Shown: in pieces, positions 1 through 64,000 of the stretch
Numbering within the stretch: position 1 is the first letter of the stretch
Layout: each line of letters begins with the position of its first letter
Assembly: GCF_026210795.1 (NCBI RefSeq)
Contig: NC_089430.1
Location: forward strand, 3,596,001-3,660,000
Source of the DNA: Rhizophagus irregularis
Taxonomy: Eukaryota > Glomeromycota > Glomeromycetes > Glomerales > Glomeraceae
Reading direction: 5' to 3'
Length of the DNA: 64,000 nucleotides
Notes under the pieces: model-generated
Seen by the model: the letters and a program-made list of their open reading frames with translations, nothing else
Database searches by the model: none
What the model was told of the DNA's origin: nothing
Position numbers and translations under genes: made by a program

Positions 1-975
1 AATAAACAGCTATAGTAATATTAGATATACAGAATATGCCTTATAAAATCATATGTAAATTAAATAATTGGTTAGTCTATTAGCTTAAAATAAATATTAC
101 TAATAAAGACATTTACAAAAATATCAAATTTTTGAAGTAAAAGAAATATGAATATTATCATTAGTATTAAAGTACAAGTAAAAAATGTGGATAGTATTGT
201 TAATATTATGATATGAAGTAACAAAAAAGTAAAAAAAATGTATTAGTATTAAAATAATAAGTATTAATAAACAAATATATAAATGTATTATACATAATTA
301 AAAAATATTGAACAAAAAAATAAAAAAATAAAAAAATAAAACAAAATAAAAAATGAACATGTTATTAGTATTAAGATAAAAAAATGTAGCTAGTATTATT
401 AGTATTGTTAATATTAAAGTACAAGTAAAAAGAAATAAAAGAAATATGAATAGTATTATTAATATTATAATATAAAATAATAAAGTAGTAAAAAATACTA
501 GTATTAAAATAACAAATATTTCTATACTTGCAAAGTAATATATGTAAATATATTGTAAATAATTTTAATGTTAAAATATATTGAACAAAAAAATAAAGAA
601 ATATAAAAACTAAAAAGAGATAAAAAAAAATTAAAAAATATTAGATAAAAGAAGAAAAGGAAAAACAAAAAAATAAATAAGACAAAAAACACATATATAA
701 TTCAGCCTAATTTTGATTGATCAGAAAAAATGATATTATAAAATTATAGAAATTCTCAACATGAACATGATATAAATAAATTGTGATTGAATTTGTGTTG
801 ATAATTCTGGTAAAAATTTGTTTTTTTTTGGCCAAATTTTGTTAAATTTATTAAATTTATATTGAACTTGTATTGAATTTGTATTGTTAATTTTTTAATT
901 TATCACAAGAGGATGATATTTATTAACTATAAAGGTCATATGTAAATTTACTTAACTAAAATATAAATATATATA
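1..975. other. AT-rich intergenic DNA
   Basis: This stretch is made of A/T runs and short degenerate repeats, such as tracts around 'attagtatta' and 'aacaaaaaaataaa'. No ORF of useful length, tRNA-like fold or transposon end was seen. Nothing further can be supported here. Confidence 0.6.
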
Positions 976-1078
976 AATTAGCAGTTTAATACCTTAGAAT
1001 TCCAGCAGATTTCTACTAATTAGCAGTTTAATGCCTTAGAATTCCAGCAATTTTCTACTAATTAGTAATTTAACACCA
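976..1078. repeat. 42-bp tandem repeat, about 2.4 copies
   Basis: Two nearly identical 42-bp units start at 976 and 1018, each with the core 'gcagtttaat' followed by 'ccttagaattccagca'. A third, decayed and partial unit starts at 1060. The function is unknown; it looks like a small local duplication. Confidence 0.75.
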
Positions 1079-1084
1079 ATAGAA

Positions 1085-1164
1085 TTTAAGAAAAAAATAA
1101 GGTAAAAACTATTAGTAAAGAGCTAATTTTCTAAGTGACTTTTATTATAAGTAAGCAGGATCCT
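1085..1164. mobile_element. Partial copy of a hAT-type MITE (GGATCC-TIR family)
   Basis: The sequence from about 1102 to 1164 matches 25572-25634, the right end of the MITE that encloses the hAT element at 21 kb. Both share 'aaaactattagtaaag' and end in 'ttataagtaagc' followed by A/G and GGATCCT. No matching left end was found nearby, so this is a truncated copy. The family assignment rests on the complete copy at 21035-25634. Confidence 0.6.
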
Positions 1165-1345
1165 GTTACCATCTTATTCCACTTTAGCTGTATCTTATAT
1201 ATGTAATGTGCATGATAATCTGGCATTAATTTCACATAATATAAACTTTAATTACAACATATACAAATTATGAATTTTTGTGATGCAGAATTTTTATTAT
1301 ATAAAGAAACTAATTTCCATTAATTTACATTAATTTATTAAGATA

Positions 1346-1812
1346 GTGAAATTCAATAAACCAGAGCTATTAGTTCCACTAAAAATATCCAGTTTATTGG
1401 GATATCTAGTATAATGGAAAAATTTTGATATACTAAAAATCTATTATACTGAATTTTTAAAAAATTTTTTATGCTAATAAAACTAATAATTATACACTAT
1501 ATTTTAATTTTTTTATCTTAGTTTTAAGTCATGAAAATGAATATAAAATATTTTTAACTGAATATATAAGTAATATATAACTTCAGCCAGAATTAAGGTT
1601 TTATAATTCTGACCAAAATAAAGATTTACCGCATCACTTGTTAATTATCACGTGATCCTATTTATCGAATCATCTGGTTAGAAAATTGATCCGTTATAGC
1701 GAATATCAAGCTTTTACTAGTAAACTCCGGTATATCGAAACTATTTTAATATATGTGATTTGGTTCCAACAAAAAAGTCCGGTTTAGGCAAATTCGGTTT
1801 ATCGAATTTCAT
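1346..1812. mobile_element. Degenerate DNA-transposon relic with inverted ends
   Basis: The left end at 1346 (gtgaaattcaataaacc) is repeated in inverted orientation at 1796-1812 with about four mismatches over 20 bp. The interior has related motifs ('ccggtatatcgaaac', 'ccggtttaggcaaattcgg') that resemble the ends of pogo/Fot-type Tc1-mariner elements. No transposase and no clear target duplication is visible. The superfamily is a guess from the terminal motif only. Confidence 0.4.
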
Positions 1813-2370
1813 TGTGTATGTTGTAAATTTAAATTTACAGTAAAGTGTTATTATACGACCAAACAGGATTATGTTTTTGACATTATTGCATAAAATATTA
1901 TTTAGATTAAATATTACATAATTATATCAAATTTTATAGGTAAAATACCAACTAGCTTATTGAGTGAAACATGATCTTGAATGTCTGAATAATATAATAT
2001 CATCGCAGTTCGGTGATATTTAACCTCCTTGCCCGATAACTATTATATATTTTAATTACCTCAAAATTTTATATGTTTTGAATTCATAACTTTTTTATTT
2101 ATAAATTAAATATTCTAGTAATTTCTGAATTCTAAAGATCTAAGTATTAATTACTCGGAAGATATGCATTATTAGCCTCATTAAAAAAAATGAAATGCTT
2201 TTACAATCCACCTGATAATCAAAAATTGAATCTATGCCAAGATTATATACATTAATGAAGAGAGAATACAATTCATCTCTTCTGAAATTGCAGGAAAAAT
2301 TAAATATTAAGAACAAAAAATAACAGTTTAAATAAAATTGTGAAATTACCTCATGTTTTTTTTTTATAAT
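1813..2370. other. AT-rich intergenic DNA downstream of the deubiquitinase gene
   Basis: This AT-rich spacer lies 3' of the minus-strand gene that ends at 2371, and probably holds its 3' UTR and polyadenylation site. No other gene or repeat was recognised. Confidence 0.5.
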
Positions 2371-4523
2371 TTATCGTAAATCGATCACATTAAGTTCCAT
2401 ATTTTTTTCTAAAATAACATGACCTTGGTCCACAATATTCTACAAAAAAAAAAATTATATTTTTATTATATAAAATATATTTAAAAAAACTTGAACAACG
2501 AATTCAACAAACTTTGTCAATAGGTAAATCAGATTTATGAGGATGAAATCCTCTTTCTGTGCATCCAAGAACAATCTGTAATCCTGGTGGATTAGTTAAT
2601 CGAAAGATCCCAAAGCTATATAAAGAAAAATTATTTAATGATTATTAAAAGAAAAAAAAATCCGAAATTTGAAGGAAAAAAATTACTTTGGATCATGCCT
2701 CGGTGCACACACAATAGCAATTGCTTCTGGAGAAATAACTTGATATGAAGAGTGTGTATGTAAATCCATCGAACTCATAAAACAAGTTTGTGATGGATGC
2801 GTCTGAAATTTGATTCAAATAGTTTCTTAAGAATTCTTCGTTGCATAAATAAAGTCCAAATAAAAAAGTATTTACATGTATCCACCCTAACATTATTAAA
2901 CCTCTTTCTTCGGCATAATCTATTAATTCTTCTTCATTCGTCATAGTACATGTATCTGAAGTAGCAGTTTGCTTAGGAATAATTAATGTACTGATAGAAA
3001 ATACGTTTCTTGCCTTAAGAAGATATTTTATGATATCGTTAAATATAAAATATCGAGATAATATTGAAAAACAAAACAATGACATACTAAGCTTCCAAAC
3101 AGAACTCCACATGTTTCTAGATTCTTTAAAGTGTTTTTGGCAGCAATTTTAGTAAAGTTTTCATATATATCACTTGAAAGACGTACTTTTCGAAGACCTT
3201 CACCGCCCTCGGTGAAAGCGGCAAATTCTGAAGATTTATATAGAAAATCGTTTAATTCCTATATCATAATTATAATCCTATTAGTAAAAGTGAAGTAAAA
3301 ACCTGGTTCACTTTTATGAATAGATTCAACATTAGGAATATTATATGGAACTGTCGAATTGTAAGTTGTCGACATATATTCATTTGGTTTCGGTGGAAGT
3401 TGTGGGGGTTCATATTTCACTTTAGGAGGCAATTCTGGTGAATATTTAATTTGTGTAGAAGTAGATATTCCAATAGTTGGCATTTCCACAGACGGATAAG
3501 TATATCTAATTGAGTTGATAACTAGGTTATTTACATATAAAACGAAATTAATATCTATGAATTTAGTTAATTACTAAATACCCATCACTTTGATTTCGCA
3601 TTGAAATTCCAGGATATTCAACCTACGAAGATATTTAGAAGGTAAGTTTTCGCGTATAAAAAAAATATAACAATTAACCAAAATTAACGCATTTACCGAA
3701 CGATAAGACTGTTCCTCATGTATACTTTATTAAAAAAGGATCGAAGTATGAAATTTTTGATATAATAGTAAAAAGTATGAATAATAAAATTTTACATACG
3801 AGTTATTATTGTAAGTGAATTTATTTGACGGTAAATCTTTCAACTGCTCAGCCAAATTCCAATTTTCATAAGGGACGTAAGTTTGTTGCAATGGAGGTAG
3901 CGGACGAGGTGAGCTTTCGGGTTTTTGCATGGACCGATACCGGGCTTCGTCTTCAGCAATTTCCTTTTCAGCTATTTGTCTAAAACGATCTTCTAATATA
4001 GGTTTTAAAGCTGCGATTTCATTAAGCACCTCCTTTGTATTCTAAATGAAAAAAAAGTCCTAAATCAGTGCTTGATTGAAGATCGGTCGAGAAACTCCAT
4101 TATGGGTACTTTACTTTAAGTAATTCATTTCGTCCAGCCTTATGTTCTGGCTTTTTATAGTCTGGATGACTCGGCAGTTTCTCAATGGCCAGACTATTTC
4201 ACAGAATGTTAAATTTTTAATAATTATATGACAATTTTTAAAAAAATAAAATTATTACTTACGTGGCATATCTCATATAGAATTTATATGCGTTCACTAA
4301 GTCATTCTCTTTCATGTAAAGCCTTGACTATAATGAATATTTGCTGAATTTCAGGTTTTTTCAGAAAAAAGAAGGCATTAAAAAGGTTTACCTGTCGCAA
4401 CAACGTGTTTGCTGAACGAAAGTAAATTTTTAGAGCACCACCGGGAATGTATCTGACTTGAGAAGCCTCTTCTACAAGCCGTTTCATTTTCATAGAAACG
4501 AATTCTGTAGGGTCCTTAGACAT
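2371..4523 (-). CDS. AMSH: AMSH/STAMBP-like JAMM deubiquitinase
   Basis: This gene encodes a zinc-dependent JAMM/MPN+ protease of the AMSH family (fission yeast Sst2 type). The family cleaves K63-linked ubiquitin chains from endosomal cargo together with ESCRT-0/STAM. The ATG is at 4523; exon 1 (4392-4523) and exon 2 (4263-4327) encode a USP8/AMSH dimerisation-type helical domain ('RSANTLLRQ', 'KFYMRYAT'). A charged helix follows ('[20 protein letters not shown]'), then a proline-rich linker with 'PPQLPPKP' that could bind an SH3 domain. The JAMM core is complete once introns are removed: the catalytic Glu in '[10 protein letters not shown]', 'GWIH' joined across an intron (about 2803-2874) to 'THPSQ', and the Asp in 'SSMDLHTH'. 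'[11 protein letters not shown]' and the C-terminal 'ELNVIDLR' also fit AMSH. The gene is divergent to the ATP synthase d gene. Exon edges beyond those quoted are approximate. Confidence 0.93.
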
Positions 4524-4693
4524 TGTTATGAAATATCTATTCGCAATTTTTCACAGTTGAATACTTTTTAAACTGAAGAGGTTTGTCTCACAATTCCCTT
4601 TTTAATTTAGCTTATTTTTAAGCTATTTAGGCAGGTGTAACTTAAGGAATAGATAATCATTTGTTAAATTTTTTCAGTGCAAAATAAAGAATA
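4524..4693. promoter_or_regulatory. Divergent promoter between AMSH and ATP7 genes
   Basis: Only 170 bp separate the two start codons (4523 minus, 4694 plus), so both promoters must overlap or lie in this stretch or in the 5' ends of the genes. It is AT-rich; no convincing TATA box or named operator could be assigned. Shared regulation is an inference from spacing alone. Confidence 0.6.
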
Positions 4694-5350
4694 ATGGCCT
4701 CTTCAACTCGTGCTGCAGCTGCGATCGATTGGTCAAAACTTACGGTCTCTTTAGGGTTAAAAAAAGAAACAGTAGCTGCACTTCAAGCCTTTCGTAAGCG
4801 TAATGATGAGGCAAGAAGGGTAGTTTCAGCTTTGAAAGAACAAAAAACTGACATTAACTTTGAACATTATAGAAAGATCTTGAAGAATAAAAGTATTGTA
4901 AATGAAGCTGAAAATGCTCTAAGAACCTTTGAACCTGCAAAAATTGATCTTACAACACAAATGAGAGCTGTTGAAACTATTGAGACAAAGGCGGTAAGAA
5001 ATAGTGGATTATATAAGTTAAGCTTTACCTTTTTTTTTTTAAGAAAAAAAAATTTTTTAGGTTGAAAATGCAAAAAAGACAGCAGCAAGAGTTGATACAG
5101 AATTGAGAGATTTACATAATACATTAAAGAACATTGAACAAACAAGACCATTTGAAAGCATTACTGTATGTTATTTATTTATATTTGTATAATATGTCCT
5201 TTATTACTAAAATTATTTTGATTATTTTCCTTTTAGATTGAGGAAATCGTTAAAGCTAAACCTGAAATCAATGATATTGTAGAGAAGATGGTTAAAAAAG
5301 GACAGTGGAGTGTTCCTGGTTATGAAGAAAAATTTGGCTATGGTGCCTAA
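4694..5350 (+). CDS. ATP7: Mitochondrial ATP synthase subunit d
   Basis: This is the F1Fo-ATP synthase peripheral-stalk subunit d, which acts in the inner mitochondrial membrane and helps hold the F1 head against rotation. Three exons (4694-4993, 5061-5165, 5237-5350) join in frame to give 172 residues, close to the usual size of fungal subunit d (about 174). The family-typical start has 'AAAAIDWSKL', a central helical region with 'INFEHYRKILKN' and 'FEPAKIDLTTQ', and the tail 'GQWSVPGYEEKFG'. Both introns are short, with GTAAGA/GTATGT donors and T-rich TTTTAG acceptors. The ATG at 4694 is chosen because it gives a full-length N-terminus and no upstream in-frame ATG is needed. The stop at 5348-5350 faces the Scc3 stop 225 bp away, so the two genes are convergent. 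Confidence 0.95.
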
Positions 5351-5575
5351 GAAAGTATCATTATATAGTTATTGGCGAATTTATATAGTAACTACTAGTA
5401 GTGCGACTCAAATTGATGTATTAGTGAATTGTTTATTATGCCTATTTCGCCAAAATACAATGTTGTATAAAATGAGATGGTTAATTTTAATTATTATTAA
5501 ATTTTTATTTACAAAATGATTTTGCTAAATAATTATATATATTATTAAATTTATAATTAGTCTCAAAATCATTTT

Positions 5576-8500
5576 TTATCGTCGTATTTTCTTCTTGGTG
5601 CGAACATCTGTCAGACTTTGAAAACTTTCATCACTTCCTGACAGTTCATTTCCTTCATTACTGGCCTCCTCTTCATCCTTATCATGTCGTCTTCTGTTAT
5701 TTGTAGGCTTTCTTTTCTTTGGAGACCTTAAATTCTCATCATCATCATCAATTGGTGCAGACCGTTTATTGCCTGTCGGCTTTTCATTGCTGTTAACTAA
5801 AGAATTATTCGTATCTTCAACATTGAATGAAGACATCCCGATACGTTCTTTCGTAGAAGTAACAATCCCTTCATAATTTTCTTGATTCTCCGAGTTCGAA
5901 TCAATGTGCTCATCATGCTTTGCATTGCGTTTCAAAGATTGTCGATTTTTAGTATTGTTGGCAGATCGTCTTTTACTTGGATCACCAGCGGAGTTATCTA
6001 CTTGGATAGAAGTATACATAAATTAATCATATAAGAACCATATAATCATTTTTCTTCTAAGTAAATGAAATGATCTATACCTATTCTAACCCCTCCTTTC
6101 GTCATTATGTTACTAAGCTTCTGCACATATAAATAGTAAGGTTCCCATTGTTTATCCAGTTCTGATGGGTGAACCTCATGAGTATTCATCTCTTGTTGAA
6201 GAATTGAATATCTAAAATTTAAAAACGAAAGTAAGGATTACAGTACTAAATCATAGACTATATACCATACGACTTACATTTGTTGAGCATCTTTCACTTT
6301 CATTCCTCCTACCATCATGCTTAAAATTTTGAAGAACTTGATTGCTTTCATAACTTCCTCATTTTTATCGAGTACTTTGAATTTCGTTATTATTGATGTA
6401 GTATACAAAATTCCTGTACGATGTAAATCGACAAAATAGTCGACAATCTTGCGCGTTGTTTTATCAATGGTCTCTCGTAATTGCAAGGCGTTTGTGCAGA
6501 GACGAACAAGTGATGTTGTTCCATTCATTGTATCAACATGTCCTTCCACATATAGTTCATGGGACTAAATTTAATCGAATATCAAAATTGAATAAATTAT
6601 TAAAAAAAAAAAATGAAGCATTAATGAACTTTGCACATGAATACCTTTTTCAACGATGAGATGCATATTTTCGCGAATGATTTTGCTTCACCTCCTAATA
6701 CAAGATCCTTAAAATCTTGTATTAGTTTTTTAATTAAGTTGTCTAGATCACTAACAAGAGTCCCTAGTTGACACATCACAATAGCAACACGTGACTCTTG
6801 AAACCAACCACCCCTAACTCCTCGTGCAAGAGTCCCGATAATGTCCAAAATTTGTTGTTTTTCTTCAGGATCAATAAATATCTCCATATTTTTCATTACT
6901 ATGAGTTTATAACGTAAAGGTTTAGCTTACTTTGGTTTATTAAGAGTAATATTTGCTGAGATAAACGATATTAAAAACAACGTACGTTTTTTAAGTCTTT
7001 CATATTCTTGTTCTTTAAAATTATCGTATTCTTGTTTAAGAGTTTCATTAATTTGCAACAGAAGTTTTTCATATTCTTTAAGTTTTTCGGATTCTTGTTC
7101 CGTTTGATCATTTTTGTTCTGGATCTCTTCCAACCTTCTTCTAAATTTTTCATTTTCTGGTTGAACTTTATTTTGAGAAGCTTTGCTTAATGCAGCCTCT
7201 AGCATTTTCAATGCTTTATCCTCTAGCTTCGATCTTGTTTCCATCTCGAACCTTGATTTTATTGACAATATTGTATTCCTAAAATTCTCTATTTCCTCAG
7301 TAACAAATTGTTCAATTCTTTCTTGTAAATCTGCGTGACAAGAAAGCCTCAATTTGGAAAGACTAGGCCGATGATTACTGGAATAAAAAATGTCACTCGA
7401 AAACAGCCAATATATATTACCAAGAGTTGAAAATGCCTAATTATTGTGATCATTAAAAACAGTTAATATACAACCCAATTTATTAATAAGATGAACAATA
7501 AAAATATATATTACTGCTGTTTTAACTTTCAAAAGTGCCCCTGAAGAAATCGAAACGCCTACTTCAAACAAAGTTTGAACTATCTGGTCTCTTCTAACAA
7601 TTAAGTCATTCATTTTATCAAGTGATATATCTGAAGCTGGTTGATTTTTGGGCATCAGAATTTCATTAGCTTTCCAAAGTAAATAGTTCCAAATGCAGCT
7701 AATTGCCGAACAGACCATCTAAAATAGTAATAATCAATATATATCACATTACTTATAATATAATTTGAGGATCAGAGAAAACAACTTACCTGTTGTTCTT
7801 CCATATTATTCAACAAACCTCGTCGAATCAATTCGATAAAACAAGAATATATGTCTTTGCGATTATCATCGCACTCTTCAACAACATCAGTTATGCACTT
7901 ATAGCCGATTAATGTTTCGAATCTAGTTAAAGATACTCCTAATGAATGAACTTGATCACTAGTCAACTCCATTGTCAACAGTTCCTTTGGATTACAAAAG
8001 AAAAAAAAATTTTTATAAATGAATTATCACTATTATCTCGCAACAATAAATTAAGGAAATAACATTACCTTATTGTCGCATTCTTCTATAAATGTTTGAA
8101 TAACCACTTCCTGCAATTCTCCCAGGTTAGCCTCTGTAGTCGAGGCAAAGCTTTCGTATGCCTCCATATGTGAGAAAGTTCTAACTGCATGAGTAAGAAC
8201 TAACGGATGTGTGTGCTTCAAGAAGAGCTTCTTGACATCTTCGATAAGTAACTCGTAGGCCTATTGGCAAAATTTATATATAAAAAAGCTTTTATGTAAC
8301 ATAAGTCACTCTCAGTACTCTACCTTTAACATACGCAATTCTGAATATACTTGTAGATTCATTAACGGTGGTATTTGCAAAACCTCCGCTATCCGACCTG
8401 CATCAGGAGCATATTTTGTCAAGAGTCGAGGTAAAGTATGTACCATTGTTCTTGAAACTTCATCGCGTATTTCTTCGATCTGTACTTCAGTCTAAAATTT

Positions 8501-11500
8501 AAATTGGTAATTAGCCAGAATCTCGTAAAAATTTAATTATATAAACTCTGGGAATTAACCTTTTTCTTGTCTCTACTTATTGGGTCGGCAAGAATTAATT
8601 TGAGACATGCAACGAGAACCTGGACTAGCACAGATTCTTCACGTTCACTAAGCCTATAACAATCTTCAATAGCATCTACAGGATTGTCTCCTCCCTGAGG
8701 ATCTTTTGCAGTACTAGAACTATTCGTCAAAGTATGATCTTTGGAGAGGTATTCGGCTAAACTATGCCAGTCATGTAATATTTCCATTTCATTCCAAAGA
8801 GCTTCAATAGCTAATGCTATTCTATTGTTTTTTACATCTCCGATAGATAAAATTGAAGATCCATCTTCATATTCATCACTATCATTACTTTCGTCAATTT
8901 CATCATTCATCTCATCATCTTTCCGAGAGTTTTCGGTTGGCTTTCTATATTTCACCAAAAACTCTGCCAAACACTTAAAAGCTACCCAATCGCGTTTTAC
9001 GGAACTTGCAATTTCATTACCACTACCATTTCTGTTTCTTCTTTTCGTTACACCGTTACTAGATAGGAAAGTTTGAACTTTTTTAAGTTTTGAACTAATG
9101 AAATCCTCATCCAGTAAATCCTTAACGAATGGTGCAATCGCTTTCCTCACTTTTGATAAATCACTATATATGAGAAGCGATAACTCATCCCGATCTTCAT
9201 CTTCTAATAAACCTGATCTATATATTTGAGTCAATAAACTTATGGTAGTAATTCGAACACTAAGTTCGGACTCCCGCGAAGCCATTTCAATTAAACGTGG
9301 CTTGAATCGTTCGGTAAAATTTCGTAGTCCGCTTATAAACGTCTCGTTGATATATAGACGTGATAACGATTTAATGGCTTCTATTCTCGCTACTGGTGAC
9401 TAATTATCGTATAAAGTCAATATAAAGAAAATATAAATTATAAACTTTAAACTTTAAAATATACAGGATAAAAATTTTTTTTATTACCTTATCTGATAAC
9501 TGCCAACCAAGATATCTTGTAACTTTATCTTCTAGGAATCGATCAGGATATTTAATGATCCAGACTCCTAATTCCTTTACACATTCTGCTCGTATTATAG
9601 CTTCTACATCTCGATAACGATGAATAAATACACTATGTTACGAAAAAAATTAAATTAAATAAAATCAACTAGAATAAATTATAAATAATACAGTGATTTA
9701 TATATTAACCCATTAAAAAAATCATTGAAATAGATTTCTAATCGTTGCTTTTTCTCAGTTAATTCTGCTGTTTTTGACCGTAAACTACTCATCCTATCTT
9801 GATTCCTTAAATTTCTTAAATTTTTGTTCTTTATTTGTTCCGAAGTTAGCTGACGTGTAGCAATGTTCAATTCAGTTTGAACTTCTTGGGCAACCTCGCA
9901 AAGACAGCTTAATAAAAAAAGAGCAATTGCAGTTGCGGTATGTCGAAAAGGTCGGAAAGCAGAACTAAAAAAGTTTAATAAATAAATGAGAATAGACTTA
10001 ATTAAAAAAAAAAAAATCTTAATACCGAAATAGGTTTAGATACCACACCTTGACATCGAGCAGACCCAAGCATATATAGTTTCACAGAAAATACTATCAT
10101 ATAGTATAGAATGTTTAACTTGCTTTATCAACCTATGGAAAAATTCCAAAAAACTTTTACGGAATTTTTTAAAATCCTTAGCTTTGGAAACAAGAGGATA
10201 ATCTGTGATAAGTTCCTATTAAAATATTATAGCGTTAATGAAAATAAATACTTAGAAAATAACTTATAAGATAACATTTACCTTTTTAAATGCGTTTTGC
10301 AGTCCGTTTAGAACGTCAACAATTGCATCTTCATCTTTAATAGCCTCCTTTTCGATTGTTTCAGGACATCCGCAAGACTAAATTTAATACAATACAATTT
10401 ACTAAAGCTTGAATTTAACGTAAAATTTTTAACAAAGTATGAAATCCTGTACGTACCCGAATTATGAAATTGAGCAATATAAGTAAAGCTCTTTGATTAT
10501 CAATTTCGTAAGTTTCTACCCAATCCGAAACAATATTCTCTAAATTAACATTTGGCATAAGAATTGCCTCTGAAGATAAAGTATATCGATAAGTGAATAA
10601 CAAGTAACACCAAATAAGGAAATTTCTTCTCTAAAATTTAACAACGTACGATAAAGTGACAATCCACTATCTTCTAAATGGTCACGAGAACTTATAGTAT
10701 TTTGTTCATTCGCAACCGAAGATCGCAGAGAAGGCGTATTTTCTGGAGCACTTTCATGTGCACTTTCATAGATTTCACCTAAAATATTTCCAGTAACAAC
10801 TTCGCCTATATTTTCGGGTGAATTCCCTATAGCGTTTTCAGGTGTACTTTGCCGCGTATCAGTCTTAGTTTTCTTTACCCTACGAGATTCTGTTAACTTT
10901 GCAGGACCCGAAGATTTTTTAGGCCTTCCTCGCTTTCTTCGTAGTGAAATATTGGTTTCATCATTAACCATCTCATCATCAGAACTATTTTTATCATGAA
11001 CTTCACTGGACTGTGTAGATGAGTTCTTTCTTGATCTTCCACGCTTTCTTCGAATTTCTGGTTCTGATAGATTAGATACTTCCTCCTCAACAACCTCTTT
11101 ATCGTGATCATTGCCTATATCTGTGGATGAATTTTTCTTTGGCCTTCCCCGTTTTTTTGGAGCTTCAGTATTAGACTTTCCAGCTTCATCCGAGACATCT
11201 TGATCTTCACTATATTCTATGTTTTTTGGCCTTCCTCGCTTTTTTCGACCTTCGGATACTGAGCTACTTGACTCATTAGCCATTCCATCGGAACTGTTTT
11301 TATCAGAAACATCGTTAGATTTATATATTGAATCCTTCTTTGATTTTCCTCTCTTCCGTCGAATCTTTGGTTCCGCTGTATTTGAATCATTAGCTGATCC
11401 ATTGTCAGAACTATTTTTTTCACTAGATTGAGTAGAAGAATTTTTTCTTGGTCTTCCCCGCTTTTTTTGAACATTCAGAGCTAATGTGTTGGACTCATAA

Positions 11501-12105
11501 TCGGGGGCACTGATATCATTATTCTCACTTGAATTTGCAGTTGAAGATTTCCTAGGTCTTCCTCGCTTTCTTTTAACGTCTTGTGCTGATATATTGGTAT
11601 TATTGAGCATTTCAATATCCGAAACATTCTTATTATCATCATCATCTATCTCATCATTATTGCCTATACGACGTGATTTTCGTCGAGTAGTTGATGCTAT
11701 ATTCGAAATTATATTTAACTAATAGTATATTCATGAAAATAAGAAAACAAAAAGGACGTACTTTCATCTTGCAATAACCAACTTGGTGGTTTCCTTGTCC
11801 TAGTTGATCTCCGCAAGTTTGATATATTGGTTTCTTTTTAAAAGATGTTATATATTTATTTAGCCTTTATGAGAAAGTGTTTGAATCTTATAAAAAAAAA
11901 TATATATATGTATACTTGTTGAAGTTTCAGTTTCTGCCTCTGAAACTTTATCTTGAGTCTTTTCTGAACGTTCCTCATTATCAGAGGGCTGTGATCCGAT
12001 ATCCATCTATTTGTGCTTAAATTGTTTAAATGATCAATATTATAAAATCGTCTAAATTCTAATATTTACCTCCATTTCTAAATAGGATCCCGAGTTAGTA
12101 GTCAT
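5576..12105 (-). CDS. SCC3: Cohesin subunit Scc3/STAG with N-terminal AT-hook region
   Basis: This is the HEAT-repeat cohesin subunit (Scc3, Psc3, STAG/SA) that binds the kleisin and DNA and is needed for sister-chromatid cohesion. It is spread over about 19 exons and roughly 1,700 residues, longer than the 1,150-1,260 usual for STAG proteins. The ATG is at 12105. The N-terminal third (from about 11,610 to 10,650) is low-complexity and acidic/basic with seven AT-hook-like motifs: five good ones such as 'KRGRPRK' and two degenerate ones ('RGKSKK', 'RGRSRK'). The STAG core follows ('LNFIIRSCGC', 'FRPFRHTATAIALFLLS', then 'GVWIIKYPDRFLEDKVTRYL' of the stromalin-conserved domain, then 'KSLSRLYI'). 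A Lys/Glu-rich coiled coil near 7,000-7,300 precedes 'ARGVRGGW', and the C-terminus is basic and probably nuclear-localised ('RSPKKRKP'). Splice joins tested at 10,578, 6,898 and 5,999 keep the frame, so this is one gene. Other exon edges are approximate. Confidence 0.92.
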
Positions 12106-12722
12106 TTTCTATATTTAATCTGAAAGTAACAAACTTTTAGGAAAATTCGTAAATCAATAAAAAAAAAAATAGCTCGCGAAAATGGGTTTCAAAAGGACAA
12201 GGTAATATTCAATAACAAAATAAAACTTAAGTATACCTGATGATAAAACTGAGCTTTTGAAAAAAGTTATAGATTGTAATAATATTATTGTATCTTTTGT
12301 TATTATATTTTAACAAGTTGCTTGATATTTAAGAAGGTGGTGGAAAAAAGTGTGTTTAAAACGCGTGGATAAGATACGTCTGAAACCACTAAGAAAGTTA
12401 TTTGGTACGCGTTTTTGGGGTTTGCTTTATATTCAAAATTTTACACAATGAATCACAGGGACGTCACTATAGTAAGTTATTTAGTTTCGAAACATAGTTA
12501 GAAAAATGGCCGGAGTTACCATTTTTTTAGCCGTATTTACACACAGTAATTTGTGGCCAACCAATCATAGTTGCCATTTTTTCCGAAAACTTCGTATTAC
12601 TATAATCATAGCAAGTATGGACACGTGAATAACCAAGCCAGTATAAAGTTTTTCGAAACATCATGTAATTTATTAGGAATACAGTACGTTTAAACCGTTA
12701 AAGCACTATATCTGAAATGTAA
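12106..12722. other. Spacer between PEX12 and SCC3; SCC3 promoter region
   Basis: This 617-bp spacer separates the end of the upstream minus-strand gene from the Scc3 ATG. It must hold the Scc3 promoter. The only recognisable sites are two ACGCGT motifs, listed separately. No ORF of interest was seen. Confidence 0.6.
12361..12412. promoter_or_regulatory. Two MluI cell-cycle box (ACGCGT) motifs upstream of SCC3
   Basis: ACGCGT occurs at 12361-12366 and again at 12407-12412, 256 and 302 bp upstream of the Scc3 ATG. In yeasts this hexamer is the core of the MCB site bound by MBF (Mbp1/Swi6, Cdc10/Res) that drives G1/S genes. Two GC-rich copies so close together in such AT-rich DNA are unlikely by chance. 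That MBF acts on them here is inferred. Confidence 0.5.
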
Positions 12723-14253
12723 TTATGCAGAGGGATTATACACCTTTCTTAATTCATTAATATCAACTTTGATTAAAGTTATTGGACATCGCTCATAATC
12801 TTCAATATAGCTAAAAATACAAGGATAGCAAAAAACATATCCAGACGGAAGTGCTGTCGTATTAGTTAGAAGGTTCGTACAAATTGGACATACATTAGGT
12901 GATTCTGGAAGCGGAATTCCTCGCGGATCAGGCTAATAAATTTAAATAAAAAATTAACGAACCGTTTAAAAGCGAAATATCATTGCGTAAAACAATACCG
13001 CTATAATATCAGGAGGTGGCACATCTACTCTATTTTCAATACCAGGCCGTCTTGCGTATTCGCTCGAATACCACCACTCCAGAAATCTGGAAAAGAATAT
13101 AGACATCTGCAATAAACTTTTGAGAAAGTTTAACAAGTCTGATAAAATTATACTTAAAAAGTTGCGAGTGGCCTGAAGTAATGTTTTTGTTGATAAATTA
13201 TTTCTTGTTGAATTTAATCTTCGTTCAAACTGTTCATATAAATAATTTGTCACATTAAAATACTATAAAACGAGACCATGAACCATATTTACTCACGTAA
13301 TCTTGCGCACTCATTCTCCGGACTTCTATACCCATTAGGCTTAGCCAAGGCGTATAACAACGTGTTTTATCATATAGATATAGAACGTTATATAATAGTA
13401 TTGAACCATGATATAAAGCATTCAACCATGGATAAAGTATCTTGAATAAATTTCGTATGAAACGATGTACGCGCTCTTTACAATTAAGCTATTCAATTTA
13501 TTAAAAAAACAAAACTTTTCTTCAACTCAACTTTAATAAATTAAATCATACGAACTTGTCTCTCATTATGTACTCGAGAAAATGTGCCACCTAGTAATCT
13601 TACACGTGCGTTTTCACTAACTTTTTCATATAAATCGTCAAGTTTTGTTTTTATGTATGGAATTCCAACCTTTTAATTTGAAATTAACAATGTTACGATT
13701 AAATAACAATTTTAAGAACACTGTGGATCGATTAAATTTTTACCAAAAAAAATAAGGATCGCCACATATCAGAATTTCTCAATTTTTGTAAATCAACATC
13801 CGGTGCTGCCTCCGGTAAATCGATTTTTGTATTTATTAATCGAATTCTTTTCAATCCATAAAAGCTCTCAGCAAAAGATGCGTCTAAAAAAATTTGAATA
13901 AAGATTATTAGAAATTGAAAACAACACTTTTAAAATTACATTATCAAATTTTACAATAATTTTTCAAGTATTGTCTTTCTATCAATAACATAGCGACAGC
14001 ATAAAATTCATCAAATCGATTAACTATACGAAGCAAATACCGAGGATATCGTTGAGCATAAACCTATTTATAAGTTTTTAAAAAATTCAGCCATTCTCAT
14101 AAGTTACGATCCTGTAGTAAAACCAATATTTACCGATAAAATATATCTGACAGCTGGTTGAATAAGCGCTCGCAACTTTTCTTGTGCTAATAATTCGAAC
14201 AAAGAGGGCCGATATATATCGGCACCTGAGCTAATATCACTCATAAATTCCAT
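12723..14253 (-). CDS. PEX12: Peroxin-12, peroxisomal RING E3 ligase component
   Basis: Pex12 is one of the three membrane RING peroxins (Pex2, Pex10, Pex12) that form the peroxisomal ubiquitin-ligase channel recycling the import receptor Pex5. The N-terminus has the family signature '[20 protein letters not shown]', followed by the hydrophobic membrane region ('[17 protein letters not shown]', '[20 protein letters not shown]', '[14 protein letters not shown]'). The C-terminal RING-like domain reads 'CPICTNLL', then '[10 protein letters not shown]', then '[10 protein letters not shown]'; as in other Pex12 proteins it lacks a full set of zinc ligands. The stop is at 12723-12725. Two starts are plausible: ATG 14253 or ATG 14244. 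An upstream in-frame ATG at 14289 would add a hydrophobic leader that the family does not have. It is divergent to the WDR89-like gene with about 145 bp between them. Several short introns; not all edges were resolved. Confidence 0.9.
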
Positions 14254-14398
14254 CGTAGGAAGGAATAAAACTGTTAAAATGGCAATCACATTTCGCTTTC
14301 TAGATTTTTATTTCAATAAATTACGATTTTGCCCATTTTTGTTATTGATCTTCACTTAAATAAAAAAATTAACAAACTTTTTTGAAATTTATTAAATC
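14254..14398. promoter_or_regulatory. Divergent promoter between PEX12 and WDR89-like genes
   Basis: The two start codons lie 145 bp apart on opposite strands, so this AT-rich segment must serve both promoters. No specific factor site was recognised. Confidence 0.55.
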
Positions 14399-15754
14399 AT
14401 GAAGTTAGGTTTAATACACGGTTTAATACCAAATATTCAAAAAAAATCAACAATTGATTTTAGTTCTAATCGCTCATATATTTTTGATATAGCGTTAAAT
14501 AATTCATTTTGTGTGGTATCGGGTTCAAACCATGAATTAAACTCATATAATTACAATAATAATTCTCTTATATTTAATGGAAAATTATCTTATCATAATG
14601 ATACTATAACAAATTTGAAAATACACAAGGACCATTTTTTAATGTCAAGTTCAAAGGATGGCCGTATTGCTATTTGGGATCTGAGAACATCGAATCGAGA
14701 CCCTTCACAAATTTTAATGGGTAGGACATTATTTTTAGTTTCCCCGTTTTTTTAAAAACAATTAACATTTACCTCAAATTAGCGAAGAATCGAAAACCTT
14801 TACTTTCATTTGATATCAACATATCTGATACCCTTTTAGCGGCAGGTACCGAACTCGTTGCAAAAGATGCTAGCATTTTATTTTGGTACATACATATATC
14901 AATTTATCTTTTTTAAAAAAATTAAAAATATCCTGTATTAAGCGAGTTTTATCCATTTATTTCCGCAGGGACTTGAGAAATCCGTCATCAGTATACGCTG
15001 AATTTATTGAATCACATAATGATGATATTACGCAAGCTAAATTTCACCCAATAAGTCCAACTCAGCTAATTACAGGTTCAGTTGATGGGTTGATATGTAA
15101 TTTTAATTTAAATAGCTTTAAAGAAGATAAAGATCTGGTTGGCGTAATAAATTCTGGATCATCAATCAATCGAGCCGGATATTTTGGAAATGCCGAATAT
15201 GTTTATTGTCTGACACATAATGAAACATTTAGTTTGTGGGGTGCCCCCGAAGTATGTTCTATGTTTCATGAATATAATAACGAAATATTCTTTATAGTCT
15301 CGGCATTTTCGTTAAATTTGAGATAATTTCCAGGCAGATCTATTATGTGATTTTGGAGATATACGGCAAAATTCCGATCAAAGTCTTGTTCGGATCGATT
15401 ATGCTATCGATTGTCAATTCGATTTATCCACCGGTAGATTATATCTCTTTACCGGATCTAACACGTAAGTTCACGTCTGAATTCTTTCATAAACCTTTAT
15501 TGACTCTTGATTATTCGACTTGTAGCGGAGATATCAGTATGATACACGTAAATGCTAATGAGCTACAATTATGCCAAACTTTTAATGGAGCTCACTCAGA
15601 AATAGTTCGAAGCATCTGTTGGAATCCACAGGTTAGTGAATTTCTTAATAATTAAATTATTGTTTCTTTATTTTTAAAATACTATTTTTCGTTACAGACA
15701 AATATTTTTCTGACGGGCGGCGAGGATTCGAAGCTGTGTTTATGGGGACCATAA
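14399..15754 (+). CDS. WDR89: WD40-repeat protein, WDR89-like
   Basis: This predicted beta-propeller protein of about 380 residues has five or six exons. WD-type units are visible: 'SSSKDGRIAIWDLRT', 'LAAGTELVAKDASILFWDLR', 'PTQLITGSVDGLICNFNL', 'VRSICWNPQ' and the final 'FLTGGEDSKLCLWGP'. The order and the C-terminal 'GGEDSKLCLWGP' match WDR89-type proteins, whose biochemical role is poorly defined. The first intron is removed after 'QILM' to join 'AKNRKPLLSFDI'. The exon that ends near 15,250 ('LWGAPE') joins 'ADLLCDFGDIRQ', and 'FTGSNT' joins 'GDISMIHV', all in frame. The ATG at 14399 is the first in frame. The stop is only 83 bp from the stop of the convergent kinase gene, so the 3' UTRs must overlap or be very short. 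Confidence 0.85.
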
Positions 15755-15837
15755 GTAAGTATTAATATAACTCTATTAAATATGTAAATATTGGTAAATT
15801 TCAAATATTTGATCAACCGGAATGGGTTATATTAAAT

Positions 15838-17665
15838 TTATGTAAGTCCTTGATACATTGAAGACCTTTTCAGAAAAGAATTAATCGTGTGATTTGTGTA
15901 AAAAAGAGTGAATGGAAATAATGGCGCAAGAAATGTATGGCACAAAGCTTCAGTCGGAGAAAGTCTCTTGGAAGAGTCATAATTGAAAATTTCATCAACA
16001 AATTTAATGAAATCCATATTATTAGTATTTAAGGCTTTCGATAGCCTTCTAATTCGCATCGATCGTATTCTATATTGGAAAAAAAAATAAGATTCACATT
16101 TTACCCTCTGATATTTAATCCATGTGACTTACGTTTCTTTGTTCGCTCCTACTGGCCAATCTTTTAATCCATCATCATTTCGGTTTAAATACCAAGCAAA
16201 ATTTTTTGCGTTTTTATATAGCGAACTTGGAAGAGGACCTAATAGTCTTTCCATTTCTTTTATCATTCCGCTTTTTGTATCACTCTGAAAAATAGGATAA
16301 CCAATCCAAATTTCGCATAAAATACACCCTAAAAATAATTTGCATTCAAAGTTTTAGGATTTACAAACAAAATAATGACGAATTACCATACATAACATAC
16401 CGAAAGACCACATATCGATCTCATAACCAAAGGGAAGGCCCAATAAAACCTGAGATAAGAAATGTTCAGAATAAATAAATAAAATTATAAATTTTTAGTC
16501 TTAAAAACGTTTCTTACCTCTGGTGCTCTGTATAAAAGACTCTGAATTTCAAAACTTTCCGCATAATATTTTACATCATCCAGACCAATTGCATTACCGA
16601 AGTCAATCACTCTTAGCTCATAGGAATTCTCTATAACCATGATTTAAATAAAAATATGTCAAATTTTTTTTGAATTATCGAAAAATTTTCCTTATTAATA
16701 TAAAAATTACCCGTAACAAAGAGTATATTTTCTAATTTTAGATCAGTATGTATTACAGCCATATGCTTAATATAAATTAAAGCAGTTAAAAGCTGACAAG
16801 CCACTTTTCTAACAATTTGCAACCGGAATTGTTCATTAATCATATATGGAACTTTTAGTACACCACCTCGATAATATTCAAAAACTAGACAAAAATGTTT
16901 GTCATAGAGGAACGTGTTCAAGAGTTTGCTAATGTGAATGTTTTCATAAATATCGTGTAAATTTAAGTAGCGTAACTTTTTACATTCCTAAAAAAGACAA
17001 TAATAATCGTTTAAATTATTGTGATATCGAATTAATTATCTAAAATAAATTTGAATAGGAATATTAAACCTCGAATCCAACGTGGTTATACTGTGAATCC
17101 ATAATCTTAACTGCCACTAAACTCCCGTTACGATATAGGTCCTCAGCACATACAGTTTTTGAAAATGCGCCTTCACCAACTATTTTAATAACCCGATATC
17201 GACGCGCTAATATTAATTGATTTGCGATTTCTGGATTAAAAGCAATTAGATGTAATATCTAATGAGAAATAGAAAAAATTTATATTTACAATCTTATTTA
17301 CCTGGAATATCATCAAATGTCTCAGAATAATGACGCGACGTACCAGCGTGGCCAGTGTCTTTATTGTTCCAATTATTGGAAGATTTCGGATTTTCGCAGC
17401 TTTGTTGCCAAACGGCAGTTTTTACTTCCTGTAATAAAACGGAATGTGTAGTTTTCCAAGCAAAGGGTGTTTGCTCCTTCAATTCAATCAACTTTCGTTT
17501 TGAAAGTAATTCCTTGTGCAAAAACGAGAGTCCTGCAGTGACTCTTTGTACTATATTAAAATGGGCAATTGTTGGCTTGCAATTATTCGTAAAAAGATTT
17601 CGCACTTCTTCGTTCTTTTTTGTAAAGTCTCGAAAGTCCTTAAATATAGATGCATTATGAAACAT
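15838..17665 (-). CDS. CMGC-group protein kinase (CLK/DYRK-like)
   Basis: This is a Ser/Thr or dual-specificity kinase. The conserved elements appear in order: glycine loop 'GEGAFSKT', 'VAVKIMD' with the ATP-binding lysine, catalytic loop 'HTDLKLENIL', 'VIDFGNA', activation-segment end 'YRAPEVLLGLPFGYEIDMWS', 'GPLPSSLY', and the closing 'SPTEALCHTFLAP'. The HTD in place of HRD is typical of LAMMER/CLK kinases, while 'SLLYRAPEVLLG' is more DYRK-like; the substrate is unknown. The N-terminal exon (17302-17665) encodes about 120 residues of helical, charged sequence with no recognised domain. The ATG at 17665 is used because the open frame upstream (to 17710) has no ATG. Splicing from 17302 to 17230 keeps the frame and gives 'DDIPEIANQ'; the nearer AG would create a stop. 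There are about seven exons, with some edges approximate. Confidence 0.87.
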
Positions 17666-19295
17666 TATTTTATCTGAAAGCGAAACCGACGCGTTAATTC
17701 TGATTACCAAATATGTAACTAATGCTAATTTACTACCCTTGAATATGATTCAATATTATCGTCTCTTTTACAATAGCTTTCTGATCACATGTTTCAGTTA
17801 AACTACCCAACTGTGAACTGGGGATCTCATTTAACGTATACCCGGGAGGACCCTGGATAATTATTTTTTGTGATGCGATAATAATTATAAATTAAAGTAT
17901 TATCAATGAAACTACCCCTCCTAACAGGAAGAAGCAGACCAGTCACTGCAGAAGTCAATACACGAATGGTGATTCATGAAAGACTTAAATAATTTGACCA
18001 ATGTCCACTCTGACCACTCCATTGGAAACGTTAAACTATTTCATAATTCCCGTCTAGAATTTCCCCTTTACTTGAAGATAATAGATAATTTAGATGGAAT
18101 AATTCATTCTTTATTAAAAGTATAATATCACACATAGAATGCTGGCTAAAGTTAGGATAATCATAAATTGGTATATTAATATCATGAAATTTATAATAAA
18201 ATCGGTATAATTAATTACAGGTGGATTTGGTTTAAGAAAGTTTGTTATAAGATTTATTTAAATTATATTAAGTTATAACTATACATATTTTTCTTTCTAA
18301 AAGTTATATGTAAATATTATTAGCTAATACAAAAAGAATTTCTTTACTATTTCTATTATGTCTTACTTCAGAAGCAAAAAAATACTTATATATCCATCAT
18401 CATAATATTTATTAAAACATTTATTAAATATTCATAAATAGCACTTATTGAATACAAAATGTGTTGAAAAAATGCCTATAAGTGTTAAATTAAAGTATTT
18501 AAAAAATGCTTAAAAAATTAAATACTTAATAAATAATAAAATATTGCAATATTTAAGTATTAATTTTTTATTACTTAATAAATGCAAATTTTTAATACTT
18601 ATTAAATACTGCCATTTAGTAAATATAAGACTCTATTTGGTTAAACTTTAAGCTTTACCTGTAAGTTGCAGTCAGATGCATAAAATTTTTCACAAGCACA
18701 ATCAAATATAATATAATTTTTTTTTAAAAAAAAAAATTATCCTCAAAGAAAGAACAATAACCTTTATTAAAAAACACTATAAGTCATCTTTACAAAATAA
18801 ATTCATATTATACCCCTGTTGTGTAATGTGAGATATACTTTATAAGCAATAAACCAGGTTAAATAGGAATTAGTAATTAGTAATATAAAAGCAAATACTA
18901 TCAGAAAATCTAATAAAACTAATTAATCAGAAAAAATAAAACTTTTGAAAGAAATAAATTTCTATTTGTAAAAAATAAATAAAACTATTTATAAAAAACA
19001 AATAAAATCTAAACAAAATCTAAACAAGAAAAGAAATTAATTTCTCAATAAATAAACTGTCAACTTCTTAATATCACATCCTATTCATTAATTTCATATA
19101 TGCTTTATTGATATTAAATACAAACAAATTATCATGAGCTATATCCACCCAGCAAGATGCAATCATCAAAATACAGATAATAAAAGAAAAATAATAGTTG
19201 ATACTATACCAATTAATTTGAACTACAAGATTTTGAGTTTTTTTTTTTCCCTTTTTCTTTCAAAATTAATGAATTTAAGTTCGGGATAAAATTAG
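17666..19295. other. Intergenic DNA with A/T repeats
   Basis: The first part is moderately complex (a 'cccgggaggaccctgg' stretch near 17840) and may include the kinase 5' UTR and promoter. From about 18,400 to 18,620 there is a degenerate repeat of 'aatacttattaaata'-like words. No gene could be supported. Confidence 0.5.
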
Positions 19296-20760
19296 TTATG
19301 TTGTTATTAGATCTATTATAACATTGTTAATAAAGCTCCGAACGGGTCGGTTTGGTTCGGTTTTTTTGCGGTTCGGGTAGAACCGAAAACCGAAATGGAA
19401 CCGAACCGGAACCGTCCGGTTCGGTTCGGTTCTATCCGAAATTAAGAAAAATGCGAAAAAATGAATACACGACCATCCAGTGGTCGTACAAGGACGAGCC
19501 ATAGCTCGTTGGAATCCTCTCATCGAGACGCGTCGAATGGTGGTAAAATCAAGTCTCTAGCATCGATAGATCACGAGATAGCACATGGTGAGTGTTTCTT
19601 AAAAAATTTGCATTAAAAAACGATCCATTGATGCTAGAGACATGAATTTACCACCATTCGACGCATCTCGACGAGACGAATCTAATGAGCTATAATTCGT
19701 CTTTTTACAATCACTGGATGGTCATGTATTCATTTTTTCGCATTTTTTTTTAAATTTTCGAACGTCAAAAATTAAAATTCCGATACAAGTGATTAAACGC
19801 CATCTATTGATTACACAAAGACGAATTTTAGCTCATTGGATTCGTCTCACTGAGACGAGTCGAATGGTGGTAAAATGATGTCACTAGCATCGATAGATCG
19901 TTTTCTAATGCGAATTGTTTAAGAAACACTCACCATGGGCTATCTCACGATCTATCGATGATAGAGACTTGATTTTACCACCATTCGACGCTTCTCGATG
20001 AGAGGATTCCAACGAGCTATGTCTCGTCCTTGTACGATCACTGGATAGTCGTATATTCGTTTTTTTGCATTTTTTCTTAATTTCAGATAGAACCGAACCG
20101 AACCGGACGGTTCCAAGTCCAAAACCGAACCGAGAACTGAACCGAATTTTTTGCCGGTTCCGGATCGGTTTCCGGTTCAAACTGGAACCGTTCGGAGCTT
20201 TAATTGTTAATAATATTTTTTGTTTTCTTATAAACCAAACTATACCACCAGTTATTATTAATTAGTAAACACATCTGATCTTGAGCTTTTTTTCCCACTC
20301 TATAATACTTTGATAAAATGTAATTTTCATTTAATGAATTTTCAGACTGTACTAAATCCAACTCAATTGAAATATCATCAAGTACTACAATTTGATCTTT
20401 CTGTAAATCTGAATAATTGTTCTTTTTTAAAGTTTGTTTATCCTGTTTTAAGTGTTTAACCTGTTGGTGAGAGGATTTGAAATAATGATCCATATTTTCA
20501 GATTCATTTAATTTTTCTTTTTTTCCAATATTTCTAATCTTTTCCCATGCAATAGTAGCATTACATCTTGATATCCAAATTAGTTCTTTAAAGTAAATAA
20601 TAAAGGAGTCCAGAAGTAAAGCCAAGAATAAAATGTTTTTTGTTTCTAAGAATCCAAATGTTTGTTTTGAAATTTTGGAAATATTGGTGTTAATTTTAAC
20701 TTCCAAGACCAATGAGCTAAAATCAATAAATTTTTTGTTGTCATATTGTAAGGGAGCTTA
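19296..20760 (-). pseudogene. Orphan ORF remnant split by a MITE, possibly a LINE ORF2 tail
   Basis: An open frame runs from about 20,755 down to 20,203 without an ATG near its start. It contains 'NKKFIDFSSLVLEV', 'LDSFIIYFKELIWISRC', then 'NATIAWEKIRNI', a charged middle part and 'WWYSLVYKKTKNIINN'. At 20,202 it enters the end of the MITE and meets TAA. On the far side of the MITE the same frame continues from the duplicated 8 bp for nine codons (VIIDLITT, then stop at 19296). Removing the MITE and one target copy therefore restores the old C-terminus. The 'LIWISRCNATIAWEK' block resembles the segment after the reverse transcriptase in LINE ORF2 proteins, but that is only an impression. It is probably a 5'-truncated pseudogene. 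Confidence 0.5.
19331..20202. mobile_element. hAT-type MITE with long TIRs and CCGAACCG repeats
   Basis: This 872-bp element begins TAAAGCTCCGAACGG and ends with its exact reverse complement. The inverted arms extend roughly 270 bp and carry CCGAACCGAACCGG-like repeats. It is flanked by a perfect 8-bp direct repeat ATTGTTAA (19323-19330 and 20203-20210). The 8-bp duplication and the TAAAG terminus (hAT consensus YARNG) support the hAT superfamily. There is no coding capacity. The inner part has four copies, in both orientations, of a block around 'cgaatggtggtaaaat'. It lies inside an older ORF. Confidence 0.88.
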
Positions 20761-21026
20761 CAGATATTACGTAATTATTAAAGGGGAAGGGGAATAACTA
20801 AAATCTTACGTTACATTTAATAAAATATATAATTTATAAATATTATAATTTAATTGGTTATTAAATCTGACAAGAAGGTGAGGAGTAAGTTTATATTAAA
20901 CTGAATATTACGTAATATATGTAACTCCCTAATCCTAGTATCTGGTTTAATTTCTTACTTATAGCTTTAGGTGTGTTTTCTGGTATATTACTTTATTTTT
21001 AAATTATAGGAATTACATCATCTTAC
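20761..21026. other. Short AT-rich spacer
   Basis: This spacer lies between the ORF remnant and the nested transposon block. It is AT-rich with several 'attacgtaatta'-like words; no feature was recognised. Confidence 0.4.
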
Positions 21027-21428
21027 ATTTTACTAGGATCCTGCTTACTTATAAGATAGGTCACCCCCAGGTATACATGGCCTGGTAATTCTATAATTTT
21101 GTATAAATACGTAATTCGTAATCCTGGTAATTAATTACCAGATTTTTCAAAAAATACGTAAATACGTAATTATTTACGTATAACGTAATTAACATAAATA
21201 TTATTGGTTAATTTATAAATAATAATTATATATAAATAATTAATAGAAAATCATGCGAAATTATGTTGATTAACATTTAAATTAATAAAGTATTCTAACT
21301 ATAAATAGTAATCTATTTACTAAATAAAAATACTATAAAAAGTAATCATTCGTTCTTTTTTTTAATATTGAACAAAGAATTTATATTTTTTCACGTTATA
21401 GTATACTTCTTTTAAATCTTCTTAAAAT

Positions 21429-24248
21429 ATGGGTGACAGACGTGATAGTAATGATAATCAAGATGCAATTATTGATCAAAATAAAAAAAAACGTGGTCAT
21501 CCAAAAACTGATATTTGGGATTATTTTAAGGAAGGACCAAGAAATAGAGGTCACTGTACGGCAGAGTGTAATTTTTGTGGCTGGAAACAACAAGTAGGGC
21601 AGCCTATCGAAATGCAAGGACATATTGCTTTAAATTGTTTAAAGGTATCACCTGAAATAAAAGCAATTTTTTTGGAAAAAGTAAAGAATAATAGACAACT
21701 TGCATATAAAAATAAAATTATTAAAGTTGATCACAAATCACAATCAGCCAAAGATAGATGAAAAATTTGATTCAACCAAAATTGATCAAGTTAAAGTTGA
21801 AATGGCAAATCGGGCTATTGTAAAATTTTTTGTTTGCTGCGGCATCCCTTTTCATATAATCGAAAACCCTTTTTTTATTGATCTCCTTCGCATATTATGT
21901 CCTGGGTATAATCTACCATGCAGACAAACTCTTTCAGAAGATATGCTTAATGCAGAAATCTCTCATGTAATTACCGAAATAAATTTTAAATTAAGCCACG
22001 AAAAAAATCTTACATTAGGTAATAATAATTATTTTATAGATTTTACATAATTAAATATTATAATTTAATAATAATTTATTAACAGTTAATTTTAATTTCT
22101 TAATATTTAAAGGAGTAGACGGTTGGACTAGTGCTAGTGGACAATCACTTTACGCATTTATTATTATTACTAGTGAAAGAAAAGAATACGTTCATTCAGT
22201 TTAAAATTTATCAAATTATTCATACACGGGAGATTTTTTAGCAAACAAAATAATTGAAGTAATCGAAAATGTTGGTACTACAAAATTTGCAGGAGTAGTA
22301 TCAAATAATGCATCTACAATGGTCAAGGCAAAAAAACTAGTTAATGATCGATATGGATTTATAATGCCAATTCGATGCATTGCACATCATATAAATCTAT
22401 TAACTAACGATATTTGTAAATTAGAGTTTGCTCAATCAATATTGAAAAAATGTATGAAATTAGTTCATTTTTTCAAAGCATCACATCGGGCAGGTGCAGA
22501 ATTGATAAATGAAATAAAAGAAAATATGGTCAAAGGTGGGAAATTGAAAGGATATTGCCAAACAAGATGGATGACTGCATTTGATTGTGTTTCTTCAGTT
22601 TTAAGATGTGAAGAAGCTCTAAAAAATGTTGGTATTTATTAATTATATTTATTTATTTATTTATTTAATTTATTATAATTAATTTATTTTTAATTTTAGA
22701 TAGCAAATAATAATTCAGATTATTTAAAGAGGACCCCGGATATCTAATATAAAGGTCATAATGGATTTTCTTTTACAAAAACACCCCTTTTTGCTGAAAC
22801 TCAAAAAATCGTTTTTTGTAAATATCTCAGCATCCAGTAATTCAATTTTAATGAACTTTTTTTTATTTTGTAGCCCTCATTTAGCTCTACAATTTAAAAA
22901 AAAGTTCATCAAAATTGGACTACTGGATGCCGAGATATTTACAAAAAACGATTTTTTGAGCCCCTGAAAAATGGGCCAATCTGCCGAAAGTGTGACTTAT
23001 GACCTGTTTTGGAGATATCCGGGGTCCTATTTAAAGCAAAATATTAAAGAAATTATAACAAGACGTTTTTTTATGGATGCTGAAGAATTACAATTAATTC
23101 TTAAGCCAATAAAAGAAGCTATCAAATATCTAGAAATGAAAAATGCAACATTAGCAGATTGTTTCTTACAATTAATAAAATTATCTTATTCAATCAAAAA
23201 TTTATCAGAAACTCATACTACTTTCTGACAACAATGTATTAAAGCATTTAATAAAAGGTGGACACAGTTCGATTTTAGGTTATATATGTTAGCCTATTTA
23301 CTTCACCCATTATACCATGGTATGTATTTGATTAAAATAACTTGACTTTTTATTTTATTTTAATCAATTAATTATTAATTATAAATAGGTAAAGGATTCC
23401 GAAATCAAGTATGCCGAAAAGTAGTTTATTGGGCAATCGAAAATATATGGATAAAAATGGACGGTAGAGAAAATTCCAGTTCCAAATTAATCGGACAAAT
23501 TGCTGCTTTTCGTAACAATCTTCCTCCTTATAATGACGAATTTATTCCTAAATATTATACAGTTGAACATTGGTGGAATTACGTAGAACAAGATGAAGGA
23601 GAAGAAAATTTTATCCAACAACTTGCATTAAAAGTATTTTCAATAACTCCACATAATGCAGGATGCGAGAGAATATTTTCAGTAATGGGCTGGTATATAA
23701 ACAAAAGGAGAACTCGGTAACTATTATTATTTTATTATATTATTGCCATAGTTATTAATTTTTTTTGAATTTTTAAGTAATTCCTTTCAATTAGATTGAG
23801 CGTAAATCATTTACAAAACCTTACGAAACTCCACACATACTATGTTTCAAATGCGAAAACTGAATTAAAGTATACTGCTAAAGATATGAATGCTAAAAAT
23901 GATGAAGAGTTTTATCAATTGGTACGAAATGGTATATATCAAAATATTAATGATGAAATTGAAGAGAAAGAATTTGATGGTGAAGATGAAGATTATGATG
24001 ATACAGAAGACGAACTTGTTGATATAGATGAGTACGAAAAATTTGGCTATAAAAATAATGATAATGTTTTACAAAATGAAAATTATTTTAATTTTGTATC
24101 AAGGGAGTTAGTGGAATTATTAAAACTTCAGGAGCCGCAAGTAATTATTGAACCTGTAAATAGTGATCATATTATTGATCACGGTAACAAAAATTTCGAT
24201 ATAGAAGAATTATTAGACCAACAATTTAATGATGATGATAATGTTTAG
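21429..24248 (+). pseudogene. hAT transposase with BED zinc finger, broken
   Basis: Order of parts: an N-terminal BED finger ('DIWDYFKEG', CNFC, then HIALNC), the hAT region 'IVKFFVCCGIPFHIIENPFF', the first catalytic-type Asp in 'VDGWTSASG', the second in 'VVSNNASTMVKAKKLV' (Asp to Asn here), then 'KGYCQTRWMTA', and the C-terminal dimerisation motif 'PHNAGCERIFSVMGW'. It ends with an acidic tail at 24248. Several introns are likely (for example around 22,020-22,110 and 23,320-23,390). Lesions: a frameshift near 21,740-21,760, TAA at 22202, a 299-bp MITE in an exon at 22730, and TGA at 23226. The Asp-to-Asn change would itself affect catalysis if that alignment is right. It cannot make an active protein. 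Confidence 0.88.
22730..23028. mobile_element. 299-bp MITE nested in the hAT transposase exon
   Basis: The ends are AGGACCCCGGATATC and its inverted copy, flanked by perfect 8-bp repeats ATTTAAAG (22722-22729 and 23029-23036). The interior is a long imperfect palindrome ('cagcatccagtaattcaatt' against 'aattggactactggatgccg'). Removing the element and one target copy restores an open frame through the transposase exon. A decayed relative of the interior is at about 41,520-41,640. The 8-bp duplication suggests hAT-type mobilisation. Confidence 0.9.
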
Positions 24249-24509
24249 ATAGTTTATACTCTATCGTTGTATATTTTGATTTGTTTTATTTCTTTGTATA
24301 TTTTTTTTCAAAATTTTGAATAAAAGCTTTAACAATTTTGCGTTTAACATTATTTTATTTAATTTATTTTTAACGATCTTATATAATTTTCAATGACTTT
24401 ATTTAATTAACAGTTTTTATTTAAGGCTTAACGATACTTTAATAATATTTAAAGATCTAATTCAATAATGTTAACAATCCATTTTAATTACATGAACTAA
24501 AAATTTAGA

Positions 24510-25130
24510 TTGCTGAATATACGCCAATATGAACTACTATGACAGAAGTTCTATTTTCTACAAAAAAAAATAAAAAAAAAGAAACGTTAGTACATTTATT
24601 CAAAGTAAATTCAAAAGAACTCGCCCCTATATACTTACATGTGTCCTAAAATATCTCCAGTAAGCAAAATCTACGAAAAAATAAAAAAATAAACGTTCTT
24701 ACATTTTCTTCAAAGTAAATTTCAAAAGAACCCACCCTCATACACTTACACGTGTCTTAGAAAGCAAAATCTTCAAAAAAAATTAAAAAAAAGAAACGTT
24801 AATACGTTTCTTCTAAGTAAATTTGAAAGAACTCGCCCTCATACACTTATATGTGTCCTAAAATATCTCTAGTAAGCAAAATCTACGAAAAAATAAAAAA
24901 AATAAACGTTCTTACGTTTTCTTCAAAGTGAATTTCAAAAGAATTCACTCTCATATACTTACACGTGTCTTAGAAAGCAAAATCTACAAAAAAAATTAAA
25001 AAAAAGAAACATTAGTACGTTTCTTCAAAATAAAATTCAAAGAACCCACTACGCTTACCCACATTCTAGAAGGTTCCTGGAAACTGAAACTTACAATAAA
25101 ATGAAAAAATGTTAATATATTTTAAAGAAA
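24510..25130 (-). repeat. Tandem exon-like units, minus orientation, in hAT tail
   Basis: About five units of 115-125 bp. On the minus strand each has a T-rich tract ending in GTAG or similar, a short exon-like core ('ATTTTGCTTACTGGAG' or a variant), then a donor-like GTAAGT and a hairpin around 'ACGTACTAACGT' or decayed forms. GTTAGTA (reverse of TACTAAC) is at 24586-24592. The splice-like signals are clear by eye; transcription is unproven. Confidence 0.65.
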
Positions 25131-25642
25131 TTTTAAAAATTCAGAAGCAAGCATGTCTTCCACCTACCATTTTTCGAAATTCATACCGCCCTTAAAGAAA
25201 AAAAGAAGAAAGGAACATAAGAGACGTTCCTATAAGTTTGAATTAAAAAAATTTTTTTTCGAAAATAATGAATCTGATCGGCCAGATACATTTAGATTAT
25301 TTACATTATTTACGCATATTGTAAATAATTACATCAAACGTAATTATTTATGAGTGCATTTGATTAATTACGAAGTCATAAATAATTACGTATAATGTAA
25401 ATAATTACGTTAATCATAATTAATTACGAAATATGAAATTATTTACGTATTTTGAATTACGAATTACGTTTTTGGCTGATGATTTACCAGGCCATGTATA
25501 CCCCCAGGCCTAAAATAAAAATCATATATAAAATTCTTTGCAGATTCTACTATAAAAGGAAATTTTATGTGTAAAAACTATTAGTAAAGTGCCAATTTTT
25601 TACAGTGACCTTTATTATAAGTAAGCGGGATCCTATTTTACT

Positions 25643-26329
25643 TTTAATTATAGGCATAGATTCTTATTAATATCACATTCAATAAAATGATATCTGTTTT
25701 CTTCTTTGTTAGCATTGCACCTGGGATAAACAAAATCTTTGTATATATTTGGTTTTCGCTGTAATAGGATAGTACCTATTTTTTTATTTTATTATTATGT
25801 TTACATTCATTAATTTACTCTATTCTATCTATCTAACTACTTGTTGTTAATGGTTTGGAATATTATTCCAGTTGGTTCAATTCCAACAAACAACTTTTTC
25901 TAAAGTTTTTATGCAAATTCTTTCAAAACTATTGTTTGAGAAGTATTATACTAACACCAAACGATTTTGACTTAGTAAAATTGTGAGGTGAAACATTATT
26001 TCGTTCTCTATAGAAAAAAAAGAAGAATGTTTAGTAAACGTTCTTAACAAAAAATATTAAAAAAAAATAAGTTCTGGTACCTTGTGATAATTTCATCTTG
26101 AGAGAATTACTTACAAGAAAAAGAAAAAAGTAACGTTAAAAATGTTATATTTCTTTAATATAATTATACTTCTCTGCTAATTAATTATGTCATATTTCAG
26201 CGAATAGACCAATTCACTATTTATTATAAAATTACTATGAATTAATTACGTTTGTCAAAATACATTACATTTGTTAAAATAAATTTAATTAGTATTTTGT
26301 CATTTTGACGAAAAGTATAAATATAATTA
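25643..26329. other. Repeat-derived intergenic DNA
   Basis: This contains a 55-bp block (25841-25895) around 'ttgttgttaatggtttggaa' that recurs inverted at 36532-36588 with about 85% identity, and AT-rich spacer DNA. No gene was recognised. Confidence 0.5.
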
Positions 26330-27090
26330 GACACTATACTCTTCCCCATATACTTTACCGGATTCTTCTAAATTTTTAGGAATCCAGTAATCTAAAAAAA
26401 ATGAAAAAAGAAATGTCAATATGTTTCTTTAATACAATTAAATGCCATACACTCCTCCCATATACTTTACTGGATTATTCTAAGTCTAATAATCTGAGAA
26501 AATGAAAAAGAAACGTTAGTATGTTTCTTTAACATAATTGAACGTCATACATCACCCATATACTATACCAGATTCTTCCAAATTTCTAGGAGTCTGGTAA
26601 TCTTAAAAAAATGAAAAAAAAGAAACGTTAATACATTTCTTTAACAATGCTCCATATATCTAAGTCTGATTTATTAAAAAAATATTAAGTATTGCAAAAA
26701 TACTTACTGAATTTAAATACCAAGCTCAATATATCTTACAAAAAAAGAAAAAGAAATATTAGAACATTTCTAATAAAAAAAATTAAGTTTCGTAATTACG
26801 AAACTTACTATATTATGAAACCTACTATTTCGTCCTACAGATTCTACAAAGAAAAAATAAAAAGAACATTAGAAATGTTTTTTGAAAAATAAAAAAAATA
26901 TTGAAAATTTTGAAACTTACTCTCTCTTAGCATCCCAGTCCAGTTATCAAAAGCTGAAGGAAGTCTACAAAAATAAATAAAGAAACATTGGTAACGTTTC
27001 TTTAAAAAAAAATAAAAATAAAAGAATCAAAATTTCAAAATGAAACTTCAAAACCTAACTGAAATCTAATATTCCAGAGAGTATCTACAA
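26330..27090 (-). repeat. Array of exon-like units, minus orientation
   Basis: Read on the minus strand, at least three consecutive units have an acceptor-like T-tract ending in TTTAG, CTCAG or TTAAG, a 23-33-nt core beginning 'ATTACTGGATTC' or similar, and a donor-like GTAAAGTATATGG or GTATAGTATATGG. GTTAGTA occurs at 26516-26522. Further, more decayed units reach about 27,090. The similarity to the arrays at 35.5-38.7 kb marks one dispersed family. Confidence 0.65.
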
Positions 27091-27460
27091 AAAAATACTG
27101 GTTAAAATTGATGCTATTGGGTACATATCGGGTACCTAATATATGTATAATATATGTGATATATGTGTATGATATTTAACAATACTACACATATCGGATA
27201 CCTGATATGTGTAGTATAAATGTAGAAAAACGGTGACACATCCTACAAATATCATATATACATCATATACATATCGGGTAGTCAAATATCAGTGACATAT
27301 CTTATAAATATCATACATTTAATACACATATATCGGGTAGTAAAATATCAGTGATATATATTATAGATATCATACATTTAACACACATATATCGGGTAGT
27401 AAAATATTGGTAATATATATATAGATATTGTATATTTATATCATGTCAGATAGTAGCTAT
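27091..27460. repeat. Degenerate ATATCGGGTA satellite
   Basis: Many copies of a word close to 'acatatcgggtacctaatat' recur with irregular spacing of roughly 30-60 bp. A related block lies inverted at 37,090-37,410; both are bordered by 'ctggtnaaaatnnatgctat'. It has no coding potential. Confidence 0.7.
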
Positions 27461-28493
27461 ATACTATATTTTTATTGTATACGTTTTACAATTTCATATT
27501 AAAACTAATAGCTTTTTTTTTTAAAATTCAGACTAAATAAAATTTAATTTTATTAAAATTTATAAATTTTATTCACATAAAAGCAATAATACAAATCTTA
27601 CTCTATCTGCTATGTAAAAATCAAATAAAGTTGAATGTAATTATACTATGTAATATGAAAAGTTCTACTGAAAGTAGCAATGATAATAAAATTACCTCTT
27701 TGCTTGCTTTTGTTATATCTGTTTATTATTTAAAAGAAATATTAGCGAAAATATTAGTAAGTGTATTAATTAATAAGAGAAAAAAGGAAATGTTAATAAA
27801 AACGTTAGTGGTAAATATAGAAAATATTAGTAAAATGTTAGTAGGAAAAAAGAAAAGTTAGTAAAATAGAAAATATTAATAGGAAAACATTAATAAAAAT
27901 GTTAGTAGTATTTAATATTAATAGAAAATGTTAGTAATAGAAAACATTAGTAGGAGAAAAGAAAAAAATATTAGAACATCAATAGAAAATATATATATAA
28001 AAAGAAAAAAACAAGTATAATGAAAATATACCTCTATGTTTATTTCTAAATATAAAAATAAAAAAAAAAAATATTAATAATATTATTTCATAATAATTAA
28101 GTAAAGAGTTTGTTTAGTTTGTTTTAAATAATAAAAAGTTTAAGAGAAAGGTTTTTACGATGGAAAGAAAAAAAAATAAACAAAGTGCGAAATATAAACA
28201 CTTAAATCATGTGAACAATCGCCTGATTACAATAACAAATTCTGATTGGGCTATAGATTTTATGTCAATCTGGATTATTATAATTAATAAAAATGCATTT
28301 AACGTTCATGCAAATTTTGTACTACTCACTATGCTATTTATAACTAGAATTACACTGCAAATTAAACTCTTTATCGCTTTAAATAATACAAAACCCTACT
28401 TATATACCATTACACCCATCCACTAACCATTTAATCTAGGTTTTTTATTAATTTAAAACCCATAATAATGCATAAGATATAATCCTTTATAAT
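27461..28493. other. AT-rich intergenic DNA
   Basis: A/T-rich sequence with many 'gaaaaatattagtaa' words from about 27,780 to 28,000. An 89-codon ATG-led ORF at 28160-28426 has no recognisable domain and a composition like chance AT-rich DNA. Nothing else was found. Confidence 0.5.
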
Positions 28494-29099
28494 TCAGTTA
28501 ACAATTAATAATTTTATGATGGAAAAGAAATGAATATGTGAAAAGGGATGAAGTGAATGAAAGTGAATTAAAAGGACAATGTAAAAAATGAAATTGGAGT
28601 GAAAAGATAATGAAAATGAAATAGAAGTGAAGAGATGATGAAAAATGAAATAGGAAATGACGAAAAACAAAATGGAAGTGAAATGGAATGATGTAAAACA
28701 AAATGGAATGATGGAAAATAAAATCGAATGATGGAAAATAAAATGGAATGATGGAAAATAAAATGGAATTGAAGGAGATAATGAAAAAATAAAATGGAAG
28801 TGAAATGGGATGATGAAAACAAAATGGAAAAGAAATGAAATGATGTAAAACAAAATGAAACAATATAAAGCGAATTGAGATGTTAAAAAATAAAGTAGAA
28901 TGTTGCAAAATGATATGAAGGGATGAAAAACGATATGGAGCAATATGGAGTGATAAAAAACAATATGGAGCGATATGGAGTGATGAAAAATGATATGGAG
29001 CGATATGGAGTGATGAAAAATGATGTGGAGCGATATGGAGTGATGAAAAACAATATGGAGTAATATAGAGTAATGAAAAATGATGTGGAACAATATGAA
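28494..29099. repeat. GATATGGAG/GATGAAAAA minisatellite, left part
   Basis: Purine-rich degenerate repeat. The regular part from about 28,915 has units near 'gatatggagtgatgaaaaa' with 'gatatggagcgatatggagt' variants; the part from 28,500 is a looser 'ggaatgatggaaaataaaat' repeat. The same satellite continues at 34,531-34,850 on the other side of the 29,100-34,530 element. The minus-strand open frames rich in 'FHHSISLHI' are simply its translation. Confidence 0.85.
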
Positions 29100-29606
29100 T
29101 AAGGTTGCTTGCCGAAACCTGTTTGGCCTAATGCCGAAAGGTAAAACCTCTTATATAGTGCTGAAATGTTGAAATGCCAAAACTGCAAAACCTGTCAAAA
29201 TTGTGAAACTGCCGAAACATACCAAAACTTCAATAATAGGTTTTTCCGTAGTTTCGGCATAGTTGATCATAAGATTTGCATATAGTTACGCCAAGTTACA
29301 CCAATTAATAATATAATTTAGATAATCAAATAATCTACAGATAAAAGATTAAACTTCAATATTTTACCATCGTCTTAGTTCTTTTAAGCTTTATCTAGTG
29401 TTAGAATTTTCATTTCTAACTCCTATATTAATATTATGATATTACACGTTTTTGCAGTTTTTTTTAAGAGGCTTATATTCATTAAAGGAAAATGCGTAAC
29501 ATGCATTTAATAAACCCAATTCTGTCATCTTCTTTAACACTGAACTAAAGTTTCTTTTACTTTCTTCCGTTTTCTTAATAATAATATTAATAATAAACTG
29601 TTTCAA

Positions 29607-31904
29607 ATGACTGATCACATAGAAGATTCACCCATTAAAAAGAAAAATAGAGGAAGTCGGCCACCTAATAGCATTTGGAAAGATATTAATAAAGGAGAAG
29701 CTGTTGGTTCTGACAAATTTGCCGCCTCCTGCAAGTACTGTAAGAATACATGGGCACGCGGTGAAGTTTCAAAGCTCGAAGAGCATCTTTCAAACTATTG
29801 TCCAGATGCGCCAGCAGCAGTTGTTAGAAGGTATATAACTAAAGTAATGGAACAGCAAGATAAGTCCAAGTCATCCAAAAAAAGAAAATACTCTGAAGGT
29901 CAAAGTAACATGGATGATTATCATGATTCAACAGAGCTTAACGAACAAAGATGTACACGAATTAATCGTGCATTAGTTAAATTTTTTATTGCGTGCGGAA
30001 TTGCGTTTAAAGTAGTGGAACATCCCTTTTTCATCAATTTTATAAAATAGCTTAATGCCGGGTATAATATATCAATAAGGGAAGTATTAGTAAATCAACT
30101 ACTTGAACGTGAATTAGCTCAAGTGAACTTCAAAGTTAATTCTGAGCTTGAAAAGGAAACGAATTTAACGTTAGGTTTGTTAAATTAAATAAGCTATCAT
30201 ACGTGATTTTTATTTAATCTTACTTACTATATAATATTAATTTATAATTTAACCTTTGATGGTTGGACGTCTGGTACACATCGTTCAATTTGGAACTTCA
30301 TTGTAATGACTCTGTCACGTAAAGAATATCTTTATCAACTTTCTGATTTGTCTGAAAATTCGCACACTGCAGAATATTTAGTTACGGTAATTGAAAAGGT
30401 TATAGAAGGTATTGGAGAAGATCGAATATGTGCTGTAATTTCCGATAATACGGCCAATGTTCGTAATGCACGAAAAATTATACATGAGAATCATCCAAAG
30501 ATTGAGAATGTGTGATGCGTTGCACATTCTATCAATTTAATTGCATGCGACATTGTCAAGGAGAAGTTTGGAGAACGTTTATTAAAACGTATTAATATTT
30601 TGACAACCTTTTTTAGAAGTTCTCATCAGGCTAATGCAAAACTTGCTCAAATAATTAAAGAAAAAGGAATTAGTGGAGAAGGATTAAAATTATATTGCAA
30701 GACACGCTGGACTACTGCTAGTGAATCCGTAAATTCAGTAATAAATTTGGAATCAGCACTAGAAGAAATGGTCAGCGATCATGATAAAGTGCTAACAAAT
30801 GATAAAATAAAACTAATTATTCAATCGAGAAATTTTTTTCAAATTTACGAGTTCTTGGATTTGTTTTGGATCCTCTAAGAAAAGCAGTACTTTCATTAGA
30901 ATCGAGAAAAGCTACACTTGCAGATTGTTTCCTGAGCTTGGCAAGACTTACAGCTACATTAAAAAAGTTACCCAAATCATTAAATCCTGCATTCCGAAGT
31001 CATTGTATCAAAGTAATAAATGAAAGATTTGATGAGTTCGATGATGATAAGTATATTACTTGTTTTTTTATAGATCCCAGATTTAGAAACGCGCCACTTA
31101 AAAAATGCGACCTCATGAGAATTATCAAATGTGCAGCTTCAATCGGAAAAAATTTAGGTTTTGACCGTTACGAAGCTGAAACTTTATGTGATCAAATACA
31201 GAAATATATTAATGAACAAGAGCCATTTGACCTAGATATCGGTTTTGCTAAAGATAATCCTGTAAATTGGTGGAAATATATTAATACCGAACCAGAACCA
31301 GATGTCCTGCCAAGAATTGCAAGTTATCTATTTGCAATATGTCCTAACTCAGCAACTTGCGAATGTGGATTTTCGACTTTAGGATGGCTATTTCATAAAC
31401 GTCGCTTAAATCTTAATGTGGATAAACTAGAATCCATGTGCAAATTAATTTTGTATTGGAAATCCAATTCAAAAACTGAACTTGGATTTTATGGAATTGA
31501 TCAAAAAAAGAATACTCGTCTTAGTGATGATGAGATCAATATACGTATTGCAGAAGCTTTTGCAGAAGATGACGATGAGGAATATAATGAGGAGCAAGCT
31601 TCTACTCAGAGATTAACTATAAGTGCGAAACAATACCCAAAGACAATTGCCGTGTAGTAATCGAAAGTCTATGGATTGATCAATTTGTTAATTTATCGCA
31701 TAATTCAGTTACTAGTAAAATCGGCGATATTCCAAGAGATATATTGGATGATTCAGATGAAAATAATGCAGAAGATGATGAAGTTGATGATAGTGGTAAT
31801 AACAAGAGACCTGGAGAAGGTGACTATGATTATGATATAGATGATGTATTAGGTATGGATGACAGTGATAATAATGACGATAATTATGATGATAATGAGA
31901 AATG
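29607..31904 (+). pseudogene. hAT transposase of a second family, broken
   Basis: The ATG is at 29607. The N-terminus is basic, followed by a BED finger (CKYC then HLSNYC) and the hAT signature 'LVKFFIACGIAFKVVEHPFF'. The first catalytic-type Asp is in 'FDGWTSGTHRS' (after an intron near 30,180-30,250) and the second in 'VISDNTANVRNARK'. Next come 'LYCKTRWTTASE', 'ATLADCFLSLARLT', and the C-terminal dimer motif 'CPNSATCECGFSTLGW' with the probable catalytic Glu. An acidic Asp/Asn tail ends near 31,904. Lesions: TAG at 30048, TGA at 30513, a frameshift near 30,840-30,870 beside a T run, and another near 31,640. It is clearly diverged from the copy at 21.4 kb. Confidence 0.88.
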
Positions 31905-32248
31905 ATAATAATGAGAATTAATTACAATAGTTAATCCAATGAGAATTAATTCTAATATCATGTGATTTAAATAATGATACTATTTAGGAAATAAATGATG
32001 TAATTATGCAGGGCAAAATATTCGCGATCAAAGTCCAGTTAACATATAATTATGCAGGAATTGTAATTTTATATTATATTTTAAACATTGTAATTTAATT
32101 AAGGAATAAGGATAAGCATATTATATTTTAAAAATAGTGCAATTTAATTAAGGAATAAGGATAAACAATTATATTAGAATCAATAAGTTTTAAGGACTTC
32201 GTTAATTAAATTTATTACATTAGATCAATAAATTTTAAGAACTGCGTT

Positions 32249-33321
32249 GAGATCCCCCAATTCCCTCTGTCATCAATTTACAGAGTTGCCACATCGAACA
32301 GGTATTCTCATGGTCGAACGAATGAATAATCGAACGAATGAACAATTAAACGAACAAGCAAATAATCAACAGCATAATTAACGAACAACATACAATAACA
32401 ATATATAACAACATTTTTGGTTCACAACATAAATAGCGTTAGTAATATAAAACATCAAACGGTATAAAATAAATTTAACTTCTCTAAATTTTTCCCAAAT
32501 TATATCCACTTTTACCTTTAATTTCAAACTTCGATAGCTCTCGCTACAAATTATTACTTTTCAAAAACATATATTTAATTCATCTTAAAATTTTCATTTT
32601 ATTCAATTAAAATTAATTAAGCAAACATTAATTAAAGTTTAGGGCGAACCTATTACCTTTAATTAATATTAAACTTTACTAACAAATAATTAAATGAAAC
32701 TTATATTTTTATTGAGTTCTGTGGATGAGAACTATGGAATTACTTTGAATTCCGCTCTCTATTTATACAAATTTTATGCTACTTTCTATTCTATCTATAT
32801 ATTATCTTTGAACTATCTTTCTAATATGCTATCTATATTTTAAATACGCTATCTTTTAATATGCTATCTTTTATATATGTTCTTTTTAATATGTTATCTT
32901 TTATGTTCCATCTTTATACTATCTTTTTATATTATCTTTTATATTATTTTATGTTCTTTAATCTTTCTGACATTATTTTATATGTTCTTTCAATTCACTT
33001 TATGTGTTTTGCTTATAATCTATCTTTTGTGGCTTATAATTATTCTTTCTAATCGTTCTTATTGTTAAAGATTGCTAAGCCGCAATTGATCGACTCTAAT
33101 TATTCTATTGGTTCTTTGTCAATCATTCGATAAATATTACATCATGTAGATCATTACTCTTCCTAAATGTTTATCCTTTTTCGGCTAATTATTTATCCAT
33201 CTACGTCAATTCATAATTAATTTGTTCGTTCTTAATATTTGGAAATTACATCTGGTGATTGAATTTTATCATCTTTTCATGCTTGATATTTGACCGTTTA
33301 CAGCGTTACAAAAAAAAATTT
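32249..33321. mobile_element. Retro-insertion with A-tract and 11-bp target duplication
   Basis: An 11-bp direct repeat AGAACTGCGTT flanks the segment (32238-32248 and 33322-33332). It splits what was one unit of a short tandem repeat ('aattaaatttattacattaga'). The right end reads 'cagcgttac' followed by nine A's, like a short poly-A tail, which fits target-primed insertion of a SINE, truncated LINE or processed transcript. The interior is T-rich low complexity ('atgctatctttta') with no ORF. The parent element is not identified. Confidence 0.55.
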
Positions 33322-33562
33322 AGAACTGCGTTAATTAAATTTATTACATTAGAATCAAAACTGTGTTTATTTTGTTACAAATACTTTAATTATGTAGAAT
33401 GTTATTATGTTCATCAGTTCATGTTTTAAACATTATAAGTTATAACGAATTTTAAAATTAGTATAAATATTATGAAATTTGAAGTATATAGGATTTTTTT
33501 TTCGCAATACAAAACCAAATTGTATTTTAATTTTCGTTACGAAAAAATCATAAAAATAAAAA

Positions 33563-34214
33563 ATGGCAGCATTAGTACCTTTTGTTCCACCGCCACCACC
33601 AGTATTCCAATGGACGATTAACGCTGCTAGGCAACTAATCGCAGAGCGAAGAAACTTGCATCAGCAATTCGAAAGAATTGCAAACCGTCATCATGTAAAT
33701 GCATGGACAATAATAGCAAATAGGGTGTTCGTTGGAACGGGATTTGCAGCGACACCCAGGCAGTGCTATACAAAATGAAATGCCCTCAAACGAGGTTATG
33801 AAAACCTCAGTAGGATAATAAATAATAATGATGATGACATTCCTATTATAAGACCAAATAGTTTCGATAGAGCGTGTTTTGCTGATATGAACGATAAATT
33901 CTGGTTACAAACCGGTAATTATTATTAATTATTATTTTAAATTAATTTTATTTAGGCAATTCATTCAATTCATTAATATTTTTATTGGATTTTAGATCTG
34001 TTTAGACGAGAGTATCGACGGCAGCTATGCTGCGCATGATCGACGTCGATATGAATATAGATTGCAAAGGGAAAGAAGAAGGTCGCGATCTAGGTCATGA
34101 TCAAGAAGTAGATCAAGAAGTAGAGATAGAAGACGAGATAGAAGTAGCGATAGAAGACGGGACAGAAGTAGAGATAGAAGAAGAGGTAGAAGCAGGTCCT
34201 CACATAGAAGATAA
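33563..34214 (+). pseudogene. Second gene of the 5.4-kb element: SANT-like, RS-tailed protein
   Basis: The ATG is at 33563. Exon 1 (33563-33914) encodes a proline-rich start ('FVPPPPPVFQW') and a helical region with 'QFERIANRHHVNAWTIIANR', then 'TPRQCYTK', a stop, and 'NALKRGYENLSRI'. This looks like a trihelix/Myb-SANT DNA-binding fold in which the usual Trp codon TGG has become TGA. Splicing to 33996 continues 'DLFRREYRRQL'; a frameshift near 34,030 leads into an Arg/Ser-rich tail ('RSRSRDRRRDRSSDRRRD') ending at 34214, interrupted by one TGA. RS tails are known from SR splicing factors. A role as DNA-binding accessory factor for transposition is inference. Confidence 0.6.
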
Positions 34215-34530
34215 AAATATTAAAATTTAATTTTTATTATATTTTTAATCGTATATTTTATTAGTTTAATATTAAATATTATAAAATAAATATTTACATA
34301 CAAAAAATCATATTGTCTTTATTCTTATAAATTGTTTAAATGCCAAAACTCTAATTAAATCATATAGAAAGTATTGCCGAAACGCTGAAACAATTTCGGC
34401 AAGTTACAGCAGTTTCGTGATTTTGATAGGTTTCGCAGTTTCGGCATTTCTTGATGATTTTGCAAAACTAGTTTCGGCAGTTTCGCGTATGTCATTCTGC
34501 CAAAACCTCTAGTTTTGGCAAGCAACCTTA

Positions 34531-34850
34531 AATATGGAATGATGAAAAATGATATGGAGTGATATGGAGTAATGAAAAAGAGTAATGAAAAATGATATGG
34601 AGCGATGTGGAGTGATGAAAATGATATGGAGCAATGTGGAGTGATAAAAAACGATATGGAGCTATGTGGAGTGATGAAAAATGATATGGAGCGATATAGA
34701 GTGATGAAAAATGATATGGAGCAATATGAAGTAATGAAAAATGATATGGAGCGATGTGGAGTGATGAAAATGATATGGAGCGATGTGGAGTGATAAAAAA
34801 TGATATGAAGCCATGTGAAGTGATGAAAAATGATATGGAAGCAAAAGGGA
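34531..34850. repeat. GATATGGAG/GATGAAAAA minisatellite, right part
   Basis: About ten units near 'gatatggagcgatgtggagt' plus 'gatgaaaaat', continuing the satellite at 28,494-29,099. It was separated from it by insertion of the 5.4-kb element. Confidence 0.85.
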
Positions 34851-35480
34851 CGATGATAAATGAAAAGGATAATTAAAAACAAAATAAGAACAAAGGGAAT
34901 CGTGAGAAAAATAAAATGGAGGCGAAGGGAATAATGAAATAATAAAAATAAAAGGAGCGAAAAAAATAATAGAAAATAAATGAAAAAAGAGTGAAATGGA
35001 TATAGAAAATGAAAAGGGAATAAAGTGGATGATAGAAAATAAAAGAAACTGTTAGTATCATTTTCAATAAAGAAAACAATAAAATAGCAAAATACTAGTA
35101 ATAAAAGTGAGTCTTATCTTAAACTCTTTGAAGTTATTTGAAATTGTTGTTTTCTGAAAAACAAGTTAACAAGTTAGCATAAAAGAAAAAAAACATTAAA
35201 CTAGCAAAGTAATAAGAAAATAAAAAAATTTTACCTTAAGAAATTTCAGAAAAAGCTGATCATTTTGGAAATAATACTACAAGAAAGCAAAAAACAAAAT
35301 GTGCTACGTGTTTGTGTAATATGAAATCATCTGGTAAATTTCACTGGGATAAATTTAAAAATTTTGATCAAGGTGAAATTCACCAGAGGTGAATGTAAAA
35401 TTAATCTGTTAGGAAGTTTTGGCAACGCGAAACTGCAACTGAAATCGACACTGCTATATTCGGTTTATCATCATATAAAA
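34851..35480. other. Purine-rich then AT-rich intergenic DNA
   Basis: To about 35,060 this is a decayed purine-rich extension of the minisatellite. The rest is AT-rich with a small palindromic patch ('ggtgaaattcaccagaggtgaa') near 35,370. No gene was recognised. Confidence 0.45.
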
Positions 35481-36531
35481 AAAAATTCATTTTTTTTTAT
35501 ATTTTTTTATATTTTTTTTTTGTAGGTCGGACTCTTATTTTTTGTAAAATATCGGACCCTTGGAGACCAGGACGAACCGTACCTACACAATAAAGGTAAT
35601 GTGGGAGAAGGGGCTGGGGTTACTATTTTGTAATTAAGAAACATTTTTAATGTTTCTTTCTTTTTTTTGTAAAACTAGGACGCCAGACTCTTGAAAATAA
35701 ACCCGGACTTGGATAATGTAAGGAATAGGGAATGGGAAATTTTTTCTTTAATATTAAAGAAATGTACTAACGTTTCTTTCTTTATTTTTTTTTGTAGGAC
35801 TAGGACGCCAGATTCTTGAAAACGAACCTGAACTTGGATAACGTAAGGAATAGCAGGGAATGGGAAATTTTTTCTTTAATATTAAAGAAACGTACTAACG
35901 TTTCTTTCTTTATTTTTTTTGTAGGACTAGGACGCCAGACTCTTGAAAATGAACCTGGACTTGGATAATGTAAGGAATAGGAAATGGGGAATTTTTTCTT
36001 TAATATTAAAGAAACGTACTAACGTTTTTTTCTTTATTTTTTTTGTAGGATTAGGATGCTGGACTCTTGGAAACAAATTAAACCCGGACTTTGAATGTAA
36101 GGAATAGGAAATGGGAAATTTTTTCTTTAATATTAAAGAAACGTACTAACGTTTTTTTCTTTATTTTTTTTGTAGGATTAGGACACCAGACTCTTGAAAA
36201 CAAATTGAACCTGGACTTTGAATGTAAGAAATGAGGGAAGGGAAGAGGGGTATTTTGTAATTATGAAACGTTTTTAACGCTTCTTTCCTTTTTCTTTTGT
36301 AGGATGCCAGACTCTTACAAATCTGAACTTATGCAGCAAAGGTACTGGGAAAAGGGGAATTCTTTTGATATTAAAGATGGAAATGTACTAATGTTTCTTT
36401 TTTTTGATCTTTGTGGGTTTTAGCTTCCTGGAATGACATTTTGAATGGGCAAACATTTCTTTAAGGGTGGCGTTTGAAATTGACTTTGAGAAACGTTTTA
36501 ATGTTTCTTTTTTTTTTCTATTAAGTTTTAA
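35481..36531 (+). repeat. Array of exon-like units with full intron signals, plus orientation
   Basis: Seven units of about 125 bp. Exon-like cores at 35798-35842 (45 nt), 35925-35969 (45 nt), 36049-36096 (48 nt) and 36176-36223 (48 nt) start after TTTTGTAG and end before GTAAG. Each intron-like spacer has the palindrome TTTCTTTAATATTAAAGAAA, an exact TACTAAC (35765, 35893, 36017, 36144) and a T-rich tract before the acceptor. Cores share 'CCAGACTCTTGAAAA'. Units at both ends are more decayed. In the frame free of early stops each unit ends in or next to TAA/TGA, so no long ORF forms on joining. Confidence 0.8.
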
Positions 36532-36809
36532 TAGTTGTTTATTGGAATCGAACTAACTGGAACATTGTTCCAAACCATTAACAACAAATTAATGTAAAAT
36601 AATAAATGTATTCAAAAATAAAATGTATTTAAAATAAATATAAATAATTTCATAAATTGTATACATAAATAACATACTATTGGAATTTTTTTTCATGTAA
36701 AAATTTCAGGTTACTTGATTACCTGAAGTGACCTGAATTAACCTGAATATTTTTGGGTCAGACAGGTTAGGTCAGGTTAGAATAGGTTACCCGATCTGAC
36801 TTGACCCGT
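36532..36809. other. Repeat module shared with 25.8 kb, plus CCTGA-rich spacer
   Basis: 36532-36588 is the inverted match of 25841-25895. From about 36,710 to 36,800 there are several 'gacctgaa'/'caggttag' words reminiscent of the termini of GC-rich MITEs in this window. No gene. Confidence 0.5.
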
Positions 36810-37075
36810 TTAGAGTTCTCACTTACTCCAAGGAGTCTGTCAACCTAAAAAAACAAGAGAAAGAAATGTTAGTAACATTTCTTTAATATTAAAATAATCA
36901 CCTTTCCAACTTACATTCTAAAGTTTGAAATAGTCCAAGGAGTCCAGAAACCTAAAAAAAATAGAGAATGAAACGTTAGTAACATTTCTTTAATATTAAA
37001 AATATCACCCTTTCCAACTTACATTCCAAAGCCCGAGTTCATTCAAAGAGTCTGGCAACTTAAAAAAATAGAGGT
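36810..37075 (-). repeat. Exon-like units, minus orientation
   Basis: On the minus strand, three cores of 36, 37 and about 22 nt are separated by intron-like spacers starting GTAAGTTGGAAAGG and ending in TTTTTTTTAG or TTTTTTTAG. GTTAGTA (reverse TACTAAC) lies at 36868 and 36975. The first core has 'CCAGACTCTTTGAATGAACT', clearly related to the plus-strand array at 35.8 kb. Confidence 0.75.
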
Positions 37076-37089
37076 AAAAATATAGAATT

Positions 37090-37410
37090 TTTTTTATTAA
37101 AATAGATTGATCGACCGGTATGACGGTTAATTAAATTTAGATTATCAAATTCTAATAGAATATCGATGTCGATATATCAAAATGTATCATACAAATATTA
37201 GTACCTGATATATATTAGAAATATATCGGTGACATATTGGGCAATATATATCTGATTATATAGGTGCCCAAAATACCAGTGTATATCGGTGACATATTGG
37301 GTACCCAATGTGTATCTGATATATGTAAATACCCGATATATATCTGATTAGTCACTGATATATAGGTGCCTGATATATATCCGATAGCATAGATTTTGAC
37401 CAGTAAAAAA
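37090..37410. repeat. ATATCGGGTA satellite, inverted copy
   Basis: This is the same degenerate family as 27,091-27,460, in the opposite orientation. On the minus strand it starts 'ctggtcaaaatctatgctat' and runs through repeated 'gatatatatcgggt' words. Confidence 0.65.
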
Positions 37411-37419
37411 AAGAAACAT

Positions 37420-38700
37420 TAATATAACGTTTCTTACAAAAAAAAGAATAAAAAAAAAATTGTTTTGCAACATTTAAACTTACTGTTTCATTTTAAAGCA
37501 CTAAGCCAAACACTTGAAACTACAAAAAAAGAGAAAAATATTAATATAACATTTTTCAAAGAAAAAAAAATTTTTTTTAAGTTTCGTAACGTAACTAAAT
37601 GTTGTGAAACTCACCATCATTTCAAATTTCACAAGGCCGAAATACTTGAACCTACAAAAAAAAGAGAGAAACATTAAAATAATATTTCTTACAAAAAAAA
37701 ATAAATAAAAAATAAGTTTTGCATTGTGAAACTTACCATTCGAGATTTACTATTTCAAAGCTTTCCACTTGAACTTACAAAAAAAAGAGAAAAATATCAG
37801 AATAACGTTTTTCAAACTCTCAAAGAAAAAAAATTGTAAGTTTTGCAACATGTTGCAAAACTTACCATTCATTTTATTGAAAAATAAAAAAAGATATTTT
37901 GAAGTATACTTGAAGTATACCTTCAAAATGTCGAGTTTAATTTTGTCTGTCTAAGGAGCCATCCAAAAGAAATTGAATCTAAAAGAAAAAAAATGAAACA
38001 TTAATAAACATTTCATTGAAAAAAAACAAAAAAATATTTCAAAGTATACTCCAAGTATATTTTTAAAATATCAAGTTTCATCCGTCTAAAGAGCCATCCA
38101 AAGAACACAGGTCGAAATGCTAAAAATCAGCAAAAAAAATGGCGTGAAAAGCAGTGGCTATTCTTGGCTATTCTTGGCTATTCTTGACTATTCTTAGCTA
38201 TTTTTAGCTATTTGCGAATTAACCTATACTATTTGTAAATAGTTTATATAAATTTGCGAATAGTTTATGCAATTCTAGCCATTTTTTTTGCCTGTTTTTG
38301 ATCATTCGACGTGTGGAAGTCGAACTTAAAAAAGCAAAAAAAAAATGAAGCGTTAATAAATATTTCGTTAAAAAAAAAACTAAAAAAGAAAGACATTTTG
38401 AAGTATATATACCTTCAAAATGTCTTATTGATTTTTGTCTGTCCAAGAAGTCAAGAAGCCGTCTAAAGAAGCCAAATCTAAAAGAAAAAAAATGAAACAT
38501 TAATAAACGTTTTATTGGTCAAAAAAACAAAAAAATAATTATTTTGAAGTATACTTAAAGTATACCTTTGAAATATTGAGTTTCATCTTCAAGGAGCTAC
38601 CTAGCTGAATCTAAAATGAAGCATTAATAAATGTTTCGCTAGTTAAAAAAATAAAAAAATAAATTATTTCGAAGAAGTATATCTTTGAAATATCGAATTC
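37420..38700 (-). repeat. Long array of exon-like units, minus orientation
   Basis: At least eight units. Minus-strand acceptors such as TTTTTTTGTAG or TTTTTTCTTTTAG precede cores like 'TTCAAGTGTTTGG', 'GTTCAAGTATTTCGG', 'ATTCAATTTCTTTTGG' and 'ATTTGGCTTCTTTAGAC'. These end before GTAAGTTT, GTGAGTTT or GTATACTT donors. Spacers carry 'gaaacatt'/'aacgttt' hairpins. A 10-bp microsatellite lies inside at 38157-38212. No long ORF. Confidence 0.7.
38157..38212. repeat. 10-bp microsatellite (GGCTATTCTT)n
   Basis: Five to six consecutive units of ggctattctt, with the last two decayed to 'agctattttt'. Confidence 0.85.
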
Positions 38701-38749
38701 TGAACCTATACCTTCAGCGTTTTGGACTTAAAAAATAAAAAAAATATTA

Positions 38750-38916
38750 GTGTTAACTAGAGCCGCAACCCGACCTGACAAATGTATCAAAGACCTGACG
38801 GGACGACCTGAAATATTCAGGTTGGAGACATCAAATTCATGATTCGATGAAGGTATCAAGATGATCGATACCGACCCAACCCGTCGATCTGATATATATT
38901 TGGGCAAATAAATTAA
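38750..38916. other. GC-richer spacer with CCTGA/CCCGAC words
   Basis: A patch with 'gccgcaacccgacctgac' and 'acccaacccgtcgatctga' at opposite ends, in partly inverted arrangement. It may be an end-pair of a decayed MITE related to the CCGAACCG family; this is not resolved. Confidence 0.35.
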
Positions 38917-39860
38917 AAAATGCTAAAACTAATAATAATTCCAGCATTTTTACATATAAAATCGAAAAAAATGCCAAAACTATCAGTTTTGGCATTTTTA
39001 TATATAAAATCAAAAAGAAAAATGCTGGAACTAATGATTCTGGCATTTTTACATATACAATTGAAAAAAAATGCCAAAACTATTAAAATCAAAAAGAAAA
39101 ATGCCAGAATTAATTATTCCAGTGCTTTTACATGTAAAATAGTGTTTTGCACGAATCAATTCATGATACGGTGTGATCCTAATTATTCCCGAATAATAAA
39201 AACGTATTTTGTGAATAACTTTTGATCTAACAGTCTGATTTTAACAATCTTTTTTTATTTTGATCAGGGCAATGAGACTTATCGATTTTAAAAAAAATCA
39301 TCGAAATTGGATCACTAGATCCTGAGATAATAACTTTTGAAGGTCAAATCAAGTCTGAATTGAGTCCAAATTGAATCGAATTTTAGAGGAGAAATTTGAT
39401 TTGTACAGAACACTAATGTAAAATCAAAAAAACTGCCAGAACTAATTATTCTGGCACTTTTACATGTAAAATCAAAAAAAATGCTGTAAACTATCAGTTT
39501 CAGCATTTTTACATATAAAATCAAAAAAAAAATGTCAGAACTAATTATTCTAGTTGCTTTTACATGTAAAATCAAAAAAAAATGCCAAAACTAACAGTTT
39601 CAGCATTTTTACATGTAAAATCAAAAAGAAAAATGCCAGAACTAATTATTTCAGCGGTTTTACATATAAAATCAAAAAAAAAATGCTGAAACTAATTATT
39701 CCAGCGTTTTTACATGTAAAATCAAAAAAAAATACTAGAACTATCAGTTTTGGCATTTTTACATGTAAAATCAAAAGGAAAAATGCTAGAACTAATTATT
39801 CTGGCGCTTTTACATGTAAAATAAAAAAAAATGCCAAAACTATCAGTTTCAGACTTCTTT
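38917..39860. repeat. Tandem hairpin array, about 60-bp period
   Basis: About a dozen units. Each holds an imperfect palindrome such as 'aaaatgccaaaactatcag' with 'ttttggcattttt', then a linker 'acatgtaaaatcaaaaa'. Two palindrome types (Gcc-aaaac-tatca and Gcc-agaac-taatta) roughly alternate. The array is interrupted by the MITE at 39140-39415, whose target duplication comes from the linker. Confidence 0.85.
39140..39415. mobile_element. 276-bp hAT-type MITE in the hairpin array
   Basis: The ends are TAGTGTTTTGCACGAATCAA and, inverted, TAGTGTTCTGTACAAATCAA (three mismatches in 20). Perfect 8-bp flanks are ATGTAAAA (39132-39139 and 39416-39423). The TAGTG terminus fits the hAT YARNG rule. The interior is non-coding. 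Confidence 0.85.
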
Positions 39861-39861
39861 T

Positions 39862-40215
39862 CTAATTGATCAAAATCCATTTTGCACAATAACTCACCAT
39901 CCAGTAATCATAGAAATCCAATTAATAGCTCATTGGAATCATCTCGTCAAGATAGTTCGAATGGTACTAAAATCATCCTTCTAGAATTGATAGATAGAGA
40001 GTTGATTTTACCAATTTTTCAAAAAATAACTCGTCATCTATCAATGCTAAAAGGATAATTTTAGTACCATTCAAACCGTCTCAACAAAACGATTCTAACG
40101 AGCTATTGATTGGGTTTCTACGATCACTGGATGGTGAGTTATTACGCAAAACAGATTCTGACCAATCAGAAAAAAACTGAAAAATGGAACTGAACTGAAC
40201 CGTTTAGAGCTTTAT
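39862..40215. mobile_element. Fold-back relic related to the 19.3-kb MITE
   Basis: Two inverted arms of about 120 bp: 'ccatccagtaatcatagaaa', 'tagctcattggaatcatctc' and 'gttcgaatggtactaaaatc' face 'gattttagtaccattc'-like and 'cgatcactggatggtgag' sequence. The right end 'accgtttagagcttta' corresponds to the 'accgttcggagcttta' end of the element at 19331-20202. No matching left terminus or target duplication was found, so the copy is truncated. Confidence 0.6.
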
Positions 40216-43200
40216 ATAATACTAAAGATTATATATTGAATGTTTAAACATTTTATTTAAAATATTTAAAAGGTTAGAAAATACTGAATATTTAGATTAT
40301 TATATTATTTTTATAATTGCTAATTAGCCAGAACAAGTAAATATAAAAAGACTTATAATATTAAGAATTAATATTAAAAGAATAGTATCTGAAATTTCAA
40401 AATTAAGTTCAATTTCTTTAATTAGACCACTTCATATTTCTTTAAGTAGTAGAGAAATTTTATTTCAAACGTATTGTTTTTTTTTAAAAAATATTATATT
40501 ATGATTTATTTGAAAATAAAAAAGTATTGTCTCAAAAACTAAAACAAACTGTAATTAATCTTATTTTAGATTTAATATTTAATAGTTAGAAAAATATTTG
40601 AGATATTATTATATATTGTTTTGAAAATTTTAAAAATATAGAATATAGAATGATGATTTATTTGTTAAATAATTTTATATCACTTACTTTAAATATACAT
40701 GCAGTACTTTTTAGAAGTAAATACTTTGAGGCAAAATTAATTATAAAATTTAAAATTAATTATAGAATACAGAATTTTATTTTCAAACTTTAAAAAAAAA
40801 CTCTTTTCCACTCTCTTCATTTCATATAAAAATTGTGTTTTTTTTAAAAAAAAATGTTTAATTTAATACTCTTTACTTATATTGAAACAATATAATTTTT
40901 ATTAAATATTTCTCTGCCTACTACTTCTACACATTTTTACTTAGAAAAACAATAATTTTTATCATGATTTTCAGGAGTTTTTCCTTTATTTTTTTACTAT
41001 TCTTTTTAAAAATACCCACCTATTTAACTATTACTTACATATAATTAAATATTAATTGCATTCATTTTTACTTACTGTTGATTTAGCATTATTTAATAAA
41101 AAAAAAAATTTAAGAAAATATAAGAAATAATAATTTTATTATATTTTCAAATAAAGAATAAGTTAAAAATTATAATTTTAAGAATTATTAAATTTAAGAA
41201 AGTTACTTATAAGTAAACTTATTTAAAAATTGAAAATTATTTCTTAAAATTATAATTTTTAATTTATTCTTTATTTGAAAATATAATAAAATTTTTATTT
41301 TACATATTTTTTTAAAAAATTTTTATTATTAAATAATATTAAATTACAATAATTAGAAAATAGTAATAATAAAAAGAGTTTTTTATTTTTTTTTAGAGTA
41401 TGTCAGAAATCAGTTGATTTGAAAGAAAATGAGCAAGTTAAACTTTAAATCAGACCTATATAATTAATATAAATATAAATAATTTAATTATTTTTATATA
41501 TAATTATTATAATGCAATTATCTTTACTTTTAATAATCCAATTTTAATGAACTTTTTTTAATTTATAGCTTTTATTTAACTTTACAAATTTAGTTTTATA
41601 AAATAAAAAAAAATTTATTCAAATTGAATTATTAAAAGCCAAAATAATTGTATAATACTAATTATTATAAAAATTAAAATTTAAATGTATCTGCATTTTG
41701 AATTATATATATTATCCAAATTATTTTGGGCTGCTGTAATTATAAGTAAATTTCAAATTTAATTATGGCATTTCAAATTATTTTAGCATTTTACATAGTA
41801 ATCATATATAAACTGAATGAATTATAGCATTCCAAATTATAATTATGACATTCCAAAATAATTTGGATAGTATGTATATTTTGATTTTTATATAATAAAA
41901 ATGCTGATCATTTTATATAATACTGGTGAATTTCTGATTTTTTTGAATAAACACAACTTATACTTTATACACTTATAAATAAACTCACATTATATATGTA
42001 TTTTTGCCTTCTTTACAACTTTACTTACTATGGTAAAAAAGGTTTAAAACTTCATTTTTAACTTATACTATAGTGATGTATTTAAATGCAGATGTATTTA
42101 AATTTTAAACCCATTATTATATATAATAATATTTAATATTTAATAATAAAAATTTTTTTAAAGTTAATATCAGTCATGCTCTTAATATTTTTTTTTAAAA
42201 AAGAGAAAGATATGTTAATTTTTTAAAGTAATTATTTTTAAAATATATGATTTTAAGTAATGCAAAAATAATATAAATTTTTGGCAATTTGGTTCAATTT
42301 TCTTTTTTACAATTTTTTCATAATAATATAATATATAAATTATTAATGAAAATTCAATATATATACTTATCTGAATTTGTTGTGATTATATATTAATTCA
42401 GACATTAATATTATAAAAATTTGAAGTTAATAGAAGGGTTCACTATTTTTATTCAGGTAATGTATATAATAATATAGAATCAATAAACAAAAATTGATAG
42501 ATAAAATGAATACTATGAGTTAAACTTAAAACTTTACATAAATATTTCCTGTATTATATATACAAGCTATAGTAAAAATAATACAGTAATTTATTTTATA
42601 ATACAGGTTTTTATAACTATGAATCAAATATAAAATCAATAAAGTTATATCATATAATCTAATAAATTAATGATTATAAATTATGAAATTATGCCACAAA
42701 ATTTTAAAAAATTAATGCTATTAAAATTTACAATATTATAAAATTAAATTTATACTATAAATATAAAATTAATATAAAATTTAATAAATAATTCAATGAC
42801 AATAATATTTCGATTTTTGTGAAAAAATAATATATACCATTTTGTTAACATGTTTAAAAATGTTGATCTTTAAATAAACACATGTATGTGCCTTATGTTA
42901 AATGATCGGCGAATGATCGGCAAAAAGAGATGTCCGCTGATCCTATGTTCATTCTTACCACCATTATTTTCGCAGGGGACTGTATCACTTCAATTTAAAT
43001 TAAACAACTATTGTTAGATTTACCTCATCGAGATGAATCTTATGAATTGTATTTCATTATTTTTCAATCACCAATTGCTATAGAAAACTCTTTTATTTTC
43101 TTTAATGAGATCTTTGATCTGGCCCATTCGGTCTTTATTAAGATCTGTTCAAGATGAAAACTTTCACCAAGGTGATGGGTTGTAGTGTCCCTGGAGAAAG

Positions 43201-44097
43201 AAATCTATCTTGCTCTCTTTATTCCAGCGCAAAAACGTGCTAGCCAAAAAATTCGAATGCTTTATGCAATGTTAACAAAGTCAGAACCTTTTTTATAACG
43301 TGAAATTCGAATGCACATTCAAAGATATTTTATACTTTTGTATTCTAGATTACTTGTCAAGAATAACACAACAATTGCTAAAGCCATATAAGTTTCTTTG
43401 AATTAAAGAACGGCTGATCGTTAATCGATCATTGTCCAACAATAGTCACGTTACTGCGATACGATTACTTTTATGGACTTTTATTGAGGTAGATACTTAC
43501 TCAAATATATTTAGTATAACGCAAAAATTGTTACAAAAATAGTTTTCTCTTTTGGAAATATTGTACTATTTTTGAAATTATTTTTAATGTATCACAGTAC
43601 TTGGTGTATACAAATTTACATTATGATTATTACAATTAAAAATTTTTTTTTTCCTCCAGACAGAACTAGAAAAATTGAGAAAAACCATATAAGTTTTGTC
43701 TCTTCTGTATTTGTTTAATATTATTAACGGTTTAAGTTACATGAAAAAGTGATCGTGCTCATTTCGACGGCCAAATTTTCGTTATCACGATACCTTATTT
43801 TATTGGACAATACTGAGGTTGAATTAACTTCTATTTTTAATACACTTAATTGCATACATGCTCGTAAAGAAACGTATTTGTGAACAACGAAACAAAACTT
43901 TATTTCATATTTATACATATCCATTGTATAATATTTATACTTCTTACTCTTTTTTCCTTGTATTTTCATAAAATTAATTATTTTAATTTAATTTGTTTTT
44001 TTTTAAAAAAGAACGGACCGGTTTGGACCTATTTAATTGCGTTTAACGAATCAAATTAGCTCATTCCATTACATACTGAGTTGTGTTTTAAATAACA
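40216..44097. other. Long AT-rich intergenic region
   Basis: No gene could be supported in 3.9 kb. It holds a large palindrome (41128-41305), a decayed copy of the interior of the 22.7-kb MITE at about 41,520-41,640, and many short A/T repeats. The last 100-150 bp must include the kelch-gene promoter. One frame at 43,010-43,500 looks slightly protein-like but has many stops. Confidence 0.5.
41128..41305. repeat. Large near-perfect palindrome
   Basis: Arms of about 60-80 bp ('ttcaaataaagaataag' and 'ataattttaagaa' against their reverse complements) are centred near 41,213 on 'gttacttataagtaaac'. The arms could form a cruciform or hairpin RNA. It may be a fold-back MITE; no target duplication was identified. 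Confidence 0.75.
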
Positions 44098-46821
44098 ATG
44101 ATACAACTTAGACTACCAGACAATACGAAAATAACTTCGAAAATTTTGTCCCTTTTAAATAATATTTCTTATTCACTTCTTTTATGTTTAATATGTTTTC
44201 TTTTTTTTTGCGAAATTGCATCATTTGGAGTAAATGCTCAACAAGCTGATTCAGATGGAACTATTGCTATACCCATAATGCAATGGATAGACATGAGACC
44301 TAACTTGAGAGGTACATCGCCGCCTGGACTAAAAGATTTCGCTTTTGGATACTCTAAAGACAGTAACTTGGCAATAATTTTCGGCGGAACGTAAGTATTA
44401 TTTTTTAGCAATAACTTAAAGGGAGTTATCGTAGCTCTTAATATAGAGTGATTTGTGGCTTAGTAAATGTCTTGACGTCATTTAATTTGAATTCTATTTA
44501 TTTATAGAACGCCGACTGGGAGTAAATCTGGAGCAACCTATTTATTAGATTTAACTGACAATACATGGAAAACACTATCTGATTTTGGATTTCTTAATCC
44601 ACAAACTCCGGAAGCAAGATCAAATATGATTTTTGGAGTTGATAAGGCTTCATCTTATCGAAATGCATTTATTATTGCTTGTGGTCAGGGACCCGGAGAA
44701 GTGCTTTATAATGATATTTGGGCATTTGATTTTAGTTATAAACAATGGACAAAAGTTGAAGCGGTTAGTGGTGAAATACCGCCTTTAATGTATGGTAGTA
44801 TTGGTGGAATTGATACGACGTTAGCGACCCCATCTCAAACTGTATTAACAAATACATTATGGTCAAGTCATGGAACAAATGGAACTCATTTTTTTACTGA
44901 TCTTTACGCTCTTGTTACAACTGGGAACCTTTCTCCTAATTTGAAAACTTTATCAGCTACTTGGTATAAAGTTCCAGTTGTAAGTGGTTCAGATATTCCT
45001 GCAGGGCGTTCTTTTGTTGCAGGTACAATACTACCAAACAAAAGATTGGCATTATATGGGGGATGCGACAAACTTGAAGGGAAATGCGCAACATCAGATA
45101 CTTATACATTGAATTTTGGAAGTAATTATACCAATGGGCAAGTAGAAACCGCAACACCTTTATGGAGTAAAAAAAATTCTTGTTTAGGTGCGAGATCAGG
45201 AGCTGCCATGGTTATGAATAGTAATCCTGCTATAACATATCCAAATCAAGCAATAGTTTATGGTGGAAGTTCATCTGATGGAAAAGCTGTTGGGCCAGCT
45301 GGTGAAGTTGGTGTTTTTGATGCCGATTTGGGAAATTGGGTTCGTGTTCTTCCGCAAAAAGATCAGATTTCGGGATATCCACCTCAAAGAATAGGAGCTC
45401 AAATGGCTCCTATTCCATCGGCGATTGGTGTTCCTGGATTTGCGGCCACAGATATTTTATTGTTTGGGGGAGAAAGTATGGATGGAAATAATTTAAATGA
45501 TATATGGATATTGAGATTAAATAATAATTCTACTTCGGGAGCTACAGCTAGTGCAGCCAAGTTACCTATTGAGTTCCTTGAATGTGTTCCAGAACCTAAA
45601 AATGGTACAGGCGGTACAGTAGTCAAACCTGGTGGCACTACGGGAACTAACACAGGAACAAATAGTGGTTCAAATAGCGATAGTAGTGATTCCAATGATT
45701 TCGGCAAATCAACGACACCGAAAAGCCACGTGACTTTTTCAACAATTAGTTTTGCATTTTTACCATTAGCGGCATCAGTTATAAGATTCGGATATGGATC
45801 AAATCAGAAATGGGCAATAGCGGGATTATATACAATATTCATAGTAACTTCATATGCAACAGCGTTTTATGGATTTGCTATTGCATTTCAAGACAAACAA
45901 AAACTATCCGAGCATTTTAATACATCTCATGGATTAATAGGATTAGTATTATTAGTATTATTGTATATACTTGTACCTTTAATGGCGATTATTTCTTTAT
46001 TTGCAAGTAAAAAATATGAATCAGATTCATTCGCAAATGATGATTCAATTAATGATAAAGGAGGCGTCGGATCTAAATTAACAGATTTTTTTAATTGGCG
46101 AAATTCCGAATCAAATTCAAAAACGGCTAAATCATTTGAAGTTTCTAGACCAGGAAATCGATTGGTACCAGGAGGAGAAACTCCATCCCAATCGCCTCCG
46201 TTAAAATCTTCGGATAATTGGATGGAAAAAAGAAAGAGCGTTACGAATCATTCTTCTCAAGGGTCAAGAAATAATAGCTTACAATTCATCCCAAATTCAA
46301 GAAGAACATCACAAAGTACAGCTGTGTCTAGAAGCGGATTACAAACATCAACCACATCGTCTGATACATCAACTGCAATTATTATAAGACGAATTCATCA
46401 CATATTTGCACAACTTGTTTTAATTTCAACGGTAATATATATTGGAATATCATTAATTAAAACAAGAGTTGTAGACTCTTTAACTTTTTACATATTTATT
46501 GGATTTATGATGATTATTTATTTAATTTGGATTATTGCTGCTCGGTACGGATATCCAAAAGGTAGAAATAGCTTACTTGTATTATTTATGCACAAGGTTG
46601 CTTGTGGTAAAGGTGAAATTAATGAAACGAAACAATATGACTTTGAAGAAAATTACAGAAATGGCAGAGATGGTCCAGCACCATCTTCTAATAGAATGAG
46701 AATTGAAGATGATGAAATGGATGAAGAAGCTGAACAAGCCCAATTAGAACAAGATATGCACAATAGAGAAGTTGTTGTTATGACTATACCTAAAAGAAGA
46801 TTAACTGTTGTAAATGCGTAA
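44098..46821 (+). CDS. Kelch-repeat protein with cytochrome b561-like membrane region
   Basis: Two exons (44098-44390 and 44508-46821) give 868 residues. A hydrophobic signal peptide or anchor lies at about residues 26-47, ending 'FGVNAQQ'. Six kelch-type blades follow, up to about residue 450 ('IIFGGT', 'NDIWAFDF', 'ALYGGCD', 'IVYGGSSSDG', 'LLFGGESMDGNNLNDIW'). A Gly/Thr/Ser-rich linker spans about 455-500. From about 503 to 778 there are at least five membrane segments that resemble cytochrome b561: 'SHVTFSTISFAFLPLA', 'HFNTSHGLIGLVLLVL', then 'IHHIFAQLVLISTV' after a polar loop of about 110 residues. The histidines in these segments sit where haem ligands occur in b561, but the usual one in the second segment is not evident. 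The tail is acidic. It is likely a surface or endomembrane protein; redox function is unproven. The flanks are AT-rich. Confidence 0.85.
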
Positions 46822-48549
46822 TTGGGGGGAGTTAAATTACAAAAGAGAGGGAAAGGTATTATAATATAAAAATATATTATTTTTATTTAAAAAAAGAACT
46901 TTATATAAATACACTTTTTTTTATTTAAGCAAAAAAGTTTTCTTCATCTTTTTTTTTGATAATATAATTATGAAAAATCTTTTCTGACATGATGGATTAG
47001 TGGTATAATAAATATATACTTATGATTCTTTGTTTAAAATTTTTTTTTTAAATTGTAGTTTTATGTATTTTTTATGAAAGTAACAAAATTTTGTATATCA
47101 TTAAATATGTATTTAATTTTTTTTAGAAAATCATAATCATACTTTTGATTTTATAAAAAAAATTAATTTTGTAATTAATTATTACTTATTTTTAATTATA
47201 AAATATCAATTAAAACAAATTTCAAAATATTAAACAATTACAATTTGAAAATATATTTGAAAAAAATGAAAATTTCTTAAAATACACTAGTATGCGAAAT
47301 ATGAATTATGTGACTTTAATTTGTCACCCATGTCACATCCTTCTAGTTTTCCATTTTTACTATTTATTCTAGAAACGAATTTTTTCAGTAAAGAAAAACC
47401 TTATTTATCACATATTATATGTCATGCCTATAATTTCGGCCAAATTTTATAATTCCACTTGAATTTCCATTTTTGGAAATCAAAGCAACATTACATAACC
47501 TAAAAATCAACTTTTGATTTTCAGTAAAAATGAAAATTTGTTGCACAAATTTCCAAAAAAAGAAAATTTTTTATGCAGATTACTGAAAAAGTATAATAAA
47601 CACGTGATCTGTATTTTGCACACTAATATATAAATAGCATGACAGAAATACTTATATCATCTTGCTGATTATTTGCCAATCATATACAGAGGATGATCAG
47701 AATTATCCAGCCACTTTTCAAATTGGAAAAATTTATATATATATAATATAGCAATAATAAAAATTTAAAGTTAACCAATTTCATTATGTCTTTGTTTACT
47801 AATTTTGATAAAATTTTAATAATAAATTCTATCTCCATTTGCAAAAATAACTTCCCAATTTAATGAGATATACTATTGATAGATTTTTATAATATTCTGG
47901 AGAAATACCTTTTAATGCAACTTTAACATAGTACTTTTTAAGTAGTTTTATCAGAAAATTTAATAAGGTATGCAAGCATAATGTTGAAAAAGTATTATGC
48001 CATAATATTGCATATTAATTACAAATATAATACTATGTAAATTATAAAATTTTTTGAGTTTGCAAAATTCATGAATTTTAAAATTTAAAATTGTATGTTA
48101 AGGTTATTTCGAGATCTAGTGATTGAAATTTTAAAATTTTGGGTTTATCAAATTCATCTCATTGTGAGGATTTGAATGGTAATAATTTAATATTTGTAAG
48201 ATCGATATTCATCACATGATTATGCTCTAAAAGCCTAAATGTCACCTACGATATGTTCTGATTCTGTGATTGAAATTTTACAATTTATAGCTCTTTTGAT
48301 CCATCTCATTGAGATGATTTGAATGGTGGTAAGTACAGGTCAATCAGATCAATATTGGTAAAATTATGATATTTTTAATATTTTTAAGTTTGTTTACACA
48401 AAATTGTAAAATTTATAAAATTCATATAATAGGTAACTTCATTATTTTCAAAAAATATGAAGTATTGAAATTTGTTTATAATTGTCATTATAAACATAAA
48501 ATTATATCTTATTTATATTACTAGCCGTTAACCTGTTGCTTTGTAACGG
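46822..48549. other. AT-rich intergenic DNA downstream of the kelch gene
   Basis: The first 150-200 bp is probably the 3' UTR. From about 48,110 to 48,350 there are two decayed copies of the 'catctcattgagatgatttgaatggt' block also seen in MITEs at 19, 40, 52 and 57 kb. No gene was recognised. Confidence 0.5.
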
Positions 48550-48557
48550 TATACATA

Positions 48558-48984
48558 TAGGGATGGAGACAGATCATTCAGTTCCATTTCAGTTCGCCGT
48601 CGGTTTCACGTCAGTTCCCATTAAGAAAAATATGAGCTACATGTGTCAAATTAAAGACACAAGTTGAACATATATTGATTATGAATTAAAAAAATTTTGA
48701 TTGGTTAACAATCAATAGTTGGTTCATGATCATCATAATTTTGATGTTGATCATATTTTGAACCAGTTTTTAGAACTGGTTCAGAACCAGTTCAGTTCAA
48801 TTTTTAAAAGCTATTAAAAATTGTTTTGACTTATAAATTTTCTTTTTTTTTTATTTATTGTAAAAATATTAGTGTTTCTCTATTCCCAATAAGATTTTTG
48901 GCTCATATAAGTTCGAAACTCACGAGATTTTAATCAGTTTTAAAAACTGCTCAAAATTACGTAATCGAACCGATCCTATCCCTA
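48558..48984. mobile_element. 427-bp hAT-type MITE
   Basis: The ends are TAGGGATGGAGACAG and, inverted, TAGGGATAGGATCGG. The 8-bp flanks TATACATA are perfect (48550-48557 and 48985-48992). The inner ends carry 'ccagttcagttc'-type repeats analogous to the CCGAACCG repeats of the 19.3-kb element. There is no coding capacity. It interrupts an older repeat-like sequence ('ctagccgttaacctgttgct'). Confidence 0.85.
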
Positions 48985-49242
48985 TATACATACATATAAA
49001 AAAAGCGTGACCTGCATGTAATAATTAATCTGGCCAGAATTATGTGATCGGTGCAGAAATTTCCTTTTATGGAGTATTTGTGAAACCAAAATTCCCTATT
49101 TTTGTGGGAAGCAAAATTTCCTTTTTTGGAAGTTGGTGTACTAATGTCATGTGATAAAGTGCCAATAGGAGCGATGTTACGCAATTCAAATTTATTTATA
49201 CAGGGTAGTCTAAACATTATGGTTACACACAAAAACAATTAT

Positions 49243-49288
49243 TATATAGTATAGATATAGATATAAATATAAATATAGATATAGATAT
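49243..49288. repeat. (ATAGAT)n microsatellite
   Basis: Short run of agatat/aaatat hexamers at the end of a possible SINE-like sequence that begins near 48,520. Confidence 0.75.
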
Positions 49289-49290
49289 TA

Positions 49291-49641
49291 ACACATCATG
49301 ATCAACAAAATTTTAGCAAAATAAACTGGCCGAATAATTTTGATCGCCTTCTGACTTCTGTAATTTCGGATTTTAAAATTTATTGCAAAAGCTACAAACA
49401 TTTTAGCAAAAAAATAATGGAAATCTAAGCTAAACATTGAATTATCATATAATTTTAATTATATAATTATTAGCATAATTTTTTTAATATTTTTATAGTA
49501 TATTATTCATACAATAATTCATAATTTTTTGCCAATTATCAAACAAAAATTAATAGGCAGAAATAAATATACATGGGTGAAATTTAAAACTTTGTACAAA
49601 TATTTTTTATATTTATATTATGTAAAATTTATAAAAAAAAT
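49291..49641. other. AT-rich spacer
   Basis: AT-rich sequence with no ORF or recognised repeat. Confidence 0.4.
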
Positions 49642-49650
49642 AATGCAAAT

Positions 49651-50142
49651 GCCTTATGAAAAGTTTTTATACTTAAAATATACTTAAAATATACTTAAAA
49701 TAAGTATCAATTTTAATTCGTGATATACTTATAATATACTTAAAATATGCTGAAAATACTCTCAAAATATATTTTAATGTACTTGTTTTTTACCCAAGTA
49801 CTTAAATTATATTTAAAGTATACTTAAACTAGAATTTAAGTACAATATAAGTGTATTTTTTACATGTTTAAAATATTTTTAAAATGTACTTAAAATTCAA
49901 TTTAAGTATATTTTAAGAATATTTTAAACATGTAAAAAATACACTTATATTGTACTTAAATTCTAGTTTAAGTATACTTTAAATATAATTTAAGTACTTG
50001 GCAAAAAACAAGTACATTAAAAATATATTTTGAGAGTATTTTCAGCATATTTTAAGTATATTATAAGTATATCACGAATTAAAATTGATACTTATTTTAA
50101 GTATATTTTAAGTATATTTTAAGTATAAAAACTTTTTATAGG
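49651..50142. mobile_element. Fold-back element, about 490 bp
   Basis: Nearly the whole element is one inverted repeat with arms of about 240 bp centred near 49,895. The right terminus on the minus strand is CCTATAAAAAGTTTTTATAC and the left is CCTTATGAAAAGTTTTTATAC. The flanks AATGCAAAT (49642-49650) and AATGCAGAT (50143-50151) suggest an 8-9-bp target duplication with one mismatch. Words such as 'acttaaaatatacttaaaat' repeat within the arms. The superfamily is uncertain; long TIRs with about 9 bp of duplication would fit Mutator-like MITEs. Confidence 0.75.
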
Positions 50143-50498
50143 AATGCAGATATTTTATTATTAGAGATTTTAATAAATTAATTTGCAAAATAAATAAGTA
50201 AATGCCTCAAAATAAACAAATAAATGCCACAAAATTTAATAAATAAATGCCACAAAATTTGATAAATTTTTTTTTTATATTTTAAAGTTTATTTATTATA
50301 ACACTTGGAACCATACAATATAGGAGTTACACTTCACAAAAATATAGTAAATTTGTTAATCACCCCCTAAGTGCAATGAGAATGCATAAATAAACCTGAT
50401 GCAAATGCATCTTCAAATCATAATAAAAACAAAAAGAAAACAAAAAAACAAAAAATGTGAAAAATAGGGAAACAGTCAGCAATAAAGCCACCCTATTC

Positions 50499-50878
50499 CC
50501 TATAAAAAATATTTTTGCTAAAATATACTTAAAATAAACTTAAAATTTTATTTTATACTTAAAATATATTTAAAATTTTATTTTATACTTAAAATATACT
50601 GAAATAGGCAAAAATTAAATATTATTTAAGTATAATTTAAGTATATAATAATATACTTAAAATATTCTTATTTTAAATATCCTTAAAATATACTGAAATA
50701 GGCAAAATTTAAATGTAAATTAAATATATTTTAAGTATATATTAAATACAATTTAATTCAAATTTTGCGAAAATTTAATTTTCAGTATATTTTAAGTATA
50801 AAATAAGAAAATTAAGTATATTTTAAAGAAAATTAAATATATTTTAAATATATTTTAAGTAAAATTTTTTTTTATAGG
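50499..50878. mobile_element. Second fold-back element of the CCTATAAAAA family
   Basis: The ends CCTATAAAAAATATTTTTGC and (inverted) CCTATAAAAAAAAATTTTAC enclose 'acttaaaatatactta' repeats like those of the 49.6-kb element. The inverted arms are less perfect. No target duplication was found. It sits in the putative 3' region of the ORF remnant at 50,934. Confidence 0.6.
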
Positions 50879-50933
50879 AATTACAACTATACTCCTAAAA
50901 CTAAGACTATCAGACCATTCTTTCGAACTTATA

Positions 50934-51155
50934 TTAAGACGCTCCTAGTTTTCTAAATATTGATCTTATTTCTGCTAAAATTGTAAGCTTGTTAATACCA
51001 CCCAAGGCCTTATCTATATTCTTGATTTTCTTGGCCACCTTTTGCTTCTTACTTGACTGAGTGTTAGTATTATTTGTTCGAATCTTGGAGTCACCTTCTT
51101 GATTCACCTTCTGAGGGTATCTCCTTCTTTGCTTCAAGTTAGGGGTAAAGTACAA
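50934..51155 (-). pseudogene. Short basic ORF remnant
   Basis: An open frame of about 73 codons has no ATG at its start and reads 'LKQRRRYPQKVNQEGDSKIR', a Gln/Ser/Lys-rich middle ('QSSKKQKVAKKIKNIDKAL') and 'LTILAEIRSIFRKLGAS' before the stop. The composition is protein-like, not random AT DNA, so it may be the C-terminal end of a decayed gene or transposon protein. The family is not recognised. Confidence 0.35.
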
Positions 51156-51784
51156 AATTTGATAAATTAATGCTACAAAATTAAATAAATAATATAAAAT
51201 TTAATAAATAATACTATAAATATATGCTTTAATTATTTTTATCAGTAAATTATAATAAAAAATATATAATTTTTATTTAAATTTAAATTTATTTCAAATT
51301 TTTAAAAAAATAAATAGAACTTTATTCATATTATTTATTAGCCAAATTTTACTAATTTGAATTTTAAAAATGTTAAATAATGATATATAAATTTATGCAT
51401 TTGATTCTAATAAATGTAATAGAAAAATTTATAAAATAGGAGACAAAATATTAATTTCAGAAATTAATATTAAATTAATTTCATATAATTTGTATATTTT
51501 ATTATAATAAATTTATTCTTAATGAGAACCATAGATTGGATAAATTATTGCAAGTTTATAGTATAAGGAATATAATAATTAGTGATATTTGCCTAAATTC
51601 TTTTTGCCAAAAATTTCAGTTTCATTACCAACTAGTTTCAGTTTTATCATTAACTAAATTATATAATAATAATTTTTATTTTAATTATATAAAATTATAA
51701 TTTATTATAAAAATATATAAAATTATATTATATATAAAAATTTTTTTTAAAAAATATTATATTTTAATAAAAATTTATTTTGTA
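51156..51784. other. AT-rich spacer
   Basis: Very AT-rich; 'aaatttaataaataa' words repeat near the left side. No gene. Confidence 0.45.
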
Positions 51785-52010
51785 TAGATGTTTACGGTCA
51801 GATCTTCCAATCCACCAATATTGAAGTAAGTTAGTCAGTATCCTATTATCTTCAGTGTATCACTAACAGGATGCCAATATATGAATTAACACCACCATCA
51901 GGACCTTACTAAAGACATTTTTTATTGGGCCTTTATAAGCTGATCTAAAGCTAGAAATATACTGCTTGCTTATTTTTTTATCTGCTATATAATACAGGTT
52001 AAGTATATAC
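51785..52010. repeat. Decayed copy of the 1-kb satellite unit
   Basis: This aligns with the first part of each unit of the array that follows: 'gtttacggtcagat' against 'gtttacggccagac', then 'gggcctttataagctgatct' against 'gggccattataggctgatct'. The differences are mostly C-to-T and G-to-A. It is an old copy now close to the AT content of the surroundings. Confidence 0.7.
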
Positions 52011-52029
52011 TTATAATCTCTTACATCCA

Positions 52030-52260
52030 ACTATAACTTTTGTGAATACAGTCAACTCCCTCTATAGTCACTCCTGTTATAGTCACATTCTACTATATAG
52101 TCACACCAGTTGAATGTTCAAAACACTTTATTATTAAAATCTATCCTATATAGTCACAATCTATCTATAGTCACTATCACACCTATCCTCAAAAATCTTA
52201 TATTAAAAAGAACCGTTTATAATCACAGTTATATAAAAAATATATTAAATAACTTGGCAT
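52030..52260. repeat. TATAGTCAC repeats, possible pogo/Fot-type end
   Basis: The sequence begins 'cagtcaactccctctatagt' preceded by TA, which looks like a pogo/Fot-type terminal repeat beside its TA target. Several more 'tatagtcac' copies follow. Similar 'tatagtcacatctctttata' sequence reappears at about 57,362. No transposase lies between. Confidence 0.45.
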
Positions 52261-52329
52261 CTAATAATCGTACAAAGATGTATCATAGCTTGTTAGAATC
52301 GTCTCACTGAGACGAATCGAATGGTGGTA

Positions 52330-55300
52330 GCTTTATCCTTTTCCTTTGCTAATGTTTACGGCCAGACCACCCATTGCCTCTTATGACTAATTTCGGGTCG
52401 TGTCTATCATCTTCCGATGGGCAACCGTTATACCGAGTAGTTAACTCAGTAACATTGCACCACTATAGAAGACATCCCCCATCGGGCCATTATAGGCTGA
52501 TCTGAAGCTAGGTACACGCCGCCTACTCATCCTATACCCATTGCACGATACTGATACTCAATTTATTTAACGACCGCTTTAGAAAGCATCTACTTTCGTG
52601 AGAACTTTCGACAGGTAACATCAACCATCTAGTACCCTTCCATACCACCATTTTAGGTACTAAGTCTCACTCAAAGGCCACTACAGCCCGCGATTACCTA
52701 GCACCGATAGTACAGTTCGTTTCCCCAGCCCCAAAGGTATACTTTGTATAGGCGACCACTGGATTGCAATAAGCAGCTTCGTTCCATGGATCACCTCTTA
52801 TGGCGTATCAACCACCAGGATCACCAACCAAGACCTCGAAGTGGGGAATCGAACCCCATAACCATGCTACCTGTTCTGTGCACGAACACCTTGGTTGGTC
52901 TAAGACCTAACAGAAGGTCAAACTACCACTAAGCATTACACCCTCAGCTTTACCATCTAGGGACGACCATCTCCCCAGCCACACTACCCCAGCCCCAAGG
53001 TATGTTGGGGTGAGCCGACCACCGAACAGGAAGCCCCCCCAAGCGGTATAGAGCGACCTCAAGACAGGACTGCGCACATACCAATCGGCCTCATAGGGAA
53101 CGTTAAGACACCAGCGACTTAGTGAAATGCGCGGCCTAACCGTACACACTAATTCACCATGTGATGCACTCCAACATTACAACTGTACCTTCACGCTATT
53201 CGCACAGGCTGTACGTCCGCAGTAAATTCTTTTTTATTTCCGTATCATGGGGAATCGAACCTGCGACCTCACCATACTCAGGTTTAATGGCAATTGAGGC
53301 CTCTCGACTAACCACCGAGATAAGTGGCATGACCCCTGCAGCTTTATCCTTTCCTTTGCAAGCGTTTGCCACGGTACCACCCATCATTGCCTCTTACGAG
53401 ACTAATCTCGGTATCTGCGTCCTATCATCTTCAATGGGCAACCATTATACCGAGTACTGAATTCCTCAGAATAACAGCACCACTATACATACCCCCATCC
53501 CCCAGGGCCATTTTAGCTGATCTGAAGCGTACACGCCGCCTACTCATCCTATACCCATTGCATGATACTGATACTCAATTTATTTAACGACCTTTGTTTA
53601 GAAAGCATCTACTTTCATGGAGGACTTTCGACAGGTAACATCAACTATCTAGCACCCTTCCATACCACCATTTTAGGTCTAGCCTCACTCAAAGCGCCTA
53701 CTAGCATGACATTACCTAGTACCGATAGTACAAATGCTACCCCAAGCTGGTATACTTTATAGCGACCACTCAGACAAGAGTATAAGATCGTCCAGAGGAT
53801 CACCCCTTACATGCACATCAACCACCAGTGATCACCAACCAGAGACTCCAAGGAAAGAATCGAACCCCATAGCCATGCTACCTGCTCGCGCACGAACACC
53901 TTGGTTGGTTCCAAGACCTAACAGAAGGTCTAACTACCACAAGACATTGCACCCTCAGCTTTACCATCTATGACGACCATCTACCTATATCGACATCAAG
54001 CGGCATCATGAGCCGACCACCCAGACAGGAAGCCCCCCGCGTATAGTAAACACCTCGCCATAGCGACTGCGCACATGCAATCGGCCTCATAGGATGCGAG
54101 ACACTACGACCCTAATGTGCGCCAACCGTACACACTAATTCACCATGATGCAGTCCAACTACACTAATCCCCGTACCTTCACGCTATTGGTCAGAAGGTC
54201 TCCGCAAAGTAAAATTCTTTTTATTTCCGCTGGTCATGGGAATTGAACCTGCGACCTCACCATACTCAGGCTTAATGAGGCCTTCGAGCGACACCACCAA
54301 GATAGGCCAGTGACCAACCCTTAGCTTTATCCTTTTCCTTTGCTAACGTTTACGGTCCGTACCCACCCATTCGCCTCCCATGGCATTCAATCTCGGTCGC
54401 GTCCTATCATCTTCAATGGCGAACCATTATACCGAGCATTTCTTCATCGCAACAAGACCACTATAAGACATCTGCCCCATCGGGCCATTATAGGCTGATC
54501 TGCCAGGTGACACGCCGCCTACTCATCCTATACCCATTGCAATGAGATACGATACTCAATTTATTTAACGACCTTTGGGAGAAGATCTACTTTCACGGAT
54601 ACTTTCGACAGGTAACATCAACCATCTAAGACCCTTCCATACCACCATTTTAGCATCAAGCCTCACCTAAAGGGCCACTACAGCCCGCGATTACCTAGCA
54701 CCGATAGTACAGTTGTTTACTGCCCCAAGTGGTATACTTTGTAGTCGACCACTGGACAGGGAAGTACACTTCTGTCCAGGATCACCCCTTATGGTGGGTA
54801 TCAACCACCAGGATCACCAACCAGGACCCAAGAAGTGGGGAATCGAACCCCATAACCACCTGCTACCTGTTCTCCGCGCACGAACACCTTTGGTTGGTCT
54901 AAGACCTAACAGAAGGTCAAACTACCACTAAGACATTGCACCCTCAGCTTTACCATCTAGGGCAACCATCTAGCCATTACTGACCCCGAAGTGGTATCGT
55001 GGAGTGACCACCTGAACAGGAAGTCCCCCCAAGCGTATAGTAGGACTCACGACAGGACTGCGCACATACCAACGGCCTCATAGGAACGTTAAGGAGGACC
55101 ACACCTTAGTTGAAATGTGCGGCCTAACCGTACACACTAATTCACCATGATGCAGTCCAACTACACTAATCCCTGTACCTTCACGCTATTGGTTGTAGCG
55201 TCCGCAGTAAAATTCTTTTTATTTCCGTGGTCATGGGAATCGAACCTGCGACCTCACCATACTCAGGCTTAATGAGGGTCTCAGTGACTAACCACCGAGA

Positions 55301-56771
55301 TAGGGTGACCAACCCTTAGCTTTATCCTTTTCCTTTCGCATCGTTTACGGCCGTACCACCCATTGCCTCTTATGAGACTAATCTCGGTCAAGCCTATCAT
55401 CTTCAATGGGCAACCATTATACCGAGTACTTAATTCCTCAGGTAACAGCACCACTATAAGACATCCCCCATCGGGCCATTAGACGACGATCGGCGAGCTG
55501 TACACGCCGCCTACTCATCCTTAATCCATTGCATGATACTGGTACTCAATTTATTTTACGACCTTTAGAGAGCACCTACTTTCATGGAGGACTTTCGACA
55601 GGTAACATCAACCATCTAGTACCCTTCCATACCACCATTTTAGGTACGAGGTCTCACTCAAAGGCCACTACAGCCCGCGATTACCTAGCACCGATAGTAC
55701 AGTTGTTTACCCCAAGTGGTATACTTATGTAAGAGCCACTCAGACAGGGAAGTAGCAGGCTTCTGTCCAGGATCACCCCTTATGGTGGGTATCAACCACC
55801 AGGGATCACCAACCAGGACCCAAGAAGTGGGGAATCGAACCCCATAACCATGCTACCTGTTTTGTGCACGAACACCTTGGTTGGTCTAAGACCTAACAGA
55901 AGGTCAAACTACCACTAAGACATTGCACCCTCAGCTTTACCATCTAGGACAACCATCTAGCCATTACTGGCTTTATTCCAAGTGGTATCGTGGAGTGGAC
56001 CACCTGAACAGGAAGTCCCCCCAGTATAGTAGCGACCTCACGACAGGGACTGCGCACATACCACCTGGCCATAGGGAACGTTAGAAGGACACCATGACCC
56101 TTGGATTGAAATGTGCGGCCTAACCGTACACACTAATTCACCATGATGCAGTCCAACTACACTAATCCCTGTACCTTCACGCTATTGGTTGTAGCGTCCG
56201 CAGTAAAATTCTTTTTATTTCCGTGGTCATGGGAATCGAACCTGCGACCTCACCATACTCAGGCTTAATGGAGGTCCTCAGTGACTAACCACCCAGAGTA
56301 GGGTGACCAACCCTAGCTTTATCCTTTTCCTTTGCAAGTGTTTACGGCCAGACCACCCATTGCCTCTTATGAGACTAATCTCGGGTCTGTGTCCTATCAT
56401 CTTCAATGGGCAACCATTATACCGAGTACTTAATTCCTCAGGTAACAGCACCACTATAGAAGACATCCCCCATCGGGCCATTTTAGGCTGATCTGAAGCT
56501 AGGTACACGCCGCCTACTCATCCTATACCCATTGCATGATACTGATACTCAATTTATTTAACGACCTTTAGAGAGCATCTACTTTCATGGAGGACTTTCG
56601 ACAGGTAACATCAACTATCTAGTACCCTTCCATACCACCATTTTAGGTACTAAGTCTCACTCAAAGGCCACTACAGCCCGCGATTACCTAGTACCGATAG
56701 TACAGTTGTTTACCCCAAGTGGTATACTTTATAGTGACCACTCAGACAGGAAGTAAGCTTTATCCTTTTCC
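52330..56771. repeat. Tandem array of about 1-kb units with Pol III B-box-like motifs
   Basis: Units start with gctttatccttttcc at 52330, 53341, 54323, 55319 and 56316 (lengths 1011, 982, 996, 997, then a 441-bp partial), and the same word closes the array at 56757. Base composition is much richer in G/C than the flanks. Each unit has, on the minus strand, two GGTTCGATTCC-type B boxes (for example complement of 52844-52854 and 53251-53261); one is set in a perfect T-arm-like stem (TGGGG-loop-CCCCA). A-box-like 'tagtggtagtttg' lies upstream, but the spacing is longer than in ordinary tRNAs. Units differ by many 1-4-bp indels. No protein-coding frame is conserved. Confidence 0.85.
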
Positions 56772-57270
56772 GATCACTGGCTGACGAGTTATTCAACAAA
56801 ATGTTAAACATCAGCATTATAATATTTCTTGATTTACGTTTACTGCGCCATTTAACATTTTGCTAGATTTCTCAGTACCTAGTGATTATAAAAAGACGAT
56901 TTATAGCTCGTTGGAATCGCCTCGTCGAGACGAATCGAATGGTGGTAAGCTCATCTCTCTGTGATCAATATTGACGGAGTTATTACTTAAAAACCATTTA
57001 ATATTTTTTAATTTCAGAAATTGATCTAGTGATTGGATTTCGATGTATCTTATACCATTAGATTCGTCTCATCAAGACGAATCGAATGGCGGTAAGATCA
57101 TCTCTCTACGATTAATATTGGCAGAGTTATTACACAAAAACCATTAATATTTTTTTAATTTCGGAAATTAATCTAGTGATTGGATTTCGACGTATTTTAT
57201 ACCATTAGAACCGTCTCATCATGACGAATCGAATGGCGGTAAGATCATCTCTCTACGATTAATATTGGCG
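56772..57270. repeat. 147-bp tandem repeat, MITE-derived
   Basis: Unit starts near 56,912, 57,058 and 57,206, each with a 'cgtctcatcaagacgaatcg' hairpin, then 'aatggcggtaagatcatctc' and 'tctagtgattggatttcgac'. The first unit is preceded by 'gatcactggctgacgagtta', which matches the inner arm of the 39.9-kb relic. It is thus the other half of the MITE-like sequence that starts before the satellite at 52,260-52,329. Confidence 0.7.
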
Positions 57271-57640
57271 AAGTTATGATACAATAAAGTTTTAAGTATA
57301 ATTCTGGCTAAAATTATGTTAATTTTTGGCCGGAATTATGATATACAAATATAAGAAATTTTTTATATAGTCACATCTCTTTATAATCACCAAATATTAT
57401 GCGTTTCTGTAATAGTATAGTTTTTCTTTACTTAATTTTATTTTGTTTAGATTTCTTTACTTGTATGAATCGTGAAGCTAGTTCTTTTTATTTTTTGTTT
57501 AATTTTCTATATTTTGTAATATTGTTCGATTTGTTTATTGTACTTTTCGTTTTAAAATTTATAATAAAAGATAAAGTCATCAGACTGTTTGCTCATAATC
57601 ACCAAATATGGAGGATCATCGCAACTCTTTCCTGAATTTT
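57271..57640. other. AT-rich spacer before the LINE
   Basis: This contains 'tatagtcacatctctttata' and a nearby 'ataatcaccaaatat' repeated at 57,385 and 57,595, related to the 52-kb TATAGTCAC repeats. No gene. Confidence 0.45.
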
Positions 57641-57679
57641 TGAAAATACTAATAAAAATTTATTTTTGAAATTTTCGTT

Positions 57680-59876
57680 CAAAAATTTCTAAGTGCTCGT
57701 ACAAATACTAACATTTCCCCAGTTGCTTTCCTCTTTGCTGAGCTTTATACTATAACAATACCTCTAGCTCTTTCTGTTATTAACCCGGATATTCCACCGC
57801 CACCGCGTCCTGACACTTCTGCTCCGTCTGGAGACCGACCTTTGTCTCCATCCAATACCGCTGGCGCGCCTAACAAACGTTCGCGTATTGTCTCTGATGA
57901 CTCTATGAATGTTGATATAACTTCACCCTCTACTCCTGCTTCCAGCCTCATTTCCACTGTTCCTTCTGGCCTTCCTATTAATAGAGTTCCTGTTATTACT
58001 CGACCTCCTCCTACTAATACGTCTTTAGATTCTTCTATACATGCCCACTCCCTTCCTGTTTCTACAAACCCTTCCCCTAATGACAAAGGTAAATCTGTTG
58101 CCTTTGATATCCCTGAACGTTGGCCATCTCCCGATGGTAATGCTGCCGCTATCAAATCTGCACCATCTCGTTATTATGCTGCGGCCTATTTACGCAACGC
58201 GCCTGACGCGTTTAAAACTAAATTCACTACCAATCGCTTCATGTATGACGAAGTGGATTGTTCACTCTCCCAATATTCCTCCTATGGTGCCCGCGCACAC
58301 TGCGATGGATCAGGCGATAATAAAAAGATCCTTGTCTTCTTCAATGATCAACATGATTTTACCGATTGTGTCAGCTCCCCACGTGCAGATCTTCTCAATT
58401 TAGTCTTCACTCACTATTCCCCTGCAGATGCCAAACTCAGTGACGAAGCGAAGTCTTTGTTTGTCACTGACATCCCACTTTTCCTAAATGAGACGCAAGT
58501 CCGCCAGGCATTTTTCCGATATGGCACTGTGATCAAGTGTAAACTCACCCCTAAAAAACATTACTATAATGGTCATATTCAATTTTCCTCCGCGAATGCA
58601 ATTACCCAATTTAACGATATCTGGGTGATCATTTGCCTAGAAAATTCCTTACGTGTCTGTCCGGCATTTTTCTCAAAATCCCAACGCAATAGCCGAAGAG
58701 AGCATGTCACCATTTTTGCCGGTATTCCAAAGAATATCAAAGAAGCTGACCTTTTAGAAATTGCTACTTAAGTCAATGCTAAAGCCTTTAATGTCCCCTT
58801 TCTATCAATTCTTACAAGCCCAAACCTTATGTTTATTTAAACTTCTCTTCGTTTGATACCCTTGAGGCAGCGAAAGAGTTATCTGTGGCTTTCCGCGGCA
58901 AAGGTTTAACATGGCACCCTCCTAATGAAGCTCACACTTTATGTCATGTTTGCGGACGTTCAGGTTGCTCCCTTCTGTATGTAACCCCTGTCCCGCACGC
59001 AAAGTGGATGATCGCCTTAACAAACTATATTCACGCTTTAATACTGGCCCTCAACGTGGTCATCAAGATTCACGCCAATCACGTGATAAATCTACTTCCC
59101 GCTCAAGATCGAGATCTACCTCTAGATCCCGTAATAATTCATCCTCGTCCAGATCTAACAACAACAATAATAATATTAATACTTCCCGTCCTAATGTTTC
59201 TAACTGTAAAAATCAGTCCAATAACAATAATACCAACTCTAGGAACAATGCCAATTCTTCTGGCTCTACTCAATCTTCACATACTCTTCGCCCTAATGAT
59301 ACTACATCTACTTCCCCAAATAACCATCCTAATTGTACGCTTCCTCAACACATCATTGATGAGTTAAAGGCGTGGATTGAAAAGATTGCTCACACACTTA
59401 ATACTTTAGAGGAAACTGTCTCCTGGATGAATGATACTATCACGGCCCATGAGTATAAGTTATCTGAACTTAAATCAATGATGAATTATGACAACCCTGG
59501 TGACTCTGATTTGTATCCACCTTGTGATGATCCTGAAATTCAAGAAAATTCTTATAATAGAGGATGGGATGATATCCCAGCCCAAGACACGAATTCTGGA
59601 TTCAATCTTCCTCCCCATACTTCCCCTTCTATTATGGATACTTCTCCTGATGCTTCTTTTTCAGCTTTGAATCCTAACTCCGTCTTATCACGCAGACATG
59701 TCTTATTACTTAACTCCCGCCATAATATCATTACCCCCGATGCTACTACTTCCCGTCTGCAATTGGAAATTTCTAATGTCACTAATGTGCAAAAGAATCT
59801 TTCTACACAACTTGGTTCGATTATAGAAAAGTTGGACTCCTTCTCTCCCTCAAAACCCTCCCCTTCCAATGATTGA
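57680..59876 (+). pseudogene. LINE ORF1 with RRM-like domains, zinc knuckle and coiled coil
   Basis: A Pro/Ser-rich N-terminus leads to an RRM-like region ('SLFVTDIPLFLNETQVRQAF', 'RYGTVIKCKLTP') and a second one starting 'HVTIFAGIPKNIKEADLLEI'. It is broken by TAA at 58768 and by frame changes between 58,790 and 58,970. A zinc-knuckle-like 'LCHVCGRSGC' with 'VCNPCPARK' then an Arg/Ser and Asn-rich linker ('RSRSRSTSRSRN') follow. Next is a coiled coil ('LKAWIEKIAHTLNTLEETVS') and a Ser-rich end that stops at TGA 59874. In LINEs such ORF1 proteins coat the RNA and act as chaperones. The first in-frame ATG is internal (about 57,905). The first half is in another frame than the second, so at least one frameshift is present. 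Confidence 0.78.
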
Positions 59877-62800
59877 ACACCAATCTATATCGGGTGTACC
59901 ACAGGGATTTCACCCCCTAATAGTGCGATACCAAATTTTAATAGTCCCAATAATCCTTCTTCTCCTTCTTCCCCTCTTATTAATTTTGGACAAATCAATG
60001 TTAATGGTTTGTGCTCCCCTGTTCGTCAATTACATTTGTTAAATTATTTTCTTCATTCTTCTTTTGGCGTTTTATCTTTAAATGATACTCGTCTTACTTC
60101 TTCCAGTGCTAAATTTATTTATCAAAATGAACATTCCCAACATAATTTTAAGTCCTATTAGGCTCCTTCCCCTTCTAATTTGCGACCACATGATGGTGTT
60201 GGTCTTTTACTTCGCCATCCTTTACATAAACATGTTCAGAAGATTAATCCTTGGCAAGGTCGTCTTTTAAAATTGGATCTTTTTTTTCATCAAACAAAAA
60301 TTTCCATTATTTCTGTCTATATTCCTCCTTATCATTCTATTCATTACAAATAACGTGATGCTATTTTTGCACAACTTAATTTATGGCTTGATAAAACCCG
60401 TTCTAATAATTATCATGTAGTCATCCTTGGTGATTTTAATGCGAATGAAATTTCACATTCACATCTCCCCCAACATCATTTGAAAATTTTACGATCACTC
60501 TATTCTCGATATTTTACGGATCATCAATCCCATATTTCTTCAATTTCAGGTCCTAGTTCTACTTTTTATCATCAGAATGGTTCTTCAAGACTTGATTATA
60601 TTTGGTCATCCCCTGGATTTCCTGCTCCCAGTCTTTTCTCTCATGTTGAATCTTGTCCTAAGTTGAATGATAATCAATTTACTGATCACCGGGTCCTTTT
60701 TACAGCCTTCGATTTTAGCTCTTGTTTCGCTACTTTAGCCAAAGCTAGATTAAAGCAGAAAAGTGAACAACGCACCATTTTTCTGTATAAAAATTTAACA
60801 GAAGATACTTGGGCCACATTTTCCAATGAAGTAAACTTACGTCTCGAGTTGTATTTGACCACACACCATCCTTCCATATCTTCACTCTCAGTTCTCTCAT
60901 TAGACAAACTTTGGCACGCTCTTAAACGTTCTATTCTTGGAGGTGCCATAGATTCTTTACCATTCCAACACGTATCCAATACCCATCATCATAAATATTC
61001 TCCTGAGCTTACAATGCTTATTGCTATCAACAAATTTTTGGATAGATTATTGTTTAAATTGACCACATCTAGGACTAATCGTCCCGCTCAGATTTCACAA
61101 ATGATTAATTCTTTACCTACACAATTAATTCTTTTGAAATCTCTTTTAGCAGATTATACTATACCTATTTATAGTACAACACCACTTTCTGCTTTTGTCA
61201 AATTTTTGCATTCACAAAAAGCTTTGGTTTCTGCTTATCTTTCCACGCAATTTCATCAACATTGTGTGGATTCCATTGAATATTATACTGCTCTTAGAGA
61301 TGAACATTTCTCTACGTCGCCGGGTTCTTTTATTTCTTTAGCTCTATTAGTGGAACATCGCTCTATCGTTCTTGATAGAGTTTTGGTTGTAATTGACTTC
61401 AAACCTACATTACTTACTGATTCTTCAGATATCAAACAAGCTGCCATCAAACATTTCCAATCAGTTGTTACTCCTCCTTTGGTTCAGCATTCTTCCACAG
61501 ATGAATTTCCTCCACGTTGGCAAAGAGCATATACTCCTATTTCTGACATTGACTCATCTTTATATAACTCGGTCATGTCTTCTATTCTGGAAGAAGAATG
61601 GAAGAACACTATCCAGTCTATGCCTCAACAAGAAAAGTTCTCTGGTCCTTCCAAGATCTCTTATGAGATTAAGGTTGCTTGTCTAAACCTCTTCAAAATC
61701 CTACGATTAGTTTTGTCAAAATTTTACTATAGATTTATTATAGTTTTGGCAGAGTTTCGGCAGTTTCGGCATTTATAATAAGTTTCGGCAGTTTCGCCTT
61801 TCTCCAAAGTTTCGCCAGTTTTTTAATATAACTTTAATATAGTTTCGGCAGAATTTCGCTTTTCGGTGAAACGCCATCTTGCCTAAACCCCTAGGTTTCG
61901 GCAAGCAACCTTATATGAGATGCTCAAACATTTAACTGGAGAAGCTTTCAATTTGTCCCTTATATTAGCTAATGCCTGCCTCACTCATGGAGATATTCCT
62001 GCTGATTGGCGTGAAGCGCTTGTTTATCCCATTCCGAAGCCTCATGAATTTGACGCCCAATTAAAGAATACGCGTCCTATTACTCTGTTAGAAACTGTGC
62101 AGAAATGTGTGGTTAAATTCGTTACAACTCGACTTTCAAAAATCCTAGCTGATAACCAAGTGCTTCAAGGTGGTAATTTTGCTGGATTACCAGGCGGTTC
62201 TACTGACATTCCTATTAAAATGCTTGATGCTATTATTCATCAACGCCGTTTTGACAAAACTGATGACCAAGAGTTATGGATTGTTTCTCAAGACATTTCT
62301 AAGGCCTTTGACTCGATTGATTTAAATATGCTCAAATTAGCTTTAATCCGTTTACATATTCCACCTTTGTTGACCAAATTTATTATTAATCTTTTTACAA
62401 GACGCAACAACAAAATTATTACACATTATGGGGATACCTCTGGATATAGAGTTAGAATTGGTATTGACCAGGGTGAAATTATTTTCCCGTTATTATGGGT
62501 AATTTACTTAGATCCTTTGCTCACAACACTTAATCGAGAAGATTGTGATCCCTTTATTTTGAAATCCTCTGCATTATTGGATTATTCTTCGTTTGAATAT
62601 GAATAACATAATCTTCCTGTTTCACATATTACATTTATGGATGACTCTACATTGATTGCTTCATCTAAACGAGGAATTGAAGATCGCCTTTCAATCACTG
62701 CTGAATTTTATACTCTAAATAATACTCAAGCTAATTCAGCAAAATATATCCTTCTTTCTTCTGAACAAATTTCTCAAACTATAGTGTTTGATCTTTTCCC

Positions 62801-64000
62801 ATCTCCTTTAATCCCTATTTGTTCCCTTACTTTAAAGGCGTTAACTTTATCCAAATCTTTCCATTTTTTAGGTGTTTGGTTTTGCCTTTCAGCTTCTTCT
62901 CGCTTTGTTCATGATCAATGCACTTCCATGGTCAAAGACATGGCTGCCCTACTTAGCCCTAAAAAACTTTTGGCACAACATGTGGCTTATCTTTATAATA
63001 TTGTTCTACTTTCAAGGCTAGAATTTCGCCTACAAACCACGTTATTTGCTGAATCCACCATTAACCATATGGTTTTCCCAATGCTTTCTCTCATTCAACA
63101 GAAGGCTGGTTTTGCCTCAACAACTCCTCTTTCCGCACTTTTTACATTGTTGCCATTTTCAATCCAACAAGCATTTGGTCGATTTTTATCGTCTCATGTG
63201 GCTTCACGACAAAGAATTTTTTCTCATCCTTTATATAAAACCTTTGCCAATTATGTAATTACTTATCTCCAAGGCTTTCTAGATTGTGATGCCTGTCCTT
63301 CTACTATTGATTTAGAACCATGGTCCCATACCTTTTCTCTTCGCACACATTCTTTATTTAATTTTTTATTGTTCTCTTCTCGATTGAAAATCACGTGGTC
63401 TTTATTATTCTGACCTCCGAAAAAGGATCTACGTCCGGCGATTCCACTCTGGTCTATTTTACCTAAAGATTTATTTACTTCCATGAAAAATGTTCGAAAC
63501 AATTTTGGTACTCGTTTTCTTGCCCAACTGGTTACTCCATGTGGCTCCACCGCTCCAGACTTCTTTCATGGAAAGATTTACACTTTCTTAAACGAGTTTC
63601 GAACAAAGGATCTGTGCCTGCTTGGTTTACTTATTTATTTAATTTTGTTATTATTTCTAATTCTCCTTCCTTTTTTGTTTTACCGCAATTTAGAATACCT
63701 AATTCCCATACTGTAGCTTCTATCCATTTTATAGATATTAGTCGAAATTATTTGTTTAATCTCCAATGGGCTATTTCTTTTAATCGTAATACTAATTCTT
63801 TTCTCGTTGGCCGTGTGATCATTACCTATCCTGCTCCATGCAATGAAGCTCTTATTTCACATTGGATTGTGTCATCTGTTGATGACTTATTATCCGATTT
63901 TACTGCATGCCAAGGTTGTGCCTCTGCTATTCCACGATCCTCAACTTCCAAGACATTGCTTAAATGGTGTCCCTCTGAAAAGTGCTTTTCTTATGTGTCT
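59877..64000 (+). pseudogene. LINE ORF2: endonuclease and reverse transcriptase, broken and partial
   Basis: The endonuclease motifs are present in order: 'GQINVNGL', 'LNDTRL', 'ILGDFNANE', 'SRLDYIW' and 'DHRVLF' (about 59,985-60,710). The reverse transcriptase begins near 61,640 ('GPSKISYE') and continues after the MITE with 'ADWREALVYPIPKP', 'RPITLLETVQKCVVK', 'SQDISKAFDSI', 'GIDQGEIIFPLLW' and the catalytic 'FMDDS' at about 62,635. Lesions: TAG 60159, TAA 60351, the MITE at 61670, TAA 62604, TGA 63411 and a frameshift near 63,600. Beyond this the C-terminal frame stays open to the window edge. The reading frame is the same as that of the second half of ORF1. Confidence 0.88.
61670..61913. 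mobile_element. 244-bp hAT-type MITE inside the LINE reverse transcriptase
   Basis: The ends TAAGGTTGCTTG (61670) and its inverted copy (ending 61913) are flanked by perfect 8-bp repeats TATGAGAT (61662-61669 and 61914-61921). The interior is rich in 'gtttcggcagtttcggca'. Removing the MITE and one target copy restores the LINE frame exactly. The TIR equals that of the two-gene element at 29100-34530, so it is most likely a deletion derivative or relative mobilised by the same transposase. Confidence 0.93.

What the first reader, a model, noticed from the sequence alone, without database searches (positions are those of the whole stretch)
35481..36531. Tandem micro-exon-like units with complete intron signals
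At least four consecutive units each have an acceptor (TTTTTGTAG), a 45- or 48-nt core, a GTAAG donor, and between them a spacer of about 80 nt with an exact TACTAAC and a T-rich tract. The spacing (about 124-128 bp) and the co-ordinated conservation of donor, branch site and acceptor are what a chain of real introns would show, yet the joined cores end in stops and give no long ORF. The spacers also contain a perfect 20-bp palindrome (TTTCTTTAATATTAAAGAAA). This could be a multi-exon non-coding transcript, a duplicated exon of a lost gene, or a transposon part that hides itself by splicing.
Basis: partly seen in the sequence, partly recalled or inferred. Interest (0 to 1): 0.8.

Follow-up and report, generated by a model that had tools for sequence, protein, structure and literature searches.

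The report
Chains of hairpin introns inside transposons
A fungal-looking genome carries hundreds of copies of an intron-like core, which in the loci read form short chains with mini-exons inside jumping genes and hold the branch site in a hairpin; if these chains are spliced, transposons have built removable introns that seem to code for nothing.

Summary
Window 35596-36175 (+) holds five complete intron-like units (donor, branch motif, T-tract, TAG acceptor). The array belongs to a non-autonomous CACTA-type DNA transposon (E1, about 27097-37404; terminal repeat CACTGGTCAAAAT; 3-bp target duplications in 10 of 11 other elements whose two ends were read). The branch 22-mer occurs at 456 places in the genome (reversed control 0). 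Sequence-divergent chains of the same design lie on the window's minus strand and in other elements, some found only by their terminal repeat. A strict intron model finds 42 introns on the sense strand of nine chosen segments, against 2 antisense, 1 reversed and 2.2 in shuffles. 36 of 42 have a branch-site hairpin with z below -3, against 1 of 10 control introns. Hairpin arms differ between families but stay self-complementary. The window's joined exons have stops in all frames; 10 of 48 exons read have lengths divisible by 3. Against function: among E1 copies neither splice sites nor hairpins are better conserved than neighbouring sequence, and sister elements exist without intron arrays. Best reading: transposon-borne arrays of spliceosomal hairpin introns, probably spliceable. 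Purpose unproven; no RNA evidence was available.

The parts
27097..37404 (.). E1: non-autonomous CACTA-type transposon copy (terminal repeats ACTGGTTAAAATTGATGCTATTGGGTA... and ...GATTTTGACCAGT). It contains a later insertion at 29100-34530; without it about 4.9 kb.
   Evidence: copies on C2, C19, C29, C9, C16 and C6; L028 matches 27095 and 37405 next to each other, i.e. lacks E1.
27097..27123 (+). left terminal inverted repeat of E1 (outermost C changed to T at 27096)
37378..37404 (-). right terminal inverted repeat of E1 (expected outermost G at 37405 reads A)
35596..35678 (+). intron unit 1 (GTAATG ... TTTTAAT ... ACTAG), 83 nt
35718..35797 (+). intron unit 2 (GTAAGG ... TACTAAC ... GTAG), 80 nt
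35843..35924 (+). intron unit 3, 82 nt
35970..36048 (+). intron unit 4, 79 nt
36097..36175 (+). intron unit 5, 79 nt
36224..36302 (+). intron unit 6 (GTAAGA ... TTTTAAC ... TTGTAG), 79 nt
   Evidence: segment position 825, length 79.
36342..36423 (+). unit 7, damaged in the window: GTAC donor and TACTAAT branch kept, acceptor TTTGTAG of the other copies reads TTTGTGG; the next AG is at 36423
35886..35905 (+). branch-site hairpin AGAAACGT-ACTA-ACGTTTCT (example; also at 35758, 36010 and 36137)
36827..37073 (-). second array of E1, minus strand (family F1b, branch palindrome AGAAATGTTACTAACATTTCT)
24557..25058 (-). array F4 next to a hAT-like transposase end (ORF 23796-24248, not itself scanned)
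   Evidence: the ORF and array are colinear in L027.
26345..27096 (-). array F5 (left of the E1 insertion), including a donor palindrome AAGTTTCGTAATTACGAAACTT
37405..38711 (-). units F9/F10 (continuation of the same older element, right of E1), with 5' splice-site and branch palindromes

Best explanation
The array is a module of a non-autonomous CACTA-type (EnSpm/Plavaka-like) DNA transposon. It consists of tandemly duplicated spliceosomal intron units, mostly 70-98 nt, separated by mini-exons of mostly 21-54 nt that show no consistent coding frame. Each intron of the model carries a U1-type donor, a U2-type branch site, a pyrimidine tract and a YAG acceptor. In most, the branch site sits at the loop of a short RNA hairpin; in some families the 5' splice site also lies in a second hairpin that straddles the exon-intron border. 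Shown: the signals, their order, strand, spacing, number, hairpins and transposon context. Inferred: when the element is transcribed on that strand, the spliceosome can remove the units, so the repeat part of a transposon transcript collapses to a short RNA. Array growth is probably by unequal exchange or replication slippage helped by the palindromes. Selection acts on active master elements rather than on dead copies. The likeliest benefit is that transcripts of the element, or of genes it lands in, are not burdened by the repeats. That last step is a guess (about 25%).
For: E1 borders and target duplications: TIR at 162 places with up to 2 mismatches, reversed control 0. 3-bp duplications in 10 of 11 elements other than the window copy whose two ends were read: TGA, TCA, TAT, TAA, CTA, AAT, TTA, TAC, AGG, TAT; C19 has none. 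Strict intron model over nine chosen segments: 42 sense, 2 antisense, 1 reversed, 0 complement, shuffle mean 2.2; density 4.07 per kb against 0.11 per kb in the window outside 21-39 kb, both strands. Of 16 loci fetched by terminal repeat alone, 7 have at least 4 model introns on one strand and 0-2 on the other. Branch hairpin z below -3 in 36 of 42 introns against 1 of 10 control introns. Branch consensus YTNAY on the T-tract strand in 138 of 149 palindromes against 4 of 149 on the other strand, and in 54 of 65 distinct 20-mers against 4. Hairpin arms differ between families but stay complementary: branch arms 0.89 paired against 0.52 when arms are swapped; donor arms 0.99 against 0.41. F7 (L037/L038) and F8 (L041) were found by terminal repeat alone. 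The genome's U2 RNA has GTAGTA, complementary to TACTAC with the branch A bulged.
Against: No transcript evidence could be obtained. Within six E1 copies neither the splice core (4 of 67 non-CpG columns variable) nor the branch hairpin (9 of 113) is clearly more conserved than exons (25 of 296) or other intron sequence (29 of 315). Four sister elements with the same ends (L051-L054) have an 81-bp array and no intron array, only one weak model intron each, so intron arrays are not needed for mobility. E1 carries intron chains on both strands, pointing at each other in its right-hand part, which does not suit a simple scheme for splicing the whole element out. Donor hairpins are strong in 16 of 42 introns only, 15 of them in F8/F11, and the donor ranking does not differ from controls (p 0.13). 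Hairpins that pair part of the 5' splice site should hinder U1. The hairpin lists were partly chosen by eye, and two of the eight branch hairpins paired only 4 and 5 of 8 as I had framed them.
Confidence: 0.57

Rival explanations
1. The palindromes and GC-rich exon motifs are DNA-level sites (subterminal repeats bound by a dimeric transposase, as in EnSpm). The intron-like look is inherited from an old intron and has no RNA function now.
For: CACTA elements carry subterminal repeats bound by a TnpA-like protein (passages of PMC4219821). The arrays occur in both orientations within E1 and in L035/L036. Splice and hairpin columns are not specially conserved among E1 copies.
Against: A DNA palindrome has no strand, yet the branch motif stands on the T-tract strand in 138 of 149 and on the other in 4. 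Donor, branch and acceptor persist in families whose exons and arms differ. Donor palindromes of unrelated sequence also lie at the 5' splice site. Elements lacking the arrays are dispersed too.
Confidence: 0.22
2. Neutral relics: one multi-intron transcript was tandemly duplicated, and palindromes drive repeat expansion. The signals look conserved only because arrays are young and homogenised.
For: Arrays within a family are highly alike. E1 copies evolve without extra constraint on splice sites or hairpins.
Against: Families with different exons, arms and loop registers keep donor, branch and acceptor. Loop changes mostly keep YTNAY. This needs either constraint or repeated fresh origin.
Confidence: 0.15
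3. The units are coding micro-exons, or decayed ones, of a captured or transposon-own gene.
For: With an acceptor six bases downstream, three of the window cores are 39-nt frames that stay open (DARLLKINPDLDN-like). In 5 of 9 segments at least one frame of the joined exons has no stop (7 of 27 frames; the longest is L025, seven exons, 261 nt).
Against: Only 10 of 48 exons are a multiple of 3; typical lengths are 22, 31, 32 and 46 nt, so the frame turns from unit to unit. All three joined frames contain stops in the window array and in L024, L037 and L041. Most single exons are short enough to be open by chance.
Confidence: 0.06

Closest known systems
Introners / fungal introner-like elements (PMC9860276, passages; PMC8469720, passages)
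   Same: Multi-copy introns with inverted repeats or stable secondary structure, in part linked to DNA transposon features (TIRs, target duplications).
   Different: Introners are introns inserted in host genes. Here the intron units form chains with short exons inside longer transposons; no insertion into a host coding exon was seen in the loci read (not searched systematically). PMC9860276 main text has no hit for Rhizophagus, Glomero, Mucoromycota, tandem or hairpin.
Internally symmetrical (stw)introns of Hypoxylaceae (PMC8469720, passages)
   Same: Short symmetrical introns; the paper proposes that symmetry matters for multiplication.
   Different: There the repeats are terminal (45-55 nt), and branch A and terminal Gs are frequently unpaired in the predicted hairpin. 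Here separate small hairpins hold the branch site and sometimes the donor, and the units are in tandem.
CACTA/EnSpm elements removed with an intron of a host gene, e.g. soybean TgmR* (PMC4219821, passages); maize Ds/dSpm (recalled)
   Same: CACTA-type ends, 3-bp duplications, subterminal repeats able to form stem-loops; splicing interacts with the element.
   Different: There the host intron containing the element is spliced; the passages seen describe no tandem chain of complete introns in the element.
Plavaka family of Rhizophagus irregularis (PMC11075540, passages)
   Same: A CACTA/CMC/EnSpm-type family prevalent in several strains of this fungus; a Plavaka transposase lies about 1 kb from one array on C1.
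   Different: The main text has no occurrence of 'intron', 'splic' or 'tandem'. That our genome is this fungus is an inference.

Membership tests
CACTA/EnSpm (CMC) DNA transposon | terminal inverted repeats beginning CACT(A/G) | tested here: met
   CACTGGTCAAAAT ends, 162 places, reversed control 0. In the window copy the outermost base is changed on both sides.
CACTA/EnSpm (CMC) DNA transposon | 3-bp target site duplication | tested here: met
   10 of 11 other elements whose two ends were read; C19 not; C30 showed no opposite end in the stretch read and is not counted. Window copy: AAA within a poly-A stretch, uninformative.
CACTA/EnSpm (CMC) DNA transposon | own transposase gene | tested here: not met
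   E1 outside the hAT insertion has only ORFs in or across the AG-rich minisatellite (199, 136 and 175 aa; not scanned against Pfam). L037 has two ORFs of 80 aa or more (91 aa; 121 aa, largely flank), L038 none, L051-L054 one of 94 aa. Genes split by introns were not modelled. E1 is filed as a non-autonomous element. A Plavaka transposase (PF18759, 1.1e-12) lies near array F3 on C1, but its link to these ends was not shown.
U2-type spliceosomal intron | donor, branch site, Y-tract and YAG in order and spacing | tested here: met
U2-type spliceosomal intron | removal from RNA | not testable with these tools
   No RNA reads or cDNA are held.
Introner / introner-like element | near-identical introns at many positions in host genes | tested here: inconclusive
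   11 of 11 loci taken because the branch palindrome looked isolated in the hit lists again showed a neighbouring unit of the same kind. No insertion into a host coding exon was seen in the loci read; not a whole-genome test.
Stwintron | one intron nested in a splice element of another | tested here: not met
   Window units are in series, not nested.

The most novel reading that the evidence does not exclude
Several DNA transposon lineages of one fungus have kept or built arrays of 'presented' introns: complete spliceosomal introns whose branch site, and in some families whose donor, is displayed at the loop of a self-complementary hairpin. The arrays make spliced non-coding transcripts that let the element pass through, or manipulate, the host's splicing-linked RNA surveillance.
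Probability: 0.3. Interest if true: 0.87.

Novelty: new variant of a known kind. Interest (0 to 1): 0.64.

Why it matters
Where new introns come from is a long-standing question. Here one genome holds intron units that are tandem, hairpin-bearing and transposon-borne, with no consistent coding frame: 42 were read by a strict model, and one branch core alone stands at 456 places. They would give a natural series for testing how hairpins around the branch and donor sites affect splicing, whether structured introns multiply more readily, and whether splicing shields transposon RNA from silencing.

Tried and rejected
Coding reading of the cores: disfavoured but not excluded (see rival 3). A known structured RNA: no Rfam match at gathering score in the window. 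tRNA: none. hAT element as owner of the E1 array: rejected, because the hAT ORFs at 29607-31657 lie in a later insertion (29100-34530), which L009 lacks. Host introner: no support in the loci read. Selection within E1 copies: tested, no significant signal (with CpG columns included 7 of 72 against 59 of 351, p 0.087). A first alignment of E1 copies took wrong, over-long borders and was redone with anchors; L022 dropped out of that redo because its anchors did not fit, so six sequences including the window were used. In one search the branch of F8b was mis-assigned by the script (z 0.9). In one search the loose intron detector also fires in 0-15 of 100 shuffles, so one search replaced it.

Sampling limits: 16 loci were fetched by terminal repeat alone (L037-L048, L051-L054); of L039-L048 only 2.5-2.6 kb at one end. 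By tandem-repeat consensus, 3 show intron arrays (L037, L038, L041), 5 only the 81-bp array (L040, L051-L054) and 8 no tandem array of period 75-260. By the strict model on both strands L037, L038 and L041 have 10/0, 0/10 and 2/9, L040, L043, L047 and L048 have 0/4, 5/0, 4/0 and 0/4 (non-tandem, not folded; no ORF above 85 aa in L043 and L048), L045 and L051-L054 one each, L039, L042, L044 and L046 none. One search scored only 40 of 262 candidates, so 77 matches is a lower bound. Places listed were cut at the first 100. The nine segments were chosen as known arrays: L055 and L059 by palindrome, L037 and L041 by terminal repeat, five from the window. One search used a different nine.

Literature: ten library queries were allowed and nine used. 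I saw no listed paper on such arrays; I read passages of four papers only, and subscription journals are mostly missing.

Full report
OBSERVATION. The window lies at C2:3596001-3660000 of a 146.7-Mb genome in 32 contigs. Size, contig number and AT-richness fit Rhizophagus irregularis, an arbuscular mycorrhizal fungus; this is an inference and was not tested. The array is real: period 127 at 35653-36204, complete introns at 35596-35678, 35718-35797, 35843-35924, 35970-36048 and 36097-36175, and a sixth at 36224-36302. With a strict model (donor class, strong branch, first AG after the branch used as acceptor, pyrimidine tract) the segment 35400-36560 gives 6 introns sense, 0 antisense, 0 reversed, and 0.12 on average in 200 dinucleotide shuffles.

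OWNER. Six further genomic copies align with 34532-37404 or most of it, in one or two pieces, at about 86-94% identity. The repeat ends at 27097 and 37404 in CACTGGTCAAAAT terminal repeats, found at 162 places with up to 2 mismatches and 0 in the reversed control. 3-bp target duplications were seen in 10 of 11 other elements whose two ends were read. A paralogous locus, L028, matches both window flanks next to each other, without E1. E1 has no transposase of its own that I could see: outside the insertion only ORFs in or across the AG-rich minisatellite. The hAT-like ORFs at 29607-31657 lie in a later insertion at 29100-34530, flanked by AATATGAA/AATATGGA (read), which L009 lacks. E1 is thus a non-autonomous CACTA-type element of about 4.9 kb.

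A CLASS, NOT A SINGLE ARRAY. The branch 22-mer AGAAACGTACTAACGTTTCTTT is found 456 times with at most one mismatch, reversed control 0; only some of these places were read. Units come in several families with different exons and 5' intron halves: F1 (E1), F2 (L025, L035, L036, L017), F3 (L024, L026, L029), F4 (L027 and window 24.56-25.05 kb), F5 (L028 and window 26.4-26.9 kb), and others. Two more came from loci fetched only because they carried the terminal repeat. F7 (L037/L038, period 122) has donor GTGAGTATT, branch hairpin AAGAACGTTTATTAACGTTCTT and acceptor TTTTTTGTAG. F8 (L041, period 137) has donor GTAAGTACG, branch hairpin GAACGGTTAATACTAACCGTTC and acceptor TTTTTTTTTAG. Their branch cores occur 206 and 49 times with at most one mismatch, reversed controls 0. 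11 of 11 loci taken because the branch core looked isolated again showed a neighbouring unit of this kind. Of the 16 loci fetched by terminal repeat alone, 7 have at least 4 model introns on one strand and 0-2 on the other.

HAIRPINS. Over nine chosen segments the strict model finds 42 introns; 36 have a branch-site fold with z below -3, against 1 of 10 introns of the same model in the window outside 21-39 kb (Mann-Whitney p 1.3e-5). For donors it is 16 of 42 against 0 of 10, not significant as a ranking (p 0.13), and 15 of the 16 come from F8 and F11. In 149 relaxed palindromes the branch consensus YTNAY stands on the strand of the T-tract in 138 and on the other strand in 4; among 65 distinct 20-mers it is 54 and 4. 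The first AG downstream is preceded by T in 125 of 149, by C in 2, A in 17, G in 1, none found in 4. Swapping arms between families destroys pairing: branch arms 0.89 own against 0.52 swapped, donor arms 0.99 against 0.41. That set was chosen partly by eye, and two of its eight branch hairpins paired only 4 and 5 of 8 as framed. Striking donor cases are GACATTTTGAAG-GTATATATA-CTTCAAAATGTC and GTAAGTTTTGCAACA-TGTTGCAAAACTTAC in the window's minus strand, and three different stems in three successive introns of the L055-L062 family (F11). The genome's U2 RNA carries GTAGTA, so TACTAAC is a canonical target.

CODING. Exon lengths between successive introns are near constant within a family (for example 32, 31, 46) and 10 of 48 are multiples of 3, where chance gives about 16 (units of one family are not independent). 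The window array has 6, 9 and 6 stops in its joined frames, and all three frames are closed in L024, L037 and L041. In the other five segments at least one joined frame lacks stops (7 of 27 frames in all; longest 261 nt in L025). A second acceptor six bases downstream would leave three 39-nt window exons open. I read the exons as non-coding because the frame turns from unit to unit, but coding is not excluded for every family.

RESULTS AGAINST FUNCTION. In six E1 copies, variable columns outside CpG are 4 of 67 in the splice core, 9 of 113 in the branch hairpin, 25 of 296 in exons and 29 of 315 in other intron sequence: no significant difference for the splice core (the hairpin was counted, not tested). 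It is what dead copies of any transposon should show; constraint would act on master elements, and what persists between families fits that, but this is inference. Four elements with the same ends, L051-L054, have 27-44 copies of an 81-bp unit and no intron array, only one weak model intron each, so the arrays are not needed for mobility. E1 carries intron chains on both strands, pointing at each other in its right-hand part.

OTHER TRANSPOSONS. Array F4 is colinear with the end of a hAT-like ORF in the window and in L027 (Dimer_Tnp_hAT weak, 0.0048 and below its cut-off, for the L027 ORF; the window ORF was not scanned). Array F3 lies downstream of a hAT C-terminus in L024 (1.5e-12) and of a near-identical ORF in L026, and about 1 kb from a Plavaka transposase on C1 (PF18759, 1.1e-12 and 1.1e-6 for two pieces). 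In L027 and on C1 the array is convergent with the transposase; in L024 it is on the same strand. Whether array and transposase belong to one element was shown only by co-occurrence.

COMPARISON. Fungal introner-like elements are also structured, multi-copy introns (passages of PMC8469720), and introners often bear transposon marks (passage of PMC9860276); both sit in host genes. CACTA elements are known to be removed with a host intron and to have subterminal stem-loop repeats (passages of PMC4219821). A curated study of transposons in R. irregularis reports Plavaka as prevalent in several strains, and its main text contains neither 'intron' nor 'splic' nor 'tandem'. In nine library searches I saw no description of tandem intron arrays in transposons.

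VERDICT. A real, repeated and unusual architecture: transposon-borne chains of complete, hairpin-bearing spliceosomal introns. That they derive from introns and could be spliced is well supported; that they are spliced, and why, is open.

Noticed in passing
29100-34530: hAT-type insertion inside E1: ends TAAGGTTGCTTGCC.../...GGCAAGCAACCTTA, 8-bp duplication AATATGAA/AATATGGA with one mismatch; ORFs with BED finger and hAT dimerisation matches just below Pfam's cut-offs.
   Followed up: partly
L037:735-4212; L051-L054: 81-bp tandem array of 27-44 copies in CACTG-ended elements, with 242-bp higher order; no intron signals.
   Followed up: partly
L040, L043, L047, L048: Four CACTG-ended loci with 4-5 model introns on one strand only, not in tandem; could be a multi-exon gene of the element. 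No ORF above 85 aa in L043 and L048.
   Followed up: partly
28912-29099 and 34532-34863: 30-bp AG-rich minisatellite (unit like ATATGGAGTGATGAAAAACGATATGGAGCA) of variable length inside E1, split by the hAT insertion.
   Followed up: partly
52258-63413: GC-richer block with a reverse transcriptase ORF (RVT_1, 61920-62606) and a roughly 1-kb tandem unit repeated about four times at 52328-56755.
   Followed up: no
E1 copies, 35430-36560: Exon differences between E1 copies are concentrated at CpG sites (34 of 59 variable exon columns), as expected for methylated repeats.
   Followed up: partly
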